From the NCBI GenBank assembly GCA_001600635.1, contig BCKL01000005.1, positions 127,581-191,580 of the forward strand: a DNA stretch of 64,000 nucleotides, written 5' to 3'. Made by a program: the position numbers and the translations under genes. Positions 1-64,000 of the stretch are shown here, in pieces. The notes under the pieces were generated by a model. The model did no database searches and was not told the origin of the DNA. It saw nothing but the letters and a program-made list of their open reading frames with translations. Source of the stretch: Leucosporidium creatinivorum. Lineage: Eukaryota; Basidiomycota; Microbotryomycetes; Leucosporidiales; Leucosporidiaceae. The number at the start of each line of letters is the position of its first letter. Positions within the stretch are counted from its first letter, which is position 1.

Positions 1-598
1 ACCGGCAAGAAGCTCAAGACTGAAGTTTGTACTCATCCGGTGCAGATACCAAAAGCCTGAGGTCTGACAAGAGGTGCAAAAAGGTGGCCACTGGCTTGTC
101 AGCTCTCCAGCTGCGGTATGGCACCGTCCTGGGCAGAGGGAGGAGCCAGAGCCGAGTGAGGCGGCCTTGGGAAGAAGGCAAAAAGAAGAAAATCGCCTAC
201 AGGCATGCAAACTGGCAAAAATGACTATGGGTGGACGCTACACTGGGCCAAAGACGGGTGAGGGCCAAGTGTGACCCCAGAGAGAGGCAAAAATAGGAAA
301 TCGAGCCTGTTACGCATGAAAGAGGCCAAGCAAGTCTACCTAGAACAGGTGTGGTGATGAGGAGAAGAAAGCATGGGGAGAGAAATACTGCCGAGTACAC
401 CCAAGAAGGGCAGTGTGGGGCCTGTGGGCCTCCGACCGCTTCGCTCTCGCTAGCGCCCACCTACCCACTGGAAACCCCGAGAGAAGGAAGAGAAGATGTC
501 CATGCTCAAGCAAGGTCAAAGCCGAACTGCGCTGGCGTCCAGCGACTCCTCAGAAAGTAAATGTCAAAGGGATTGACCAGAAAAAAAAAAAAAAGCTC
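1..598. other. no gene seen
   Basis: Only short overlapping open frames occur on both strands. The composition is purine-rich and resembles the gene-poor island at 13-20 kb. A run of 14 A lies just before the tRNA. Confidence 0.5.
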
Positions 599-681
599 GC
601 CCTTGTAGCTCAGTGGCAGAGCGCATGCCTAGTATTCCCGAGTACAGCATGAGGTCCTCAGTTCGATCCTGGGCGAGGGCA
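599..681 (+). tRNA. tRNA-Thr(AGT) with 11-nt intron
   Basis: The cloverleaf is complete. The acceptor GCCCTTG pairs with CGAGGGC, the D arm is GCTC/GAGC around AGTGGCA, the anticodon stem is CATGC/GCATG and the T stem CTCAG/CTGGG flanks TTCGATC. The loop is interrupted after position 37 by an 11-nt intron at 635-645, the canonical place for tRNA introns. The anticodon is AGT (threonine). A T run follows at 691. Confidence 0.9.
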
Positions 682-690
682 CAAGCTCCA

Positions 691-696
691 TTTTTT
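691..696 (+). terminator. Pol III terminator of tRNA-Thr
   Basis: A run of six T lies 10 bases after the tRNA discriminator base, the usual RNA polymerase III stop. Confidence 0.75.
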
Positions 697-954
697 GCTA
701 CCTTGACCTTCGGCTCCCGTTCCCGGCGCTGCTGTGGGCTCACCCGCTGCGGTGAGACCTTGTATCTCTGCTGTGCGACAGCGAGGAGCCTGGCACTAAA
801 TTGTGTCGCCATTCTTTTTGTTTCCGCAAGTTACGTCGGTGCTTCCTCATCAGCCACACGCTCGGCGATGAACTTCGTGAGGGGCCCTTTTTTGCAAACG
901 CCCTGCAACTGTACTTGACCTGTTCTTGACCTGTCAGAAGACCATTTGCAAAGC

Positions 955-1125
955 CAGAACCGTTCAGGTGCGTTTGCAGACCGTCACACGACAGTTTTGG
1001 AACCGTTCAGCTTCGCCGAGAGCGTCAGCTAACTGTTAGGTAACCGTCAGAGACTGTCCAACCGTACTGAACGCCCGAGACCATCACCCAGCCAGACCCC
1101 CGTCATCTAACGGTAGTCAGGCGGT
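955..1125. repeat. cluster A of AACGG/CCGTT motifs
   Basis: Within about 170 bases the short word AACGG or its complement, or the near forms GACGG/CCGTC, recurs about every 20-40 bases (near 959, 980, 1000, 1036, 1058, 1110). No open frame runs through. The word resembles the Myb recognition core. A matching cluster lies at 3610-3870. Function is unknown. Confidence 0.45.
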
Positions 1126-3289
1126 CCTCATACGCTGCACTAATGGGCGGGTACTCGTCAGTGGATGAGCACTAAGCTGGCAGCTCGGCGAAGACCTTTT
1201 CAGCCCTCCACAGCACACGAGAAGGTCTCTTGCCGTCAGAAGCTGGTAGGACCTACCTGAAGCAGTATGAAATTCTGCGCAGTGACGCCAGTCGAGATCA
1301 GACACTGCTGCTGCCGTCTTCGCCTCCGCCGAGCTCGGCGATGCTTCTTGAGCTTGCCGGGCTCAGTACATCCTACATGAGACACGAGCGAGAGCTCCGA
1401 GGCTTACATGACGTTATTTTTGATGTGCGCGTTGCTTGAGCGGGTGCTTTCAATGCTGCACTGGTCGCGAGCAGGCCGAAAAAGGACTCGGCTCTCTCGC
1501 GGCAATCTGTAGCTCAATCGACGACTGTTGAACTGGACAGCGGATGAGAGGCGTCGAGCATAGTACAGATGATGTGTTTGAAGGTGAGCTTCCACACTCT
1601 ACAACCAGAGGCCAAGCTTTCAGGTCTCTGCCCCTCCTCCTTCGCCCCGAGCGAATCTGGCCCAAGTCCGCCGCTCAGCATCTCTCCCTCCCGCCCTCGC
1701 CTCAATTCTCGCTTCCCGCTGGCTTCCCGCTCTGCAGCTCGCTGTACAGGTTGTAGTGAACGCTGAGGATAGCTGACGTGCTCTTCTACTCCCCTACAGG
1801 TTGATGGTGCACGTCTCTAGCGCTCGAGGTGAGCGCGTCTCTCTCAGCCAGACTCGACTCGCTTTCGTCGCTGTTACTGACTTTCGAACGGCCTACAGCA
1901 AGCTCTCCCGGACTCTATGGACTCTTGACATGTACCCACGATCATGGTGAGCTCTCTACAGCCCGAACTCGCTCTTCCCGGCTGAGCGCGCTCCTCCTGA
2001 CAACAAGCTGACGCCACCCTCTTCTCTCTTCAACCAGGTCTCCCTCCGGTGCAGGGTGAGTACGATTGGCTGCACAGACTGTACTGCTTCGAGGTGCCGC
2101 ATCGAAAGAGCGCAGGAGTCGGAGCGAGCTGCAGCTCAGCTCGACGCGCTGACACGCGCTTGCGGAGACTGCTGCACGGGCGCGATGGGGGGGCTACAGC
2201 GCGATGGAAGGGTACAGCAGCGAGTAGTTGGACAGTGATCAGCCGACCAGCCCAACGGGAGCTGTCGCCGGGGTCCCTCAGCTCGGCGGAAACACGTTGG
2301 AAGCCGCCTAACCTCTTGCCGCATCTTTGCAGCTCTACGACATGAACAGCTCGTGCGATGGTCCGCTGCATCACCTCGAGAGGGACTGATCTCTACGAAT
2401 TGTCTGGGAGGTGAGTCCAGTCTCGTCTCAGCTCGAGAGGAGGCAGGACGGCGCGAGGAGGCGAGGTGGGATGCTCCTGCTCGCCAGTCGCTGGCACTCG
2501 CGCTGTCCAGTTCGAGCAACCACGGTGGTTGCTCGAGCAGCGCACTGACTCAGATCGTCCTCACAGTCCCATCGTCGCCTAGGGGAGCGCCCTCTTGCCC
2601 TCCAGCACGTCTTCGCCAAGCGCCGAGGTCATCCTCATCGTCGTCTGCACGAGCACATCCTCGTCAAGAGCACCATCTTCGTCGACATCGAGGTCATCAT
2701 CATCAGCAAGGCGACCCTCAGACCAAGACCTGGTGAGTCGTTGTTTCGGCGATCCAGTTCGCTCTCATCTCAGCGAAGCTCGACCGCACCGACGCTACAG
2801 ATCATCAGGCTCTATGGACCTTCGAGAACATTGTCGTCTACGTTGTCATCGTCTACCCCATCATCATGACCTTCGAAGGTGAGTCGTTTTTTACACTGTC
2901 GCTGACTCGCTTGCCCCTCAAGCGACCGCCGAGGGACTTGCATGTAGGTCACTCGTCCATGCTGGTCCGAAGTAGCGCTAACCTTCCTTCCACCTCAACA
3001 GACGTCAAGAGCAAGCACCATCATCACTCGACTGCAGCTCGACTTCGCCCGAGCTGGGCGGGGCTCTTCGAGCGACAACTCGCTCCTTGCCTCGGGCTCG
3101 AGCTTGATGCTCGCCTCAACTCAACTACTCGCTCTACTGACTACTCGTATTGACCACTGACCCCTCCTTAGACCGCGCGGGCGCTACGCCGAGGTGAGCT
3201 TCCGACTTGGTCGACTCGGAGCCGAGGACCGACGCTGACTTCACACTTTCGCTCTTCAGGTCTGCACACGACCTCCTCTTCCACCTCTA
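1126..3289 (+). other. block rich in splice-like signals without a sustained frame
   Basis: Donor/branch/acceptor sets on the + strand recur closely, for example GTGAGC at 1828 with an acceptor at 1898, GTGAGT at 2411, 2730 and 2879, and GTGAGC at 3193 with an acceptor near 3259. No chain of exons could be kept in frame. The stretch at 2610-2880 is rich in TCATC/TCGTC words, which read as Ser-rich in one frame and Ile/Val-rich in another. It could be a decayed gene, a spliced noncoding RNA or a gene I failed to resolve. Confidence 0.35.
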
Positions 3290-3445
3290 CCTCTCCAACA
3301 CGCTCCCACTCACCTCCAACTCACCTCCTCTTGCCTGGAGCCCGAGTCTCCCGCCTCTGCAAAGCGGCGAGGGTACTTGGGGGCGAGAGGGAGTGGGGCA
3401 GGAGAGGGGGAGGCAGGAGCGGGAGAGGAGCCTGTGTAGAGCCTC
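3290..3445. repeat. polypyrimidine-polypurine block 1
   Basis: About 70 bases of C/T-rich sequence are followed by about 75 bases of G/A-rich sequence on the same strand, forming an imperfect inverted repeat. It is followed by TGTGTAGAG. A similar block ends at about 12650 with the same trailing word. Confidence 0.5.
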
Positions 3446-3609
3446 GGTAGCGCCTGCAATCGTGACTGAGCTTCCATTACTATGTCTGTGAGCGTCGAGA
3501 GAGGCTGTAGGTGAGCAGGGAGGGGCAGGGAGCGTGCTGAGCGGTCCCATCATCGACTGAGCTGCTACCGTACATGGGTGTTGGGCGACTGTCCACCCCC
3601 GTTGACTAC

Positions 3610-3870
3610 AGTAAGTCTACCGTTGTGTAGCCGTCCTCCAACAGTTGACAAACCGCGCCTGACGCCCTCTCCAACGGTCGCCGAACGGTCCGCTGACGGT
3701 CGGCTCTCACAGAACGGTTTGCCAGCGATCAAGCTCGAAGCACTGGTCATCCAACGGGTCCCACAACGCTCTAGCGAGGGTGTCTGACGCCCAAACCGTT
3801 GCAGACCGTCCTCTAACAGATTCTCGGCGTGAGCAGAAGAGGCCCCTTCCTCACGAACGGCTCTCGGCGA
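3610..3870. repeat. cluster B of AACGG/CCGTT motifs
   Basis: At least eight AACGG/CCGTT or close variants occur in about 260 bases (near 3619, 3674, 3686, 3696, 3714, 3751, 3797, 3860). It is the counterpart of cluster A, and the two bracket the splice-signal-rich block. No coding frame runs through. Confidence 0.45.
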
Positions 3871-4345
3871 TGATAGTTCTGATCTCTTGCGAGGGCACGT
3901 ACAGCATTTCAACTGTTTCCACTCTTGCGCAACCACATTCAAGTGGTACAGGAGTAGTCTTGTGTCTATCTACTTGCGGGAGAGAGATCTGATGACCGCC
4001 GACTCGGTGCTCGGCGAAGCGCCGCGCGACCAGTGTGAAGCTGCCCACTCCTCACTGGGATACAGGCTTATCAGAAGCGATCTCCGTCCAGCTGCTGTGG
4101 AGCTATACGCCAGGGAAAGCTCTTGAAGCTTACAAGAGTTCGACTTCGACGGCCGCTTCCCTTCTAACTTCTCGCCTCTCGCTTCTCGCCGCTTACTTTG
4201 CTTCATCTTACGCTTCCCCCGTTTCACTTTGCTCGTTTGCGACTAATCCCACTACAGCTCATTCACTACACCACATTCAGCGTACCTCTCGCCCACCTCC
4301 CCCGCTTAAGCTCTTCATTTCGTTCGCCTTCCGCCCCAGCTCAGC
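3871..4345. other. upstream region of the orphan gene
   Basis: No convincing exon is seen. C/T-rich tracts from 4140 onward are typical of basidiomycete promoters and leaders and run up to the ATG at 4346. Confidence 0.4.
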
Positions 4346-7300
4346 ATGGCGCCGTCCCACGCTCGGCAAGGGTCTCTCTCCTCTCTCACACAGCTGCCTC
4401 CGCTACGGGAAGAGCCGTCTACACCTTCCCCCTCGCTCTCCGTCCCCAAGGTGAGCTTCGTCTTGCTGCCGGCGCGCTGGGAGGAGCGGTGGGAGGGAGC
4501 ACAGAGGGGAAGCTGACTTTGCGGACTGAGGAATCAGAAGAGAAAACGAGGGTCATCAACGCTTGAGCCCAGTCGCCCCGGCTACGAGGCTACAGATCAG
4601 CGTTCGTCCTCTACGTTTCGACTCCCTCCGCTTCTTTCGCGAGATTGCTAAGCGACAGACCCATCTAGGTCCCCTCCTTGCTCGCCGTTTCGAGAACATT
4701 ATCGACCCAAGCCCTAGCTGGTCCCGACAGATGGTCTGCGTCGAGTAAGTTGGCTTCGCACGAGCTCCAGAGTCCAGCTCAGCTCTCGCAGTCAGTTAAT
4801 GTTCTGGCGAGCAGGGCCATCGCCACTCTTGTCGAGCAGCATCACCAAGAGGCACAAACCCACCTTCTCGACGCCTCTCAACGAATTGAGACCCTTCAAG
4901 ATCAGCGCGCGCTCGCCGACCAGAACAATCTCGCCTCGACCGACTGTCAGATTTACGTTCCCAACACCTACGAGGACGTCCACTGGGTGCACCAGGTCGT
5001 TAAGGAGCTCGAGAGTCTTTTCTGTGTTGTCATCTCTTGCTACAGCCAGCCTCAGTAAGCTCGACACCTTCTCGGAGCGCACTCGGCGCTCATCTGTGGC
5101 TCGGCCGTTCTCCACAGAGCGTTCGGGCAAGGCGGGCAGCTCAAGTTCCACATCTACGGCACTGTTTGGGACGAAGCGGCGACCTGCGCAGTTCTCCCCT
5201 ACATGAGTACAGCACGAAGGCTCGCTGAAGGTTCTGTAAAGACGACTCCCTCGGCCGAGCCGAGCTCACCACCTCCTCGACAGCTACTGCGCTAGATCAA
5301 GAACCAGCGATGGAAGCGGAAGGAGTTCCTCTCCGATCTCAATAAACACGTCTTGACACCGTTGAGGCAGCTGTCACGCAAGCTTCGCCCTCGTACTTCG
5401 ACTGAAGGCGGCCGAGCTGTGCTAGTCAGGGAGCAGTTTGGTCGCGTGCGTCTCTGCACAGATCGTATGAACAAAGCGCATCCTAGTCTTGCACCACAAC
5501 ACCAGCTTGGTGTGTCCCCCTCCCTCCTTATACACTCACTTTGCCAGCTCGCTCACCCGCCGCGACTTCGCCTTTCGCAGGTCACCCTCCTCCTTCCCGC
5601 TCGACTGGGTCACAACTCGGCCGCACTCTACCAGGTACTCTCGATGGATCTACGACCGCCGCTACACCACAACCCGCCGCCAACGCCGCCGCGGTCGAAC
5701 CTCTCGTCGCTTCAGCCGCAACAGGCTCCGATGATTCTGCAGCGGCTCAAACGAGTCCGTCTACAGCAGCGACGGCGGAGGAAGTCCAAGCTCAGGCTTC
5801 TACTGGTAGCGCGCCGGAGACTGTCAAAGCGCTGAGCGAGCGTGTTGTTCGCGAGTTGGTAGCTGGACGTGCGTTCCCCTCCCTCTTGACAACGTCTGCA
5901 GCTCGCTCACCCCCTTGTCTACAGCGGATGCTGCTTCGGGCGTCAAGGCTGCAATTGGGCTCCTCAAGAGTAAGCGCGAGGAGAACCGAGACGATCTGGG
6001 TACGTCCATCGGCCAGCGCTCGTCGAGCAGACACTGACTCGTCTTCCTGCATCTCAGTCGCATCTGCTGCACGGGCCATTCGTCGTGAGTATATCTCTCT
6101 TGCTTCTGCTCGTCCAGCAGCTGACCCTTGTCTTCCTCGGCGCCGTAGCCCGCTCGGCCGAGAAGGAGCGTCGTCAAGCGCAGAGGCAAGACCAAGCTTC
6201 CCGTAAGCTGGCTCACCGTTAGTACCAACGGATGGCTGACCTATGCTTCTACAGGGGACCCCTCTACCACTTTCCTCTCGAATCCCACGCACGACGCCCT
6301 CGGCCCCGAAGGGTTCCACCAACAAGCCGCAACCTACTACGAGAAGATCACTGGCATTACTCGCCGCGAGCCCATCATCCTCGGAAAGACCATCCTCGAG
6401 TCCACGGGCAAGCAGTTCCAGCTCGTCGATTGGCCAGATGCACCTTACGAGGCAGGTCGAGACGGAGATGGAAACCCCTGCCTCATGACGGTCGCTAGCC
6501 CCGATGATCCGCCTCGTGTTCGGCAAGCCCTCTTGGACAATATGTTCATTCAAGGACCGGTTAGTCTCCGTTCCCTTCCTCGCGCGACTCGGCGCTGACG
6601 CAACTTTCGCGCGCAGGCCTCCAAGAATCCGGCTCTTCAAGAGGCTATCGGCGGCGTCTTCTTCGAGTTCGGGCTCACGATGGAAGTACACGAGTACTGC
6701 CATACCACGGCTTTCGACAAGCTGCTACTTTCGCCTCAAGCGATGAAATGGTCTCGTCGGTGCGTTCTCCACTATCCACTCTGTCTGGGGCCTCGCGACT
6801 GACCATCGGTCTCTCTACAGTCCTGGAGCTCATATGCGCTTCTGGGCAGCCTCCTCTACCGCTGGTCAAGCCATGTACGCCGTGGAGGAGCTCAACAAGC
6901 AACATTCGGTGCGCGCTCGGACACTCGAGGCCGTCCTGAGCACGGCTAACGATCTCTATGTACCTTGACCTCTTCGGTGCTTGCTCTATCACCACACAGC
7001 AGGTCAACCAACAGCACAGCGTCGCAGATTGGAGCTCACCACGATTCTCTTACGGCGTCGTCGGGAGTCACGGCATTGGATTGATGCACTCGAAGCAATG
7101 GATTGTCACGCTCGCCGACTACAAGGCTACCGTCGGATTCTGGACCTCCGGCAACAACAGCAAATATGGCCTCGGTCTCGGACAGCTCGTCGGCAGCAAG
7201 ACCGGGCACGATCTCTCGCACGAGACAGCTCGTCTCTCGCCTCTCCCCGAAGGCTCCTTCCGCTACCGCAAGCTTTGGAACCTCTGGAATGGTCGTGTCA

Positions 7301-8970
7301 ACGAGATGCAGCTCGGAGGACTCGTCTTCGACCCGACTCTGGTGTCGTTCACCCATCCGCTCGTCATTCCCGAGATCAAGCTCCTCGAGTCGGCCATCTT
7401 TGTGGAGCGCTGCCGCATGGTCAACGCCGCCAAGAAGAAGCCGGATCCACGCTCCACCGCTCAAATGCGTGCCATTGGCCTCGCCCATCGGATCGCTACC
7501 GCCAAGGCCGAGCAGCAAGTCGACCTCACTGCTCCCCTCATCACCACTGAGATGTTGCAGGTTGTTGACGGTCCCAGTGGGTCGGAGCACAAGATCTGCA
7601 AGGCTGAGGGCATCTTCATCTGCAGCTGTACCAAGTGAGTTTGAGCTTCTTCTCGCTACCTATCATCGTCGAACGAAAGCTTGCGCGTCGTAGGCTGCTT
7701 GCTAACGCGGATATCAACCACAGGAGAACCGGCGCCAGCTCGTACGACCTCAACCTTACCGACTCGTTCCCATCGGGCTACGAGCTTCAGGTCAGGCATC
7801 CCGGCCCTCGCACACCTTGCTGCACCGAGAAGGTCAGTGCAGGTCCCTCGGGCGCTTTCATCACGATGGAGAGGATGGCCCAGCAGCCTGCTCTCTGTGA
7901 GCTTATGGAAGCTTCGTTTGAGGTCAGTCAAATCTTTAATCTCACTCGACTTTCGGAGCTGACCCTCCTCGCCGCCGCGTGCAGCTCTGCCAAGTCTCCG
8001 TCAAGGGCAACACGCTCTGCGGGATCCTGCCCCTCTGGTATTCTACTCTTCGCACCGACCTCAACGGACTTAGTGAGTCTTATATCTTTGCTCGCGGCGC
8101 GGCCCTCACTCATCGTCTCTCGCAATCACTCGCAGAGACCATCGCCGCCTCCCTCATCTCCTTCTTGGACGAGCATGACCACCTCAAGATCAACGATATG
8201 GCTAGCTACCTTCGCTACATCGCTGGTCCCTCAATCAATCAGATGCGACTCGGCAAGATGCTCGCTCGCGTGCTCGGCTCTGCTTACACTCCCGCCGGTA
8301 GCGACAAGCACCGTACGTCACTCGCAAGCCCTCAATTCCGTATCTATTGCTCACCATTGCTTCTACAGCTGCCGTGGTACATGCTCAGCGGCTCGACCTG
8401 CTCTGCGCGCATGCCGAGGTCACCTCGGGACTGTTGTGGCCGACGAGCAGCGTTGATCCTCCTCCTTCGACTCCTCACCCCTCGTCGACTCCTCACCCCT
8501 CGTTGACTCCTCACCTGTCGTCGGCTCCTCAGCCTCTCACCTCCTCCGTACCGCAACCTTCCGCCAATTGCTTTGAGTCCGTCAACACGCAGCAGACCGT
8601 CCCCGAGGAGCCCGGTCCAGCCTACCCTACCACCACAAGCAATGCGATGGTTGTCGATGACCCACTCGCCGCTCAACTAGCGGAGCTCGACGACGAGACG
8701 GGGCTGATGAGCGCGGAACAAGGACCCTTCGTCCCCCTCTCGGCCCAAGACCTCGTCGACGAGCTGGATACGCTCAGCCATGGGCCCGAGCAAGGAGCGA
8801 GGGTGAATGAGGCCGAGGCCGAGGAGATGGATATGGAATTGGATATGGATGACGACGGTGAGGAGGAGGAAGATTGGTACATCGAGGGTGGAGTTTGGAG
8901 CGAGTGGGAGGCGGAGGAGGAGGGAGAGACGGGTATGGCCACTGGTGGATTTGATGAGGACCGCGATTGA
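4346..8970 (+). CDS. large orphan protein, 18 exons, about 1155 aa
   Basis: I do not recognise this protein. The start is ATG in the context TCAGCATGGCG. Exons: 4346-4450, 4596-4668, 4731-4744, 4792-5054, 5118-5235, 5296-5509, 5581-5868, 5925-5999, 6058-6084, 6149-6202, 6255-6559, 6617-6759, 6821-6908, 7000-7634, 7724-7922, 7985-8072, 8136-8312, 8369-8970. All 17 junctions use GT-AG and keep phase, totalling 3468 nt, so the gene looks intact. Residues 1-35 are Ser/Pro-rich. About 36-262 are mixed and possibly globular. About 263-358 are a Pro/Ser/Thr/Ala linker. About 410-960 form the main body, with small patches such as GVVGSHGIGLMHSKQW and LWNLWNGRVNEMQLGG. After a short STPHPS-type repeat (nucleotides about 8455-8525) the tail is strongly acidic. 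No signal peptide or clear membrane segment is seen. It stands alone among non-genic blocks. A lineage-specific or element-borne protein is possible. Confidence 0.75.
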
Positions 8971-9442
8971 AGACGACTTGTACCGTCGGCGGCAGACGTG
9001 GAATTTAGCTTGGACTGCGACCAGTCATCTCGGCGCGCGGGATTTTGACCGGGCGCTCGGACGGCGCTTCCTCCCTTTCCTTCCTGCACTTCACTGCTCC
9101 TTCTGCTCGCTTTCGCTTTCTGCAGCTCTCTAGTTGCCAGCGTTTCACCCTCACCACACACTCTACTCTGCTATGACCCTACATCCACCTCTCCCTCCTC
9201 TCACCGCTCTCACCCTCCAACTCTCCGCCCTCACCATGCCGTTCGCGTTTCACTTCGCCCTTCCAGTGCATGTACCGCAAGCTCGCTCGCAAGGGCAAGA
9301 CAACGACTAGCACTACCTACACGACTGCGTCGCCAGTCCTCAGCTCGCCTCATCCCGCTCTCAAGGTTCGTTCCGAGCATGTCGCCCCGTCTCAGCCCAC
9401 ACGTTCCCGACTTTCGCGCGCCGGTGGCTGACCTACAGTTTC
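8971..9442. other. intergenic region with possible short exons
   Basis: C/T-rich sequence with several ATGs near 9172 and 9237. A stretch at about 9250-9375 followed by a GTTCG donor could be an exon upstream of the frame at 9443, but the phase does not resolve cleanly. Confidence 0.3.
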
Positions 9443-10129
9443 TTGCACTCGCCATTTGCAGACTCAAGTCCGCGCCTATCTTCATCATCGCCTGCAAGAC
9501 CCTTCTCCCATCCATCGACTCGCTCCTTGCCCTCCTCTAGCCCGCCGAGCAGCCAGCCGCCGGCGCCCGTCTCTAACGCCGTTGACTCGCCCGTTACCCT
9601 CGCCTCGCTTTTGATCGAGCTGTCGAGATCCAGAAATTATCTGCCGACTATTAGCGCCACCAGCCAGGAGCAGCAAGAGTTGGTCATCGAGGTGCAGAAG
9701 GAGGAGGAGGAGAAGGGGAGCGCCGAGGAGGAGTGCTCGGAGGCGCTGTTCAGCTCGTCGGAGGAGAACAGCTCGGAGGCGTCAATTATCATCACTAGCA
9801 CTAGCTCTATCACTCCCTCTGCGCCACCTCCCCTTGCTTCAATCGCTTGTTCGAGCGCTCGACCGCCTGCGCCGAGTCACCTTCCTCGGCCCGCTTCACC
9901 TCCAACCTCGAGTCCACCATCTCCACCTCGCCCAGCTTGCAAGACATCCCAGTCTGGATCTCCCTCACCACCAAGTCGCTTCGCTTCTATCCCTCCTTCG
10001 AACGCTCTCCCTCGCCTTCCACCTCATAGCCAAAGACAGCCTCCGAAACGAAACCACCGAGGGGGGTCTTGCGGCGCTCTCGAGGCGGCCTTGGGTCAGT
10101 GCTGGGTGGATCTTGGCGATCTTGAGTAG
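9443..10129 (+). CDS. possible exon, Ser/Pro-rich hypothetical protein
   Basis: A 228-codon open frame without an internal ATG, so if real it is a spliced exon; an acceptor after CTGACCTACAG at about 9439 fits. The middle (nucleotides about 9585-9700) is the most protein-like part, reading PVTLASLLIELSRSRNYLP. It is followed by an acidic Glu/Ser segment, then Ser/Pro/Ala low complexity. No family was recognised. Low-complexity composition alone could keep the frame open by chance. Confidence 0.3.
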   Translation: MHSPFADSSPRLSSSSPARPFSHPSTRSLPSSSPPSSQPPAPVSNAVDSPVTLASLLIELSRSRNYLPTISATSQEQQELVIEVQKEEEEKGSAEEECSEALFSSSEENSSEASIIITSTSSITPSAPPPLASIACSSARPPAPSHLPRPASPPTSSPPSPPRPACKTSQSGSPSPPSRFASIPPSNALPRLPPHSQRQPPKRNHRGGSCGALEAALGQCWVDLGDLE

Positions 10130-12469
10130 GTCTTGTGGCGCTCCCCAGACTACAGGTATAGCTCTAGGGCAGTTCAGCTCTCTTGCGGCTATTGTCATAT
10201 CGTCCTGCAATCCCAGCCGACGGTTTGCGACGGCTAAGGTCGGTTGCGCCGTGGCTCTGCCAAGGTGCAATATGCATGCTGCCAGTTGGCTGTCAAAGTA
10301 CACGGATGCTGTATTACGTGTTTTCAAGCCCCTCAGCTAGCTAAACTCTCTTGAAGCCTCAAGCTCGCTCTCGCTTCTCCTCCTCCGCTTCGGTCAGCTC
10401 CTCGTCGGCACTGAGAGCGCTCCATATGCTTGGTGACATGGTCGCATTGACTTAATCGGACTCTCAAACAGTACGCTATGTTATTCGGCGCTGTTGCAGA
10501 GTCCTCCGAGGTCGAGGAGAGAGGAGAGAACGAGAAGGAGCCGAATCGGACTTCGGCGCTCGGCGTTCGACTCGGGGTCGCTTGCATTTCCTTTAGCTTG
10601 TGTTCGAGCTTGCGGGGTTTCGGAGAAGGTAGGATTTATTCTAGACTTCCCGTCGAGCGAAAAGTGAACCTCTCTGCTCTGCTACAGCTTGTCCCGACTC
10701 GCTCCCTCCAGCGCTCGACTTGGGCGCGAAGCTCCCCGGCACCCAGGCTTGCCGTCCGCCACATCTCCTCGTTTGACCTACCTCGACTTGCGCTGGTCGT
10801 GCTCTCGTGGAACATGGGCTACAGGGAGTACTCGCCTACTTAGAGCTGCCCGGCTGTTGCTGCAGGTGAGTAGACAAGCACACGCTACAGAATCGACGCG
10901 TGACGTGTTTTGCTCAGCTGAGCTCGCTTGCTGACCTCGTACTGGCTCTTCTTGCCTCGCAGCTGCTACTGGTCTACAGGTGAGTCTCTCTCCTACCCCT
11001 CTACTGACCTACAGTCTCGCAGAGGCCGTCAAACTCGAGTAAGTCCAGCGTCCTCGCGCGTCGTCTCTCATGCTGTATCTCGCGCTCGCTGGTGGACCTC
11101 TAGCGACGTCTTGTGCTCTGTAGCATCGCTGGTAGTGAAGAGGAGACTAGTAGGGACCACGAGGGGGCACCTGGAGGCCTTCAGCGACGCGTCTTGACGT
11201 GAAGGAGCAGGAGCTGACCTTTCTCGCCCTACTCTGCACCTCTGCAGGTCGAGCACTATATCTTGGGATCTAAGCATGGTCTACACATCACACGAGCGCC
11301 CAAGTACAAGTGAGTCAAGTCATACTCTCTCGGCGACGAGCTCGAACGGGTGGGAGGATCTTTGAGGGAGCGTGGTGGGAAGCAGAGGGTGGAGTACGCT
11401 CCGCGCCAGTCTCTGATATCTGCCGGACTATGGGGGGATTTGGCTGCACAACGTCAACGTTGGCATCGTTCAGCTCGCTGACCAGCTCCCTTCCTTGCAG
11501 CCTCATCTACCTCATCTACCTCATCTACTGCATCATCAAGATGTTCATGTACCTCGAGATCATCATGCACCACATCGTCATGCTCGTCCTCGTGATTTAG
11601 AGTCACTTCAGATCTTGCCTCGGTAAGCTCTCGCCTCCCTCTCGGCGCTCCCTCTCGACCTGCTCGCCCCTTTACGTCGGCACTGTGAGGCCCCATTGGG
11701 ACTTGAGCGGTTGGAAGGAGCGTCTCCGTTGAATCACGCGCTGACCTCCCCCCTCTTCATCCCCATAATATGCTCAAGTACAATGAGACGAGCAAGGTCG
11801 GCGAGGAGGGCACCGTCAAGAACCTCGTCAAGGCCCTCAAAGTACGTCTGCGCGGTCGCTGCAAGACTCGCTCGCAGAGCACTGACATCTCGTCTCTCAC
11901 AGCGGCAACACGGCGCCCTTCTCGTCGGACCGTGGACCCAGCTCTCGGCGCAGAGCTGGCTGGACGGCGCTCCCTTGGCAAGAACTACTCGAGGTCTCGA
12001 GCTCATCACCATCGTCTACCTCATTATACTCGTCGTCCTCATCACGGCCATCATCATGAGCTCGGTGATTCGTTGCTACTCTTGCTCGCTGAACGCTTCG
12101 TCGCCGACAGAACCACCTTGGGCGACGCCGAAAAGGTCAAGGTGAGGTCTCAACTCGCCTCGCTTCGAAAGGCCGCTGTTCTGCTCTGTGTCCCCATAGG
12201 CGTCAACTTCAAGACACGAGCGCGAGTACAGGTCGAGCGCAACTTCTCCTCGACCAGCCGGGCGGGGCTGATGCTCGGCGCTCCTGCTCTGACTGGTGAG
12301 TGCTCTCCGCGCCTACTAACCTTGCTACTGGTGGTCTCTGCTGTCGGCTGAGCGGGTGACTGACCACGAAGGAGGTGAGTGATGTCTCGCTTAGCTCTTC
12401 TCTCCGCACACTCGCTGACTTGGGTTCTCGCCTTCTCGCAGTGCACCCCCTCACTACTTCTGCACACTC
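10130..12469 (+). other. second block rich in splice-like signals
   Basis: Multiple donor/acceptor sets are present: 10628/10687, 10866/10963, 10980/11015, 11040/11246, 11308/11502, 11622/about 11770 and 11842/11902. Candidate exons are short. One at 11503-11600 reads either as Ser/Thr repeats or as a hydrophobic stretch beginning LIYLIYLIYCIIKMF. Another at 11903-12070 reads in one frame as GLELITIVYLIILVVLI. I could not build one continuous protein. It parallels the 1.1-3.3 kb block in layout and in TCATC-rich exons. Confidence 0.35.
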
Positions 12470-12655
12470 CTTCCCTCCGACTCACGTCCCCCGATTCCTT
12501 ACTCCTTCTCCTTCCCTCTGCCCTCCCTTCCCCTCCGCCTGAGCCTCTTCCGCGCCTTCTCGAGTGGACGGGAGGGCTTGGGCGGAGGAGAGGGGAGGGA
12601 GGGGGAAGCAGCAGGGGGGAGGAAGGGGAAGGGCGAGAAGAGTGTGTAGAGTCAT
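12470..12655. repeat. polypyrimidine-polypurine block 2
   Basis: About 90 C/T-rich bases are followed by about 80 G/A-rich bases on the same strand, with partly complementary arms (CCCCTCCGCCTGAGCC against GGCTTGGGCGGAGGAG). It ends with GTGTAGAG, like block 1 at 3290-3445. Confidence 0.5.
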
Positions 12656-13875
12656 AGTAGTGAGGTGGTGTTAATGTACTACATCACTACTAGTAGTGGT
12701 GACAAGAGGAGAGTCGAGTAGAGAGCTACAGCGAGCAGGGGAGGATCCGAGAGCGTACTGTAAGACTGTAAGAGGACCGCCGCGAGCTCGTCGTGCCCGC
12801 TTCTGAGACGCTTCTGCGATGCTGCTGGGACTGCTCATGCAAGTGAAGGTCGCCTCAGGACTGTCCCGAAACCGACCCAGGATCGCGCCGAGACGGCCTC
12901 AGGATTGGGTCGGATCGCCCCAGGAGCGGCTCAGGTGAGGGTCGACGGTCTTTGGCGAATTTGAGACGGTCATGGGGCGGTGCAGGAAGCCCTGGGACAA
13001 AATGCGGCTCTCAGGACAGTTATTACAGGTTCTGATTTGAGGGGGGTACTCGGAGGGTTTCAGCGAGCCTGGTCACCCTCGCTCATCCCCTCCGCCGACT
13101 TGGGCGCCCCACTCCCGTCCACCGCCTCCGAGTTGTTCCTCATACTTCCTCATACTAGATTCAACCAGGACACGATCACTACACCTCCTTCCTCTCGCCC
13201 AGTTTCATCACCTCGGAGCGCTTCGGCTGCTTCCTCTTCTTCACCTCCTGGAACAGCCCTTCCCCTCATCGTGGCCATCTTTGCCACGTCCACTTGGCGC
13301 TGCAGTGATCTTGAGTCCAATTAGGAGGGAGTGAGCGTGGGGACAGTCGGCGTGATTGGATGGGCTAGCTTGATGTGGAGCTAGCAAGCTGCCCGTGCGA
13401 GGAGGGAAGGAGACACGAAGCTTAGTTGGCAGCCACTTGGTGCTCTTAGCCTGTGAGTATTGATAGTAGTAGCATGTTGTGACACTCTGAGTGTACGCCC
13501 CATTTCCTCCATCTGAACGTCTGAATGGGAGGAAGGGTACGATCCGGCCAGGTGCACAACTGACAGCTTGCAGAAACGGGCGGGAAGAGAAGACGAGATG
13601 AGATGATGTGCAAGGGAGAGAGGGAAACGCTACACCAAGTCCATCCGCCGCCCGCGGTGGGGCCGAGTCCTCTCCTCCTCCTTCTCCTGCCTCGACGCTC
13701 CCGCCTCACATTCTCAACATACCTCCACAAGCAAGGAGCAAGCACAGGTTGCGCTCCGAATTGCCGAGCCTGGTTGCGCGCCTTGATAGTCAGACGGCGA
13801 GGTCCATAGCACTTGCAGGAAGTAGCAGTCACATATGGCCAGATACAGTAGGCTACAAGCTGGTTCAATCCCTCG
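12656..13875. other. gene-poor stretch
   Basis: At 12840-13010 there is a third, looser set of GACGGTC/CGGTC words. A 114-codon frame at 12980-13324 has a Ser/Pro-rich end and no recognisable family. Nothing else is supported. Confidence 0.35.
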
Positions 13876-13962
13876 CCTGGACACCCAGGATCGAACTGAG
13901 GACCTCATGCTATACCGTGTTGAAAGTACTAGGCATGCGCTCTACCACTGAGCTATGAAGGC
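13876..13962 (-). pseudogene. degenerate tRNA-Thr(AGT) copy
   Basis: The D arm, anticodon arm (CATGC/GCATG, loop CTAGTA...A with a 15-nt intron), variable loop and T arm match the tRNA-Thr at 599-681. The acceptor arms GCCTTCA and TGTCCAG pair at only about two positions, so a mature tRNA is unlikely. The intron differs in length and sequence from the intact copy. Confidence 0.65.
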
Positions 13963-14518
13963 TGAATTGATTTGCTGTAAGCCTATGAAACTTGGTCCAT
14001 ATAGCATACAAAACCAATGAATCGAAATTTCGTTCCCGACGGAGGCCGTCCGAGGCTTGAGCAGCCGGAATCACCACTTCCTGAGCAGTCCTTTCACTCG
14101 GGAGGGTGGCAGAAGAGTACAAGTGGAGATCATAATGCAGCAGAGAAAGAGAGAGCTATGTCGAGCTTGCTGCCCCCACCGGGCCAAGGCCACTGAACAT
14201 TTCTCTTCCTTCTCTGAGCTTGTTACCATGTTGTCATGTAGATAGGGTGCAGCTGCACAAGGAGAGCAAGAGGATGCATTTGTGACCACTGCAGATACTC
14301 CCCGGTGCAATCTGAAGGCAGATAAAGCCGGCAGTGGGAATGCTACGGATGTGTACCTCAGTGCAACTGGGTGTGGCTCATGAGTATGAGCTGCAAAAGA
14401 AGGGCGGCAAGCGGACGAAGAGCAGCCGCGCGTTACCCAGGGCTCTGAGGGCCCGCCGGTGGGCTGCAGGAGATCCCGGTATGCAAAAAGATATTGCCGA
14501 CACGGGCAGCAAAAGACA

Positions 14519-14641
14519 TGAATCGAGTGGGACTCGAACCCACGCATCTTTCGATACTAGAATGCACCTCGACAGTCGAGGAAGAATGTACATTGTACAG
14601 TTTCTTGAGTCTAGCGCCTTAGACCACTCGGCCATCGATCC
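14519..14641 (-). tRNA. tRNA-Leu(CAA) with intron
   Basis: Read on the minus strand, GGATCGA pairs with TCGATTC and the D arm is GGCCGAGTGGTC-like. The anticodon stem is CTAGA/TCTAG with loop CTCAAGA, interrupted by an intron of about 45 nt. There is a long variable arm and the T arm is GTGGG-TTCGAGT-CCCAC. The anticodon is CAA (leucine). A TTTT stop follows within 10 bases. Eukaryotic tRNA-Leu(CAA) genes commonly carry such an intron. Confidence 0.9.
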
Positions 14642-14718
14642 TGTTGTGAAACATAGAACGACAGAGCCGTATAGACCCTGCACAACCGGGAGGAAGGTTC
14701 GCCGAAGGGGTCGCTAAG
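14642..14718. repeat. flank duplicated at 19566-19643
   Basis: The sequence upstream of tRNA-Leu, from GTTGTGAAACATAGAACGAC to GGTCGCTAAGAAGCGC, recurs almost unchanged at 19566-19643. It belongs to the same duplication as the tRNA-Leu pseudogene. Confidence 0.85.
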
Positions 14719-17700
14719 AAGCGCCCCACGCTAAGCCATGCTCTCTGGAGTGTAGTATCACACTGCACTACCCCACTGTATTACCATGTATCCTGGAGGA
14801 CTCTTATACCTTCTGGAGTGTTCTATGTGGCCCGGCGAGGCGGGCCAAGCTCAGCAACTGATGGGCTAGAGGTGGCCAAGCACGGTGCTTGAGGGAAGAG
14901 GCAAGAAGCAGGCTGTAGGGAGGCAGTGGGAGTAGGAGAAGTGTGCCTCCCCAGGCCTGCTGTGATATGCCTTCCCTGCACTTGGACCTTACATCTGCTG
15001 GACCTCTCCTCTGCACTCTTGGTGCCTTCTGCTGAGCTGAAGTGCACCCGCAGTGACTCAAAGCTACTCAATAAAAGCTCTGTGGTGATGCTGGGTGTGA
15101 AGTAGCCAGACCGGTGCTGCCTTGACTGAGGCAGGGATGAGCTGGCAAGCGGTGAGCTGAGGGGTTCGGTGATGGTTCGTTGGCTTGCTGGCGCAATGAG
15201 GGAGTCTAAGTGAGGGAGAGAGTGATACCATAGTGGAGAGCTTACTTAAAGGAAACTATTGGGAGTGTTAAACTAGGCAAGAGGGAGACTAGGACGGGAG
15301 CAAGGCGAAGATTGGGGGAGAGGCAAGCTTCAGCAAAGAGGGGTAGGAAGGGAAGGAGGACAGGTAGAGCAGAAGTGAGGGGAGGAGGGAAAGGATCTTT
15401 ATCAACTTTTCAATGAGGGGAGGGATCAAAGGAATACGAGTGAAGTTGGGAGGAGTGGGAAATGAGGGAGCGGCAGGGGGGGCTTTGGTGAAGTGAAGAC
15501 AAAGAGCTTACAGGGCAGTGAATAGCAAGAGTGAAAGAGCGAAATGGCCTATAAGAGCTATCTTCCACAAACCTTGAACGCCCACCCGGGAAAAACCCTC
15601 ACCTTTCTACATCCCTCGGCTAATCATCCCCACCCCTTTCATTTACCCTCTCTTTTCTCTAAGACCTCCCTCACTCTCCCTCTTATCCCTCCTCAGCACC
15701 GAGTCCGTCCGGCTTGCTTGATCCCCTTCCTCCCCTGCCTCTCCCCACCCCTGCTTCGCCTCCACTCCCCTTGTTCCTCACTTGCTCAACCTCCCAGACT
15801 CCCTGTTCCTCAGCTCGGCCTCCACCAATGCCTCCATCCCAGCAGGAAGGGGGTCCCCCAACCTTGCGCTCAGCAATTGCTCCCCTGTCAACTCTTTCCC
15901 CGTGTTGACACTGTACAAATTGCTGGAGTCACTCTGAGGAGTCTTTTGATCCACCTCTTGCTCCCTGTTGTGCTGGCATTTGTGAAACAAGCAAGTCATT
16001 GGTCAACACTGAGGGTGTGGGTGACAAAGCCGAGCGAGTCAACAAGACAACAAGGCGAGGCGCAATCAGACCGAAGGCGAGTATCCAAGGATGGCAGGGC
16101 ATCAAGAGGGAGGAGCTCCATTGGGTGTACAAGGGCAACCAGAAGTGGGGGTCTTCTTGGCAGGGTGGACAGACTCAGCCTCGGGGAAAGAAGGGCAGAG
16201 CAAAACTCAGCGGCAGCACCGGGCCATCCTTGGCAGACTGAGTCAGGCAAAACCAATGAGGGTAGTGTTGAGAAGATGGGTGATTTGGTGATCCTACAAT
16301 GCAGGGGAGTGGGGCAGTGCCTCGGCGTTGTTGTGCGCCTCAGTGACGACCTCAGTGTTGGTGTCTGAGTCGGCGGCGGCACCACGGGAAGCAATGGCAA
16401 AGGGAGCCAGAGTAGGAGTGATGATATGCATGCCACTGATGGGTGTAGCGTGAGCAACAGATCCCTCCCCAATGGTGGCCTTGGCCTTGGCCATGAGTAA
16501 GTTGGCATTGGGAGTGGTGATGGGCAAAGGGACAGGCATGGGAGCAGGCCTGGTCGTGGTGTTGGGCAATATAGTAGCAGTCAATATGATAGGCAACACA
16601 AGTTGCTCCTTGGCTCATTGAAAAGGGTGTTGTAGGCAAGGTTCAGCGACGTGGGCGTAAGGAGGGTGACAACACCCGACCCACCACAGCGTAGGCGGTT
16701 ACTCTAAGTTGGTTAGACTTGCCCTGTAGGTTGGGCGGTAAAATCATGTTTAGTGGGTACAGAGCAGATGGCAGAGCAGATGGGAAGGAGGAGGAGAAGT
16801 GGGTTCGGGAAAGCTTGAGGCGTGATCTGAAGGTGCAGGGGACTGGTAAAGGGCGGGTCAATGGATGGGAGGTCCTAGCACCCCAAGCACCCCGTTACAG
16901 ATGACCAGTACATTGACTGAGGGAAAAGAGAAGCTCAGTGATGAGGCGAGCGAGGTCAACTGGAGACCCAAGTTGGGTTGAAAGGGAGGAAGGGGAGGGG
17001 GTTCTGAGCTGACAGCTAGGATCTCTTGGATGACTTAGCAGCAGTAAGTTTCTGGGCAAAGATTCAAGCTTGCACGCGGTATAGAAGAGGAGAGAAAGGT
17101 GAACTTTGACTTTTATAGAGTTTGAGAGGAAACCTGTGAAGGCCCTAATGCCTTTGTCCGGAGGAAGCAATGGAAAGGGGGTTCATAGAGATGTAGTGGA
17201 GTACACCCGTAGGCTTCTGCTGTACTAGAAGTAGACCTTGGTGGACTAGCTCGTTAAACTTCTCCTCAAGGCTTGCTCAGCAATGATTCTGAGCGTAGGA
17301 ACTCCTCTTAGGATTCCGGATGAGATTCAGGAAGGAGAGAGGCAAAAGCTTCTCCTTTTATAGGCCACAAACTGACCCCTATCTGTGAGGGAATCCTTGC
17401 CACCTTGCAAGATCCCTTGAGGGAATCCTCGACGCTCGGTGCTTGAGGGATTCCTCGAGCCGCCTCCAGATTCCCTTCTTTGCAGCACAGCCTCCTCCAG
17501 CCGCTTTGTCGGCAATATCCCAATCTTGTACAGTTCCCTACAGCCCCCTCGGGGATCTTCTCCCTGCCTCCCTTGAGGCTGAGGAGAGGCTTCCCTTCAC
17601 CCCGTCCTCGTAGAGCCTGAGGGCTTCCGTGCGGACTCACTCATGCAAGCCCCTCTCTGGTGTGTAAGAAGGGCTGAGGGGGAAGCGAATCTTGCCTTCC

Positions 17701-18260
17701 TTCACACCACAACTCCCCGCTCTCTTAGCTCTTCACAAAACCACAAGCCTGGAAACCACATGGCCCCTCTTCCCTTTACCCCAGAGAACATTCTACAGAG
17801 CTGTGCCCTATTGTTCCACTCCCTTCAGCCTTGCTCCCCCCTCTTCCGCTTTGCTCCCGTATCCCCTTCTCTCTCTGGCTCCACCTCGGCGCACCTCCTC
17901 CCCGCCTCCTTCTTGCTCCCTACCCCATGGCTGCACCTCTACACCCTCATTCTCTCCCTGCAGCACTCTACAATATCCCTTGTTTTCCTAAGCCACACTT
18001 CACCTACTCCTCAATCTCCTCCGGTAGAGTTCACTTGCATCTCCTCCCACTCTGGAGTCTGCCACCTTCTTTGACAGTCCCGCGGAAGTAGCCATGTCCC
18101 TGTCATGGAAAGGCGTCATAGGATCCACAAAGTGGTGCAGAGGCAAAGAGAGACAAGAGTGAGAGGCAGGAGGGGGAGACTATGAAGAACAGAGAGGGAT
18201 TGAGCCTGGGAGGTGAGAGGGAGGGGGACCCGGAGGAGTGGGAGGGCAGGTGTAGGCAAT
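14719..18260. other. gene-poor island, left part
   Basis: Only low-complexity open frames occur. The longest is on the + strand at 15544-16368 (274 codons, Leu/Pro/Ser-rich in its first half), with equally open frames on the minus strand over the same bases, for example 16294-16599 and 15996-16508. None shows a domain, a good start context or splicing. Composition is less GC-rich and more purine/pyrimidine-skewed than the gene region after 20 kb. Confidence 0.45.
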
Positions 18261-18770
18261 TCAGGAAGTCGTGTTCAACAGGATGGAGGTTGAGAGCAAT
18301 GAAAGTAGGCCTTGGTGGTAGGCAGTTAGTGCTCTATCCAATGAGGGGTTAGGCAGGCGGAAGATGAATTGAGTAGGGTGCAGGTGAGGTGCAAGTAGTG
18401 GTGGTGGGAGGTGCCAATGCGGGGGATGTACCCTGCTGACCGCCATAGGAGGGTTGAGACACTGAAAGTGGAGGTGATGGGGTTGAGCACAAGCAAAGAA
18501 GCTGTTGCCGAGCGGCGAGTGCTCGGTCTCGAGCACGAGATAGAAGACAGGATAGTCATCTCCATTGTCCGATGTGTCAATATCATCCAGCTTGTCTGCT
18601 TGAGTGGGAGGCGGCAAGTACATGAATTCCTCACCCACCACGCTGTCCTCAAGGGGGCAAAAGGCAATAGCTGAGAACGAAGCAAGCAGCAGTGGTGATA
18701 TGGCTTCATCTGCAGATGGTACAGGTGGGGGTGAGAGGAGGCAGTCATCAGTGCTGACATCCTCAGTCTT
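18261..18770 (-). pseudogene. possible coding remnant
   Basis: A minus-strand frame runs from about 18760 to a stop at 18261. Its first 90 residues are mixed and protein-like (for example EEFMYLPPPTQADKLDDIDT and DDYPVFYLVLETEHSPLG) and its end is His/Pro/Leu-rich. Upstream the frame is lost. No family was recognised. It may be an exon of a decayed or unresolved gene. Confidence 0.3.
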
Positions 18771-18879
18771 TTACTGGGCAATGAGCAAGGCAGCGGAGTG
18801 TCAGGGAGTGAGCCCGCAGCACCAAGATCTTGCATTCACTGTCCACTTTCCTTTCTCTCCCTCCCTTCTTTCTCTCCGT

Positions 18880-19330
18880 CTTCTCTCATATCTCCTACAG
18901 CTACCTCATCCCCCCTCTCTTTGGTCCGCACCTCCACCTCACCCCACAACAGAAGGTTCACCCAACTTGGCTCGTGATGTTCGGTCGTGGAGGAGTAGGA
19001 GCAAGTGAGTAGTAGCTCTTTCTCCCCCACTTTGACATACCACAACCTTCACCATGTACCTTCTCCCTGCATCAGACCATACAAGGGGCACCTTACTACA
19101 GGTGAGCCCTCTCATCCTTGCAGGCATTCAGGAATCAGGACCTTTCTCAGCAAGCGCTACGTTTGGCATTCCGGCTTGCTGTCTCGCTTGGTGTGAATGT
19201 AAGCTTTTCTCCCTTGCTACGCCTAGTAGCAAGAAGAAGGGTGAGGTATTCTCCAGCACACTCGTTGAGGAAATTGTCAAAAGAGATGCTCAGCGAGGCG
19301 GGAGTGAATTTGAAGGCGACACATGACCAA
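18880..19330 (+). other. possible short exons, unresolved
   Basis: A pyrimidine tract plus TACAG at 18899 precedes a frame reading YLIPPLFGPHLHLTPQQK that ends near a GTGAGT donor at 19006. A second acceptor at about 19074 precedes a further stretch. The opposite strand is also open over 19147-19410. Neither strand can be chosen with confidence. Confidence 0.2.
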
Positions 19331-19477
19331 CACCTGTGAGCAACATCCATGTGCTCATGATGATTATGACCCTTGAACACCCTTCCTTTGATCAAATGTG
19401 TGCCTTCCACTGCAACTATCTGCCTTTGTCTGCAGCAGCAGCTCCTTCAGACTTTAGAGTCCCGAGCCACACATCTC

Positions 19478-19565
19478 GATACTAGAATGCACCTCGAGAG
19501 TCGAGGAACGATGTGAGTTGTACAGTCTCTTGAGTCTAGCGTTAGACCACTCGGCCATCAATCCT
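19478..19565 (-). pseudogene. truncated tRNA-Leu(CAA) copy
   Basis: It matches the intron, anticodon and 5' half of the tRNA-Leu at 14519-14641 but lacks the T arm and 3' acceptor. There are small deletions (GCGCCTT reduced to GCGTT in the D region) and one acceptor change. It cannot fold as a tRNA. The upstream flank to 19643 is duplicated as well. Confidence 0.85.
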
Positions 19566-19643
19566 GTTGTGAAACATAGAACGACAGAGCCGTATAGACC
19601 CTGCACAACCGGGAGGAAGGTTCGCCGAAGGGGTCGCTAAGAA
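19566..19643. repeat. copy of the flank at 14642-14718
   Basis: About 78 bases are near-identical to the upstream flank of the intact tRNA-Leu, in the same orientation. Identity ends after GCTAAGAAGCGC. Confidence 0.85.
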
Positions 19644-20121
19644 GCGCTCTAAGCTAGGACATGCTCTCACTGCCGACATCCACCACTACTGGAGAACGAA
19701 GTCATAGCTTATCTTAGCCCCGCAGCCTCTTACCACACTTGATTCACACCAATTGGGCTCGGCGCAACATCACCGAGTCAGAGGTGCGGCTCTAGATCCC
19801 GTCCAGGTCCAGTGCTAATCTCCAAAGCCATCCGCTCATCTCCGCTGTAGCATAGCTTAGGGATGCTTGAGGCCGCGAGGTAGACGAAGAGGCCGGCAAG
19901 CTCCATGAACCCTGCTCGTATCAAGCGCCGAGGGGAGCAGCGAAAGGCGGCCGGGGGCCATTTGGAGCTCGCAGACAGTCAACAGACTACGATCATGTCC
20001 AGGGAGTAGGCATAAGCTGTACCACACTCGTCAGCAATCCGACATCAGCAACGAATGAACGCGAAGGGGAAGCGCGACTTTCCGGCGGCGCTTCCTGTCC
20101 TCCTCCACATCTCGCAACACC
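19644..20121. other. intergenic region and promoter of the next gene
   Basis: No supported gene. The last 60 bases before 20122 are the leader exon of the gene that starts there. Confidence 0.5.
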
Positions 20122-21194
20122 AGTGAGTCGCGCAACAAATTTACTACACAGTAGCCAGGCTAACCACTTCTACTACAGTGCTCATCTCGACCATCAAAAC
20201 CTCGTCGAGCCGGCTCGTCGCCTCTCACTTCCTCCGCGCCCTCTCCACCTCGGCGCCCGCCGCTTCCTCTGCACCTCAACAGGCTGTCCCCACCGAAAAC
20301 TCGCACGAGCGCCAATCCAAACAGCGCAAGCCCCAGCTCAGCAAAGTCCGCGAGGATGGAGGAGAAACTGCGTCCCTGCTCGCCCAGGCCGTGAGCAGCA
20401 CGGTGCAGCACCGAGGGAGCCTCGCCCCCAGCAACAACGGAGGATTCAATCGCCAACGGACCTCCCAGCAGCAGCAGCAGCAGGGAGAGCGTCAGCCTCG
20501 GAGGCAGCAGCAACAGGAGGGCGCTGCAGGAGGAGGAGCGGAAGTTGCTGCAAGGGTCAGGTCGAGGTCAGGTCAACTAGGAGGGCAGCTCGTCAGCCGA
20601 AGGAAGGCTGCTGGAGGACTCTACGATGCCGACGCTTCGGCCATTTCGGCGCCCATCGCTGGTTCGGAGGTCGCCTCCTCCCCTCGCTTCAACTCGAACC
20701 CCCGCCAGCAGAACCGCCGAGGCGACAGCGCGTCGCGTGGATCAAGCCCTGCCCCCGCCAACACCCGCCGCCCACCAACATCCTCCTCCCCTCGCGCTCC
20801 TCGCAAGCCTCGCACGCAGACCAACTCTATCGACCTGGGCGCTCCCATCGTTCCCGCCACACCTCCTCCTTCCAAGGTCAACTACCCTTCCCTCGACCTT
20901 GCCTCCCTCATCGAGCAGGACCTCCGCAACAACGCCGCCGCCCTTCGCGCCGACATTGGACAGGGCGCCGAAGCCGAGGAGGGGGATCAGAAGGCTCGCT
21001 TGGCCGCGAGGAGGGAGGTCAAGGGAGATTACTCGAGGTGGACTGCTGGAGCGACTGTAGGAGAGGGCAAGGGCAAGCATGAGGTCGTGCAGAGGGCGGC
21101 TGGCGTTCTCGCTGGCAACCCCTCCGTCTCGCCCGAGGGCAGGGATTTCCTGGTGGGACAGCTGCAGGGTCTCTTGGGCGCCAAGAAGAAGTAA
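20122..21194 (+). CDS. putative mitochondrial protein; start codon split by an intron
   Basis: The A of the start codon is the last base of exon 1 (20122) and TG are the first bases of exon 2 (20179-20180). A 56-nt GT-AG intron (20123-20178, branch GCTAACC) lies between. Splicing creates CACCATGCTC, a strong Kozak context, and opens a 338-residue frame. Residues 1-30 are basic, Ser-rich and free of acids, with FLRALSTSAP, as in a mitochondrial presequence. Residues about 55-230 are Gln/Arg/Ser/Pro-rich and probably disordered. The last 100 residues, including KGDYSRW and PEGRDFLVGQLQGLLG, look folded. I do not recognise the family; a mitochondrial ribosome or assembly factor is a guess. Confidence 0.75.
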
Positions 21195-21398
21195 AGCCGA
21201 ATAGCGTCGTGCGCAATCTGCCGCGCCGTTACGTAGACTTCGTTGCGAGTCGAGAGCTTGCGAACTCTCGCTCCAAGTGCCGACCGAGAAAGTGACAAGA
21301 TGATTGTGCAGAAGAACTAAAGCGATACAGGTGGTATAGGGGGGCAAGGACTAGTAGGTAATGTGATAGAGGAAAGTGGGTGATGAGGGGGAGGTTGA

Positions 21399-23054
21399 TC
21401 ACATCGGGAGAGCCGAGAGAGCGAGCGCGAGCGGTTGACGGTCCAACTCGATGGGGTCATGTTGAGCTTTTAGGTGAGGACTATGGCGAGAGAGGAAGGT
21501 CAGTGCTGGGAACCGAGCGACTAGACAATGTACAAACTCACCCATGTAGTTGGAAGGGATGATTCCTCGTGTGCCGTCGGCCTTGCGAGCTTGCCACCTG
21601 GTGACGAGGCCTTGTCAGCGAGCTGCGATGACAACGTTCACAAACGCGAGCCCTCTACGTACCACTTGCCACTGTTGTCGACAATGTCGAGGATCTCGCC
21701 CTTCGCGAACGAGATCTCGTTGGGGTCATCAGGCGACGCCGAGTCTGCGAATCAAGGAGGTCAGCAGACTGCTCCCTCGCGGGAGACATCTCGGAGCCTA
21801 AAGCGCCACTCACAAGAGTAGAGAGCGCGAGCCTTCATGAGGTACTCTGGCTCGGCGGAACCCTGTCCGTCGATGAGGCTCGTTCCGCCGATGGTAGGGG
21901 TCCTTCCATCGTCGTGGTGACCTTGGCTGAGGTCCCCGACGCTCATGCCAGCGGGTCCCTGTCCCAAGCCACCCTTGCCGCCCGAGTAGCTGTTGGCGCC
22001 CGAGTAGGAAACGGCGGCGCCTCCGTGAGCCATCGACGCGCGGTTGCCGTTGTTGCCCTGTCCACGGCCATTGACGACACCTTGGGAGAAGCCGGCGCGC
22101 GAGCCAGTGTTGAAGACGCGGAAGATGATGGCGTCCTCCTCGGAGGTGAAGTAGAGCAACCAGAGGATCTGCGAAGCCGAGCTCGGTCAGCTTTCTCATG
22201 GCGAGCAACTCACGACGTCAACAGCACTCACATCAACAATGGCGAGGAGCAACCATCCTGCTCCAATAGCAAGCTGGTACGTTGTATCGGCGAAGATGCC
22301 CGTGCTGGAGGGGGAGCGCACCGAGCGATAGGTCAGCTTCCGCGCTACAGCCCTCTTCGGCGCCTAGCAGCAAACTCACTTGACACCGAGAACAGCAAAG
22401 ACGACGGTGATGGCGAGGAAGATGGAGACCTGTGCACGCAAGCCGAAGTGGTGTCAACGACTTGCAACCAGAGCTTCGGCGCGGAGGAGGAATCTGCATT
22501 GCTCTACTCACCTGGAAGCGGTTCCGTCCGATCGAGTCACCAGCCAGGGTAACAAAGACGGCGATGATCATGATGAGCTGCAGGAAGATGCCTGATAGCC
22601 AGCACAATGTCATTAGCTCGCCGTGAAGCGCGCGCGGGGAGAGCTTGAGACGCCGCCTCACCGAACCACTGTACACCGACGGCGCTGCCTGAGCTACCCT
22701 GGGCCTTGTCTGTAGATGGTGGATATGCTGGTCAGCTCAACTGTCGTCTAGCTACAGGTCGACAGAGGCTAGCTCGGGGCGCACATTTAGCTTCGGTAAC
22801 ACACTCTGTAGGGCAAAGAAAGGGTCAGCGGTGGTCCTCGTGGGCGCCGAAAGGTAGCTACAACTCACGTCCGATGAATGCAGCGAACCAGCCTGCAATG
22901 GCGACGATCAACGTGACGACAAAGCCTGGATGGCTGATGCTGTTTTCGAGACGAGCGAGGCGAACAAAGAGGCCGTCAGTTTCGCTTGTGCTATAGCGGA
23001 GCAGGAGCGCAAGATATAGACCTACACCGAGCGAACATTGTTACCACGAGCCAT
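21399..23054 (-). CDS. SHO1: Sho1 transmembrane osmosensor with SH3 domain
   Basis: Sho1 is a plasma-membrane adaptor that feeds the HOG MAP-kinase pathway, recruiting Pbs2 through its SH3 domain. Eleven exons (from the 5' end: 23026-23054, 22869-22939, 22785-22805, 22662-22709, 22512-22591, 22380-22429, 22232-22304, 21814-22168, 21663-21744, 21542-21597, 21399-21466) give 310 residues in exact phase. Four membrane helices occupy about residues 10-135 (for example GFVVTLIVAIAGWF and GAGWLLLAIVDILW), followed by the family signature LYFTSEED. A Gly/Ser/Gln linker then leads to the SH3 domain at about 228-285, with ALYSY, SGKWWQARK and GIIPSNYM. One exon is only 21 nt. The C-terminal tail after SH3 is about 22 residues. 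Confidence 0.93.
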
Positions 23055-23435
23055 TTCGACTGGGTCTGCAGAGAGAGAGCGGAGAGAGGGGAGAGGGGGA
23101 GAGAGAGAGGGGGGGCGGGCTGGCTGGTCGAGGAGGAAGGAGAAGGCCCTGGGCGCGAGTTGGACGGCTTCGGGATAGGTTGAGGTGCAGTCGCAGAAGA
23201 TGTAGTAGACCACTAAAGTGTTGGCAGGCGCTGTAACGAGTCGGATCAAGCGAAGAGCAGGAGGAGCGAGAGGCTGGCGGCCAAGTCCAAACTCGAGCAG
23301 GCACCCCGGCGCGAAGGGGGGGGCAGCTCTCAATTGACGTTCTCGTTCGCTGCCTTTGACCGAATCCGGGTTGTAGACGAGTAGTCCAGTGCAGCAGATG
23401 CTGGATCAAATGACCTGCTTCCGTACATCTTCCAT

Positions 23436-26054
23436 CTACAGGCCCTCGAAACCGACATTGTCTCCAGTGCCCGTCGGCGCCGAGTTCTTCTCCGCCCGCT
23501 TCGCCTGCTTTGCCCTTGCCAGCTCCTCCTTCCAGTCCTGCACCTCCTCCTCCCCATCCGAGTGCACGATAATGTTGCCCTGCAGCGCCTTCAGCTTCTT
23601 GAGCTTCTTCTCCCGTCGCAGCTTGGCCTTGACCTCGGCGTCCTCCTTCGCCGACCACGGCTTGCTCTGCGTCGCCTTGCCCTTCTTTGCCTTCTTGGGG
23701 TCGGGCACCTCGGCTTCGGCAACGGGAGCGCCGTCTGCTGCACGCTTGGTTTGGCGAGCCTCGAGCGACGCCTTGATGGCCGCCGCTTCCTGTCGGCGCT
23801 GCTTCTCGCGCACCTTGTCGGCGTAGGCATAGTTGTCCCACTGTAGGGCGAAGGACGAGTCAGCGCACATCAACATAACAGGTGGAGCTTGACTCACATC
23901 AACCTCGATGGTCTCCCACTGCTCCTCCTTGCCCTTGATCTCGGGCATTTTGGGCAGCTTGAGCAAGCCGAACGACCGCGCGAGCTTGACGAGGTCCAAG
24001 TCCTTGATGCGGAAGATGTACGACGCCTCGTGCTTCGAGTAGGCGCGGACGAATGAGACGAACGCCTTGGTGCCCTGCGAGAAGCGAACCTGGTCAGCTC
24101 GAGTCCACGGATCCTCGGCGAGAGCTACTCACTCGCTCCCAGATGTCGCGGTCGGAGAGGGCGACTTTGCGGAACTCGGCGGCAAGATTCTTGGCATCGT
24201 CTTCGTTGGAGAAGCCCGTGGTGCTCGGGTAGGTAAAGGGCCGCAGTGGCACCTTGCGAACCTTGAGGAACTCTGCGAGCGCCGAAAGATCAGCCACCTC
24301 CTCAAGAGCGAAAGACGATACAGCACGACTCACCGACATACTCCTCCTCCTTGCCCTTGTTCAGCAGCACCACTGCCTTGCCCTCACGACCAGCCCTCGC
24401 CGTTCGGCCACAGCGATGGGAGAAGACCTTGGGATCCTGAGGAGGGTCAATCTGCAGGACGACGTCGACGTCGGGGAGGTCGAGACCACGAGCGGCGACA
24501 TCCGTGCAGAGGAGGACACCGGGAGTCTCTGCCGGTAGAGCGACGAAGGCGGCGAAGGTGGAGGAGCGACGAGTCGGCGACATTTGACCGTGGAGCGAGT
24601 GGATGGAGAAGTCGGAGAGCTCTGGGAGAACGGACAGGATCTGCAGGCGACAGAGTCAATAAAGAGTACTGCAGATCGGAGACCGAGGACCTACCTTGTA
24701 GAAGTAGTCGACACAGGCGCAAGTCGCGAAGTAGAGGATGAACTTGCGAGCCGAATCCTTTTCGAGCTCATGCTTCAGGATGCGGACCATCATGATGAAC
24801 TTCTCGTCCGCCTCACAGACGACGTAGCCGTTTTGTAGACTGCAAGGGAGAAGAGCGAGAAGTCAGCTTCGAGTCAGCCAGAGCAGACGCTAAAGAAGCT
24901 CACCTCGCTGGGGTGCGGCGGTCGGCAGCGACTTCCTTGCCCTTGCTCGTCTGCATCTTGGCCTCAACCTTGACCTGCACGCGGACGGGATTGCGAAGTC
25001 CAACTCGTACGATCTGACCGAGAGCGTCGGTCATGGTAGCGGAGAATAAACCGGTTCGGCGTTGCTTGGGGAGGTGAGCGAGAAGGCGGTTGAGCGTAGG
25101 TGTGAAGCCGAGGTCGAGAAGGCTGCAAGAGGTAGAGCAGCGTAAGTCAAGAGCTACCGTGTAGGCTCACTCAGCTCCACTCACCGATCCGCCTCGTCCA
25201 TAACGAGCACCTCCAACTCCTTCGTGCTTCCAACGCCGACCGCCGTCTCCGACCTGCGGTTCTTCGGTCCAACACTGCTGCTTCCCAGCAAGAACTCCTC
25301 CAAACGTCCAGGCGTACCGACGATGATGTCGGCGCCGCCCTCGTAGAAGGCCTTGACATCGCTCTGCAGCGAGTTGCCGCCGATGAGGAGGAGAGGAGCG
25401 GGAAGAGCGGGAGTCGTAGAGGTGGAGGGCTGAGCGGCGATGAAGTGGGAGAAGACAGAGTGGATCTGGGTAGCGAGCTCGCTGTAGGGGTGCATGAGAC
25501 GAGGTCAGTTCAAACGCCGAGCAGGGAGCTGAGAAGGGGGAAGGGGCTCACCGAGTCGGCGAGATGATGATGGCGCCAATCTCGCGCTTGCCCAACGGCC
25601 TCTCACGACGAACGAGCTTCTCCAGCACTGGTACCACGAAAGCCAGCGTCTTGCCTGATCCAGTAACGGCCTGCGAACGAAGCGAAAGGTCAGCTCGCTC
25701 TCTTTTGCTACTGCCGAGGCCCGTCTCAACTCACCTCGACGACGGTATCCTTGTGCTGCATAAAGAGTGGGATGGTAGCTGCCTGGACGGGAGTCATCTG
25801 CTCAAAGCCCATGTCCCGGATCACGTCCGCGCTGCAAAACGCAAAGGCGAGAAGGGATCAGCTTAGCAGCTCAGTGGTGGGATGCAAAGCTGCAGTGAAG
25901 CTGCAAGGCGGTTCATCTGTCTACAAAGCAGCTCCTACAGCTGTACGAGGGGTGAGAAGACTCACATCCATGGCGTAAGAGTTGGGTTGAGACGACTCCA
26001 AGCACCAGCGAAGGAAGGTGCTGTAGGCAAGCGATCCACCGGTTGAGCGGCCAT
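23436..26054 (-). CDS. SPB4: DEAD-box RNA helicase Spb4/DDX55
   Basis: Spb4 is a nucleolar ATP-dependent RNA helicase needed for 60S subunit assembly. Ten exons (from the 5' end: 25966-26054, 25735-25831, 25552-25670, 25185-25481, 24904-25122, 24695-24839, 24334-24640, 24133-24272, 23898-24074, 23436-23840) give 664 residues in phase. Motifs in order: Q-motif GFEQMTPVQ, Walker [29 protein letters not shown] (VMDEADR), SAT (GLFSATM), TDVAARGLD and [14 protein letters not shown] Lys-rich C-terminal extension after about residue 540 is typical of Spb4. The SHO1 start lies 381 bp downstream on the same strand. Confidence 0.93.
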
Positions 26055-26570
26055 GGTGTGCAGTCGTATGAAGCTACAGGTGAGGCTTTGCACGAACGCC
26101 GAGTCGAGTTGAGGGTCAAGTCGAGGTGAGCTGTAAGGCGAACCTCACTCCGCCGACTTTCTCTGGCGAATTGCCCCTATCTTTTCGACCGAGCTGTATC
26201 TCATCAGGATTTGGCTCGAAAGCCGACGAATGCGCCAAAGAGCAAAGCTGAGCTGCAAGAAAGCAGGGGCAGCACAGCCTGCGAAAGGAAGGAGGTCTCG
26301 AGAGCTTCGGCGATCCTTCGGATTCGGCACTCGCTCAACGAGGAAGGGGGAAGCTGTTGCTCTGAGTCGGCCGAAGCAAGTAAAATAAGCTGTGTTCCGC
26401 CTTTGCCGCCCTCTGCTCTGCCACGCGCCGATACAAGAGCAGGCGGATTCCTTCGGCGGAAGGGGGCGGACCGCGACTGGAAGCGCTCAAGCTGCCGAAT
26501 CGCAGGTTGGCTCCTCTTCGCTCGCTCGGGATAGCTGTCGATAGTCTGCTACACACCGCTCGCTTATACC
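26055..26570. promoter_or_regulatory. divergent promoter of SPB4 and guanine deaminase
   Basis: These 516 bases separate two outward-facing start codons. No clear TATA box or named motif was identified. The stretch is pyrimidine/purine mixed and lacks a coding frame. Confidence 0.45.
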
Positions 26571-28829
26571 ATGTCACCTGTAAGCCACTCAGAGGCCCTT
26601 CCCGCCGCGCTCGCTTGTTGACCATCTCTCGGCTCGCCCCACAGGCTCCGACTCTCGCTCGTCGGGTCTTCCACGGCACCGTCATCCACTCGCGCTCTCT
26701 TACTGAGATCGAATACCTTACCGATGCTCTGCTTGGCGTCAACGAGGCCGGAGTGATTGCTTTCCTCGACAAGGACGTCCAGGAGGAAGAGGTCGCTGCC
26801 AAGCTCGAGGGCAGAGGGTGGAACGGAGTACAGCTGGTCACCTTGCAGCATGGAGAGTTCCTGATCCCAGGGTGAGTCAACTCTGCGCTACTCTCTGCTC
26901 TGATGGACGCCCGTGCTGACCGGCTTCTTCTCGCCTGTTCCTCCCTTTCTCAGCCTCATCGACACCCATACTCATGTACGCGGGCCGTTAGGCGCCTAAG
27001 CGATATATCATTGACCCCCCTCTGCTCTACAGGCTCCCCAATACGTCAACCTCGCCTACGGGCAGCAGTTCGAGCTCCTCGAATGGCTCAACAAGGTCAC
27101 TTTCCCTGCCGAGGCCAACTTTGCCGACGCTCACTATGCTAGGAGAACCTACGAAGGTGTAGTTCAACGCTTGATCAACAGCGGCACGACCAGTGCGTCC
27201 CGAAAGCTTGTCCTCGCCTTCGCCGAAGCTGACCTCGGCGCTTCTCCTTAGCTGTATGCTACTACGGAACGCTTCACCTCACCACTAAGGTTCTGGGGGC
27301 TATTTGCCACCGCAAGGGACAGCGCGCGTTCGTCGGCAAGTGCAACATGGACCGACTCTCGGCGCCGAACTACCAGGAGGAGTCGGTGCGCTGCCTCTGT
27401 CTGACCCTCACACCTTACACCGCTGACCTCACGAACTTACAGGCGACCAAAAGTCTCGAGGATACTGAAGAGTTCGTCTCGTTCGTTCGCGGCAAGTGTG
27501 TGTCGCCAACTGTCATTGCCTCCTCGGACGGAACCGTTGGCGCCGAGCCTGCCCTCGCCCCAGCTTCGAGAGACAAGTTCAACACCTCGCTTGTTCAGCC
27601 CATCATCACCCCTCGCTTCGCCATTGCCTGCTCCGATGAGCTGCTCACTGGACTAGGAGAGATGCTCAAGAAGGACCCGTCGCTGCCGTGTCAAACTCAT
27701 CTCGCCGAGAACCCCACGGAGATCGAGTTCACCAAGTGTGAGTTGCTGCCTGAATGAGATGTAAATCCTGGCTAATCTCCAGCTAATCTCCATTCTCTCT
27801 AACAGCCCTCTTCCCCTTCGCCTCGACCTACACTCACGTCTACGACCACTTCGGCCTGCTCCAGAAGAACACTGTTCTCGCTCACTGCGTCCACCTCGAC
27901 CGAGATGAGATGGATCTCATCAAGGCTCGCGAGTCTGGCGTCTCACACTGCCCCAAGTAAGTCGCGCTCCCTCTCGGCGATGATTCGCTCGGTGCTGACC
28001 TGCTTCTCCTCCTCTACTTCCCAGCTCCAACTTCAACCTTCGCAGCGGGACCTCCAAGGTCGCTGATATGCTGGATCATGGCATCAAGGTCTCGCTCGGC
28101 ACGGATGTCGCTGGGGGAACAAGTCTGGGCATCCTCTCGGCGATGTGAGTGACCCGTCCTCCCCAGACGCAAGGCTCTTCCTTGCCTCTACTCCGTCTTC
28201 GGGGAGCGAGAGTCCAGAAGCTGATCCATCGTCCACACCCACAGCCGGACCGCCTCCTTCGCCTCCAAGACCATCGTCTTCACCCAACGAGATTCGACCG
28301 CCTCCTCCACCTCTGGCCCAACTCCTCCCATCGACGCCGCTCCCATCCTCTCCTCCTCGGGCAAGACGACCTACCCACCCGGCTACTTCTCCTCTCGCCA
28401 TCTCTCCATCGAAACGCTCTTCTACCTCGCCACCAAGGGCGGAGCGGAGGTCACTTGCCTAGAGGATCGCGTGGGAGATTTCACCGTGGGCAAGGAGTTT
28501 GATGCGCTGTTGGTGCAGAGTGGTCAAAGGGATGTGGGGGAGAAGAGGGAGGAAGCTGGAGGAGATGAGCAGTACGAGTTGGCTCTGGAGGAGGGTTTAG
28601 AGGATCGATTCCCCCGAGCCGAGGAGTATGGGCCGAGCTTGTTTGTTGAGCCCGAGGACAGCATCGAGAAGGTGTTTGAGAAGTTCTTGTTCTCGGTGAG
28701 TGACTATTCATCGCCTCGCTGATGCCTGAGCTGACCTTCTCCTTGCCCTCTGCGCAGGGAGACGACCGAAACCTTGGGAGCGTGTTCGTTCGCGGCAGGG
28801 TCATTGGAGGAGCTCGCCCTCTGGTTTAG
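26571..28829 (+). CDS. GUD1: guanine deaminase
   Basis: Guanine deaminase is a zinc amidohydrolase that converts guanine to xanthine in purine salvage and catabolism. Ten exons (26571-26579, 26645-26871, 26954-26975, 27033-27192, 27252-27385, 27443-27737, 27806-27956, 28025-28144, 28245-28695, 28758-28829) give 546 residues in phase. Exon 1 encodes only three residues. Signature sites are GLIDTHTHAPQY (zinc HxH), FVGKCNMD, CQTHLAEN, LAHCVHL, GVSHCPNSNFNLRSG and SLGTDVAGG, in the family order. An acidic insertion at about residues 450-500 (EKREEAGGDEQ region) is longer than in most relatives. Confidence 0.94.
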
Positions 28830-29082
28830 TGTGAACGTGAGAGGCGTGGAACTGTACATACAGGCCGTCGGTGAGGGCGGAGTTGAAGGGCCCGTCGTGG
28901 TTCAAGGTCTCGTTCGTACCTCAGCTTAGATTCGTTTGCAACTTGGCCGTGTTGCTAGTATACAACTCGCAGAGAACGGAAAACAGATACGATATGATGC
29001 TTCATTTATGTCGGTGCGTAGCGATACAAAACGGTACAGCCCTCGCCTCGTCTCATCGCCCCTCCCCCTCCGCCGAGCCACC

Positions 29083-30063
29083 TCAATCCGACTCACTCCC
29101 ACTGCCCGACCCTGGCTCTCCATCGCTGTCGTCAGCGATATCGGCGCTGTCGATTCCTCCCATGCTGAACTCGGCGATGGCGAGGTTGATGGCCTGCTGG
29201 ATCTCCTTGTCCGTTTCGCTGTCCTGAGGATTGAGGTAGTCGGCGACCAGGCTGCCGTGCTTGTCCTTGATCCTGTGGGGTAGATAGATGAGCTCGAGCT
29301 CAGAATGTAGGCGAGCGAAGTCACGCACCGTGGATCGGCGCCAGCGTCGAGCAGCATGTCGATCACTCCTTGCCGAGCTCCCTCGTTCTCAAGCTTGACG
29401 GCCATGTGCAGAGGGGTAGCTCCGTCTAGTCGGTTCTGAAGGTCGACGTCGGTTCCTGTACGGTCGGAGGTATCAGCTCGATGTTCTCAATTCTCAACAA
29501 GAAGAGCGAGGACGGACCATCGCGCTCGAGGAGCATCTCGAGGGCGCTCGGCGCTGGGGCGGAAGCGCTGAAGAGGGCAGATTGGGTCAGCCGGGAGAGT
29601 AGAGAGGAAGCGGCAAACGTGAACTCACGCATAGTGGAGTGCTGTATGATAGCAAGCAGTGTACAGATGACCGGTCAGCTCCCCTTGTTCTCTCCGATTG
29701 CGTAGCCGACACCGAGCTTCAGCCTTCTAGACAGCTCTGCCGAGCGCAGGAGCAGGTCCGAGTACATCTGCAGGTCATCTGCTGTTCCCCTGCGCGTGAA
29801 TACGAGCTCAAACTGACCCGTGTTGCCGAGGCCATCCTGGAAGTTGACGTCCCATTCTCCTTCTGGCAGCTCAAAGACGTCGTTGATCATGTCAGTGTTG
29901 TCCGTCTTGGCACCGTACAGCAGCCGTTCATCTGTAGCAGAAGCGAGTAGCCGAGGCGCGAGAGGGAAACGAGGGTCAGCGCGGGGGAGAGAGAGGCGAG
30001 GAGACGTGGCTGCTGTAGCCGAGCAGGGCAGGCGGGTAGTGGAAGCTCACTAGGAGAGGCCAT
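29083..30063 (-). CDS. small ankyrin-repeat protein (YGL242C type)
   Basis: Six exons (from the 5' end: 30051-30063, 29818-29931, 29629-29641, 29518-29567, 29329-29455, 29083-29272) give 168 residues in phase. Two exons are only 13 nt. Ankyrin repeats appear as GLGNTALHYAA, TDVDLQNRLDGATPLHMAV and LLDAGADPRIKDKHGS. The overall plan, a short N-terminus, two to three repeats and an acidic Gly/Ser tail, resembles the uncharacterised yeast protein Ygl242c. Partner and role are unknown; ankyrin domains bind proteins. It diverges from SMC4 across 166 bp. Confidence 0.85.
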
Positions 30064-30229
30064 CCTTCGCGAATCTGTAGCTGAGACTGGAATCTGTAAG
30101 CGAATTGGTCGGAGTCCAAGCTTGGGAATTGGCTCGCCTTTGGGACTTGGTCGTCTGGCGCTCGAGACGAGCGACGCCTCTCTCCTTCCTCCGTCTCACT
30201 CGTCTCTCGGCGCTCGGCTCTCAGCAAGG
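30064..30229. promoter_or_regulatory. shared promoter of the ankyrin gene and SMC4
   Basis: Only 166 bases separate the two divergent start codons, so core promoters and leaders must share this stretch. C/T-rich tracts precede the SMC4 ATG. Confidence 0.5.
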
Positions 30230-33200
30230 ATGCCGCCTCGGAGGAAAGCTTTTACTACAGCATCAGCCGCTGCTGCTGAGGAGGCTGATACTCCCCTACA
30301 GCCTATCATTCGCGCCAGTCGACCCTCTCGTTCAACCGCCAAACAATCCCTCTCAACGCCTCCACCAGACCAAGACGACCAAGACGAAGAGCCAGCAGCT
30401 AAACCTGTAGCAAAAGCTCGCCCTACTAGGACCTCCCGCTCTTCCGTCGCCTCCCAACAACCTACACAATCCAGCACCCGCTCGACGCGCACCTCCCAGC
30501 GCGACTCGCTCGCTTCTACCGCTTCGACAGCTCCCGCCTCGTCGTCGTTTCGCGCAAAGCCTACCACTACCACTAGGACACGCGTATCGGGCGCTCCCTC
30601 AGCCAGCGCCGCCCGCGCTTCACGGAGGACTCGCGCTTCGGAGGCTTCCCTCGCAGAAAGTGTTGAGCCAGAAGCTAGCGATGCCGAGGACGAGCGTGAA
30701 GAGGAGCAGGAGCAAGAAGAGGAAGAGGAGGAAGATGTCAAGCCCAAGGCGACGCGTCGAGGAGGCAAGAAGGTATTGCCTCCTCCCTCCCCAGCTTCCA
30801 CCGTCGAGATTGAGGAGCCGGAGAGCGACGCGCCGAGTGAGCAGGATGAGGAGGAGGAAGTCGAGGAGGATCAGGAGGAGGAAGAGGATGAAGAGGAAGA
30901 AGAAGAGGAGGAGGAGGACGTGAAGCCGGTCATCCGTGAGCGTGGAAAGAAGGCTTCCATGGCGACCCCTCCCGCCGAGGAGCATGTCGAGGAGGAGGAG
31001 GACGAGGCATCCGAGGACGATGAGGAGGCTACACCCGTCAAGAAGACCCCCGCCAAGTCCAAGTCCAAGTCCCGCGCCAAGCGAGTCGTCGAGGACAGCC
31101 CATCCTCCTTCACCGGCGACGTCGAGCCAGACGCCGAAGCTCCTTCCTCGGAACAGCAGCTCGCCACTCCCGCTCCTTCGCAAGGAGGAGACGACTCGGA
31201 TGACGACGTCGCAGCCGACCTTCTGCCCCCCTCGACGCCTCGCGCTCAAGTCGCCGAAGCCGAGGATGGACTCAAGGCTCCTCCAGCGCCAATCCCCGCC
31301 CCTACTCCCGCACCCATCAACGTCGCGCCCACCGCCTACGACCTCGCTGCTGCTGCTCGCATGGCCGCTCTCAACCACGCTGCCATGGAGAAGGAGCGCG
31401 AGAAGGAGCGCGAGGGCAAGCCTCGTCTCGTCATCCACCAGCTCGTGCTCGAGGACTTCAAGAGTTACCGCGGGCGCGGAATCATCGGTCCTTTCCACAA
31501 GGTGAGCTCTAGAATACTGGTTAAGCTTCATCGCTCTCGCTGACCCTCCATCACCACCCACAGTCCTTCTCCTCCATCGTCGGCCCAAATGGATCTGGCA
31601 AATCCAACACGATCGACGCCCTCCTCTTCGTCTTCGGCTACCGCGCCACCAAGATGCGCCAAGGCAAGCTGAGCGAGCTGATCCACAACTCTGGAGCCGT
31701 CGTCGACGCCGACGAGGAGGCCGCGCCTCAGGATGTCGAGGGTGCCGAGTTCGAGGACGACGATTCGTTCGATGAAGACGAGTATGACAAGAACGGCAAG
31801 AAGAAGAAGGGAGGCAAGAAGGGCAAGGGCAAGAAGAGTGCGCCTGCTGCTTCCACGGCGGGCTTGATTGGTCAGTGCACCGTCGAGGTTTGGTTCCGCG
31901 AGATCATCGACCTGGTGAGTCGTCTACTTTGGGAGTGGAGAAGAGCAGCAGCTGATTCTGCTCTATTGCAGCCCGGAGGTCGTGACGAGTTCGAGGTCGT
32001 CCCTGGATCCCAGCTCGTCGTCGCCCGCACCGCGTACCGCAATAACTCGAGTCGCTACACGTGAGTCCCGAGCCTCCCCCACATCGCCGAGCAGCTCGCC
32101 GACTCGCTTCCCTTCGCAGCATCAACGGCAAGACTTCCACCTTCACCGAGGTCACTACTCTCCTCAAGGGCCGTGGTATCGATCTCGACCACAAGCGTTT
32201 CCTCATCCTCCAGGTGAGGCGCCGATCGCCTAGCTCCTTCTTGCTCTCGCAGCTGACGCTCGTTTCGCTTGCAGGGAGAAGTCGAGTCCATCGCTCAGAT
32301 GAAGCCCAAGGGAGCTACCGAGCACGATGAGGGTCTGCTTGAGTATCTCGAGGACATCATCGGTACCTCCAAGTAAGCCGAGCTTCCCCTTCGCGACGTC
32401 GGCCGATGACTGACCCAGCCTTCGTCTCTTGCTTCGCACAGGTACAAGTCCGAGATCGAAACTGCCATTGTCGAGGTGGACCGCCTCAACGATGCTCGCG
32501 GCGTGCAGATGAACCGTGTCAAGCTCGTCGAGCGCGAGAAGAGTGCCCTCGAGGTGCGCTCAATTGAAGTCGCTGTTCGCTCGTCAGCAGCTGACCTTCC
32601 TCATCTCGCATACAGGGCCGCAAGAAGGAGGCCGACGGCTACCTCCGCGACCAGAACGAGCTCGTCCACAACCAATCGGCGCTCTTCCAGGTCCACATGC
32701 ACCAGGCCGACCACAACTCGACGCAGTTCAAGCAGGATGTCGTGAGTCTCGCGCGAATCTGCTGAGCTCTATTTCGCGCCTACGCTAACGGCCGTTTCTC
32801 AGGCCACCGCTACCGCCGAGCTGGAGACCGAGATCGCAGCGCAAGCCGGCACTCGCAAGGAGGTCGAGGATCTCCAAGCCGAATACAACCAGCGCGTCAA
32901 GGACACGAAGGTGAGTTACGATTTCGCCGTCCACCGGTCTTTGCTGACCCACCGCCTCCCCACAGGAACTCGAGAAGGCGGCCAACGAGGTCTCGAAGCA
33001 TCTCGCCGTGCTCGACCGCGCCGACGTGCAGCTGCAGGAGAAGAAGAAGTCAGCGCTTGCCAAGATCAAGAAGCTCAAGAAGAGCCTGCAGGACGACACG
33101 CACGCTCGCTCCGAGGCCGAGACTTGGATTCGCAATCACGGCGAGACGATTGAGCGCGTCGGCGCTGATGTCGAGAAGATGGAGGCTACTCTCGAGAAGG

Positions 33201-36200
33201 AGGAGACCGAGCTTGAACGCATCACGGATGGACTCAAGGGTGCGTTCGACTTTCCTGCGGGGTCCTCACGGCAGCTCGCTGACTCGTAAAGTCGGCCTCC
33301 CCTCGCAGGCAAGACCGAGACCTTCACCGCCAAGATTGACGCCCTGCAGAAGGACCTTCAGCCCTGGGCCGCTCAGATCGCCGACAAGCAGGCCGCCATC
33401 GACCTCGTCGCTAACGAGCGGGATCTCCTCACCGAGAAGAGCGAGAGCATCAAGGTCGCCATCGAGGAGGCGCAGGCCACCCTCACCAAGCTCGCTAGCG
33501 ATGACGAGACCAAGGTACGGCTTTGTCTCTCCTACTACTCGATGAGCTCTCGACTGACGTTCGCGCCGCAGAACGAGCGCCTCGAGTCGCTGCTCGCCGA
33601 GAAGCAGGAGGTCGAGGATGAGATTGCGACTCTTCAGGCTCAGCTCAACGTGAGTCGACTCGCTACAGCGCACAACTTGTCATAAGCTGACCTTACCCAC
33701 ACCCACAGGGCATGCAAGCGGAGGACGCCAAGCTTCGCAGCAAGGCAACTGCCGCTCGACAGAAGGCCGACGAGGCCAAGGCTTCGCAGTCGGCCAGTCG
33801 CTCGCAGGGCAACGTCCTCTCGAGTCTCACCAAGCTCAAGGATCAAGGTCGTCTCCCCGGCTTCCACGTACGTCTCTACTCGCAGTCGAAGCTAGTCGCT
33901 AGCTCACGCTTTCCCACCTCGCGCAGGGTCGACTCGGCAACCTCGGTCGGATCGACGACAAGTACGACGTCGCCATCTCCACTGCCGCACCTGGTCTCGA
34001 CAATCTCGTTTGCGACCAGATTAAAGTCGGACAGGCGTGCATCGAGCACCTCCGCAAGAACGACCTCGGCCGCGCCAATGTCATGTGCTTGGATCGCATC
34101 TCCCCTCGCGACATGTCGCCCATTCAGACGCCCGAGAACGCCCCTCGTCTCTTCGACCTCGTCACGCCCAAGGATCCCAAGCTCGCCCCCGCCTTCTACC
34201 AGATCCTCACCAACACGCTCGTCGCCAACGACCTCGACCAAGGCAAGCGCCTCGCTTTCGGCAGCGGCAACAAGCGCTGGAGGGTCGTCACCCTCGATGG
34301 CCAGGTCATCGACGTCTCGGGAACCATGTCAGGAGGAGGAGGCCGTCCCGCCAAGGGTCGCATGAGCAGCAAGATTGCCGCCGACGAGGTCTCGCCCGAG
34401 CAGGTCGCTCGTTGCGAGCAGGAGCAGCAGGTGGCCGTCGAGGCTCTGCGCTCCTTCTCCGAGGATCGTGTCAAGGTGGAGAAGGACCTTCAGACGCTGC
34501 GCAAGAGGGTGCCCGACATCGATATGTCGATCTCCAAGATTCAGATGGACCTCAAGACGAGCGACAAACGCGTCGACGAGGCCAACAAGCGTCTCGAGGA
34601 GCTCAAGTGCGCTCTTATCCCTCATCCCGAACCCTCCTCGCGCCGTGCTGACCTCCTGCTTCTCGCCCATAGGACTCAGAGCAGGCCCGAAGCCGGCGAC
34701 GTCAAGAAGATTGCTCAATTCGAGAAGGACATCGCCTCGCTCACCAAGGACCTCGGACGACTGCAGAAGGAGGCTTCGACCATCGAGGCCGAGATCAAGC
34801 TCAACCAGGAGGAGATCCTCAAGGTCGGAGGAGTCAAGCTTCGTGGCCAGCAGACCAAGGTGCAAGACCTCAAGGCGCAGATCGACCTCGCGACCGATCG
34901 TCTCACCAAAGCCGAAGTCGGCAAGGCCAAGTCGGAGAAGGATGTGAAGAAGCTCGTCAAGGCCATCGAGACGAGCACGGCGACCGTCGAGACGACCGAG
35001 GCCGAGCTGCAGGAGCTGCAAGAGCAGATCGAGACGGGCACCGCCGACTCGGATGCTGTCAGGCAGATGGTCGAGAAGTCGCAGGACGCTCTCGCCGAGT
35101 CGACGGAGGCGTTGGCCGAGATGAAGGAGTCGCTCGACGAGAAGGTCGACATCATGACCCAGTTCCGCAAGCGCGAGGTGAGCTTCTCTCCCATATGCTT
35201 CACTAGTACTCAAAGCTGACTCTCCCCTCTGACTACAGGCTGAGCTCACTCGCGAGCGCGATTCGGCTCAGAAGCTCCTCGACGAGGCCGTCAAGGCGAT
35301 CCAGCACTGGGGCGACCGCATCGCCGAGCTCGAGCTCAACGATCTCGACGAGTGGGTTTGCTCTTCTTCTTCGCGACGATCGGTTCGGACGCTGACTTGA
35401 TCTCTCTGCAGTGACGACGACGAGGAGGCAGGCGAGAACGCTCCCGCGGCCAAGGATCAGGATCAAGACGCCGAGCAGGCCGAGGAGAAGCCCAAGGCGC
35501 CCAAGCTGGACAGCGAGCTGCGCCAGTGGAACGCCGAGGAGATCGCTCAGTTCGACGTCAAGGTTCTCAAGGCCAAGATCTCTGTTCTTGAGGGTTCGTC
35601 GTCTCCATCCTCTCTCCGAGGCTGCTGCTGACCCTCCCGCCGACCCTACAGAGCGCATCGCCAACACCAACCTCGACCTGTCGGTGCTCAAGGAATACGC
35701 TCGTCGCGAGAAGGAGTTCATGCAGCGGGCAGCCGACCTCGAGGCCGTCACCAAGGAGCGCGATACCGCCAAGCAGCTGGCCGACGATCTACGCAACCAG
35801 CGCCTCAAGGAGTTCATGGAGGGCTTTGGGATCATCTCGATGAAGCTCAAGGAGATGTATCAGGTGCGTGGCTTTGCTGGCTGTTTCGCTCCCGCTCGTT
35901 CTGACCCTCCTCCCCCTCGCAGATGATCACGCTCGGAGGAAACGCCGAGCTCGAGTTAGTCGACTCGCTTGACCCCTTCTCGGAGGGCATCATCTTCAGT
36001 GTCATGCCGCCCAAGAAGAGCTGGAAGAACATCTCCAACCTGTCGGGAGGAGAGAAGACCCTCAGTTCTCTTGCTCTCGTCTTCGCCCTTCACGTCTTCA
36101 AGGTAAGCTCTCTCGCGTCTGGGCCACTCGGCGTTCTTCTGCTGACATCTCTGTCTACTAGCCCACACCGCTCTACTTCATGGACGAGATCGACGCTGCC

Positions 36201-36589
36201 CTCGACTTCCGCAACGTCTCCATCGTCGCTAACTACATCAAGGACCGGACCAAGTAAGTTGTGCTCTCGTCGGCCCTCCGTTCCTCATCACTGACTTTCC
36301 TCTTTTTGCCTCGCAGGAACGCCCAGTTCATCATCATCTCGCTTCGTAACGTGAGCGCCGAATGTCGCTCGCTCGATTCGACCGATACTGACCCCTTCAC
36401 ACCCGTGCAGAACATGTTCGAGCTTTCATCTCGTCTCATCGGTATCTACAAGGTCCAGAACCAGACTCGCAGTGTTGCTATCGGTGAGCCTTTCGCCCTT
36501 TCGCTGCTCTCTCGGCGCCGAACTGAGCCATCTCCCCCCTCGCAGACAACCGGAATCTTTCGCAGATGGCCGTCACTGCGGCTGCATAG
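30230..36589 (+). CDS. SMC4: condensin subunit Smc4
   Basis: Smc4 is one of the two ATPase arms of condensin, which compacts mitotic chromosomes. Twenty-two exons were built in phase (30230-31501, 31564-31914, 31972-32060, 32120-32213, 32275-32372, 32442-32553, 32616-32741, 32803-32910, 32966-33239, 33309-33514, 33572-33649, 33709-33867, 33927-34606, 34673-35177, 35239-35351, 35412-35593, 35652-35863, 35923-36102, 36162-36253, 36317-36350, 36411-36483, 36546-36589), about 1693 residues. Walker A is GPNGSGKSNTIDALL at about 430, after a disordered Ser/Arg/Glu N-terminal extension near 400 residues long. Also seen: the Smc4 block HKRFLILQGEVESIAQMKP, coiled coils, the hinge near residues 880-1080 (GRLGNLGRIDDKYDVAI and DVSGTMSGGGGRP), signature SNLSGGEKTLSSLAL and Walker B LYFMDEIDAALD. 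A Lys/Glu-rich insertion of about 55 residues sits in the N-terminal head. Confidence 0.96.
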
Positions 36590-37337
36590 TCTATACCCTT
36601 CATCATTCTATCTTGTACTATCCCTACCACCTCCTTCGCCTTTCCTCTCGTCCCTCAGTTTTCGTACCCCTCGCTGCAAGCGATCCTTTTCATCAGCCTT
36701 CTTCGCAAGCGCACAGCAGGGCTCGCTGTTGCTCATGTCGTCTATGCTGTCTGAAAAAACTCGACAGTTCTTCTCGACTAGGTGCAGGCGGTCGCCAGCT
36801 TACTCCAGCCGGCAACTCGGCGATGAGTGAGGCCCCTTTGAGCTGCTTTGCAAGCTTGAGTCGGACAAGGTGAACCAGATCAGTTTTGCACGGACAACAG
36901 ACTGCCCTATGCACAAGTAGAAAGGGAAGGAGCACCGAGCGAGATTAGTCGGGGGTCGAGGAGCGCGGACGAGCGCCGAAGCTGCCAACTTGGACCTTTT
37001 CGACTCCTTCCACCTCGCGTCGTCGTCTCTCTACGTCTGTACCAACGAGCAGTACTCTCACTAGACCGCCACGACCCCTCTTTACGACACTGCTACGACC
37101 CACTTGATTACTCGCGCCCGGACCCTCTCGAGCCCTCTCCTTCGCTCAACCCGCCCGACTCGCTCTTCTCGTCGACTTCTCCCGCCTCCTCTCGTCCCCT
37201 CTGCAGCAACCTACAGCAGTCAGGTATCTCCTCGTGCTCCGTGTAGCCTTCTCTCCTCCTCCCGCTACACGCTCCACTCGCACCCTCAGCAGCGACAACG
37301 CGCACCGACCGCACTCCCTCCGGTTCTGGAGCTCTCG
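36590..37337. other. intergenic region with leader of the AGC kinase
   Basis: The open frame upstream of 37338 has no ATG in phase, so it is taken as leader. No other gene was seen. C/T-rich promoter-like tracts lie at 36600-36680 and 37010-37200. Confidence 0.45.
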
Positions 37338-40300
37338 ATGGCCAACAGCAGCTCGCTGAGAGGGTCAGCTTCCTGGCTTGGAAATCGCCCCAAATCATCG
37401 CCACCTCGCCCAGGCTACAACACAGTCAGCGGCGCCACCAACGCGCGCAGAGGCCGCCTCGACATGGCCGTCTTCGATGCTCCGAGCAGCAAGGAGGAGC
37501 AGGGAGGCGAGTTGGATGGTATCTTAGGATTTGACAAGGCCGAGGAAGGGTGGCATGTATCCCTCTCCAAATCAGAATCGCGCTCTCGCTCGAGCAAGAA
37601 GGTGCGTCCTCCCCCCACTCAGCCCGCGCGGTGCAGCTGTACTGACTCACGCCTACTGTACTACAGAGGGACGCGTCCATTACCGTCTACGTCTCTACTC
37701 CGACCGCTTCGATGACTCTCATGAGAACCGCGAGCGAACTCGTCGACTTTGAGGCTCGCGTGAGTCCGCCCCTTGCTCGCTCCATGTCCGAGCTCCGACT
37801 TAGCACCGCGCTGACCTCCTGCACTCTACTACAGCTTCGGCCGAATCTGCCAGGCAAGCTCCCTCCACGCAAGGCTACATCCACCCCTCTCACTCCTCCA
37901 GCAACCCCGAGAAAGCGGAGCACCGTCCTCGCTTCCCTTCAGCGCACGCTCAGCCCCCGCCGTGGCCAGTCGAACTCGCTCGCCGGGCTCTCGACCAAGG
38001 AATCCAAGACCATCGCTGCCGCTTCCATCGACTACCACGAGCTGGGCACCCTCTTCTCGAGCCTCAGCCACGATTCGGCCGTTCGTTCGGATTCGGCCTG
38101 GAGGAGCTTCTTCGTCGTCCGCAAGGATGACCTGCAGAGCGCTCGGGTGGAGAAGCGGATCAAGCGGACCAAGAGTGATGCGACGACCCATCTGGCGCCT
38201 CCGCGCGCATCGTCCGAGTTCGCCTCCTTCGGTGCAGTAGCGCCGGGCTCGCCGGGACTCCACCCCATCGAGGGCTCGAGTTCGACGGATGAGACGAGCA
38301 TCGACGTCGACATGCCCGGAACACAACATCTCTCGCTCTTCCCCCTTCCTTCCATCCCGTCCTCCAAGCTCGACTTTCAAGCGTCCAGCCACAACGGCGC
38401 CGAAGAGCGCAGGGTCGCCTCCTCCTCCACAGACATGACGGACGGCACGACCAGCACGGATGTAGCGGCAGTACTCGAGCTCCCTACTCCTCCTCCTATC
38501 GTCATCGCCGATCCCCTTGCCAGCGCCGAGGTTGTCGAGCTGCCGTCTCGCCCGAGGACGGCGCCTGCCGAGGACGAGTCGTCGAAGAGCAAGGAGGATC
38601 CCGGAGCTCGAGGTAGCCGGCGTATCGAGGTGCCTTCTCCGGTGGGAGCGACTCTGGAATCTCCCAAGTCGCCTGCAAGGTCAAGGACCGCGTCCAAGTC
38701 GCCCAAGCCAGCGCTCACCATCGACTCATTCGAGATTATGCGGGTGCTCGGCAAGGGCTGCGCGGGCAAGGTCTTGCTCGTCAAGCAGAAGGATACGGAC
38801 AAGTTCTACGCTCTCAAGGCTATCCACAAGCAGCATGTACGTTCAGCCCCGCCTCCTCCGATTCGAGCCCGCCGAAGCTGATCCTCCTCTCGCGCAGGTC
38901 CTCGCCCACCGCGAGCTCGCCCACACCAAGACGGAGCAAGCTGTCCTCAAAGCCTGCTCTCGCGGCGACGTCAACCCCTTCGTCGTCAAGCTCCACTACT
39001 CGTTCCACGACCAAAACACCCTCTACCTCGCGCTCGACTTTCACCCCGGAGGAGATCTCGCTACTCAGCTCGCGCGATGGGGACGGCTCGGAAGGGATAG
39101 GGCGCGCTTTTATGCTGCTGAGATTGTGGAAGGTGTCGAGGGACTGCACAAGGCGGGCATCATCTACCGGTGAGTAGAGAGGAAGGGGCGAAGCCTGGGA
39201 GCTGAGCTGACGAATGCTCAACCGAAACAGCGACCTCAAGCCCGAGAACATCCTAATCGCTGGAGACGGTCATATTGTGCTCACCGACTTTGGTGCGTCT
39301 CGACTTCGATGCTCCCTAGTCGTCCATCCTGACCTGTCTCGCTCGCGCAGGCCTTTCGAAGGACTTTGGCCACGCCCAGCTCGGCTCTCCTCGTACTACC
39401 GACTCGGCCTCCCTCGCCGTTCCGGGCAGAGATGGTGAGCTACCGACACTTCGTCCACATTGGCTGTCAACCGATGCTCCTCGAAGCGTGTCTACCCCGC
39501 CGTCGATGACCTGGCTCGGAGCGCAACGAAAGACGACGTCGACCTTCTGCGGTACAGCCGAGTATCTCGCACCTGGTACGTAATTCACCTTTCGCTTTCG
39601 ATGAGTAACAGCAGCTAACCTCCATTCGGCATCTACAGAGGTCCTCCTGGGCGAGCCGTACTCTTACGAGGTCGACGCTTGGAGTCTCGGCACGATGCTG
39701 TACGAAATGCTCGCTGGTCTCACGCCGTTCTGGTCCGAGGATCACGCTACTAGTGAGTAGTAGCTCCCTAGCTCTTCTCAATGCTATCGCTGACCTAGCT
39801 GTCGCGCTCAGTGTACCGCCGAGTCCTGCACGACGAGCTCGAGTTCGACGACACGCCTCGAGTCTTCGACAACGACACCAAGTCCCTCCTCCGCGGTCTA
39901 CTGCAACGCAACCCCCTCCTCCGCATGACGGACGATCGCATGAAGCGACACCCCTACTTCGCCGCCATCGACTGGGATCACGTCCTTCACCAGCGCTACG
40001 TGCCGCCGTTCATTCCGACGCTCAACCCGGAGGATCCGACGGACACGAGCCAGTTCGACGACGTCTTCTTGACGATGGAGCCTCAGGTTGGAGAGGGCGT
40101 GCAGGACGAGGAGACCGAGAGCAAGCGGGAAGCGCCCGAGGGCGAGCCTCAGGAGGCGTTTGATCAACAAGGAAACGACGTCTTCGATGGATGTAAGCTT
40201 TCGTTGCTTCCCTCGGCGCCGAACTACCCGCTGAACCTTCTCCTCGCCTACAGACAGCTACTACGGCCGCGACTCGGACTCGATCCATCGTCACGAGATG

Positions 40301-41251
40301 GACGAGAGCGACGATGAGGACCACGATGAGGACGAGGAGATGACCTCTATCCACCAGAGCCTCGCTGTGGACGTCACGATGGAGCACGAGGAGGACACCG
40401 TCCCCCCTTTCAACGGCACAGCGGACAACACCGTCTCGACGTTCGACTCGGCGACCACCGAAGCCACTACCGCCATGGATGCTTCTCCTCTCTCCAAGCG
40501 CGTTCGTCAACAGTCGGAAGATCAAGAGCTCGGCTCCCTCTCCGGCAGCGCCAGCCTTCCTTCCCTCACCTCCGCTGCCCAAGCCGCCCCCGCTGTGACC
40601 TCGGCGCCAGCGAGCGACATCATCCTCGAGGACGTCAACGAAGAGGAAGACGCCATCTCCGACTCGGACTGGGATGTCGTCGGCGAGATGGAAACGGAGG
40701 GAACCGCTCCTCCTCCCCCTCTTCCTTCCTCTCGCAACGGCGGCAAGGAGGCTACGCTCTGGGCTCGCGGGTTCAAGGACAAGTACCGTCTCGTCATCTC
40801 CCCTCCGCGCGGCGCCTCTTCGCCTCTTCGACCACCAATCTCTCGCAATGGATCGAGGAAGGGAAGCTCGACCGTCTCGGCTCGCTCCTCCGTCGCCTCG
40901 AGGAACCCTTCTCCTACCACGACCCCCGAACCCGTTCGACAGCACCCCATCCGCCGTCTCGCCTCGGTCCGCTCGTCCAGCAGCAACAAGATCCCCAAGC
41001 CGACCTCCACGAACGCCATCGGCGGCAGCCTTCGCACTCGCGCCTCGCATCGGTCGCTCAAGGTTGAGGACGCCGAGAACGACGACACCATCGTCGCGGG
41101 AGGTGCGACGGCGAGGAGCATCCCTCCTTCGCCGAGTATGAGCGCGTTGGAGACGCCGAGGAAGGCGGGACAGGCGATCAAGAGGTTGACGCTTTCGGCA
41201 TTCAGGCCGAGCAGCAGTAGCGGAGCGGGAGGAGGGGGCAAGACGGCTTGA
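37338..41251 (+). CDS. AGC-family Ser/Thr kinase with long flanks
   Basis: Nine exons (37338-37601, 37667-37759, 37835-38836, 38898-39169, 39231-39292, 39351-39575, 39639-39752, 39812-40192, 40254-41251) give 1136 residues in phase. The first in-frame ATG is used. The kinase domain starts near residue 425 with [11 protein letters not shown] and the lysine in [19 protein letters not shown] and TDFGLSKDFG follow, and [12 protein letters not shown] is the AGC-type activation loop. About 55 extra residues lie between DFG and TFCGT. The AGC-type C-terminal extension includes [10 protein letters not shown]. Residues 1-420 and the last 300 are Ser/Pro-rich and probably disordered. It is nearest to the Ypk/Gad8/Sck group by motif style, but orthology is not certain. 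Confidence 0.9.
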
Positions 41252-41638
41252 GGAGCGGCAAGAGGATCACTCGACCACTACACGACATTATACTACACCC
41301 ACGCCACAGTACACGACCCATTAACGACCCTCGATTTACGACCTTCTCATTATAGCGCACCTCCCCCTCACGACTCCGACGACACCTCAGTTTCACTATC
41401 ACCCCCTTCGCAGCAGCAGCATATAGTACCGCACTCGTCTCCGAGCTTCGCAATCATTCCCCGCTTCTCGTCTTTGATACCGTTCTTCTCGTTTCGCAAT
41501 CGAGTCGAGTCTCGCTCATCTCACGCCGAGAGCCGAGACGAGTAGCAAAAAACTCTCGAAACCAGGTACTCGACGCCCACTTGCAGCAAGCTTTGAGCAC
41601 ACCCTGTTTCACCGATCAACACCTCCTTGCCAGCTCAG
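41252..41638. other. convergent intergenic gap
   Basis: 387 bases between the stops of the AGC kinase and family-X copy 1. No gene was seen; it presumably holds both 3' untranslated ends. Confidence 0.5.
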
Positions 41639-42875
41639 CTACGCCCATCTCGCCCTCAAGTCCTCCTCCGAAACGCCCGTGCGCCGAGCTTGCCTTGCCG
41701 TGAGCGAGGGGATGTGTTGATGGGGCAAGCTATTGTAGCTAGAGAACTGACTACAATAGTGATGTGTCAGTTCCAAGCTCAGACAATGTTATGAGAGAAG
41801 AAGGGAGAGAGACGAGCCTGTCCGGCGCCGGGGAAGGGATGACGCCCTTCACCCACCAGCTCACGGCCAGTCTTCATGACAGCCTGAAGGAGCAGTAATT
41901 TTGTCAGTGCAGGAGCTGGGACAAGAGAGAGGATAGCAATCTCACAGCGTGGTGCGCTACCGCGGCGAGGACAACGCGGCCTCGAGCGTAAGGATCCTGG
42001 ATGGGGGAGTGGACCTCCGTTAGCTCACTTGTTCGAATACTCTTGTGGGGTACTGAGGTGGAAGCTGGACCACAAGAGAGGGGTCATGTCACTTGTCGCC
42101 GACTTGTCGCCGAGCGCCGAGAATCAAGACGTCGGCTTGACAGACGTCGGCTTGATTCAACTCACCAGTGCATCCCATTTCTGGTATCCCAGCCAGATCA
42201 CGGACTCTGCGTTTCCGCCCAAGAGCGCAGCACGGGCCATTCCCATCGCAACCCTTTTGACGAAGCGGAACATGATTTCGCCTGCGCCGAGAACATCAGC
42301 CGAGCCGAAGAGGGCCCTCTTCTGTTGTGTACGCACTGGCGGTAGAGTCCAGCATGAGCTGAAGAGTATTGCAGACTTTGTCAGCTTTATTCTGTTTCCC
42401 CAGCAGCGGAGAGGTGCAACCTACGCTGATGAAGGGTCGCTGGCTGTTAATCCCTGCGCCACGGACGACTTCTTGGGCCTCAAAGGTGTCCTTTAGGCCG
42501 CGCCGGGTCCTGTAGCCTCTGGTATTATTATTGAGTAGCCTGTGCAGCTCCTCACCTTCCTTCAGTACATCCCTGCCGAGTTAAAGCGGGTGATTGGTGA
42601 GGGAAGGAGAGCACTTGAAGCGAGCCCACTCACCTGCAATGATCATCTATGCAGCCACGTTCTCTCGCCTCATTGTACTGCGATGGATGAGGTCTAGGAA
42701 ACACAGGGTGCAACCCAAGGAAGAGCCGCGCCACCTCGTCCCGCTGAGCCGAAGCGGCGAGGTATTGTTCCTTCGTCGGAGAGTAGGGAAGTCGAGGCAA
42801 AGCTTTACCCAAGGGTGTCTCCCGGAAGCGATGCTGTAGCTCAGCCTCCCCTAGATAGGATGTTGATACCGACAT
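41639..42875 (-). CDS. family-X protein, copy 1 (3' end unresolved)
   Basis: This is the first of three paralogues of an unrecognised family. Exons from the 5' end: 42634-42875, 42425-42572, 42337-42358, 42166-42281, 41946-41996, then one from about 41883, and a last one ending at 41639. The start is MSVSTSYLGEAELQ. Shared features are LFLGLHPVF in exon 1, an exon 2 of exactly 148 nt ending in RPFIS, ESVIWLGYQKWDAL, ARGRVVLAA, and the C-terminus RQARRTGVSEEDLRARWA. An additional 169-nt intron (41997-42165) interrupts what is one exon in the other copies. The last two junctions do not keep frame with any good splice pair I found, so either a rare splice site or a frameshift is present. It diverges from the F-box-like gene. 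Confidence 0.65.
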
Positions 42876-43306
42876 GCTGTGACGAGGGAGCAGAAGGGAA
42901 AGCCACACCGCTGCAGCTCGAAGTGCGATGAACGCCGAGGAGCGGCTGTACGGCGAGGAGTCTTTGCAGCAATTCCGCATCCGGCTCCTCGAGACGCAGC
43001 TATTCATTAATGCCGTCTCTGCGCGGCCACAGCGTCGAAGGGACAAACACATTGCGGAGGAAGCAAAAGAAGTTGCTCGGCGCTGAGTCTCGGCACTAAA
43101 TTTCGGCTCTTCTCAAGGGCACTCTATATCTAGCTGCAGCCACTGGGAGTGGTATGTAGGAGATTTTGCATGCTATCTTTGTCCCGAAGTAAAGTCAGAC
43201 CGCTGGCCTCCTATCACGTGGCCCCTTGCTTCAGCTCGAACCGCCCTCCCAGCTCTCGGTCTCTTACGCTCACCTCGCTTTCGTCACTCACCTCCAACCG
43301 CTCGCG
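42876..43306. promoter_or_regulatory. divergent promoter, family-X copy 1 / F-box-like gene
   Basis: 431 bases between outward-facing start codons. A weak AT-rich patch lies around 43150-43190. No gene was seen. Confidence 0.4.
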
Positions 43307-44575
43307 ATGAAAGCTCAGCTAGCTCAAACACTTACCAACACAACCTACGCCCGTCCTCAGCAGCCTATCGACTCTCCTGCCGCTGCTCTGCCCACGGAAA
43401 CGCTTCAGCACGTCTTCGAGCTCGCGCTAGACCAAGACGACCACTTCGAGCGGCAGAGCACGAGGAGGTCGTTCAGCAAGGTCTGCTTCCACTGGTATGC
43501 CGTCGTCCCCTCTCCCATCGAGTACGCTGTCTCGAGCGCCCCGGAAGCGAGGAGGCTCGCGCTCAAGCTCAAGCAGTCGACGAGCGAGGCGGGCAAGAAG
43601 GTGCAGCGTCTTGCCATTCGATTGGGAGCCACCAACAGCGTCAACCGATCGGGAAGGACCGCCCAGCTCCTCGAGGCGTGTCGAAACGTCGAGCACCTCT
43701 CTGTGGACTTGAAGAGCGCGCTCGCTGGCAAGTTGTCGGACAGTGGTGGAGGGATGGGACGCAAGCTGTTGGAGGCGGTAACGAAGCTCGGAAGTCTACG
43801 CGTGCTGGAGCTACATAATCAGGCATTCGTCACGCCTCCAGTCCTCGCCGAGTAGGCTTCGGCGTTCTCTCACCTCGCTCGAGCCGCGCGTTGACCTCTA
43901 GCTCACCTCAGGATGATCCATTCCTGGCCGAATCTGCACACGCTTCGCCTCAACTGCAATTCTGAATATGGCAGTAGGACCTCACTGCCCATACTCCCCG
44001 CTCTCGCCCTTCGACAACTCGAAATCGCCGGCGACCACCCTCTCGTCCTGGACCTCCTCCCCCATCTCGACACCCTCGACACGCCTCTCTCGCTGATTGT
44101 CCGCAAGCGTATCCATGTTAGCGACCACCACGCCGGGAACGACGAGGAGGAGGAGGAGGAGGAGGACCTGCGCCCCACCCGCCTCTGCGCTCGAGCGCTA
44201 CTGCCCCTCGCCAAGCAGGTCGACCATTTCGCAGCGCCAGACGGATGGGTTGGAGGACCGGAGCTGTTGGATCTCCTCCACCAGATGAAGAAGCTCCATA
44301 CGATCGAGCTACACTATTCGATGGTCGAGGATCTCATGGACCTCGAGCCCTTCCCCGAGTTGGTGCAATTCTCCATCGTGGGTTTTGAGCATGATGGCGT
44401 CGCCGATGAATATTTGGGCCAGGACGACAAGGATCTGCTAGTCCAGAGTCTACCGCCGTCAGTGCAGCGAGTTTGCCTCCCTCTCTGGTTCGTTGAGACC
44501 TACATGTACCGGCTGGAGAGGGAGGAGATGGAGGACTTTGCGGCAGAACGTGTGGTTGAGCTTGTGTGGACTTGA
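43307..44575 (+). CDS. F-box-like protein
   Basis: Two exons (43307-43851, 43912-44575) give 402 residues in phase. Residues about 25-65 look like an F-box (AALPTETLQHVFELAL followed by SFSKVCFHWYAVV), the adaptor that links substrates to SCF ubiquitin ligases. The remainder carries leucine-patterned segments (LLEAVTKLGSLRVLELHN, WPNLHTLRLNCN) like the degenerate LRR tails of basidiomycete F-box proteins. A run of seven or more Glu at about nucleotides 44146-44166 separates two parts. Basidiomycetes have large families of such genes; the target is unknown. Confidence 0.7.
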
Positions 44576-45364
44576 AGTATGTGTGCTCATCTATTTGCTC
44601 AATTTCTTCGCTGACAATCCTCAAGCACAGATCACCTTCGGTAGAGCTCAAGGAAGGACGAGCGAGGGAACGCCGAGGAGACATCTGAGCTGAGGCGATT
44701 ACAGGATGACTTGAGGTTTTACAAGCAACGAAGCGAGCTCTGGCTACCACTCTTGATCTCGACTGAGTGGGACGCGCTGCTTCGAAGCCGAGAGGGAGAA
44801 CAGTGCAGCGAGGGCATTGGCCCGAGCCGAATCCTTCGCATGCACAATGTTGGCGAGCCTGAGCCTCTTCTATAATCCGACTGCGTTCAGGTTATCCCCT
44901 TTGCTCTTCTTCAAGTGGTGCAACTTGACTCGGGCTGACGACAAGCTGGCCCGAAGGAGCGAGAGCCGAGCTCGAGTCGAAAGCCGAAGTTGCTGGGTTT
45001 GAGCTCACATTATTCGTCTGAGGCAAGAAAGAGACAGCTCAGGTCCATCTTGCTATACTCGTCATCTTCACCTTCTACTGACTGCATCGCCCTCCTTCAG
45101 CTCGCTCGACGAATGAAAGTGGTTCGGCGCTCGCTCTAACGGCCGTGAGAGAGGCAGAACGCCACGCTATGGGGTTTGAGATACGCCTGCTTTCATAAAA
45201 GAGCTTTGCACTTCCCTAGCATGCAACGAGCACGGCGAGTTCTGCAAGCAGGAGACAGCTCTCCTCACTGCTCTTCGCCAACCCTCTTCTTTCTCGGCGT
45301 TCCATCGAGGCGCATACCGCATAACAAAAATCGAGAATATCATCATACTATCCAACCTACAACA
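44576..45364. other. convergent intergenic region
   Basis: 789 bases with only short frames. No tRNA, repeat or conserved product was recognised. Confidence 0.45.
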
Positions 45365-48300
45365 CTACATCTCCTCCGGCTCGTCCATCATCTGCGGCTC
45401 CTCGACTCGTTGGATCCTCCCCGAGCTCTCGCCCTCCTTCTCTGCTGCTGCTGCTGGCTCATGACTCGGTCCATTGAGAGGTGAGGGAACGGGAGGTCCT
45501 CCGTCGACGGCGTCGAGGGGGGAGAGGGAGATCGTCGGTTGGCGTTGCGGCTGAGGAGGGGGGTTCGTCGGCGTCGGCGATGAAGCGGCGGCTGGGGGAG
45601 GGGCATGCGACGAGGAGGAGGTGGAGGAGGAAGAAGTCGGAGCCGTGCTAAACTCTGTAGCTCCAAGGAACGGCGAGCTCATCGGACTAGCGACGACCTG
45701 TCCTCCTCCCAGCGGCGTCTTATTCCCCTCCTCACTCCCTTCCTCTCCCGTAGTCTCCGAGCTCAGACTCGTCATCCCCGTCCCGCTCCTCTCCCTCTCC
45801 CTCCCAGGATCCACACTCGAACTCCTCCGTCTCATCCCCTTAAGCTTGGCCACCACACTCATCGCCAAAAACGTAGACGCCCTCAGCGCATTGAGCGCGC
45901 GGTCCACCTCGGCTTGCGTGGGTTCGGGGAAGGAGATGCAGTTCTCTTCGTATGGTGGGAGAGGTGAGGAGCCGTCGAGAGTGAGCCAGGGGTCGGTCCA
46001 GAGGGAGCGGATGGTCGGTCGGTCGGAAGGCGATTTGGTGAGGAGGGAGGAGAGGAGGGATTGGAGGGGAGGGGAGAGGGTCGTGGGGATTGAGGGGTCA
46101 CTGTGGAGGTTAGTAGAGGGGTTAGTAGAGGGCAGGGAAGAGGAGAGAGGAACAGACGAACGATTCGCGGATGGCTTTGAAGAGGAGGGAGGGGTCGGGG
46201 TCGTCGAAGGGTAGGCGACCGACGACGAGGGCGTAGAGGGTTACTCCTGTAGTGTGAGTTCGAAGGAAGCGAGTGGAGCAAGACAAGACAATACGGGCAA
46301 TGAGGAGGGAGGAAGAGGGAGAGCGTGAGTCAGCGAAAGAGCGCGACTCGACTCGGCCGACGCCGAGCTCGACTCTCGACGAGAGCGAAAGAGAACGCAA
46401 GCTCGAAGGAACGCACCTAATGACCAAACGTCACACGCATACCCATGCAAATCCAACTTATGCTGCACTCCTCCCGTCCCTGCATCATCACCCAAAGGTC
46501 AGCTCTCCGTCTCTCCTTCTCCTTCTCCCTTTCCCCCTTCTCTCCTCCCTCCTCTCCCCTCCCCACCCCTGCCCTTCGCCTCGCCTCTCGGAAGAGCACC
46601 ACTCACCTCCACTCGCACCCCCACCACCACCACCACCACCACCCAGCAACTCGGGCGCCATATACGCCGGACTGCCCTTGGAGTCGATCCCCTCGTCTCC
46701 CTCCTTTTCCGTGAATTTCGAGATGCCGAAATCGATGAGCTTGACGTGGTGCAGGTCGGCGAGGAAGAGGCAGTCTGTTGTTGTTGTTGGGTGGAGGGAG
46801 CGAGGGGAGCGGAGAAGGTGGGGAAAGGAGGGAGGGAGGGAAGGCAGGAGGAGCGATATTAGTAGAGAGCAGAGAGAGGGAAGAGAGGAAAGAAGGCGTA
46901 CTATCCGGCTTGATATCCCGATGGACAATGTTGTTATGATGAAGGTAGGCGATCCCTGTTCCCCTCAACCAAGCTCGGTTAGCTCTCCTCCTTCCTTCCT
47001 GCCGCCTGCCTTCCCTCTCCCACCCGAGGAAAGGGAGGGAACTATGAGACTCACCCAGCACCAACTGCCTACAGACCTCGCGCGCTCGCTCCTCGGTCAT
47101 GGGCGAGACTTGCTCGCCTTGCGAGATGCGCAGGATGGGCCCGCCGGCGCAGAGCTCGAGGACTGTTGTTGGGAGGAGAGAGTGAGAGGAGGGGGGAGAG
47201 AAGAGGAGGAAGAGAGGTCAGTGGGGAGGAGAGAGGAAGGGGGAGGAAGAGACGAACCGATGAGAAGGGCGTCGTCGCTGTTGTCGTTTGACCGAGCGAG
47301 AGTAGGAAGGAGTTAGCTTCCCTTCTCTCACACTCTCCCTCTCCTCGCCCCCGTCCTTCTTCTTGGCGGAAAAAGAGCTCGACGACTCACCTAGTCACAT
47401 CAATCACCTCATGCACCCTAGCAATATTGGGATGCTCGACCTTCTTCATAATCGCCACCTCGGTCTTGATCAACTCGAGGTTATCCGGTCCTTGATCGTG
47501 GTCCTTCTCTCCATCTCCATCCTCGTCATCGTCGTCTGGCTGTACTGGTCGTGGTGATGGAGCAGCCCGACCTCCCCGACCTCCCCGACCTCGTCCCCGA
47601 CCCCCGAGGGAGGAGCGGGAACGACGAGCGGCTTCCGTCGCGGCGATTTGGCGCAGACGGCGTTTGGAGAATTCTTTGATGGCCTTTGGGGGTGATGGAG
47701 AGTGGTGATGATGAGAGAGGAGGGAGAGGTGCGAGAAGAGGAGAGAGAGAGAGAGGGGAAAAGAGAAGGCCGAGCGCCGAGATGGATGAGTGAGAGAGGG
47801 TGGGTGTAGTGACATGGATGGAGAGGCGGTAGAATTTGGATGTAGTAGGAGAACCAGTGGAGAAAGGCACTCAGTCAGCTCTCTCTCTTCTCCTCCCAGA
47901 TCTCTTCCCCTCGCCGAACTCGCCAAACTCACATACTCGACGCCCGTCTCCCTATCGGTAGCTCTCTCAACGGTAGCATAACTGCCCTTGCCCAAATGAC
48001 TCTCGCCCATCAACCTATACTGATTGACGCTCCTGGTGCCATCTCCTGAATCTACGGCGTAGGCGTTCAAAGTCTCGCGGTAGGCGCGGGAACCGGAGGA
48101 GGAACCGGTCGAGGAGGTGCGGCGGTGGTGTTGCTGTGATTGGGAGGAGGAGATGGGGTGCGGGTTGGGGTGCTGTGAGGTGCTGCCAGAAGGTGCAGGG
48201 GCAGGAGAGAGGGAGGGGAAGGCGAAGGGCGAAAGGGAAGCAGAAGAGGAGGGTGCTGCTGTAGGTGTGGAAGAAGAAGGAGGGTCGATGGGAGTAGGAG

Positions 48301-48700
48301 GAGTTAAATGATGTGAAGGTGGTGGTGAAGGTACAGTCAACGGAGGGAGGGATTGAGATTGTCGTCCAGCTGTTGTAGTCTGAGTCGCTTGAGTGGGAGT
48401 GGGAGTGGGAGTGGGAGTGGGAGTGGTTGAATCTGTAGGTGACTCTACTACAGGGTGAGTGATGGATTGAGCTGAGATGGGTTGCTGTATTGCTAGTTGA
48501 GGTAGAGTCGGTTTGGCAGAGCGAGTCGCAGCAGATGCAGCTGTAGTTGAAGGCTGTTGAAGGGGAGGAGGAGGGGAAGGTGGTGGTGAGGGCTGTTGAC
48601 CGTTGTCCCCTACGCAGAGTAACTTCTTCCACATTGTTACCCTGGTAAAGAGCAGAGAAAAGCGAAGCGAGAGAGCGGAGCGCAAGAACCAGGTGAGCAT
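45365..48700 (-). CDS. CaMKK/Snf1-kinase-kinase type protein kinase
   Basis: The best match by motif is the Ssp1/Sak1-Tos3-Elm1/CaMKK group, which phosphorylates AMPK/Snf1. Nine exons (from the 5' end: 47933-48700, 47391-47683, 47258-47277, 47055-47162, 46902-46955, 46607-46774, 46417-46479, 46162-46246, 45365-46100) give 764 residues. A second in-frame ATG at 48634 has a better context and may be the true start. Kinase motifs: LGKGSYATVE, AIKEFSKRRL, EVAIMKKVEHPNI, VLELCAGGP, YLHHNNIVHRDIKPD, LIDFGISKF, KGSPAYMAPELL and CDVWSLGVTLYALV. An Arg/Gly insert after the catalytic lysine (RGRGRGGRGGR region) corresponds to the RP insert typical of CaMKK. A poly-Gly run follows APE. Both ends are Ser/Pro/Thr-rich. 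Confidence 0.88.
48391..48426. repeat. hexanucleotide repeat (GAGTGG)6
   Basis: Six tandem copies of GAGTGG lie within exon 1 of the kinase and encode alternating Pro-Thr on the minus strand. Such tracts change length easily. Confidence 0.9.
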
Positions 48701-48883
48701 GAGAGCGCCTCGCGCCTAAGTCGAGAGAGAGCATTTCATATGAGCGAGCGACAGCCTCCTGTCTGAACTCAACTGTACCTCTTTACATCTCTCTCTGTAG
48801 CTCTCTACGCCTGCACCTGACTACTAGCTCTGTTTGAATCCCCTTTCGAGCTATTTCAGATCCATCTCCGCTCGGCGCAGATC

Positions 48884-49446
48884 TCAGAGCAACCTCGAGC
48901 CAAACCTGATCAACAACGCTAAGGACAGCAGCTGCAATGTAGTACAGAATCAGTTGTAGCTCTCCCCTCCCCTCCCCTCTTCTCTCCACCTGTACAAAGA
49001 CTCACAGTAACGATCCCAGCAGGCATAACCTTGCCACTCCTCGCGAACCTACTCCCCATGCCTACCAACAACACCGCACTCACTCCTGTATCACATCAAA
49101 CCCCCCTGTATCAGCTCAGCTCTCCTCCACCTTCTGCTCACCCCCCCACCTCGCACTCACCAACGATCAAAGCCACGTCCTTCTGATTCACCGTCTGCCT
49201 CCTCACGCCATACCCTAGCAACGCTCCACTCCCTCCTCCTGCTACAAGAGAGGCTACAGAGCCGCGCTTGAGGAACCCGATCGTACCCCCGAGGGCGATG
49301 AGCGACGAGGCGAGGTACTAGAGTTAGCAGGAAACGCCGTTGGAGGTGAGAGAGGTGGGGGTTGAAGGAAGGAGAGGGCGTTAGTGGGTTGTAGCAAGGT
49401 AGGAAGGGGAGCAACGCACGCCAAAGATGGTGTCGACGTCAGACAT
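48884..49446 (-). CDS. TMH11: TMEM14 family membrane protein
   Basis: Four exons (from the 5' end: 49420-49446, 49161-49317, 49006-49085, 48884-48931) give 103 residues in phase, the usual family size. Segments YLASSLIALGGTIGFLKRGS, VAGGGSGALLGYG, VSAVLLVGMGSR and LLSLALLIRFG form the hydrophobic helices of the TMEM14/FATTY-ACID-EXPORT-like fold. Relatives lie in mitochondrial inner membranes (TMEM14C, heme biosynthesis) or plastid membranes (fatty acid export). Which role applies in this fungus cannot be told. Confidence 0.85.
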
Positions 49447-50692
49447 TGAAAGCTTGCTGCTTGGTTTGGTGGAGATGAGACGAGCTGAGCGAATGGAGCG
49501 GAGGAGAGAGAGCAGCCGAAAGGCGGAGGGGAGGGGAGGAAGGGAGGGGGGAACAAGGCAGGTATACAGGTTGCATTCGTTGAGCTCGGAGAGAATAGCT
49601 GTAGTGACTGCCGCTCGCTGCTTTCGGGCTAGTTCTTACTCTCATCGAAGCCCAGCTCCCAACCCGAGCCAACGCCGAGCGCCGAACCGCTTCGCCGTGG
49701 CTCAAGTACCATCTTCAGTGTGCTGCTAAGCTTCACTAGGCCTTCGAGCTACCCAGAAACTGTGGTGGTGCTCACCAGCTCACTCGGCTGGTTCAGATCC
49801 CGAGATGCAGCGCCCGAGGAGGGGGTCGACCGTTGATTCCCCTGGCCGTCGCTTCGCCCCAAGCACCTCGAACTGCCCTTGAGGAGCAAGCGAGCGGGGT
49901 AAGAAGCTGACATGAGACGGAACGCAAGCTCAGTTGCCCTTCTACATGCGCAGTCGAGCCAGCTTCAGCGTCGTTTTCCCTCCCCCCCCCGGGCCCCCCC
50001 GTGCTGAGCGCCCGAGATTTCGCCGCTCTCTTCCTCCTGCAAACGTTGCCAGCCTCAGTAAGAGCGTCTTTGCAAATGTTATCAAGGAAGCACATACCTC
50101 ACACTCTCCTCCTCCTTCATTGCGAGCTCGAGGATGCGAAGGAGCGTCTCTGTCGGAAGAGCAGCGGCGGGAGAGTCTGCAGGCTGTTGAGGGCGGGTGT
50201 AGGTGGTACTGGTAACTTGTTTATCTAGCTGAGCTTCCATCGCGAGCGGTGGGAGGTGAGTGACAAGAAGCGAGGTGAGGGCGGGAGGGCAAGAGAGGGA
50301 GGGCTGGAGATGAGGCGAGCAGTCAAGAGGGGTAAGACGTGCAGGCGGGCCAGTAGCAATCTCAGACAGCGTGGAGAAGCTCGACTACATATTCCGAGCG
50401 ATCGCTGTAGCGAGACACCATCACACTTGCTTGACCGAGCTCGCCCTCCTTTCGCCGAGCTTCCTCCTGCTCTTACGTATTCTGCAGCTTGGGGGAAGCA
50501 TCGTCGGGAATGCCAGATACAACAACATATACGATGCTCTGCTTTACGGAGACCCTTCGACAGCTGCTCCTGCCTCCTGGCTGCTTGCGTTGCATCGCGC
50601 CCCCTCCTCGGCGAAGCGGTGTCGCTGACTCCCTCTCGAGAAAATCCGGTACGGGGTCTCTCCCTCTTGTCTAAAACCTCGTCACCCCGACC
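49447..50692. other. intergenic region between divergent genes
   Basis: About 1.2 kb with no supported gene. It contains a palindromic C-run/GGG/C-run at 49982-50000. The last 100 bases are the likely promoter of family-X copy 2; a word CCTCGGCGAAGCGGTG near 50607 also occurs upstream of copy 3, in the same relative orientation. Confidence 0.45.
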
Positions 50693-51895
50693 ATGAGCTC
50701 TCTCCATTTTGGAGCGAACGAAATTACCGAACTCGGCAAGCTCAGGAAGACTGCCGCCGACAATCCCTCTCAGCTCGCTCTGGTTCATGACTACTGGGCT
50801 AGGCCCGAACATACACACTGGGCTAGTCAGTTGCTCTCCAAGGTCCTAAAACCGCTCTCCCAGCCCAAGCGACAGTCGCCCGAATCGGGACGACCCGGAC
50901 GAACCTCTACCTACGATGTTGACAACCTTCGAGCCGAATACAAGGAAGCTTACGAGGAGTGTGCCTCATTTGGGCAGCTTTTTATTGGGAACAGTCCCTT
51001 CTTCTCATCGTCTACTACCACAGAGAGAAGCCTTGCAGAGTGAGTCCCCCCCCACAGGCTCCGAGTCATCGCCGAGGCCGAGCTAATCATCATGCTGTGC
51101 TGCCTGGGCACAAGGGAGGTCGTGAAAGATGGCGGTCGAATCACCGCAACAACTAGGTTCGCCTTTGAGAAACGGGGTGTACATTACCACCGTCTGGAGG
51201 GAAAACCGGCGGACATGCCCACGGTCGACAAGAGGGCTCTTATTTATCGTCCCTTCATCAAGGCAAGCTACAGGTCCCCATAATAAAGCAGATATAACTG
51301 TCACTGACTTCCCGTGCTGTACAGCTCATGCACAACGTCAGCTGTGAGTCTGAGCGCCTCCACTGAGCCCACTATCGGCGCTAGCAACGGAAGCTGACCT
51401 CGACTCAGCGTGACAGCAACCCTCCTCCATGCCTTTGTCGAGTATGTATATCTGAGGATGATTGGAGCGTGTGTAGCCAACCCCTGGAACACGTCGGCGG
51501 TCGTCTGGTTGGGCTATAAGAGATGGCCCAACCTCAACTTCCTCGACCGAGCTCGAGTCGTTCTTGCTGCCAAGGAGTACGAAGAGGTGAGCTTGAGTTA
51601 TTACTGATGGAGCACGATAGGATGCCACCAAAACTTAGTCCCGAACTGATCAGCTTGCTCTCCTGCAGTACATTTATGGCTTGGGGCCCAAGCCCGCGCA
51701 TGCGAGTCTCCGAGAGATCGCTCCTCCTCACAGCGTAAGGCTGACCAACCTATTCGCCTACCACAGGTACCCCTCGCACTGCATGAGTTTCCTACGATGC
51801 ATGAACTCGGGCATCAGCACGTGCCCAGCCTCTCCCCGAGGCAAGCTCGGCGCTCGGGCGTCACGCAGGAGCAGCTTCGTAGGCGGTGGGTGTAG
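50693..51895 (+). CDS. family-X protein, copy 2 (intact)
   Basis: An unrecognised family with paralogues at 41639-42875 and 57451-58648. Six exons (50693-51039, 51115-51262, 51325-51343, 51417-51586, 51669-51734, 51767-51895) give 292 residues in exact phase. Exon 2 is 148 nt, identical in length to exon 2 of both paralogues. Conserved points: FGQLFIGNSPFF near residue 95, RPFIK, AVVWLGYKRWPNLNFLDR with RARVVLAAKEYEE, and the C-terminus HQHVPSLSPRQARRSGV...LRRRW. The intron after 51262 has a GC donor (AAG|GCAAGC), and intron 1 would use an AAG acceptor. No signal peptide, membrane helix or known catalytic motif was seen. Confidence 0.8.
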
Positions 51896-52174
51896 ATAGA
51901 TGAGGGTGGGCGCGATCAGCAACAAGAACCAGAGAGCATTTGAGACTCGTGCTGGTCGAGCTCCCATGTACAGCGAGCGAAGCTTCCAGCGCGCTCTACG
52001 AGAGACCGTCAAGTCGTCGACCGAGCACGGCCTGTTGCCTCGTTCTTGGGCTCTGAGGCACCTCAATGCAGCCCACATGGCGTGACACCCTATTTACAAC
52101 GCCTCGACCTCTCTATACTCCTCGACAACGCCTCTGGATGCTCCAACCTTCACTTCTCCTTCCCCGACCCTGGC

Positions 52175-52829
52175 TCAGATGATAGTCGCCACGATCTTGC
52201 GACTATGCGCCATATCACGGAACTCGAGGAGATAGATGCCCTGCCATGTTCCGAGTACTAGCCGACCGTCCTTGATGGGGATGTGGACCGAGACGGAGAA
52301 GAGCGAGGAGAGGTGATGGGATTGCGAGTCGTCGGGGCCTTCGTCGGTGTGGTCAAAGGGGAGCGATTGGGGGACGAGGTGGTCCATCACCATAGTCATG
52401 TCGCTGCGGACGTCGGGGTCGCACTGTGCGTGAGGGGAAGAGTTAGCTTTGCGAGATGGGAGTCAGACCAGCGCCGAGAGGGACCTACGTTCTCGTTGAG
52501 TGTCAAGGCGGCCGAGGTGTGCTTCATGAAGAGGTGCAAAATACCGGTCTTGGTCTCCGAGACACCATCCTGATCGAGACAATGTAGGTTAGTAGCGATC
52601 TTTCGGCTCTTTCCGAAGCGAACTCACTCGAATGTGGGAAAGCACCTCGTCGGTGATGAGATAGGAGCCCTTACTCTTGCGAGCGAGGGTGAATTCCTTC
52701 TCTGTAGATGTAGAAGCGAGGTTAGCATTCGACAGCTTGAGCGACAAGGTGACGTCGAGCTGCCCAGCAAGCTCGCCTCGAGCGGCGATAGCACTCACGA
52801 TAGCGGTCGAGTCCTCGGGTGAAGGGCAT
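52175..52829 (-). CDS. UPF0047/YjbQ family protein
   Basis: Four exons (from the 5' end: 52799-52829, 52628-52701, 52489-52569, 52175-52423) give 144 residues, the normal family size. Diagnostic stretches are YQKEFTLARKSKGSYLITDE, GILHLFMKHTSAALTLNEN, CDPDVRSDM, DEGPDDSQSH and IPIKDGRLVLGTWQGIYLLE. Bacterial YjbQ has thiamine-phosphate-synthase-like activity in vitro; the fungal role is not established. The start was chosen because MPFTRGLDRYQKEF matches the family N-terminus; longer upstream frames are shadows. It diverges from the ATP synthase gene over 145 bp. Confidence 0.92.
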
Positions 52830-52974
52830 GCTGTAGTTTGCTGAGCTAGAGCAGTGAAAGTGAAAGCAAGCAGGAGGAGGCAGGAGATCAACCCTTCTTC
52901 GCCCTCTCGCGAGCCCAAGTCCTCCGAATCGAGCCGGTGAAGCTCTCTCTGCCCAGCTCCGCTTCTTCATCAAA
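52830..52974. promoter_or_regulatory. shared promoter, UPF0047 / ATP synthase subunit e
   Basis: 145 bases separate divergent start codons of two housekeeping-type genes. No named motif was found. Confidence 0.45.
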
Positions 52975-53754
52975 ATGGTCTCACCAGCAGTAAACGTACG
53001 CTACAGGAATGCTCTCCGTGCTCTCACACCCCTCGCCAGCCCTTTCTCTACTCGCCAACAGCCAGCAATCCCCCTCGTTTTTCGCCCGCAACCGCGCCCT
53101 CGCCGGCGCCAGCAGCTCATCAACAAGCAGCCGTCTCCGCTTCCGCGAGCAGTGTCGGCGCTCGATGTACAGCTGTACAACAGGCAACTTGCAGCAAGCA
53201 ATCTGCAGCGTCGTAGCGCCCAGAGCAACCCACACGCGACCCCGTCGAGATTGGCTCGCTGACCCTCTCCCTCGCTATCCTCTCCCTCCCTACCCTCACA
53301 TTGCGCCCTCGGCTCCGCGCCCTATCGTACTACAGGTCGTGCGGTACTCGGCTCTCGTCGGCGGAATCTTCTACGGCATCTTCCACCGCCAGACTCTCCA
53401 GGCCAAGTTTGACGCCAACGCTGCCAACCAGGAAGTGCACAAGCGGGAACAGTGGCTCGCCGAGGCCAAGAAGGCATGGGCCGCTAAGACTGCTACCAAC
53501 GATGGACGTGAGTTGCTGTCATCTTGAGCGCACAGGGCGGCCAGCGCCGACCGAGACCTGTTTGGACGAGCGTGGAGCAGCGGAGAGCTGACTTCTTGCC
53601 CCTTCGCATATCCTACGCATCTCTCTCGACATTCTGTACACCGCCATATCACTCCCACCCTCCTTCTGCCCGCCCTCTCCGTCACTCAGTCATCACCGAC
53701 CCCGAGGCGCCCGGATTCGACCTCGAGAAGGTGCTCCTCAGCCTGGAGAAGTAG
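52975..53754 (+). CDS. TIM11: mitochondrial ATP synthase subunit e
   Basis: Subunit e is a small inner-membrane protein of the Fo sector that helps ATP synthase dimerise and shape cristae. Three exons (52975-52995, 53336-53507, 53690-53754) give 85 residues in phase. VVRYSALVGGIFYGIFH contains the membrane helix with the GxxxG-like GGIFYG dimer motif, followed by a charged coiled region with EVHKREQWLAEAKKAW and the tail LEKVLLSLEK. The first intron is 340 nt, unusually long here, and could contain alternative exons or the mitochondrial-presequence-like frame at 53009-53270. Confidence 0.88.
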
Positions 53755-54315
53755 ATGCGAGGAAGGGAGCATGGGGCGCGGGGGATACGTACAAGCTGGA
53801 AGATAAGATCGGTTGTGGCATCAAGAGCTCGGCGCGGATCTCAGGGAGCGAAGGATTGGAATTCGGCGCTCGGTGCAAGAGGCTCTCGCTACGACTCTAC
53901 GGCGCCTCGATTCTTCTGCGCTCTTCCACCTACGGCATTCCATATTATCTCCTTTCTCTGCCCCCTCCAATTTCAACCGCTCGCCCCTCACGGTTTCTCC
54001 GATCTCAAACTCAAGCTTCGCCGAGCAGACTCGCTGGTCGTAGGGCGTCTCGGACCCTGCAGTGGAGGCCAGCGAGTCGCCACCTACTATCCGGGAGGTT
54101 TACGAGCCCGTCTACTCGAAGCTTGCGCCGAGGACTCGGCGCTGGCTGAGAAGCTCGGACCGGGCTAAGAATCGCAAAACGGGGTCCTCTGCCGCTCTCG
54201 GTGATCTGCGAAGGTTCACTACAAGCTGAAACGATACCTGGGACCGCGCAATACGTACCAGGTCACAAAGCCGATTCTCGAACTTGGTTGCTCGACGGAA
54301 AGTCGGCGCTTCCAG

Positions 54316-55254
54316 CTTGGCTCTCTACCGCTCACTCGTCTCAGCTCACATGCACGCCGACCTACCAGCACAACTCGTGGGCCTGCTACGAACTCTCAGC
54401 GATGAGCTCGTAGCCCAGCGCCTCTCCCAAGAGCCCACAGCACCTCCCTTCGACCCTCAGCATTCGCTCGCTTCGTCCACTCCTCTCTTCTCGGCGCTGC
54501 ATGCTGTCAACCGGGATACGCTCAGCTTTGCACGAGATTGCAAGGCGCAGACGCAGGATGCTAGGCTAGAGATGGATAGCGCGCATTTGAGGCTGCAGGT
54601 GAGTTGCGCTTGCTCGACTTGCGCTTGAACGACACTGGAGCTCACTTCGGTGCTCTTACAGAACCTCATGTTCGAGCGCAATCATCTGGAGCGTGAGATC
54701 CGCAAGTGTGAAGAGTTCGAGTGCGCTACAGCTGCTGCTTTGCGGCTCTTTCGAGGGATTCGTGAGCTGACCTCGCTGTTCGTTACAGGTCCGAGTACCA
54801 GAACCTGCCGCTGCTACCCCTGGAGGACTTCTTGAACCTCGCCAAGCTACCAACACCACCAGCAGGCCTCACCATCCCCGTACCAGAGGATCCGCACGAG
54901 CTCATGTTGGCGCGGCTGCAGTTTGAGCTGGCTGAGAGGCAGAGGTGGGTCACCGACAGCTTTGCTAGGACTCGAAGTGTGTCGCTGACCTTCGCCGGAT
55001 CCTTATACAGGTTCGAGGACGAGAGGAAAGAGCTCGGCACGCGCAAGGCGGCTCTCCTCAAGACCAACCAGGCCAAGAAGACCAAGCTGGAGGAACTGGA
55101 GAAGCAGGTCGACGACTTTGTGGTGGTGCGTACCTACTCGCTTGAGCCGAGCGCCTCTCGGCGAGCCGTAGCTGACCTCGGCGCTCGTTCTCTCGCTTCA
55201 CAGGCAGCCAAGGCCATCCAGTCCAACATGCACGAAGAGCCAGCTTCCGTCTGA
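54316..55254 (+). CDS. THOC5: THOC5-like THO complex subunit (5' end unresolved)
   Basis: THOC5 belongs to the THO/TREX complex for co-transcriptional mRNA export. Clear exons are 54316-54598, 54662-54720, 54789-54944, 55011-55125 and 55204-55254. Matches to the family include ALHAVNRDTLSFARDCKAQT, NLMFERNHLEREIRKCEEFE, SEYQNLPLLPLEDFL, PEDPHELMLARLQFELAERQ and a coiled coil. The N-terminal exon is uncertain; 54055-54212, after a CGTAG acceptor, reads SPPTIREVYEPVYSKLA and is a candidate. The product ends shortly after the coiled coil and is much shorter than animal THOC5, as in other fungi. Confidence 0.78.
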
Positions 55255-55580
55255 GCAGGAGCATGTTCAGATATGGTGTACAAATGCTGTGCTGTGCTGT
55301 ATTGTAGCTGTAGTCGCTTGTGCTCGGATCCCTCGGCGACCGAGAGCTGCGAGAGTGAGGCTCGGTCTGCTCCTTTCGCTGGTGCTGCAAGGCTGTACTA
55401 CTCGCCAAGGAGCTGCTACCAGAATTAACAACCTACACCGCTACCCCAGAGCATCTTGAGCGGTCTCACTGACGTTCAGCTCCGCCCGAAGGTCCGAGCC
55501 TCCCTTGCCGCTGGGCGACGGCCTCCCTTGCTCTCCCTCTCTCCACATTCTTGTGACCCCACCGCTCGTCTCGTTCGAAA

Positions 55581-57211
55581 ATGGCCTCGTCAAGCACTGC
55601 ACCAGCACCAACACTGTCTGCTGCTGGTGAGTGAGTTCACCTTGACCTGCTGCAGCTCATCGCTCACCCGCTTTCCGCTCCCACAGAGGGTCCGTCGTTG
55701 CTTGCTGAGCCCGTTCTGAGGCGCTGCAGACATCTGACGAAGTTCTCGGGCATGCAGGATTCGTCTCTGGAGCTCTGGCCGCATGTACAGCAGTCACAGG
55801 TGCGTCGCATCACCCTACAACTCTCGCCCGGTGCCCAACTCACGTCCCGTCGCAACGGATGAGCAGTGACCAACCCCGCCGAGGTGTCCAAGACGAGGCT
55901 TCAGCTCGACGGAGAGCTACAAGGTCGCAAGGGTGCCATCCTCCCCGTCAAGCCGGCCGTACCAGGCGTCGTAGCAGAGGCGCCGGTCATCCCGGCCGCT
56001 CTTCAGAAGAACGCCTCGGGGAAGGTCTACACGGGACCAATCGACTGCTTGCAGAAGACGTGGAAGTTTGAGGGTATCAGGGGAGTGCAGAGGGGTCTCG
56101 GAGCTGCTGTGAGTCGGGCTGCATAGGCAGCGAGAGCCTTGTTGTGAGGAGGGGAGCTGATTTCCGGTCTCCCTATCCATCGACAACGTGCAGTACACCT
56201 ACCAAGTCGCGCTCAATGGATCTCGGTTAGGATTCTACGAGCCGCTACGGCACCGCATCAACTCGCTCGCTGGCCACGAAGCATCGTCGGTGCACGCCTG
56301 GACGTCGATCACCGCTGGAGCCAGCTCTGGAGTGATTGGAGGTGAGTGATATCGCGCTGCAGCTTCGGAGTGCCATGCTGATCCCTCGCTTCCGCTATAG
56401 CCATCTTTGGAAACCCCCTCTTCCTCGTCAAGGCTCGCATGCAGGCCTACTCCCCCTTCAACCCCGTCGGCGCTCAGCACAACTACCCTTCAGTCTTTGC
56501 CGCCTTCCGTACCATCGTCAAGGCCGATGGCTTCAAGGGACTCGCTCGCGGTGTCGACGCCGCCATGCTCCGAACGGCCATGGGCTCCTCGGTCCAGCTC
56601 CCCGCCTACAACCTCGCCAAGTCTTACCTCGGCGAATGGGGAGTGACCGATGGTGTGGGACAGTTCTTGATGGCTTCTCTGTTCTCTGGACTTTGCGTCT
56701 GCGCCGTCATGCAGCCAGCAGGTGAGTCCTCGGCGATGAGCTATCGCGGAAGTGGGCCGAGATGAGCTCACCTCCTTGCCTCCAACAGACACCGCCCTCA
56801 CTCGCATGTACAACCAATCACCAAACGCCATTGGACCCGACGGCAAGCCACGAGGACTTCTTTGTACGTCTCTTCCGGTGAGGCCGACTCGCTGCTTCGG
56901 CTCACCTTCTCCTTCCCGCTCCCAGACAAGAACCCTATCGACTGCCTCTACAAGACATGGAAGACGGAGGGTGTACGTGGATGGTACAAGGGTACTACTG
57001 CTCATCTCGCTCGTATTGCGCCTCACACTGTACGTCGCTCCTCAGACCTTCCCCCTCCAATCGGCCGAAGCTGACCTCTGCACTCTCTTCTACACTCTTA
57101 CATCTTCCCACTCACCCAAAACAGGTCATCACCCTCACCGCCAACGACTTCATCTCCCGCAAGTACCTCGCCTACAAGAAGAGCAAGGTCGCTGTGCTGA
57201 GGCAGGATTAG
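55581..57211 (+). CDS. OAC1: mitochondrial carrier, OAC1/SLC25A34-35 type
   Basis: Oac1-type carriers exchange oxaloacetate, sulfate and related anions across the mitochondrial inner membrane. Exons 55581-55626, 55710-55799, 55867-56108, 56194-56341, 56401-56721, 56789-56863, 56927-57030 and 57125-57211 keep phase. The acceptor at 55709 (GAG) is unusual, and 55686 (CACAG) would break the frame, so the N-terminus is uncertain. Carrier signatures: TNPAEVSKTRLQLDGEL in repeat 1, GNPLFLVKARMQ in repeat 2, and a divergent QPADTALTRMYNQS in repeat 3, each with downstream G-rich helices (GVQRGLGAA, GLARGVDAAMLR, GWYKGTTAHLAR). A Pro/Ala-rich loop extends repeat 1. Substrate is inferred from family likeness only. 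Confidence 0.85.
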
Positions 57212-57450
57212 AAGGACAACGAGCGCTCACGCAGCTGCTGCAACCCTCTCGCATAACATATCAGCATCTGTCGAAGCCGGGTCGAGAGCCGCTCGCTCGT
57301 TGCGCCCTTCGCGCGCTTCCCTTCGGTGTCGTTCGAGCGAACCCTGCTCGGCGAAGCTGCTCGAGTTGAGCGATCAGACAACGCAAAAGATTGCAGGATG
57401 CTCTCTCCTCCTCCTTCCCGATACCGTTCATCGTAGTCTAGTGACATGGG

Positions 57451-58648
57451 CTACGCCCACCTCGCCCTCAACTCGTCCTCCGAAACGCTCGAGCGCCGAG
57501 CTTGCCTCGGGCTGAGATTGGGGACGTGCCGGTGCTGAAGCTCAAAGTATGGGTACTCCTCCCTCATCTGTGCAAGAGCTCAAGGTCAGCTACTCCTCCT
57601 CGAGGCGCTGAGGGAAGGCTGGCTCACATGCTCCGGCTTCGGCACCGCTGCTCCAGAGCGGCCTCGGTTATTTGCTCGGTAGGCAGTCACCTCGTCGGTG
57701 TACTGTGTGCGCAAATTGTGAACCAGCATTAGATATAGCTTGTCTGCTACCAAAGCGCACCTCATCATACTCCTTGCAGCAGAGGACGACTCGGGCTCGG
57801 TCGAAGAAGTCGAGCGAGTGCCAGTCCCTGTAGCCAATCCAGATAATGGGTGACGACAATGCGGGTTTGCCTCGGTGTCTGTAAGTGCCTGCCATGCGAC
57901 AGGCTATGCTTTCGACGTAGTTGAACAGGACGGTAGCTACAGAAAGAATTAGCCACTGCTCGGCGATCCCTTTCGACGACTGCGCCAGGCTCACCGCAAC
58001 AGGCCTTTGCAATGAGCTGGGGAGCATGAGGCGGTTAGCAGATACGCTTGTACACGTAGAGCTGACCTAAATCTTACTGCAATGAAGGGGCGATGCTCTC
58101 TAGTGGGTCGAGAGACCTGACTCCAGTCGTAGGGCTTCTTCTGCTCCAGCGTTCCGTAGATTCTCGACCAGCGCTCCCCCTTGCCCCAGGATTTTAACTG
58201 TTTCTTCGTCTGCTCAATGGCAGCTCTACAGTAGGTCAAGGACTCAGCACAGCGCAACACTAGCCCGGGAAGGGGTTTTCTCGCTTGCCACAGTCAACTC
58301 ACTCGGCGTAGTAGATTACCTCATCCCATTCCCTGAATTCCTTATATTTGCTCGTAGGTGCACTGGTTGGTGCAGTGAAGAATGGGGCTGGCTGGACAAA
58401 CAATTGACAGAAAGCGCTTCGGCGCTCTAGAGCGGTTCTGTACTCCTCTCGAAGCTTCATCAAGTCTGCTGCAGTGTGCTGAGGTGCCCCATCGCGCGGT
58501 AGAGGGGACATGAGAGGCGTGAGATAGTCTGTCAGCGCGTGTCCGTGCCACTGCCTCTCCACGAAGTTGAGATCCTCGGAGTGAGGTTGAGCTCGGCGAG
58601 AAATGCCGGGTCATGACGGCGGAACTGTTGCGGTGGATGGGTGCTCAT
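57451..58648 (-). CDS. family-X protein, copy 3 (possible frameshift near the start)
   Basis: Paralogue of the genes at 41639-42875 and 50693-51895. Exons from the 5' end: about 58313-58648, 58078-58225 (148 nt), 57995-58016, 57761-57936, 57628-57702, 57451-57567; all but the first keep phase. Conserved points are FCQLFVQPAPFF, EHRPFIA, PIIWIGYRDWHSLDFFDR with RARVVLCCKEYDE, and HRHVPNLSPRQARRSSVSEDELRARW. From the ATG at 58648 the frame reads MSTHPPQQFRRHDP, but the family-like frame (DLNFVERQWHGHALTDYL) is in another phase. The gene therefore has a one-base shift near 58570, or its true first exon lies upstream (a candidate reading MSFRRARLEARVLKEEDL is at 58820-58906). Confidence 0.68.
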
Positions 58649-59880
58649 GATAAAGGAAGCGCCAGGGAAGATTTGCGCACGAAGGAGAGCAAGCGAGGTC
58701 AACTTGTGCGCGAGGTCAGCTTCACCGCTTCGCCGAGGAAGCGCCTTCAGCGGGCCGAGCGCGCTCCGCTGGACGTGAAGTGCTTGTGAAAAGCTACAGC
58801 AATGGCTCAGAGATATTACCTCAGCTTTGCTCGTGTCCTTTCCCTGTGCAGCCAAGTCCTCCTCCTTCAACACCCTCGCCTCCAACCGAGCTCGGCGAAA
58901 GCTCACCTGCCGCCTCGCAAATCTCGAGGGACCAAGCCTCGAGCCACAATAGTGCGCCTGGAGCAGGACAAAGGAGAACTAAACTTGTATTGCTGATCCC
59001 TCCTGCACTCCTGGCTGACCCACTCGCTGTGTCCACCGCTGCCTCGGCGATGGGAGGACTTGCTCGGCGCAGGCTAGACGATGAGAAAACTCCTTCGAGC
59101 TGGCTCAGCAGAGCTGCGTATCCACCCAATTGCTGCTGGAAAGGAGCTCAAGACTACTGACAGGTCGCAGAAGAGCTCGAGAGAGAATGGCGAACGAGAG
59201 AAGCAGCTCGGCGAAGTTGAACTGGGTTGCGAGACGGGCTCAGCTGGGCTACGTGAGTACGGGAGCGCGCAGCGAGCCAACACGACCCTTTTCCTTCTCT
59301 CTGCTCACATGCAGCCTCTCACCTGTCTTCGACTGCTCCCCTCATCTCGACTCGCTCCTTCCTCCGCCTCTTGCAATTGCCCGCCCGCTCTCCGAGTCAC
59401 CGTGCTTTCGTCGCTCGCACCGACCGCTCGCGAGGGAAGCTCAGTTAGAGAGGAAATCCACCAGCACACCTCCGCCCGCCCTCGGCAGCAGCGCCGCTCA
59501 ATTTCTTTCCCTTGCTCGGAGTCGCAGATTGCTCGGCGAGGGAGGTTCGGCGATGGGGGAGTCGGCCTTTGCTCGCTTCCTTACACGTTTGGAGGGGGTT
59601 TAGCTGTACTGCTTGCTACTGAGATGCCATTCAACTAGCTCTCTCCATCACCTGAGCTGCCTGAGTCAGCCGAGAGTTGTCCCGCTCCTTCGGTTCAGGC
59701 TGAAAGGCGAGGGGGTCAGCGAGCGCCGAGCTTTGTTGGATGCAGCTTCCCCGAGGGTACAAGGGGATACTTGAGAGCCGCAAAGACTTCACTACAGCTC
59801 CAGCGCTCAAGCTCGCTCTCCCTTCCACTCCACTCCACCCGCCCAAATGTGCCGAGGCGAGGGAGGGAGTCAACTCCGAA

Positions 59881-59882
<2 letters not shown>
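58649..59882. other. intergenic region with an unresolved candidate gene
   Basis: On the + strand an ATG at about 59207 opens MANERSSSAKLNWVARR and meets a GTGAGT donor at about 59254. Acceptors follow near 59311, and open frames continue to about 59600 (one ends SRRLLGEGGSAMGES). Phase and strand remain uncertain and no family was recognised. Confidence 0.3.

Positions 59883-59915
<33 letters not shown>
59883..59915. repeat. G33 homopolymer
   Basis: Thirty-three consecutive G on the + strand, with AAGGG following. It lies about 245 bp upstream of the bZIP gene. It could form a G-quadruplex or be a sequencing or assembly artefact. Confidence 0.95.
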
Positions 59916-59916
<1 letters not shown>

Positions 59917-60159
59917 AGGGCGGGAAGAGAGCTGTAGGGCGCTCAAGGTGACAAGTTGGAACTCTGCAATATCCCAGTACATCAAAATCTTCAACAGAGC
60001 GCATCGAAAATTTTGCTGTAGGGAGGTATAGGGTGCCAAGATGAAGCGGGCGGGGGGGCGTCTCAAAGGCGACTCTGAGCGGCCAAGTCCTCTTGAATTC
60101 TTACTGTATCCGACGAACAATTTGAGTGGGGCTCCTAGTATCCGCTAACGGACTACAGC

Positions 60160-61512
60160 ATGAACTCGTTTGCCTTCTCCCAGCTCAACGTTGTACGTCT
60201 CTCTCGCTGCTGAGGCCCTGGGGAGGGGGAGCCTTGCTCACAAAGCAATCGGTTCGAGGCGGGTGCGGCGCAGTGCTGAAGCTGACGGTGCTCTACATGA
60301 CTACAGCTCACTCCCAGTCCTGGAGTGTCTCCCAACAATGGACCTGACCAGGATCGTAGTGAGCTTACTCGTGAGTAGCATGTGCTATCTATCTCTCTCT
60401 CTGTTGTTGTCAGCAGCCCTCAATCTGACGGCTGTCTCTCGTCTCGTCTGTTCTGTTTCTAGTGAGCTTCCCAGTTGAAGGGAGTGCACTACAGGCTCAA
60501 TTGGAAGCGTGGACCAACACTACTTTCTCTTTCGACGATTTTGGACCTGCCGAGTTCAAGGAGAAGGACGAGGGAGCATCAGATGGTCGCTACGGCCATC
60601 ACTCTCAGCAACCTCAAGACTCGTACTCGTTCGGGTTGGACAGCAACGATCACGTCGATTTGGAATCCCTTTTGGCCCCTTCCTCGCTTGGACCGGCCGC
60701 TTTGGATCCCTTCCACGATTACGCTCCCCTCGCCCCTTCCCTCGTCGACCCCGCCCTTCACTTGCCCAACTTCACCACTTCGACCACCACCGCTCCCGCT
60801 CTCTTGCAGGCTCCCCTCGCTCCTCTAGTAGAGGTTCCCCCTCCCACTCCCGCTGCTGCCCCAAAGCGCGCCGCTCCCAAGTCCAAGAAGGCCAAAGTCG
60901 CCGCCGCCGCCGCCGCCTCGGCTCCCGTCGTCGTCTCCACTCCCGCTTCCGACGATTCCGCCTCCCCTGGCCTGATCCTCGGCGACGATGAAGCGGCCAA
61001 CGCTCTCGCTATCGAGGAGGACAAGCGTCGTCGCAACACTGCTGCTTCCGGTCAGTTTCTCTGTCCCTCTCAAGCTCGGCTTTGCGGCTTTTCGTGGACG
61101 AAGGCGCCATCCGAGGTCGGCGAATCGCTGACATGGTGCTCTCTGTACTCGACTACAGCTCGCTTCCGTATCAAGAAGAAGCAGCGCGAGGCCGCGCTCG
61201 AGCAGACGGCCAAGGAGCTCCGCGATAGGGTCGCCGCTCTCGAGGGTGAGGTCGAGGCGCTTCGCACCGAGAATGGATGGCTTCGTGGTCTCATCACCGA
61301 GAAGCCCCCTGTGTGAGTTGATTAACTCTACTCTACCGTCTCGTGCTCCCGCTGACCTCGGTTCTCCCCCTCCCTTCGCTCCCTCTTCCCGTCTCGGTCC
61401 ACGCTCGGCGCTTCGCAGCAAGGGCGAGGAGTCCGATGCTCAGCTCGTCGCCGCTTCAACCGTCAGCAGGAAGAGGACCCGCGTAGACGACGCCGAGAGC
61501 CTTGTTGTCTAA
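60160..61512 (+). CDS. bZIP transcription factor, Cys3/MetR type
   Basis: Five exons (60160-60192, 60307-60358, 60463-61050, 61159-61312, 61419-61512) give 306 residues in phase. The basic region is KRRRNTAASARFRIKKKQRE, with the invariant Asn and Arg, joined in the middle by an intron. A leucine zipper follows: LEQTAKELRDRVAALEGE continuing to NGWLRGLI. This basic region is characteristic of the fungal Cys3/MetR/Met4 group, which controls sulfur assimilation genes, though related bZIPs share it. The N-terminal half is acidic and Pro/Ala/Thr-rich, as in activation domains. Confidence 0.9.
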
Positions 61513-61832
61513 TCACCCCTCCATCCCTGTACCTACACCTCCGCTTCCCCCTGCCCTTCCCCCTCAATCCGTTCCCCCGGCCTTTCCGTGCTTCTGTGAC
61601 TTGTGCTCCTTCAACAGGGGTTAGCTTTCCCCGCTTCCTCCCAAATCTCTTTTCTACTTTCTATAGGGCCCCCGTGTGTTTGATGATCAAAACCTTTTGC
61701 TATCCAAACAGCCTCGGGAGCGACCTCTGCGAAGCTCGAAAGCCGAAGGGGGCACGGCCAAGTCCTAAGTCTCGCGCGTTGCGGCTTGTTCTTCTTCCTC
61801 AACCTCGTCTCGTCTCTACAGCACAACAGCAG
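61513..61832. promoter_or_regulatory. bZIP 3' end and UBA3 promoter
   Basis: 320 bases. A TCTACAG acceptor-like site 13 bases before the UBA3 ATG suggests an intron in the UBA3 leader, or a short upstream exon. Confidence 0.4.
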
Positions 61833-63748
61833 ATGGTCGTCGAGATCCCCAACCGCTACAAGCATGTGGACCGTATCCTCACCCGCGCAGGACCCTTCAC
61901 CGACCCGGACGGCTTCACTCCAGGCTCGTCGACCCAGCAGTTCCTCCGCACCGCTTGCAAGATCCTCGTCATCGGTATGTATGCGTTGGCCACTTCTGTA
62001 GCTGTACAGCTTGCAGAGAAGGAGTAGAGCTGACCCTGTGCTCGCTCGTCTACAGGCGCTGGAGGACTTGGATGCGAGATCCTGGCCAACCTCGCTCTGT
62101 TGGGTTTCTGCGACATCCATGTCATCGATATGGATACGATCGACATCTCCAACCTCAACCGTCAATTCCTCTTCCGGTCAGTTCGACTACGGCCAGCTCA
62201 GAAGGAGCAGAGCTTGGGACGCGCGCGTTGCTGACTTGCTGGAGTCTCTTGCTCGCTTAGTCCAAAGGATGTAGGCCAACCGAAAGCCACTGTAGCTGCA
62301 GAGTTCATCATGAACCGCGTCCCTGGCGTTACCGTCACTCCGTACGTCTCTCTCTTCTCCTCTCTCCGCTGCTTGGGCTCAAGTCGAGCTGACACCGCTC
62401 GCTCGGTGTCTGCACAGTTACCACGGCAAGATCCAAGACAAGGACGACGACTACTACATGCAGTTCAACCTCGTCATCTGTGGCCTCGACTCCGTCGACG
62501 CGAGGAGGTGGATGAGTGCTACATTGGTGAACATGGTCGACCCCTCGGTGCCCGAGAGCTTGAAGCCTCTCATCGACGGCGGGACGGAGGGTTCGTCGTC
62601 TTGCTCTCTCTCCCTCCTCCTCTCTCTCCCTAGCGACGAGCTGACGACCCTGCGGTACGGTACACCAGGCTTCAAAGGCCAAGCCCGCGTGATCCTCCCG
62701 ACCATCACCTCCTGCTACGAATGCTCGCTCGACATGCTCACCCCGCCCACCGCATTCCCCATCTGCACCATCGCCAACACGCCCCGTCTGCCCGAGCACT
62801 GCATCGAATGGGCCAGCATCTTGGAGTGGCCTAAGGTGTTCAAAGGTTCGTTCGTCACTTGCCCCCCTCCTCATCCTCGGCGATGGAGAAGCTGACGCGG
62901 TGGGCGGCGTACAGAGAAGAAGCTCGACAATGACGATCCCGAGCACATTCAGTGGTTGTTTGATACGGCGAGGACGAGGGCCGAGCAGTACAATATCGAG
63001 GGAGTGACTTGGAGTTTGACCCAAGGAGTGGTCAAGAGGATCATCCCCGCCATCGCTTCGACCAACGCTATCATCTCGGGTGAGTTCTCTCGCTGTACCA
63101 TGTGGGAGCGAGGAACCGAGCTGATGAGTGCTGTGGGAACGCATCCAGCCGCCTGCTGCAACGAAGCCTTCAAGATGGCCACCTCGTCCAACCCCTACCT
63201 CTCCAACTACATGTTCGTTCCCCATTCTCCCTTGCCCTCTTTCTCCCTCGCTAACCGTTCAACTCTCAAATAGGATGTACACCGGCAACGAATCCATCTA
63301 CACCTACACCTTCGAGCACCAGCAGAAGCCCGAGTGCCCCGTCTGCGGAGGCGAGTCGACTGAAGTGACTAGGCCCGCCGAGTCGACGCTGCAGGATTTG
63401 ATTGACTACTTGTTGGAGAAGCAGGATCTGTACGATCCCCTTGTCCTCCTTCTCTCTCCCCTCTCCCTCCCCCTCCCCCACTGCCGCTCCCCTCTCCCTC
63501 CGCCGAGCCTCGCTGACCCTCCCCTTCCCTCCTGCACTCGAAACAAAACAAAACAAAGCCAAATCCGCCGTCCCTCCATCTCCTTCGGCCCCAAAAACCT
63601 CTACCTCCAAGCGCCCCCTCAACTCGAAGCGGCCACGCGCCCCAACCTCGAAAAGACCCTCGCCGAACTCTTCACCTCCGGAGACGTTTTGACGGTGACG
63701 GATGCGGGCTTGCCCTTTTCCTTGAGCTTGAGCGTTAGGCTCGCTTGA
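61833..63748 (+). CDS. UBA3: NEDD8-activating enzyme E1 catalytic subunit Uba3
   Basis: Uba3 pairs with Ula1/APPBP1 to adenylate NEDD8/Rub1 and load it onto Ubc12 for cullin neddylation, so it acts upstream of SCF ligases. Nine exons (61833-61974, 62056-62176, 62261-62341, 62418-62590, 62669-62845, 62915-63079, 63149-63212, 63274-63429, 63559-63748) give 422 residues in phase. ATP site [15 protein letters not shown], then [35 protein letters not shown] and the catalytic cysteine loop [20 protein letters not shown]. The zinc-cysteine pairs are CYEC and CPVCGG. The C-terminal ubiquitin-like domain follows [11 protein letters not shown]. The last intron ends in AAAG after an AAACA repeat, a weak acceptor. 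Confidence 0.95.
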
Positions 63749-64000
63749 GCATCCCCGTCTCGTTCGTTGAGAACCTCGTTCGCTCGCTCGCATAGTAGTA
63801 GGTAGTCCTTGATACCCCCTTCCCTTCTCGCTCACTCGCTCGCTCTCCGTACCCCCTTGCCAAGCAAAGAAACGCTCGTCTCGTCGGCTGACTTCGAGGG
63901 CCTCGCAAACTGGTACAACAGAGTCACGACTTGCAGTACGCGAAGCGAAGTACGAGCACCTCTGCTCGTTTCCTTTCCCTCGTCGAGCCGACCCCCTTGC
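63749..64000. other. downstream of UBA3, no gene seen
   Basis: C/T-rich sequence without a supported open frame, probably the 3' untranslated region plus an intergenic end. Confidence 0.5.

What the first reader, a model, noticed from the sequence alone, without database searches (positions are those of the whole stretch)
41639..58648. Family X: three paralogues of an unknown protein within 17 kb
Genes at 41639-42875, 50693-51895 and 57451-58648 share an exon 2 of exactly 148 nt, a WLGY..W / RARVVL block and a C-terminus reading LSPRQARRS or close to it. They are interspersed among unrelated housekeeping genes and differ greatly in sequence elsewhere, which suggests repeated duplication and fast divergence. 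I know of no function for this pattern.
Basis: seen in the sequence. Interest (0 to 1): 0.75.

Follow-up and report, generated by a model that had tools for sequence, protein, structure and literature searches.

The report
Duplicated orphan gene beside F-box genes
Three diverged copies of an unknown, probably fungal gene are real, and each sits back to back with an F-box-like gene or a broken piece of one, so what was copied is probably a gene pair; this is an ordinary kind of duplication with an unknown function.

Summary
The three paralogues (A 41639-42875 -, B 50693-51895 +, C 57451-58648 -) are real and homologous (BLASTP E 7e-24, 5e-26, 1e-42). Exon 2 is 148 nt in each, and three introns share alignment column and phase. 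No known domain was found (0 families in Pfam and NCBIfam, 0 PDB sequences at E<=10). No relative was found in viral contigs, prokaryote contigs or phages. No fungal genome could be searched, so "orphan" holds only for these collections.

Of 9 repeat pairs listed in a window self-comparison, 3 are X and 3 are this F-box start. The copied unit is therefore most likely a divergent X/F-box pair, with the partner intact only beside A.

Copy C's frame is broken near the proposed ATG. "Fast divergence" is unproven: synonymous sites are saturated in the 5' half. Only the last 27 codons stay alike at synonymous sites (36 of 51 against 67 of 173). Function is inferred only: a basic, helical, probably intracellular protein.

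The parts
41639..42875 (-). X copy A: 237 aa, 7 exons in my model (42634-42875, 42425-42572, 42337-42358, 42166-42281, 41946-41996, 41857-41883, 41639-41746); open from ATG to stop
   Evidence: splice sites inferred, no transcripts. An alternative exon 5 of 66 nt with a GC donor was used
50693..51895 (+). X copy B: 292 aa, 6 exons (50693-51039, 51115-51262, 51325-51343, 51417-51586, 51669-51734, 51767-51895); open from ATG to stop; one GC donor, one 32-nt intron
57451..58648 (-). X copy C: exons 58303-58610 (open frame; the link to the ATG at 58648 is broken), 58078-58225, 57995-58016, 57761-57936, 57628-57702, 57451-57567
   Evidence: first ATG in the open frame at 58511
43307..44575 (+). F-box/LRR-like gene facing X copy A (two ORF segments, about 43307-43852 and 43895-44575; boundary approximate)
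   Evidence: Pfam F-box-like E 0.037 and LRR_14 E 0.012, both below the curated cut-offs
50106..50240 (-). 5' piece (45 codons) of the F-box-like gene facing X copy B, no likeness after that
   Evidence: tblastn E 8e-13; DNA match 43225-43425 / 50122-50319 at 78%
59331..59489 (+). Relic of the same F-box start facing X copy C; AGG stands where the ATG was (about 59433)
   Evidence: DNA match 66% over 170 nt to A and 69% over 190 nt to B; not found by the protein search
41639..41719 (-). Conserved C-terminal 27 codons of copy A (HQHIPSL..RARWA), matching B 51812-51895 and C 57451-57531
   Evidence: synonymous-site likeness 36 of 51 against 67 of 173 elsewhere, 1 of 20,000 shuffles reached it

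Best explanation
Family X is a probably lineage-restricted protein family of a fungus that spread locally as half of a divergent gene pair: an X gene and an F-box-like gene whose starts face each other about 430-785 bp apart. Shown: three homologous X genes with the same basic intron layout, each with the same F-box start beside it. Inferred: the pair was duplicated twice within about 17 kb (one copy inverted), the X copies diverged under protein-level selection, and the F-box partner decayed in two of the three places. Most likely mechanism, inferred and weak: X is a soluble, basic, helical protein inside the cell that acts by binding other molecules through its helical WLGY block and its conserved basic C-terminal tail, with the F-box partner once co-expressed from the shared spacer. 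I put about 0.65 on the duplicated-pair account and about 0.2 on the binding role.
For: Homology and shared introns. Codon position 2 is most alike and position 3 least in all 3 pairs, as expected for protein-level selection. Of the 9 repeat pairs listed for the whole window (E<=1e-6 and at least 80 nt, or E<1e-8), 3 are X and 3 are the F-box start, and the F-box pieces lie only beside X copies. B and C also share a 25-nt stretch (92%) about 65-90 nt upstream of the X start. pI 9.2-9.7 and no strongly hydrophobic stretch (maximum 19-residue Kyte-Doolittle mean 1.12-1.67). Exon 4 was modelled as three helices, mean pLDDT 86.2.
Against: Only a 5' piece of the F-box gene is left at B and C, so a copied promoter fragment would look the same. 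The F-box label rests on matches below Pfam's cut-off. F-box codons A/B have dS 0.63 (0.30-1.16) while the 5' half of X is saturated: either the two did not move together or sequence exchange touched some parts. Most of the spacer shows little likeness beyond the F-box side. The other four exon-4 models scored 53.7-74.3, the model covers 58 residues from three sequences, and exon 1 folded poorly (55.8). Nothing tests the binding role.
Confidence: 0.6

Rival explanations
1. X genes and F-box starts came together by separate events: X was duplicated on its own and the F-box 5' pieces are copied promoters or exchanged sequence.
For: F-box A/B synonymous divergence (0.63) is lower than that of the X body (saturated in the 5' half), and only the F-box start is present at B and C.
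Against: All three F-box pieces lie head to head with an X gene, and none was found elsewhere in the 64 kb.
Confidence: 0.25
2. The family is a mobile-element gene or its debris, scattered among housekeeping genes by transposition.
For: Dispersed copies in both orientations among unrelated genes.
Against: No terminal inverted repeats shared by the units (3, 0 and 2 inverted pairs found, none at matching unit ends). No transposase domain. Five or more introns per copy. Likeness past the stop codon is absent for A-B and A-C and weak for B-C (P 0.716, 0.293, 0.008).
Confidence: 0.05
3. X is a diverged member of a known domain family that three sequences cannot reveal.
For: Only three diverged sequences were available and structure models covered single exons.
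Against: 0 Pfam or NCBIfam families and 0 PDB sequences at permissive cut-offs; no Foldseek match under E 1 (best 5.2 in PDB, 2.5 in BFVD).
Confidence: 0.35
4. Some copies, C above all, are decaying pseudogenes.
For: C has a broken frame near the proposed start. A lacks about 30 N-terminal residues and has an extra intron. B needs a 32-nt intron.
Against: A and B are open from ATG to stop in my models, and C is open from 58610 to its stop with all splice junctions in frame. Codon position 2 is most conserved in all pairs.
Confidence: 0.3

Closest known systems
Lineage-specific fungal gene families expanded by local duplication (general kind, recalled)
   Same: Several diverged copies close together, no recognisable domain, shared intron layout
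   Different: Here each copy faces the same F-box start, so the unit looks like a gene pair
kss F-box antidote / toxin pairs of Caenorhabditis tropicalis (PMC12680543; abstract and 12 of 38 passages seen)
   Same: An F-box gene tightly linked to a diverging paralogue family, with the linked module duplicated
   Different: Those toxins descend from a tRNA synthetase subunit and were tested by genetics and biochemistry. Here the X protein has no known origin, nothing shows toxicity, and two of three F-box partners are only fragments

Membership tests
F-box/LRR proteins (neighbour gene at 43307) | N-terminal F-box above Pfam's curated score | tested here: not met
   F-box-like 14.2 bits against 24.3, E 0.037, residues 27-67; called F-box-like only
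F-box/LRR proteins (neighbour gene at 43307) | Leucine-rich repeats | tested here: inconclusive
   LRR_14 14.8 bits against 40, E 0.012
Any Pfam or NCBIfam family (X) | Profile match | tested here: not met
   3 of 3 proteins without a family at E<=1; 5 of 5 pieces without a family at E<=10
DNA transposon gene (X) | Terminal inverted repeats at unit ends | tested here: not met
   ungapped repeats of 16 nt or more only
Secreted effector (X) | N-terminal signal peptide | tested here: inconclusive
   No strong hydrophobic stretch anywhere; no dedicated predictor run, and C's start is uncertain
Toxin-antidote pair (X with F-box) | Toxicity of one protein relieved by its linked partner | not testable with these tools
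   needs expression or deletion

The most novel reading that the evidence does not exclude
X and the F-box-like gene form a functional pair in which the F-box protein recognises X and sends it for degradation, as in F-box antidotes of nematode toxin-antidote elements. The one intact F-box gene at 43307 would then serve all three X copies in trans, which would explain why the other two partners could be lost.
Probability: 0.04. Interest if true: 0.75.

Novelty: new member of a known kind. Interest (0 to 1): 0.3.

Why it matters
If X is lineage-restricted, it adds an undescribed protein family to the fungal catalogue. The repeated pairing with an F-box start gives a testable guess about function that the genes alone do not. 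It also shows that orphan duplicates should be examined together with their divergent neighbours.

Tried and rejected
Helix-turn-helix reading of the C-terminal tail (a recalled resemblance to pipsqueak-type motifs): no Pfam match for the three tails even at E<=10, so dropped. HMMER's filters make such short-piece searches weak.

Mobile element: no shared terminal inverted repeats.

dN/dS: NG86 dS is undefined in the 5' half (N to RPFI) for all 3 pairs. Whole-gene values (dN/dS 0.86/2.84, 0.81/3.94, 0.73/1.79) are too saturated to use, with 89, 144 and 13 of 300 bootstraps undefined. YN00 failed in every case in which it was run.

Gene conversion as the cause of the alike 3' ends: the likeness fades at or soon after the stop codon, which does not favour it, but it is not excluded. 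The synonymous-site test pools three pairs that share sequences, so its P is approximate.

Structure: exon 1 gave mean pLDDT 55.8 and was not searched. Exon 4 gave 14 PDB matches and 45 BFVD matches at E<=10, none at E<=0.001. The pdb_via library was unavailable.

Literature: 8 searches. Four of them returned no paper. The 20 of 583 papers listed never name Rhodotorula. None of the listed titles concerned this family. The library is open-access only, so this does not show absence from print. One paper was looked into: PMC12680543, by passages.

Not done: plasmids, E. coli genomes, PHROGs and PADLOC were not searched. The phage search used copy B only.

Full report
What is there. Conceptual proteins are 237 (A), 292 (B) and 281 (C, open frame only) residues. 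Pairwise BLASTP gives E 7e-24 (A-B), 5e-26 (A-C) and 1e-42 (B-C) (on the models); aligned identity is 31-36%. Exon 2 is 148 nt in each. Introns fall at alignment columns 180, 188 and 246 with phases 0, 1 and 0 in all three, and the first intron is phase 2 in all three. Splice sites were chosen by eye with the copies side by side, so the agreement is partly circular; the protein homology is not.

Corrections. Copy C does not read through from 58648: that frame ends after 38 codons, and the conserved frame has its first ATG at 58511. B uses a GC donor, an AAG acceptor and a 32-nt intron in my model. A has one extra intron and a shorter N-terminus. No fourth copy lies in the window.

Known or not. 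Pfam and NCBIfam gave 0 families for 3 of 3 proteins at E<=1, and 0 for 5 of 5 pieces at E<=10. PDB sequences gave 0 at E<=10. Two scans each of viral contigs (37 and 17 pattern stretches) and prokaryote genome contigs (86 and 14) confirmed no relative, and B had no match in phages. None of these collections is fungal. The organism is not identified; the gene content and short introns fit a compact basidiomycete genome, which is my inference and comes from no call.

The neighbour. Upstream of each X gene, on the other strand, lies the start of the same F-box-like gene. It is complete beside A (43307-44575), a 45-codon 5' piece beside B (50240 down to 50106), and a relic with AGG in place of ATG beside C (about 59433). 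DNA matches are 78% over 202 nt (A-B), 69% over 190 nt (B-C) and 66% over 170 nt (A-C). In a self-comparison of the whole window, 9 pairs were listed: these 3, 3 of X, 2 tRNA-related and 1 low-complexity. The protein search found the piece at B (E 8e-13) but not the one at C. The F-box label itself is weak (E 0.037, below cut-off). Nearby genes with Pfam support include ATP synthase e, Thoc5 and bZIP, and Tmemb_14, ThiF and E2_bind.

Evolution. Codon position identity is highest at position 2 and lowest at position 3 in all 3 pairs (for example B-C 0.47, 0.60, 0.37 for positions 1, 2, 3), so the copies diverged as proteins. NG86 dS is undefined in the 5' half in all 3 pairs. In the stretch from RPFI to the KEY block it is undefined (A-B), 1.79 (A-C) and 1.18 (B-C). 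In the last 27 codons it is 0.67, 0.31 and 0.47. Among shared residues with synonymous choice, 36 of 51 use the same codon in the last 27 columns against 67 of 173 elsewhere; 1 of 20,000 shuffles reached this. The 45 F-box codons (A/B) have dN 0.24 and dS 0.63. So both outer ends of the unit look younger than its middle. Sequence exchange or DNA-level constraint could cause this; I cannot tell which.

Structure. Exon 4 (58 residues, three sequences) was modelled as three helices with mean pLDDT 86.2 and pTM 0.71; the other four models scored 53.7-74.3. No fold match reached E 0.001 (best 5.2 in PDB, 2.5 in BFVD). Exon 1 was poor (55.8). The proteins are basic (pI 9.16-9.72) without a strongly hydrophobic stretch.

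Reading. The best account is a local duplication of a divergent X/F-box pair with later loss of two F-box partners. A role of X in binding, and any link to F-box-mediated degradation, is inference. The nematode kss antidotes (PMC12680543, passages only) show that a linked F-box gene can control a diverging paralogue family; that is an analogy, not membership.

Noticed in passing
window 14519-14641 (-) and 19467-19668: A tRNA gene (Rfam) and its flank are repeated at 91% over 206 nt; the second copy reaches no Rfam tRNA threshold and may be a relic.
   Followed up: partly
window 599-681 (+) and 13874-13962 (-): Two related tRNA genes, probably with introns: Rfam finds both, ARAGORN with its bacterial settings finds none in the window.
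   Followed up: partly
window, 119 places: The word CGCCGAG (CTCGGCG) occurs 119 times against 54 expected from a third-order Markov model; it also lies in the conserved X tail.
   Followed up: partly
window 50605-50629 and 58715-58739: A 25-nt stretch at 92% lies about 65-90 nt upstream of the X starts of B and C, a possible shared promoter element.
   Followed up: no
window 59886-59915: A run of about 30 G between the F-box relic of copy C and the bZIP gene.
   Followed up: no
window 6940-8970: Overlapping long reading frames with no significant Pfam family (one weak ADH_Fe_C match, E 0.076).
   Followed up: no
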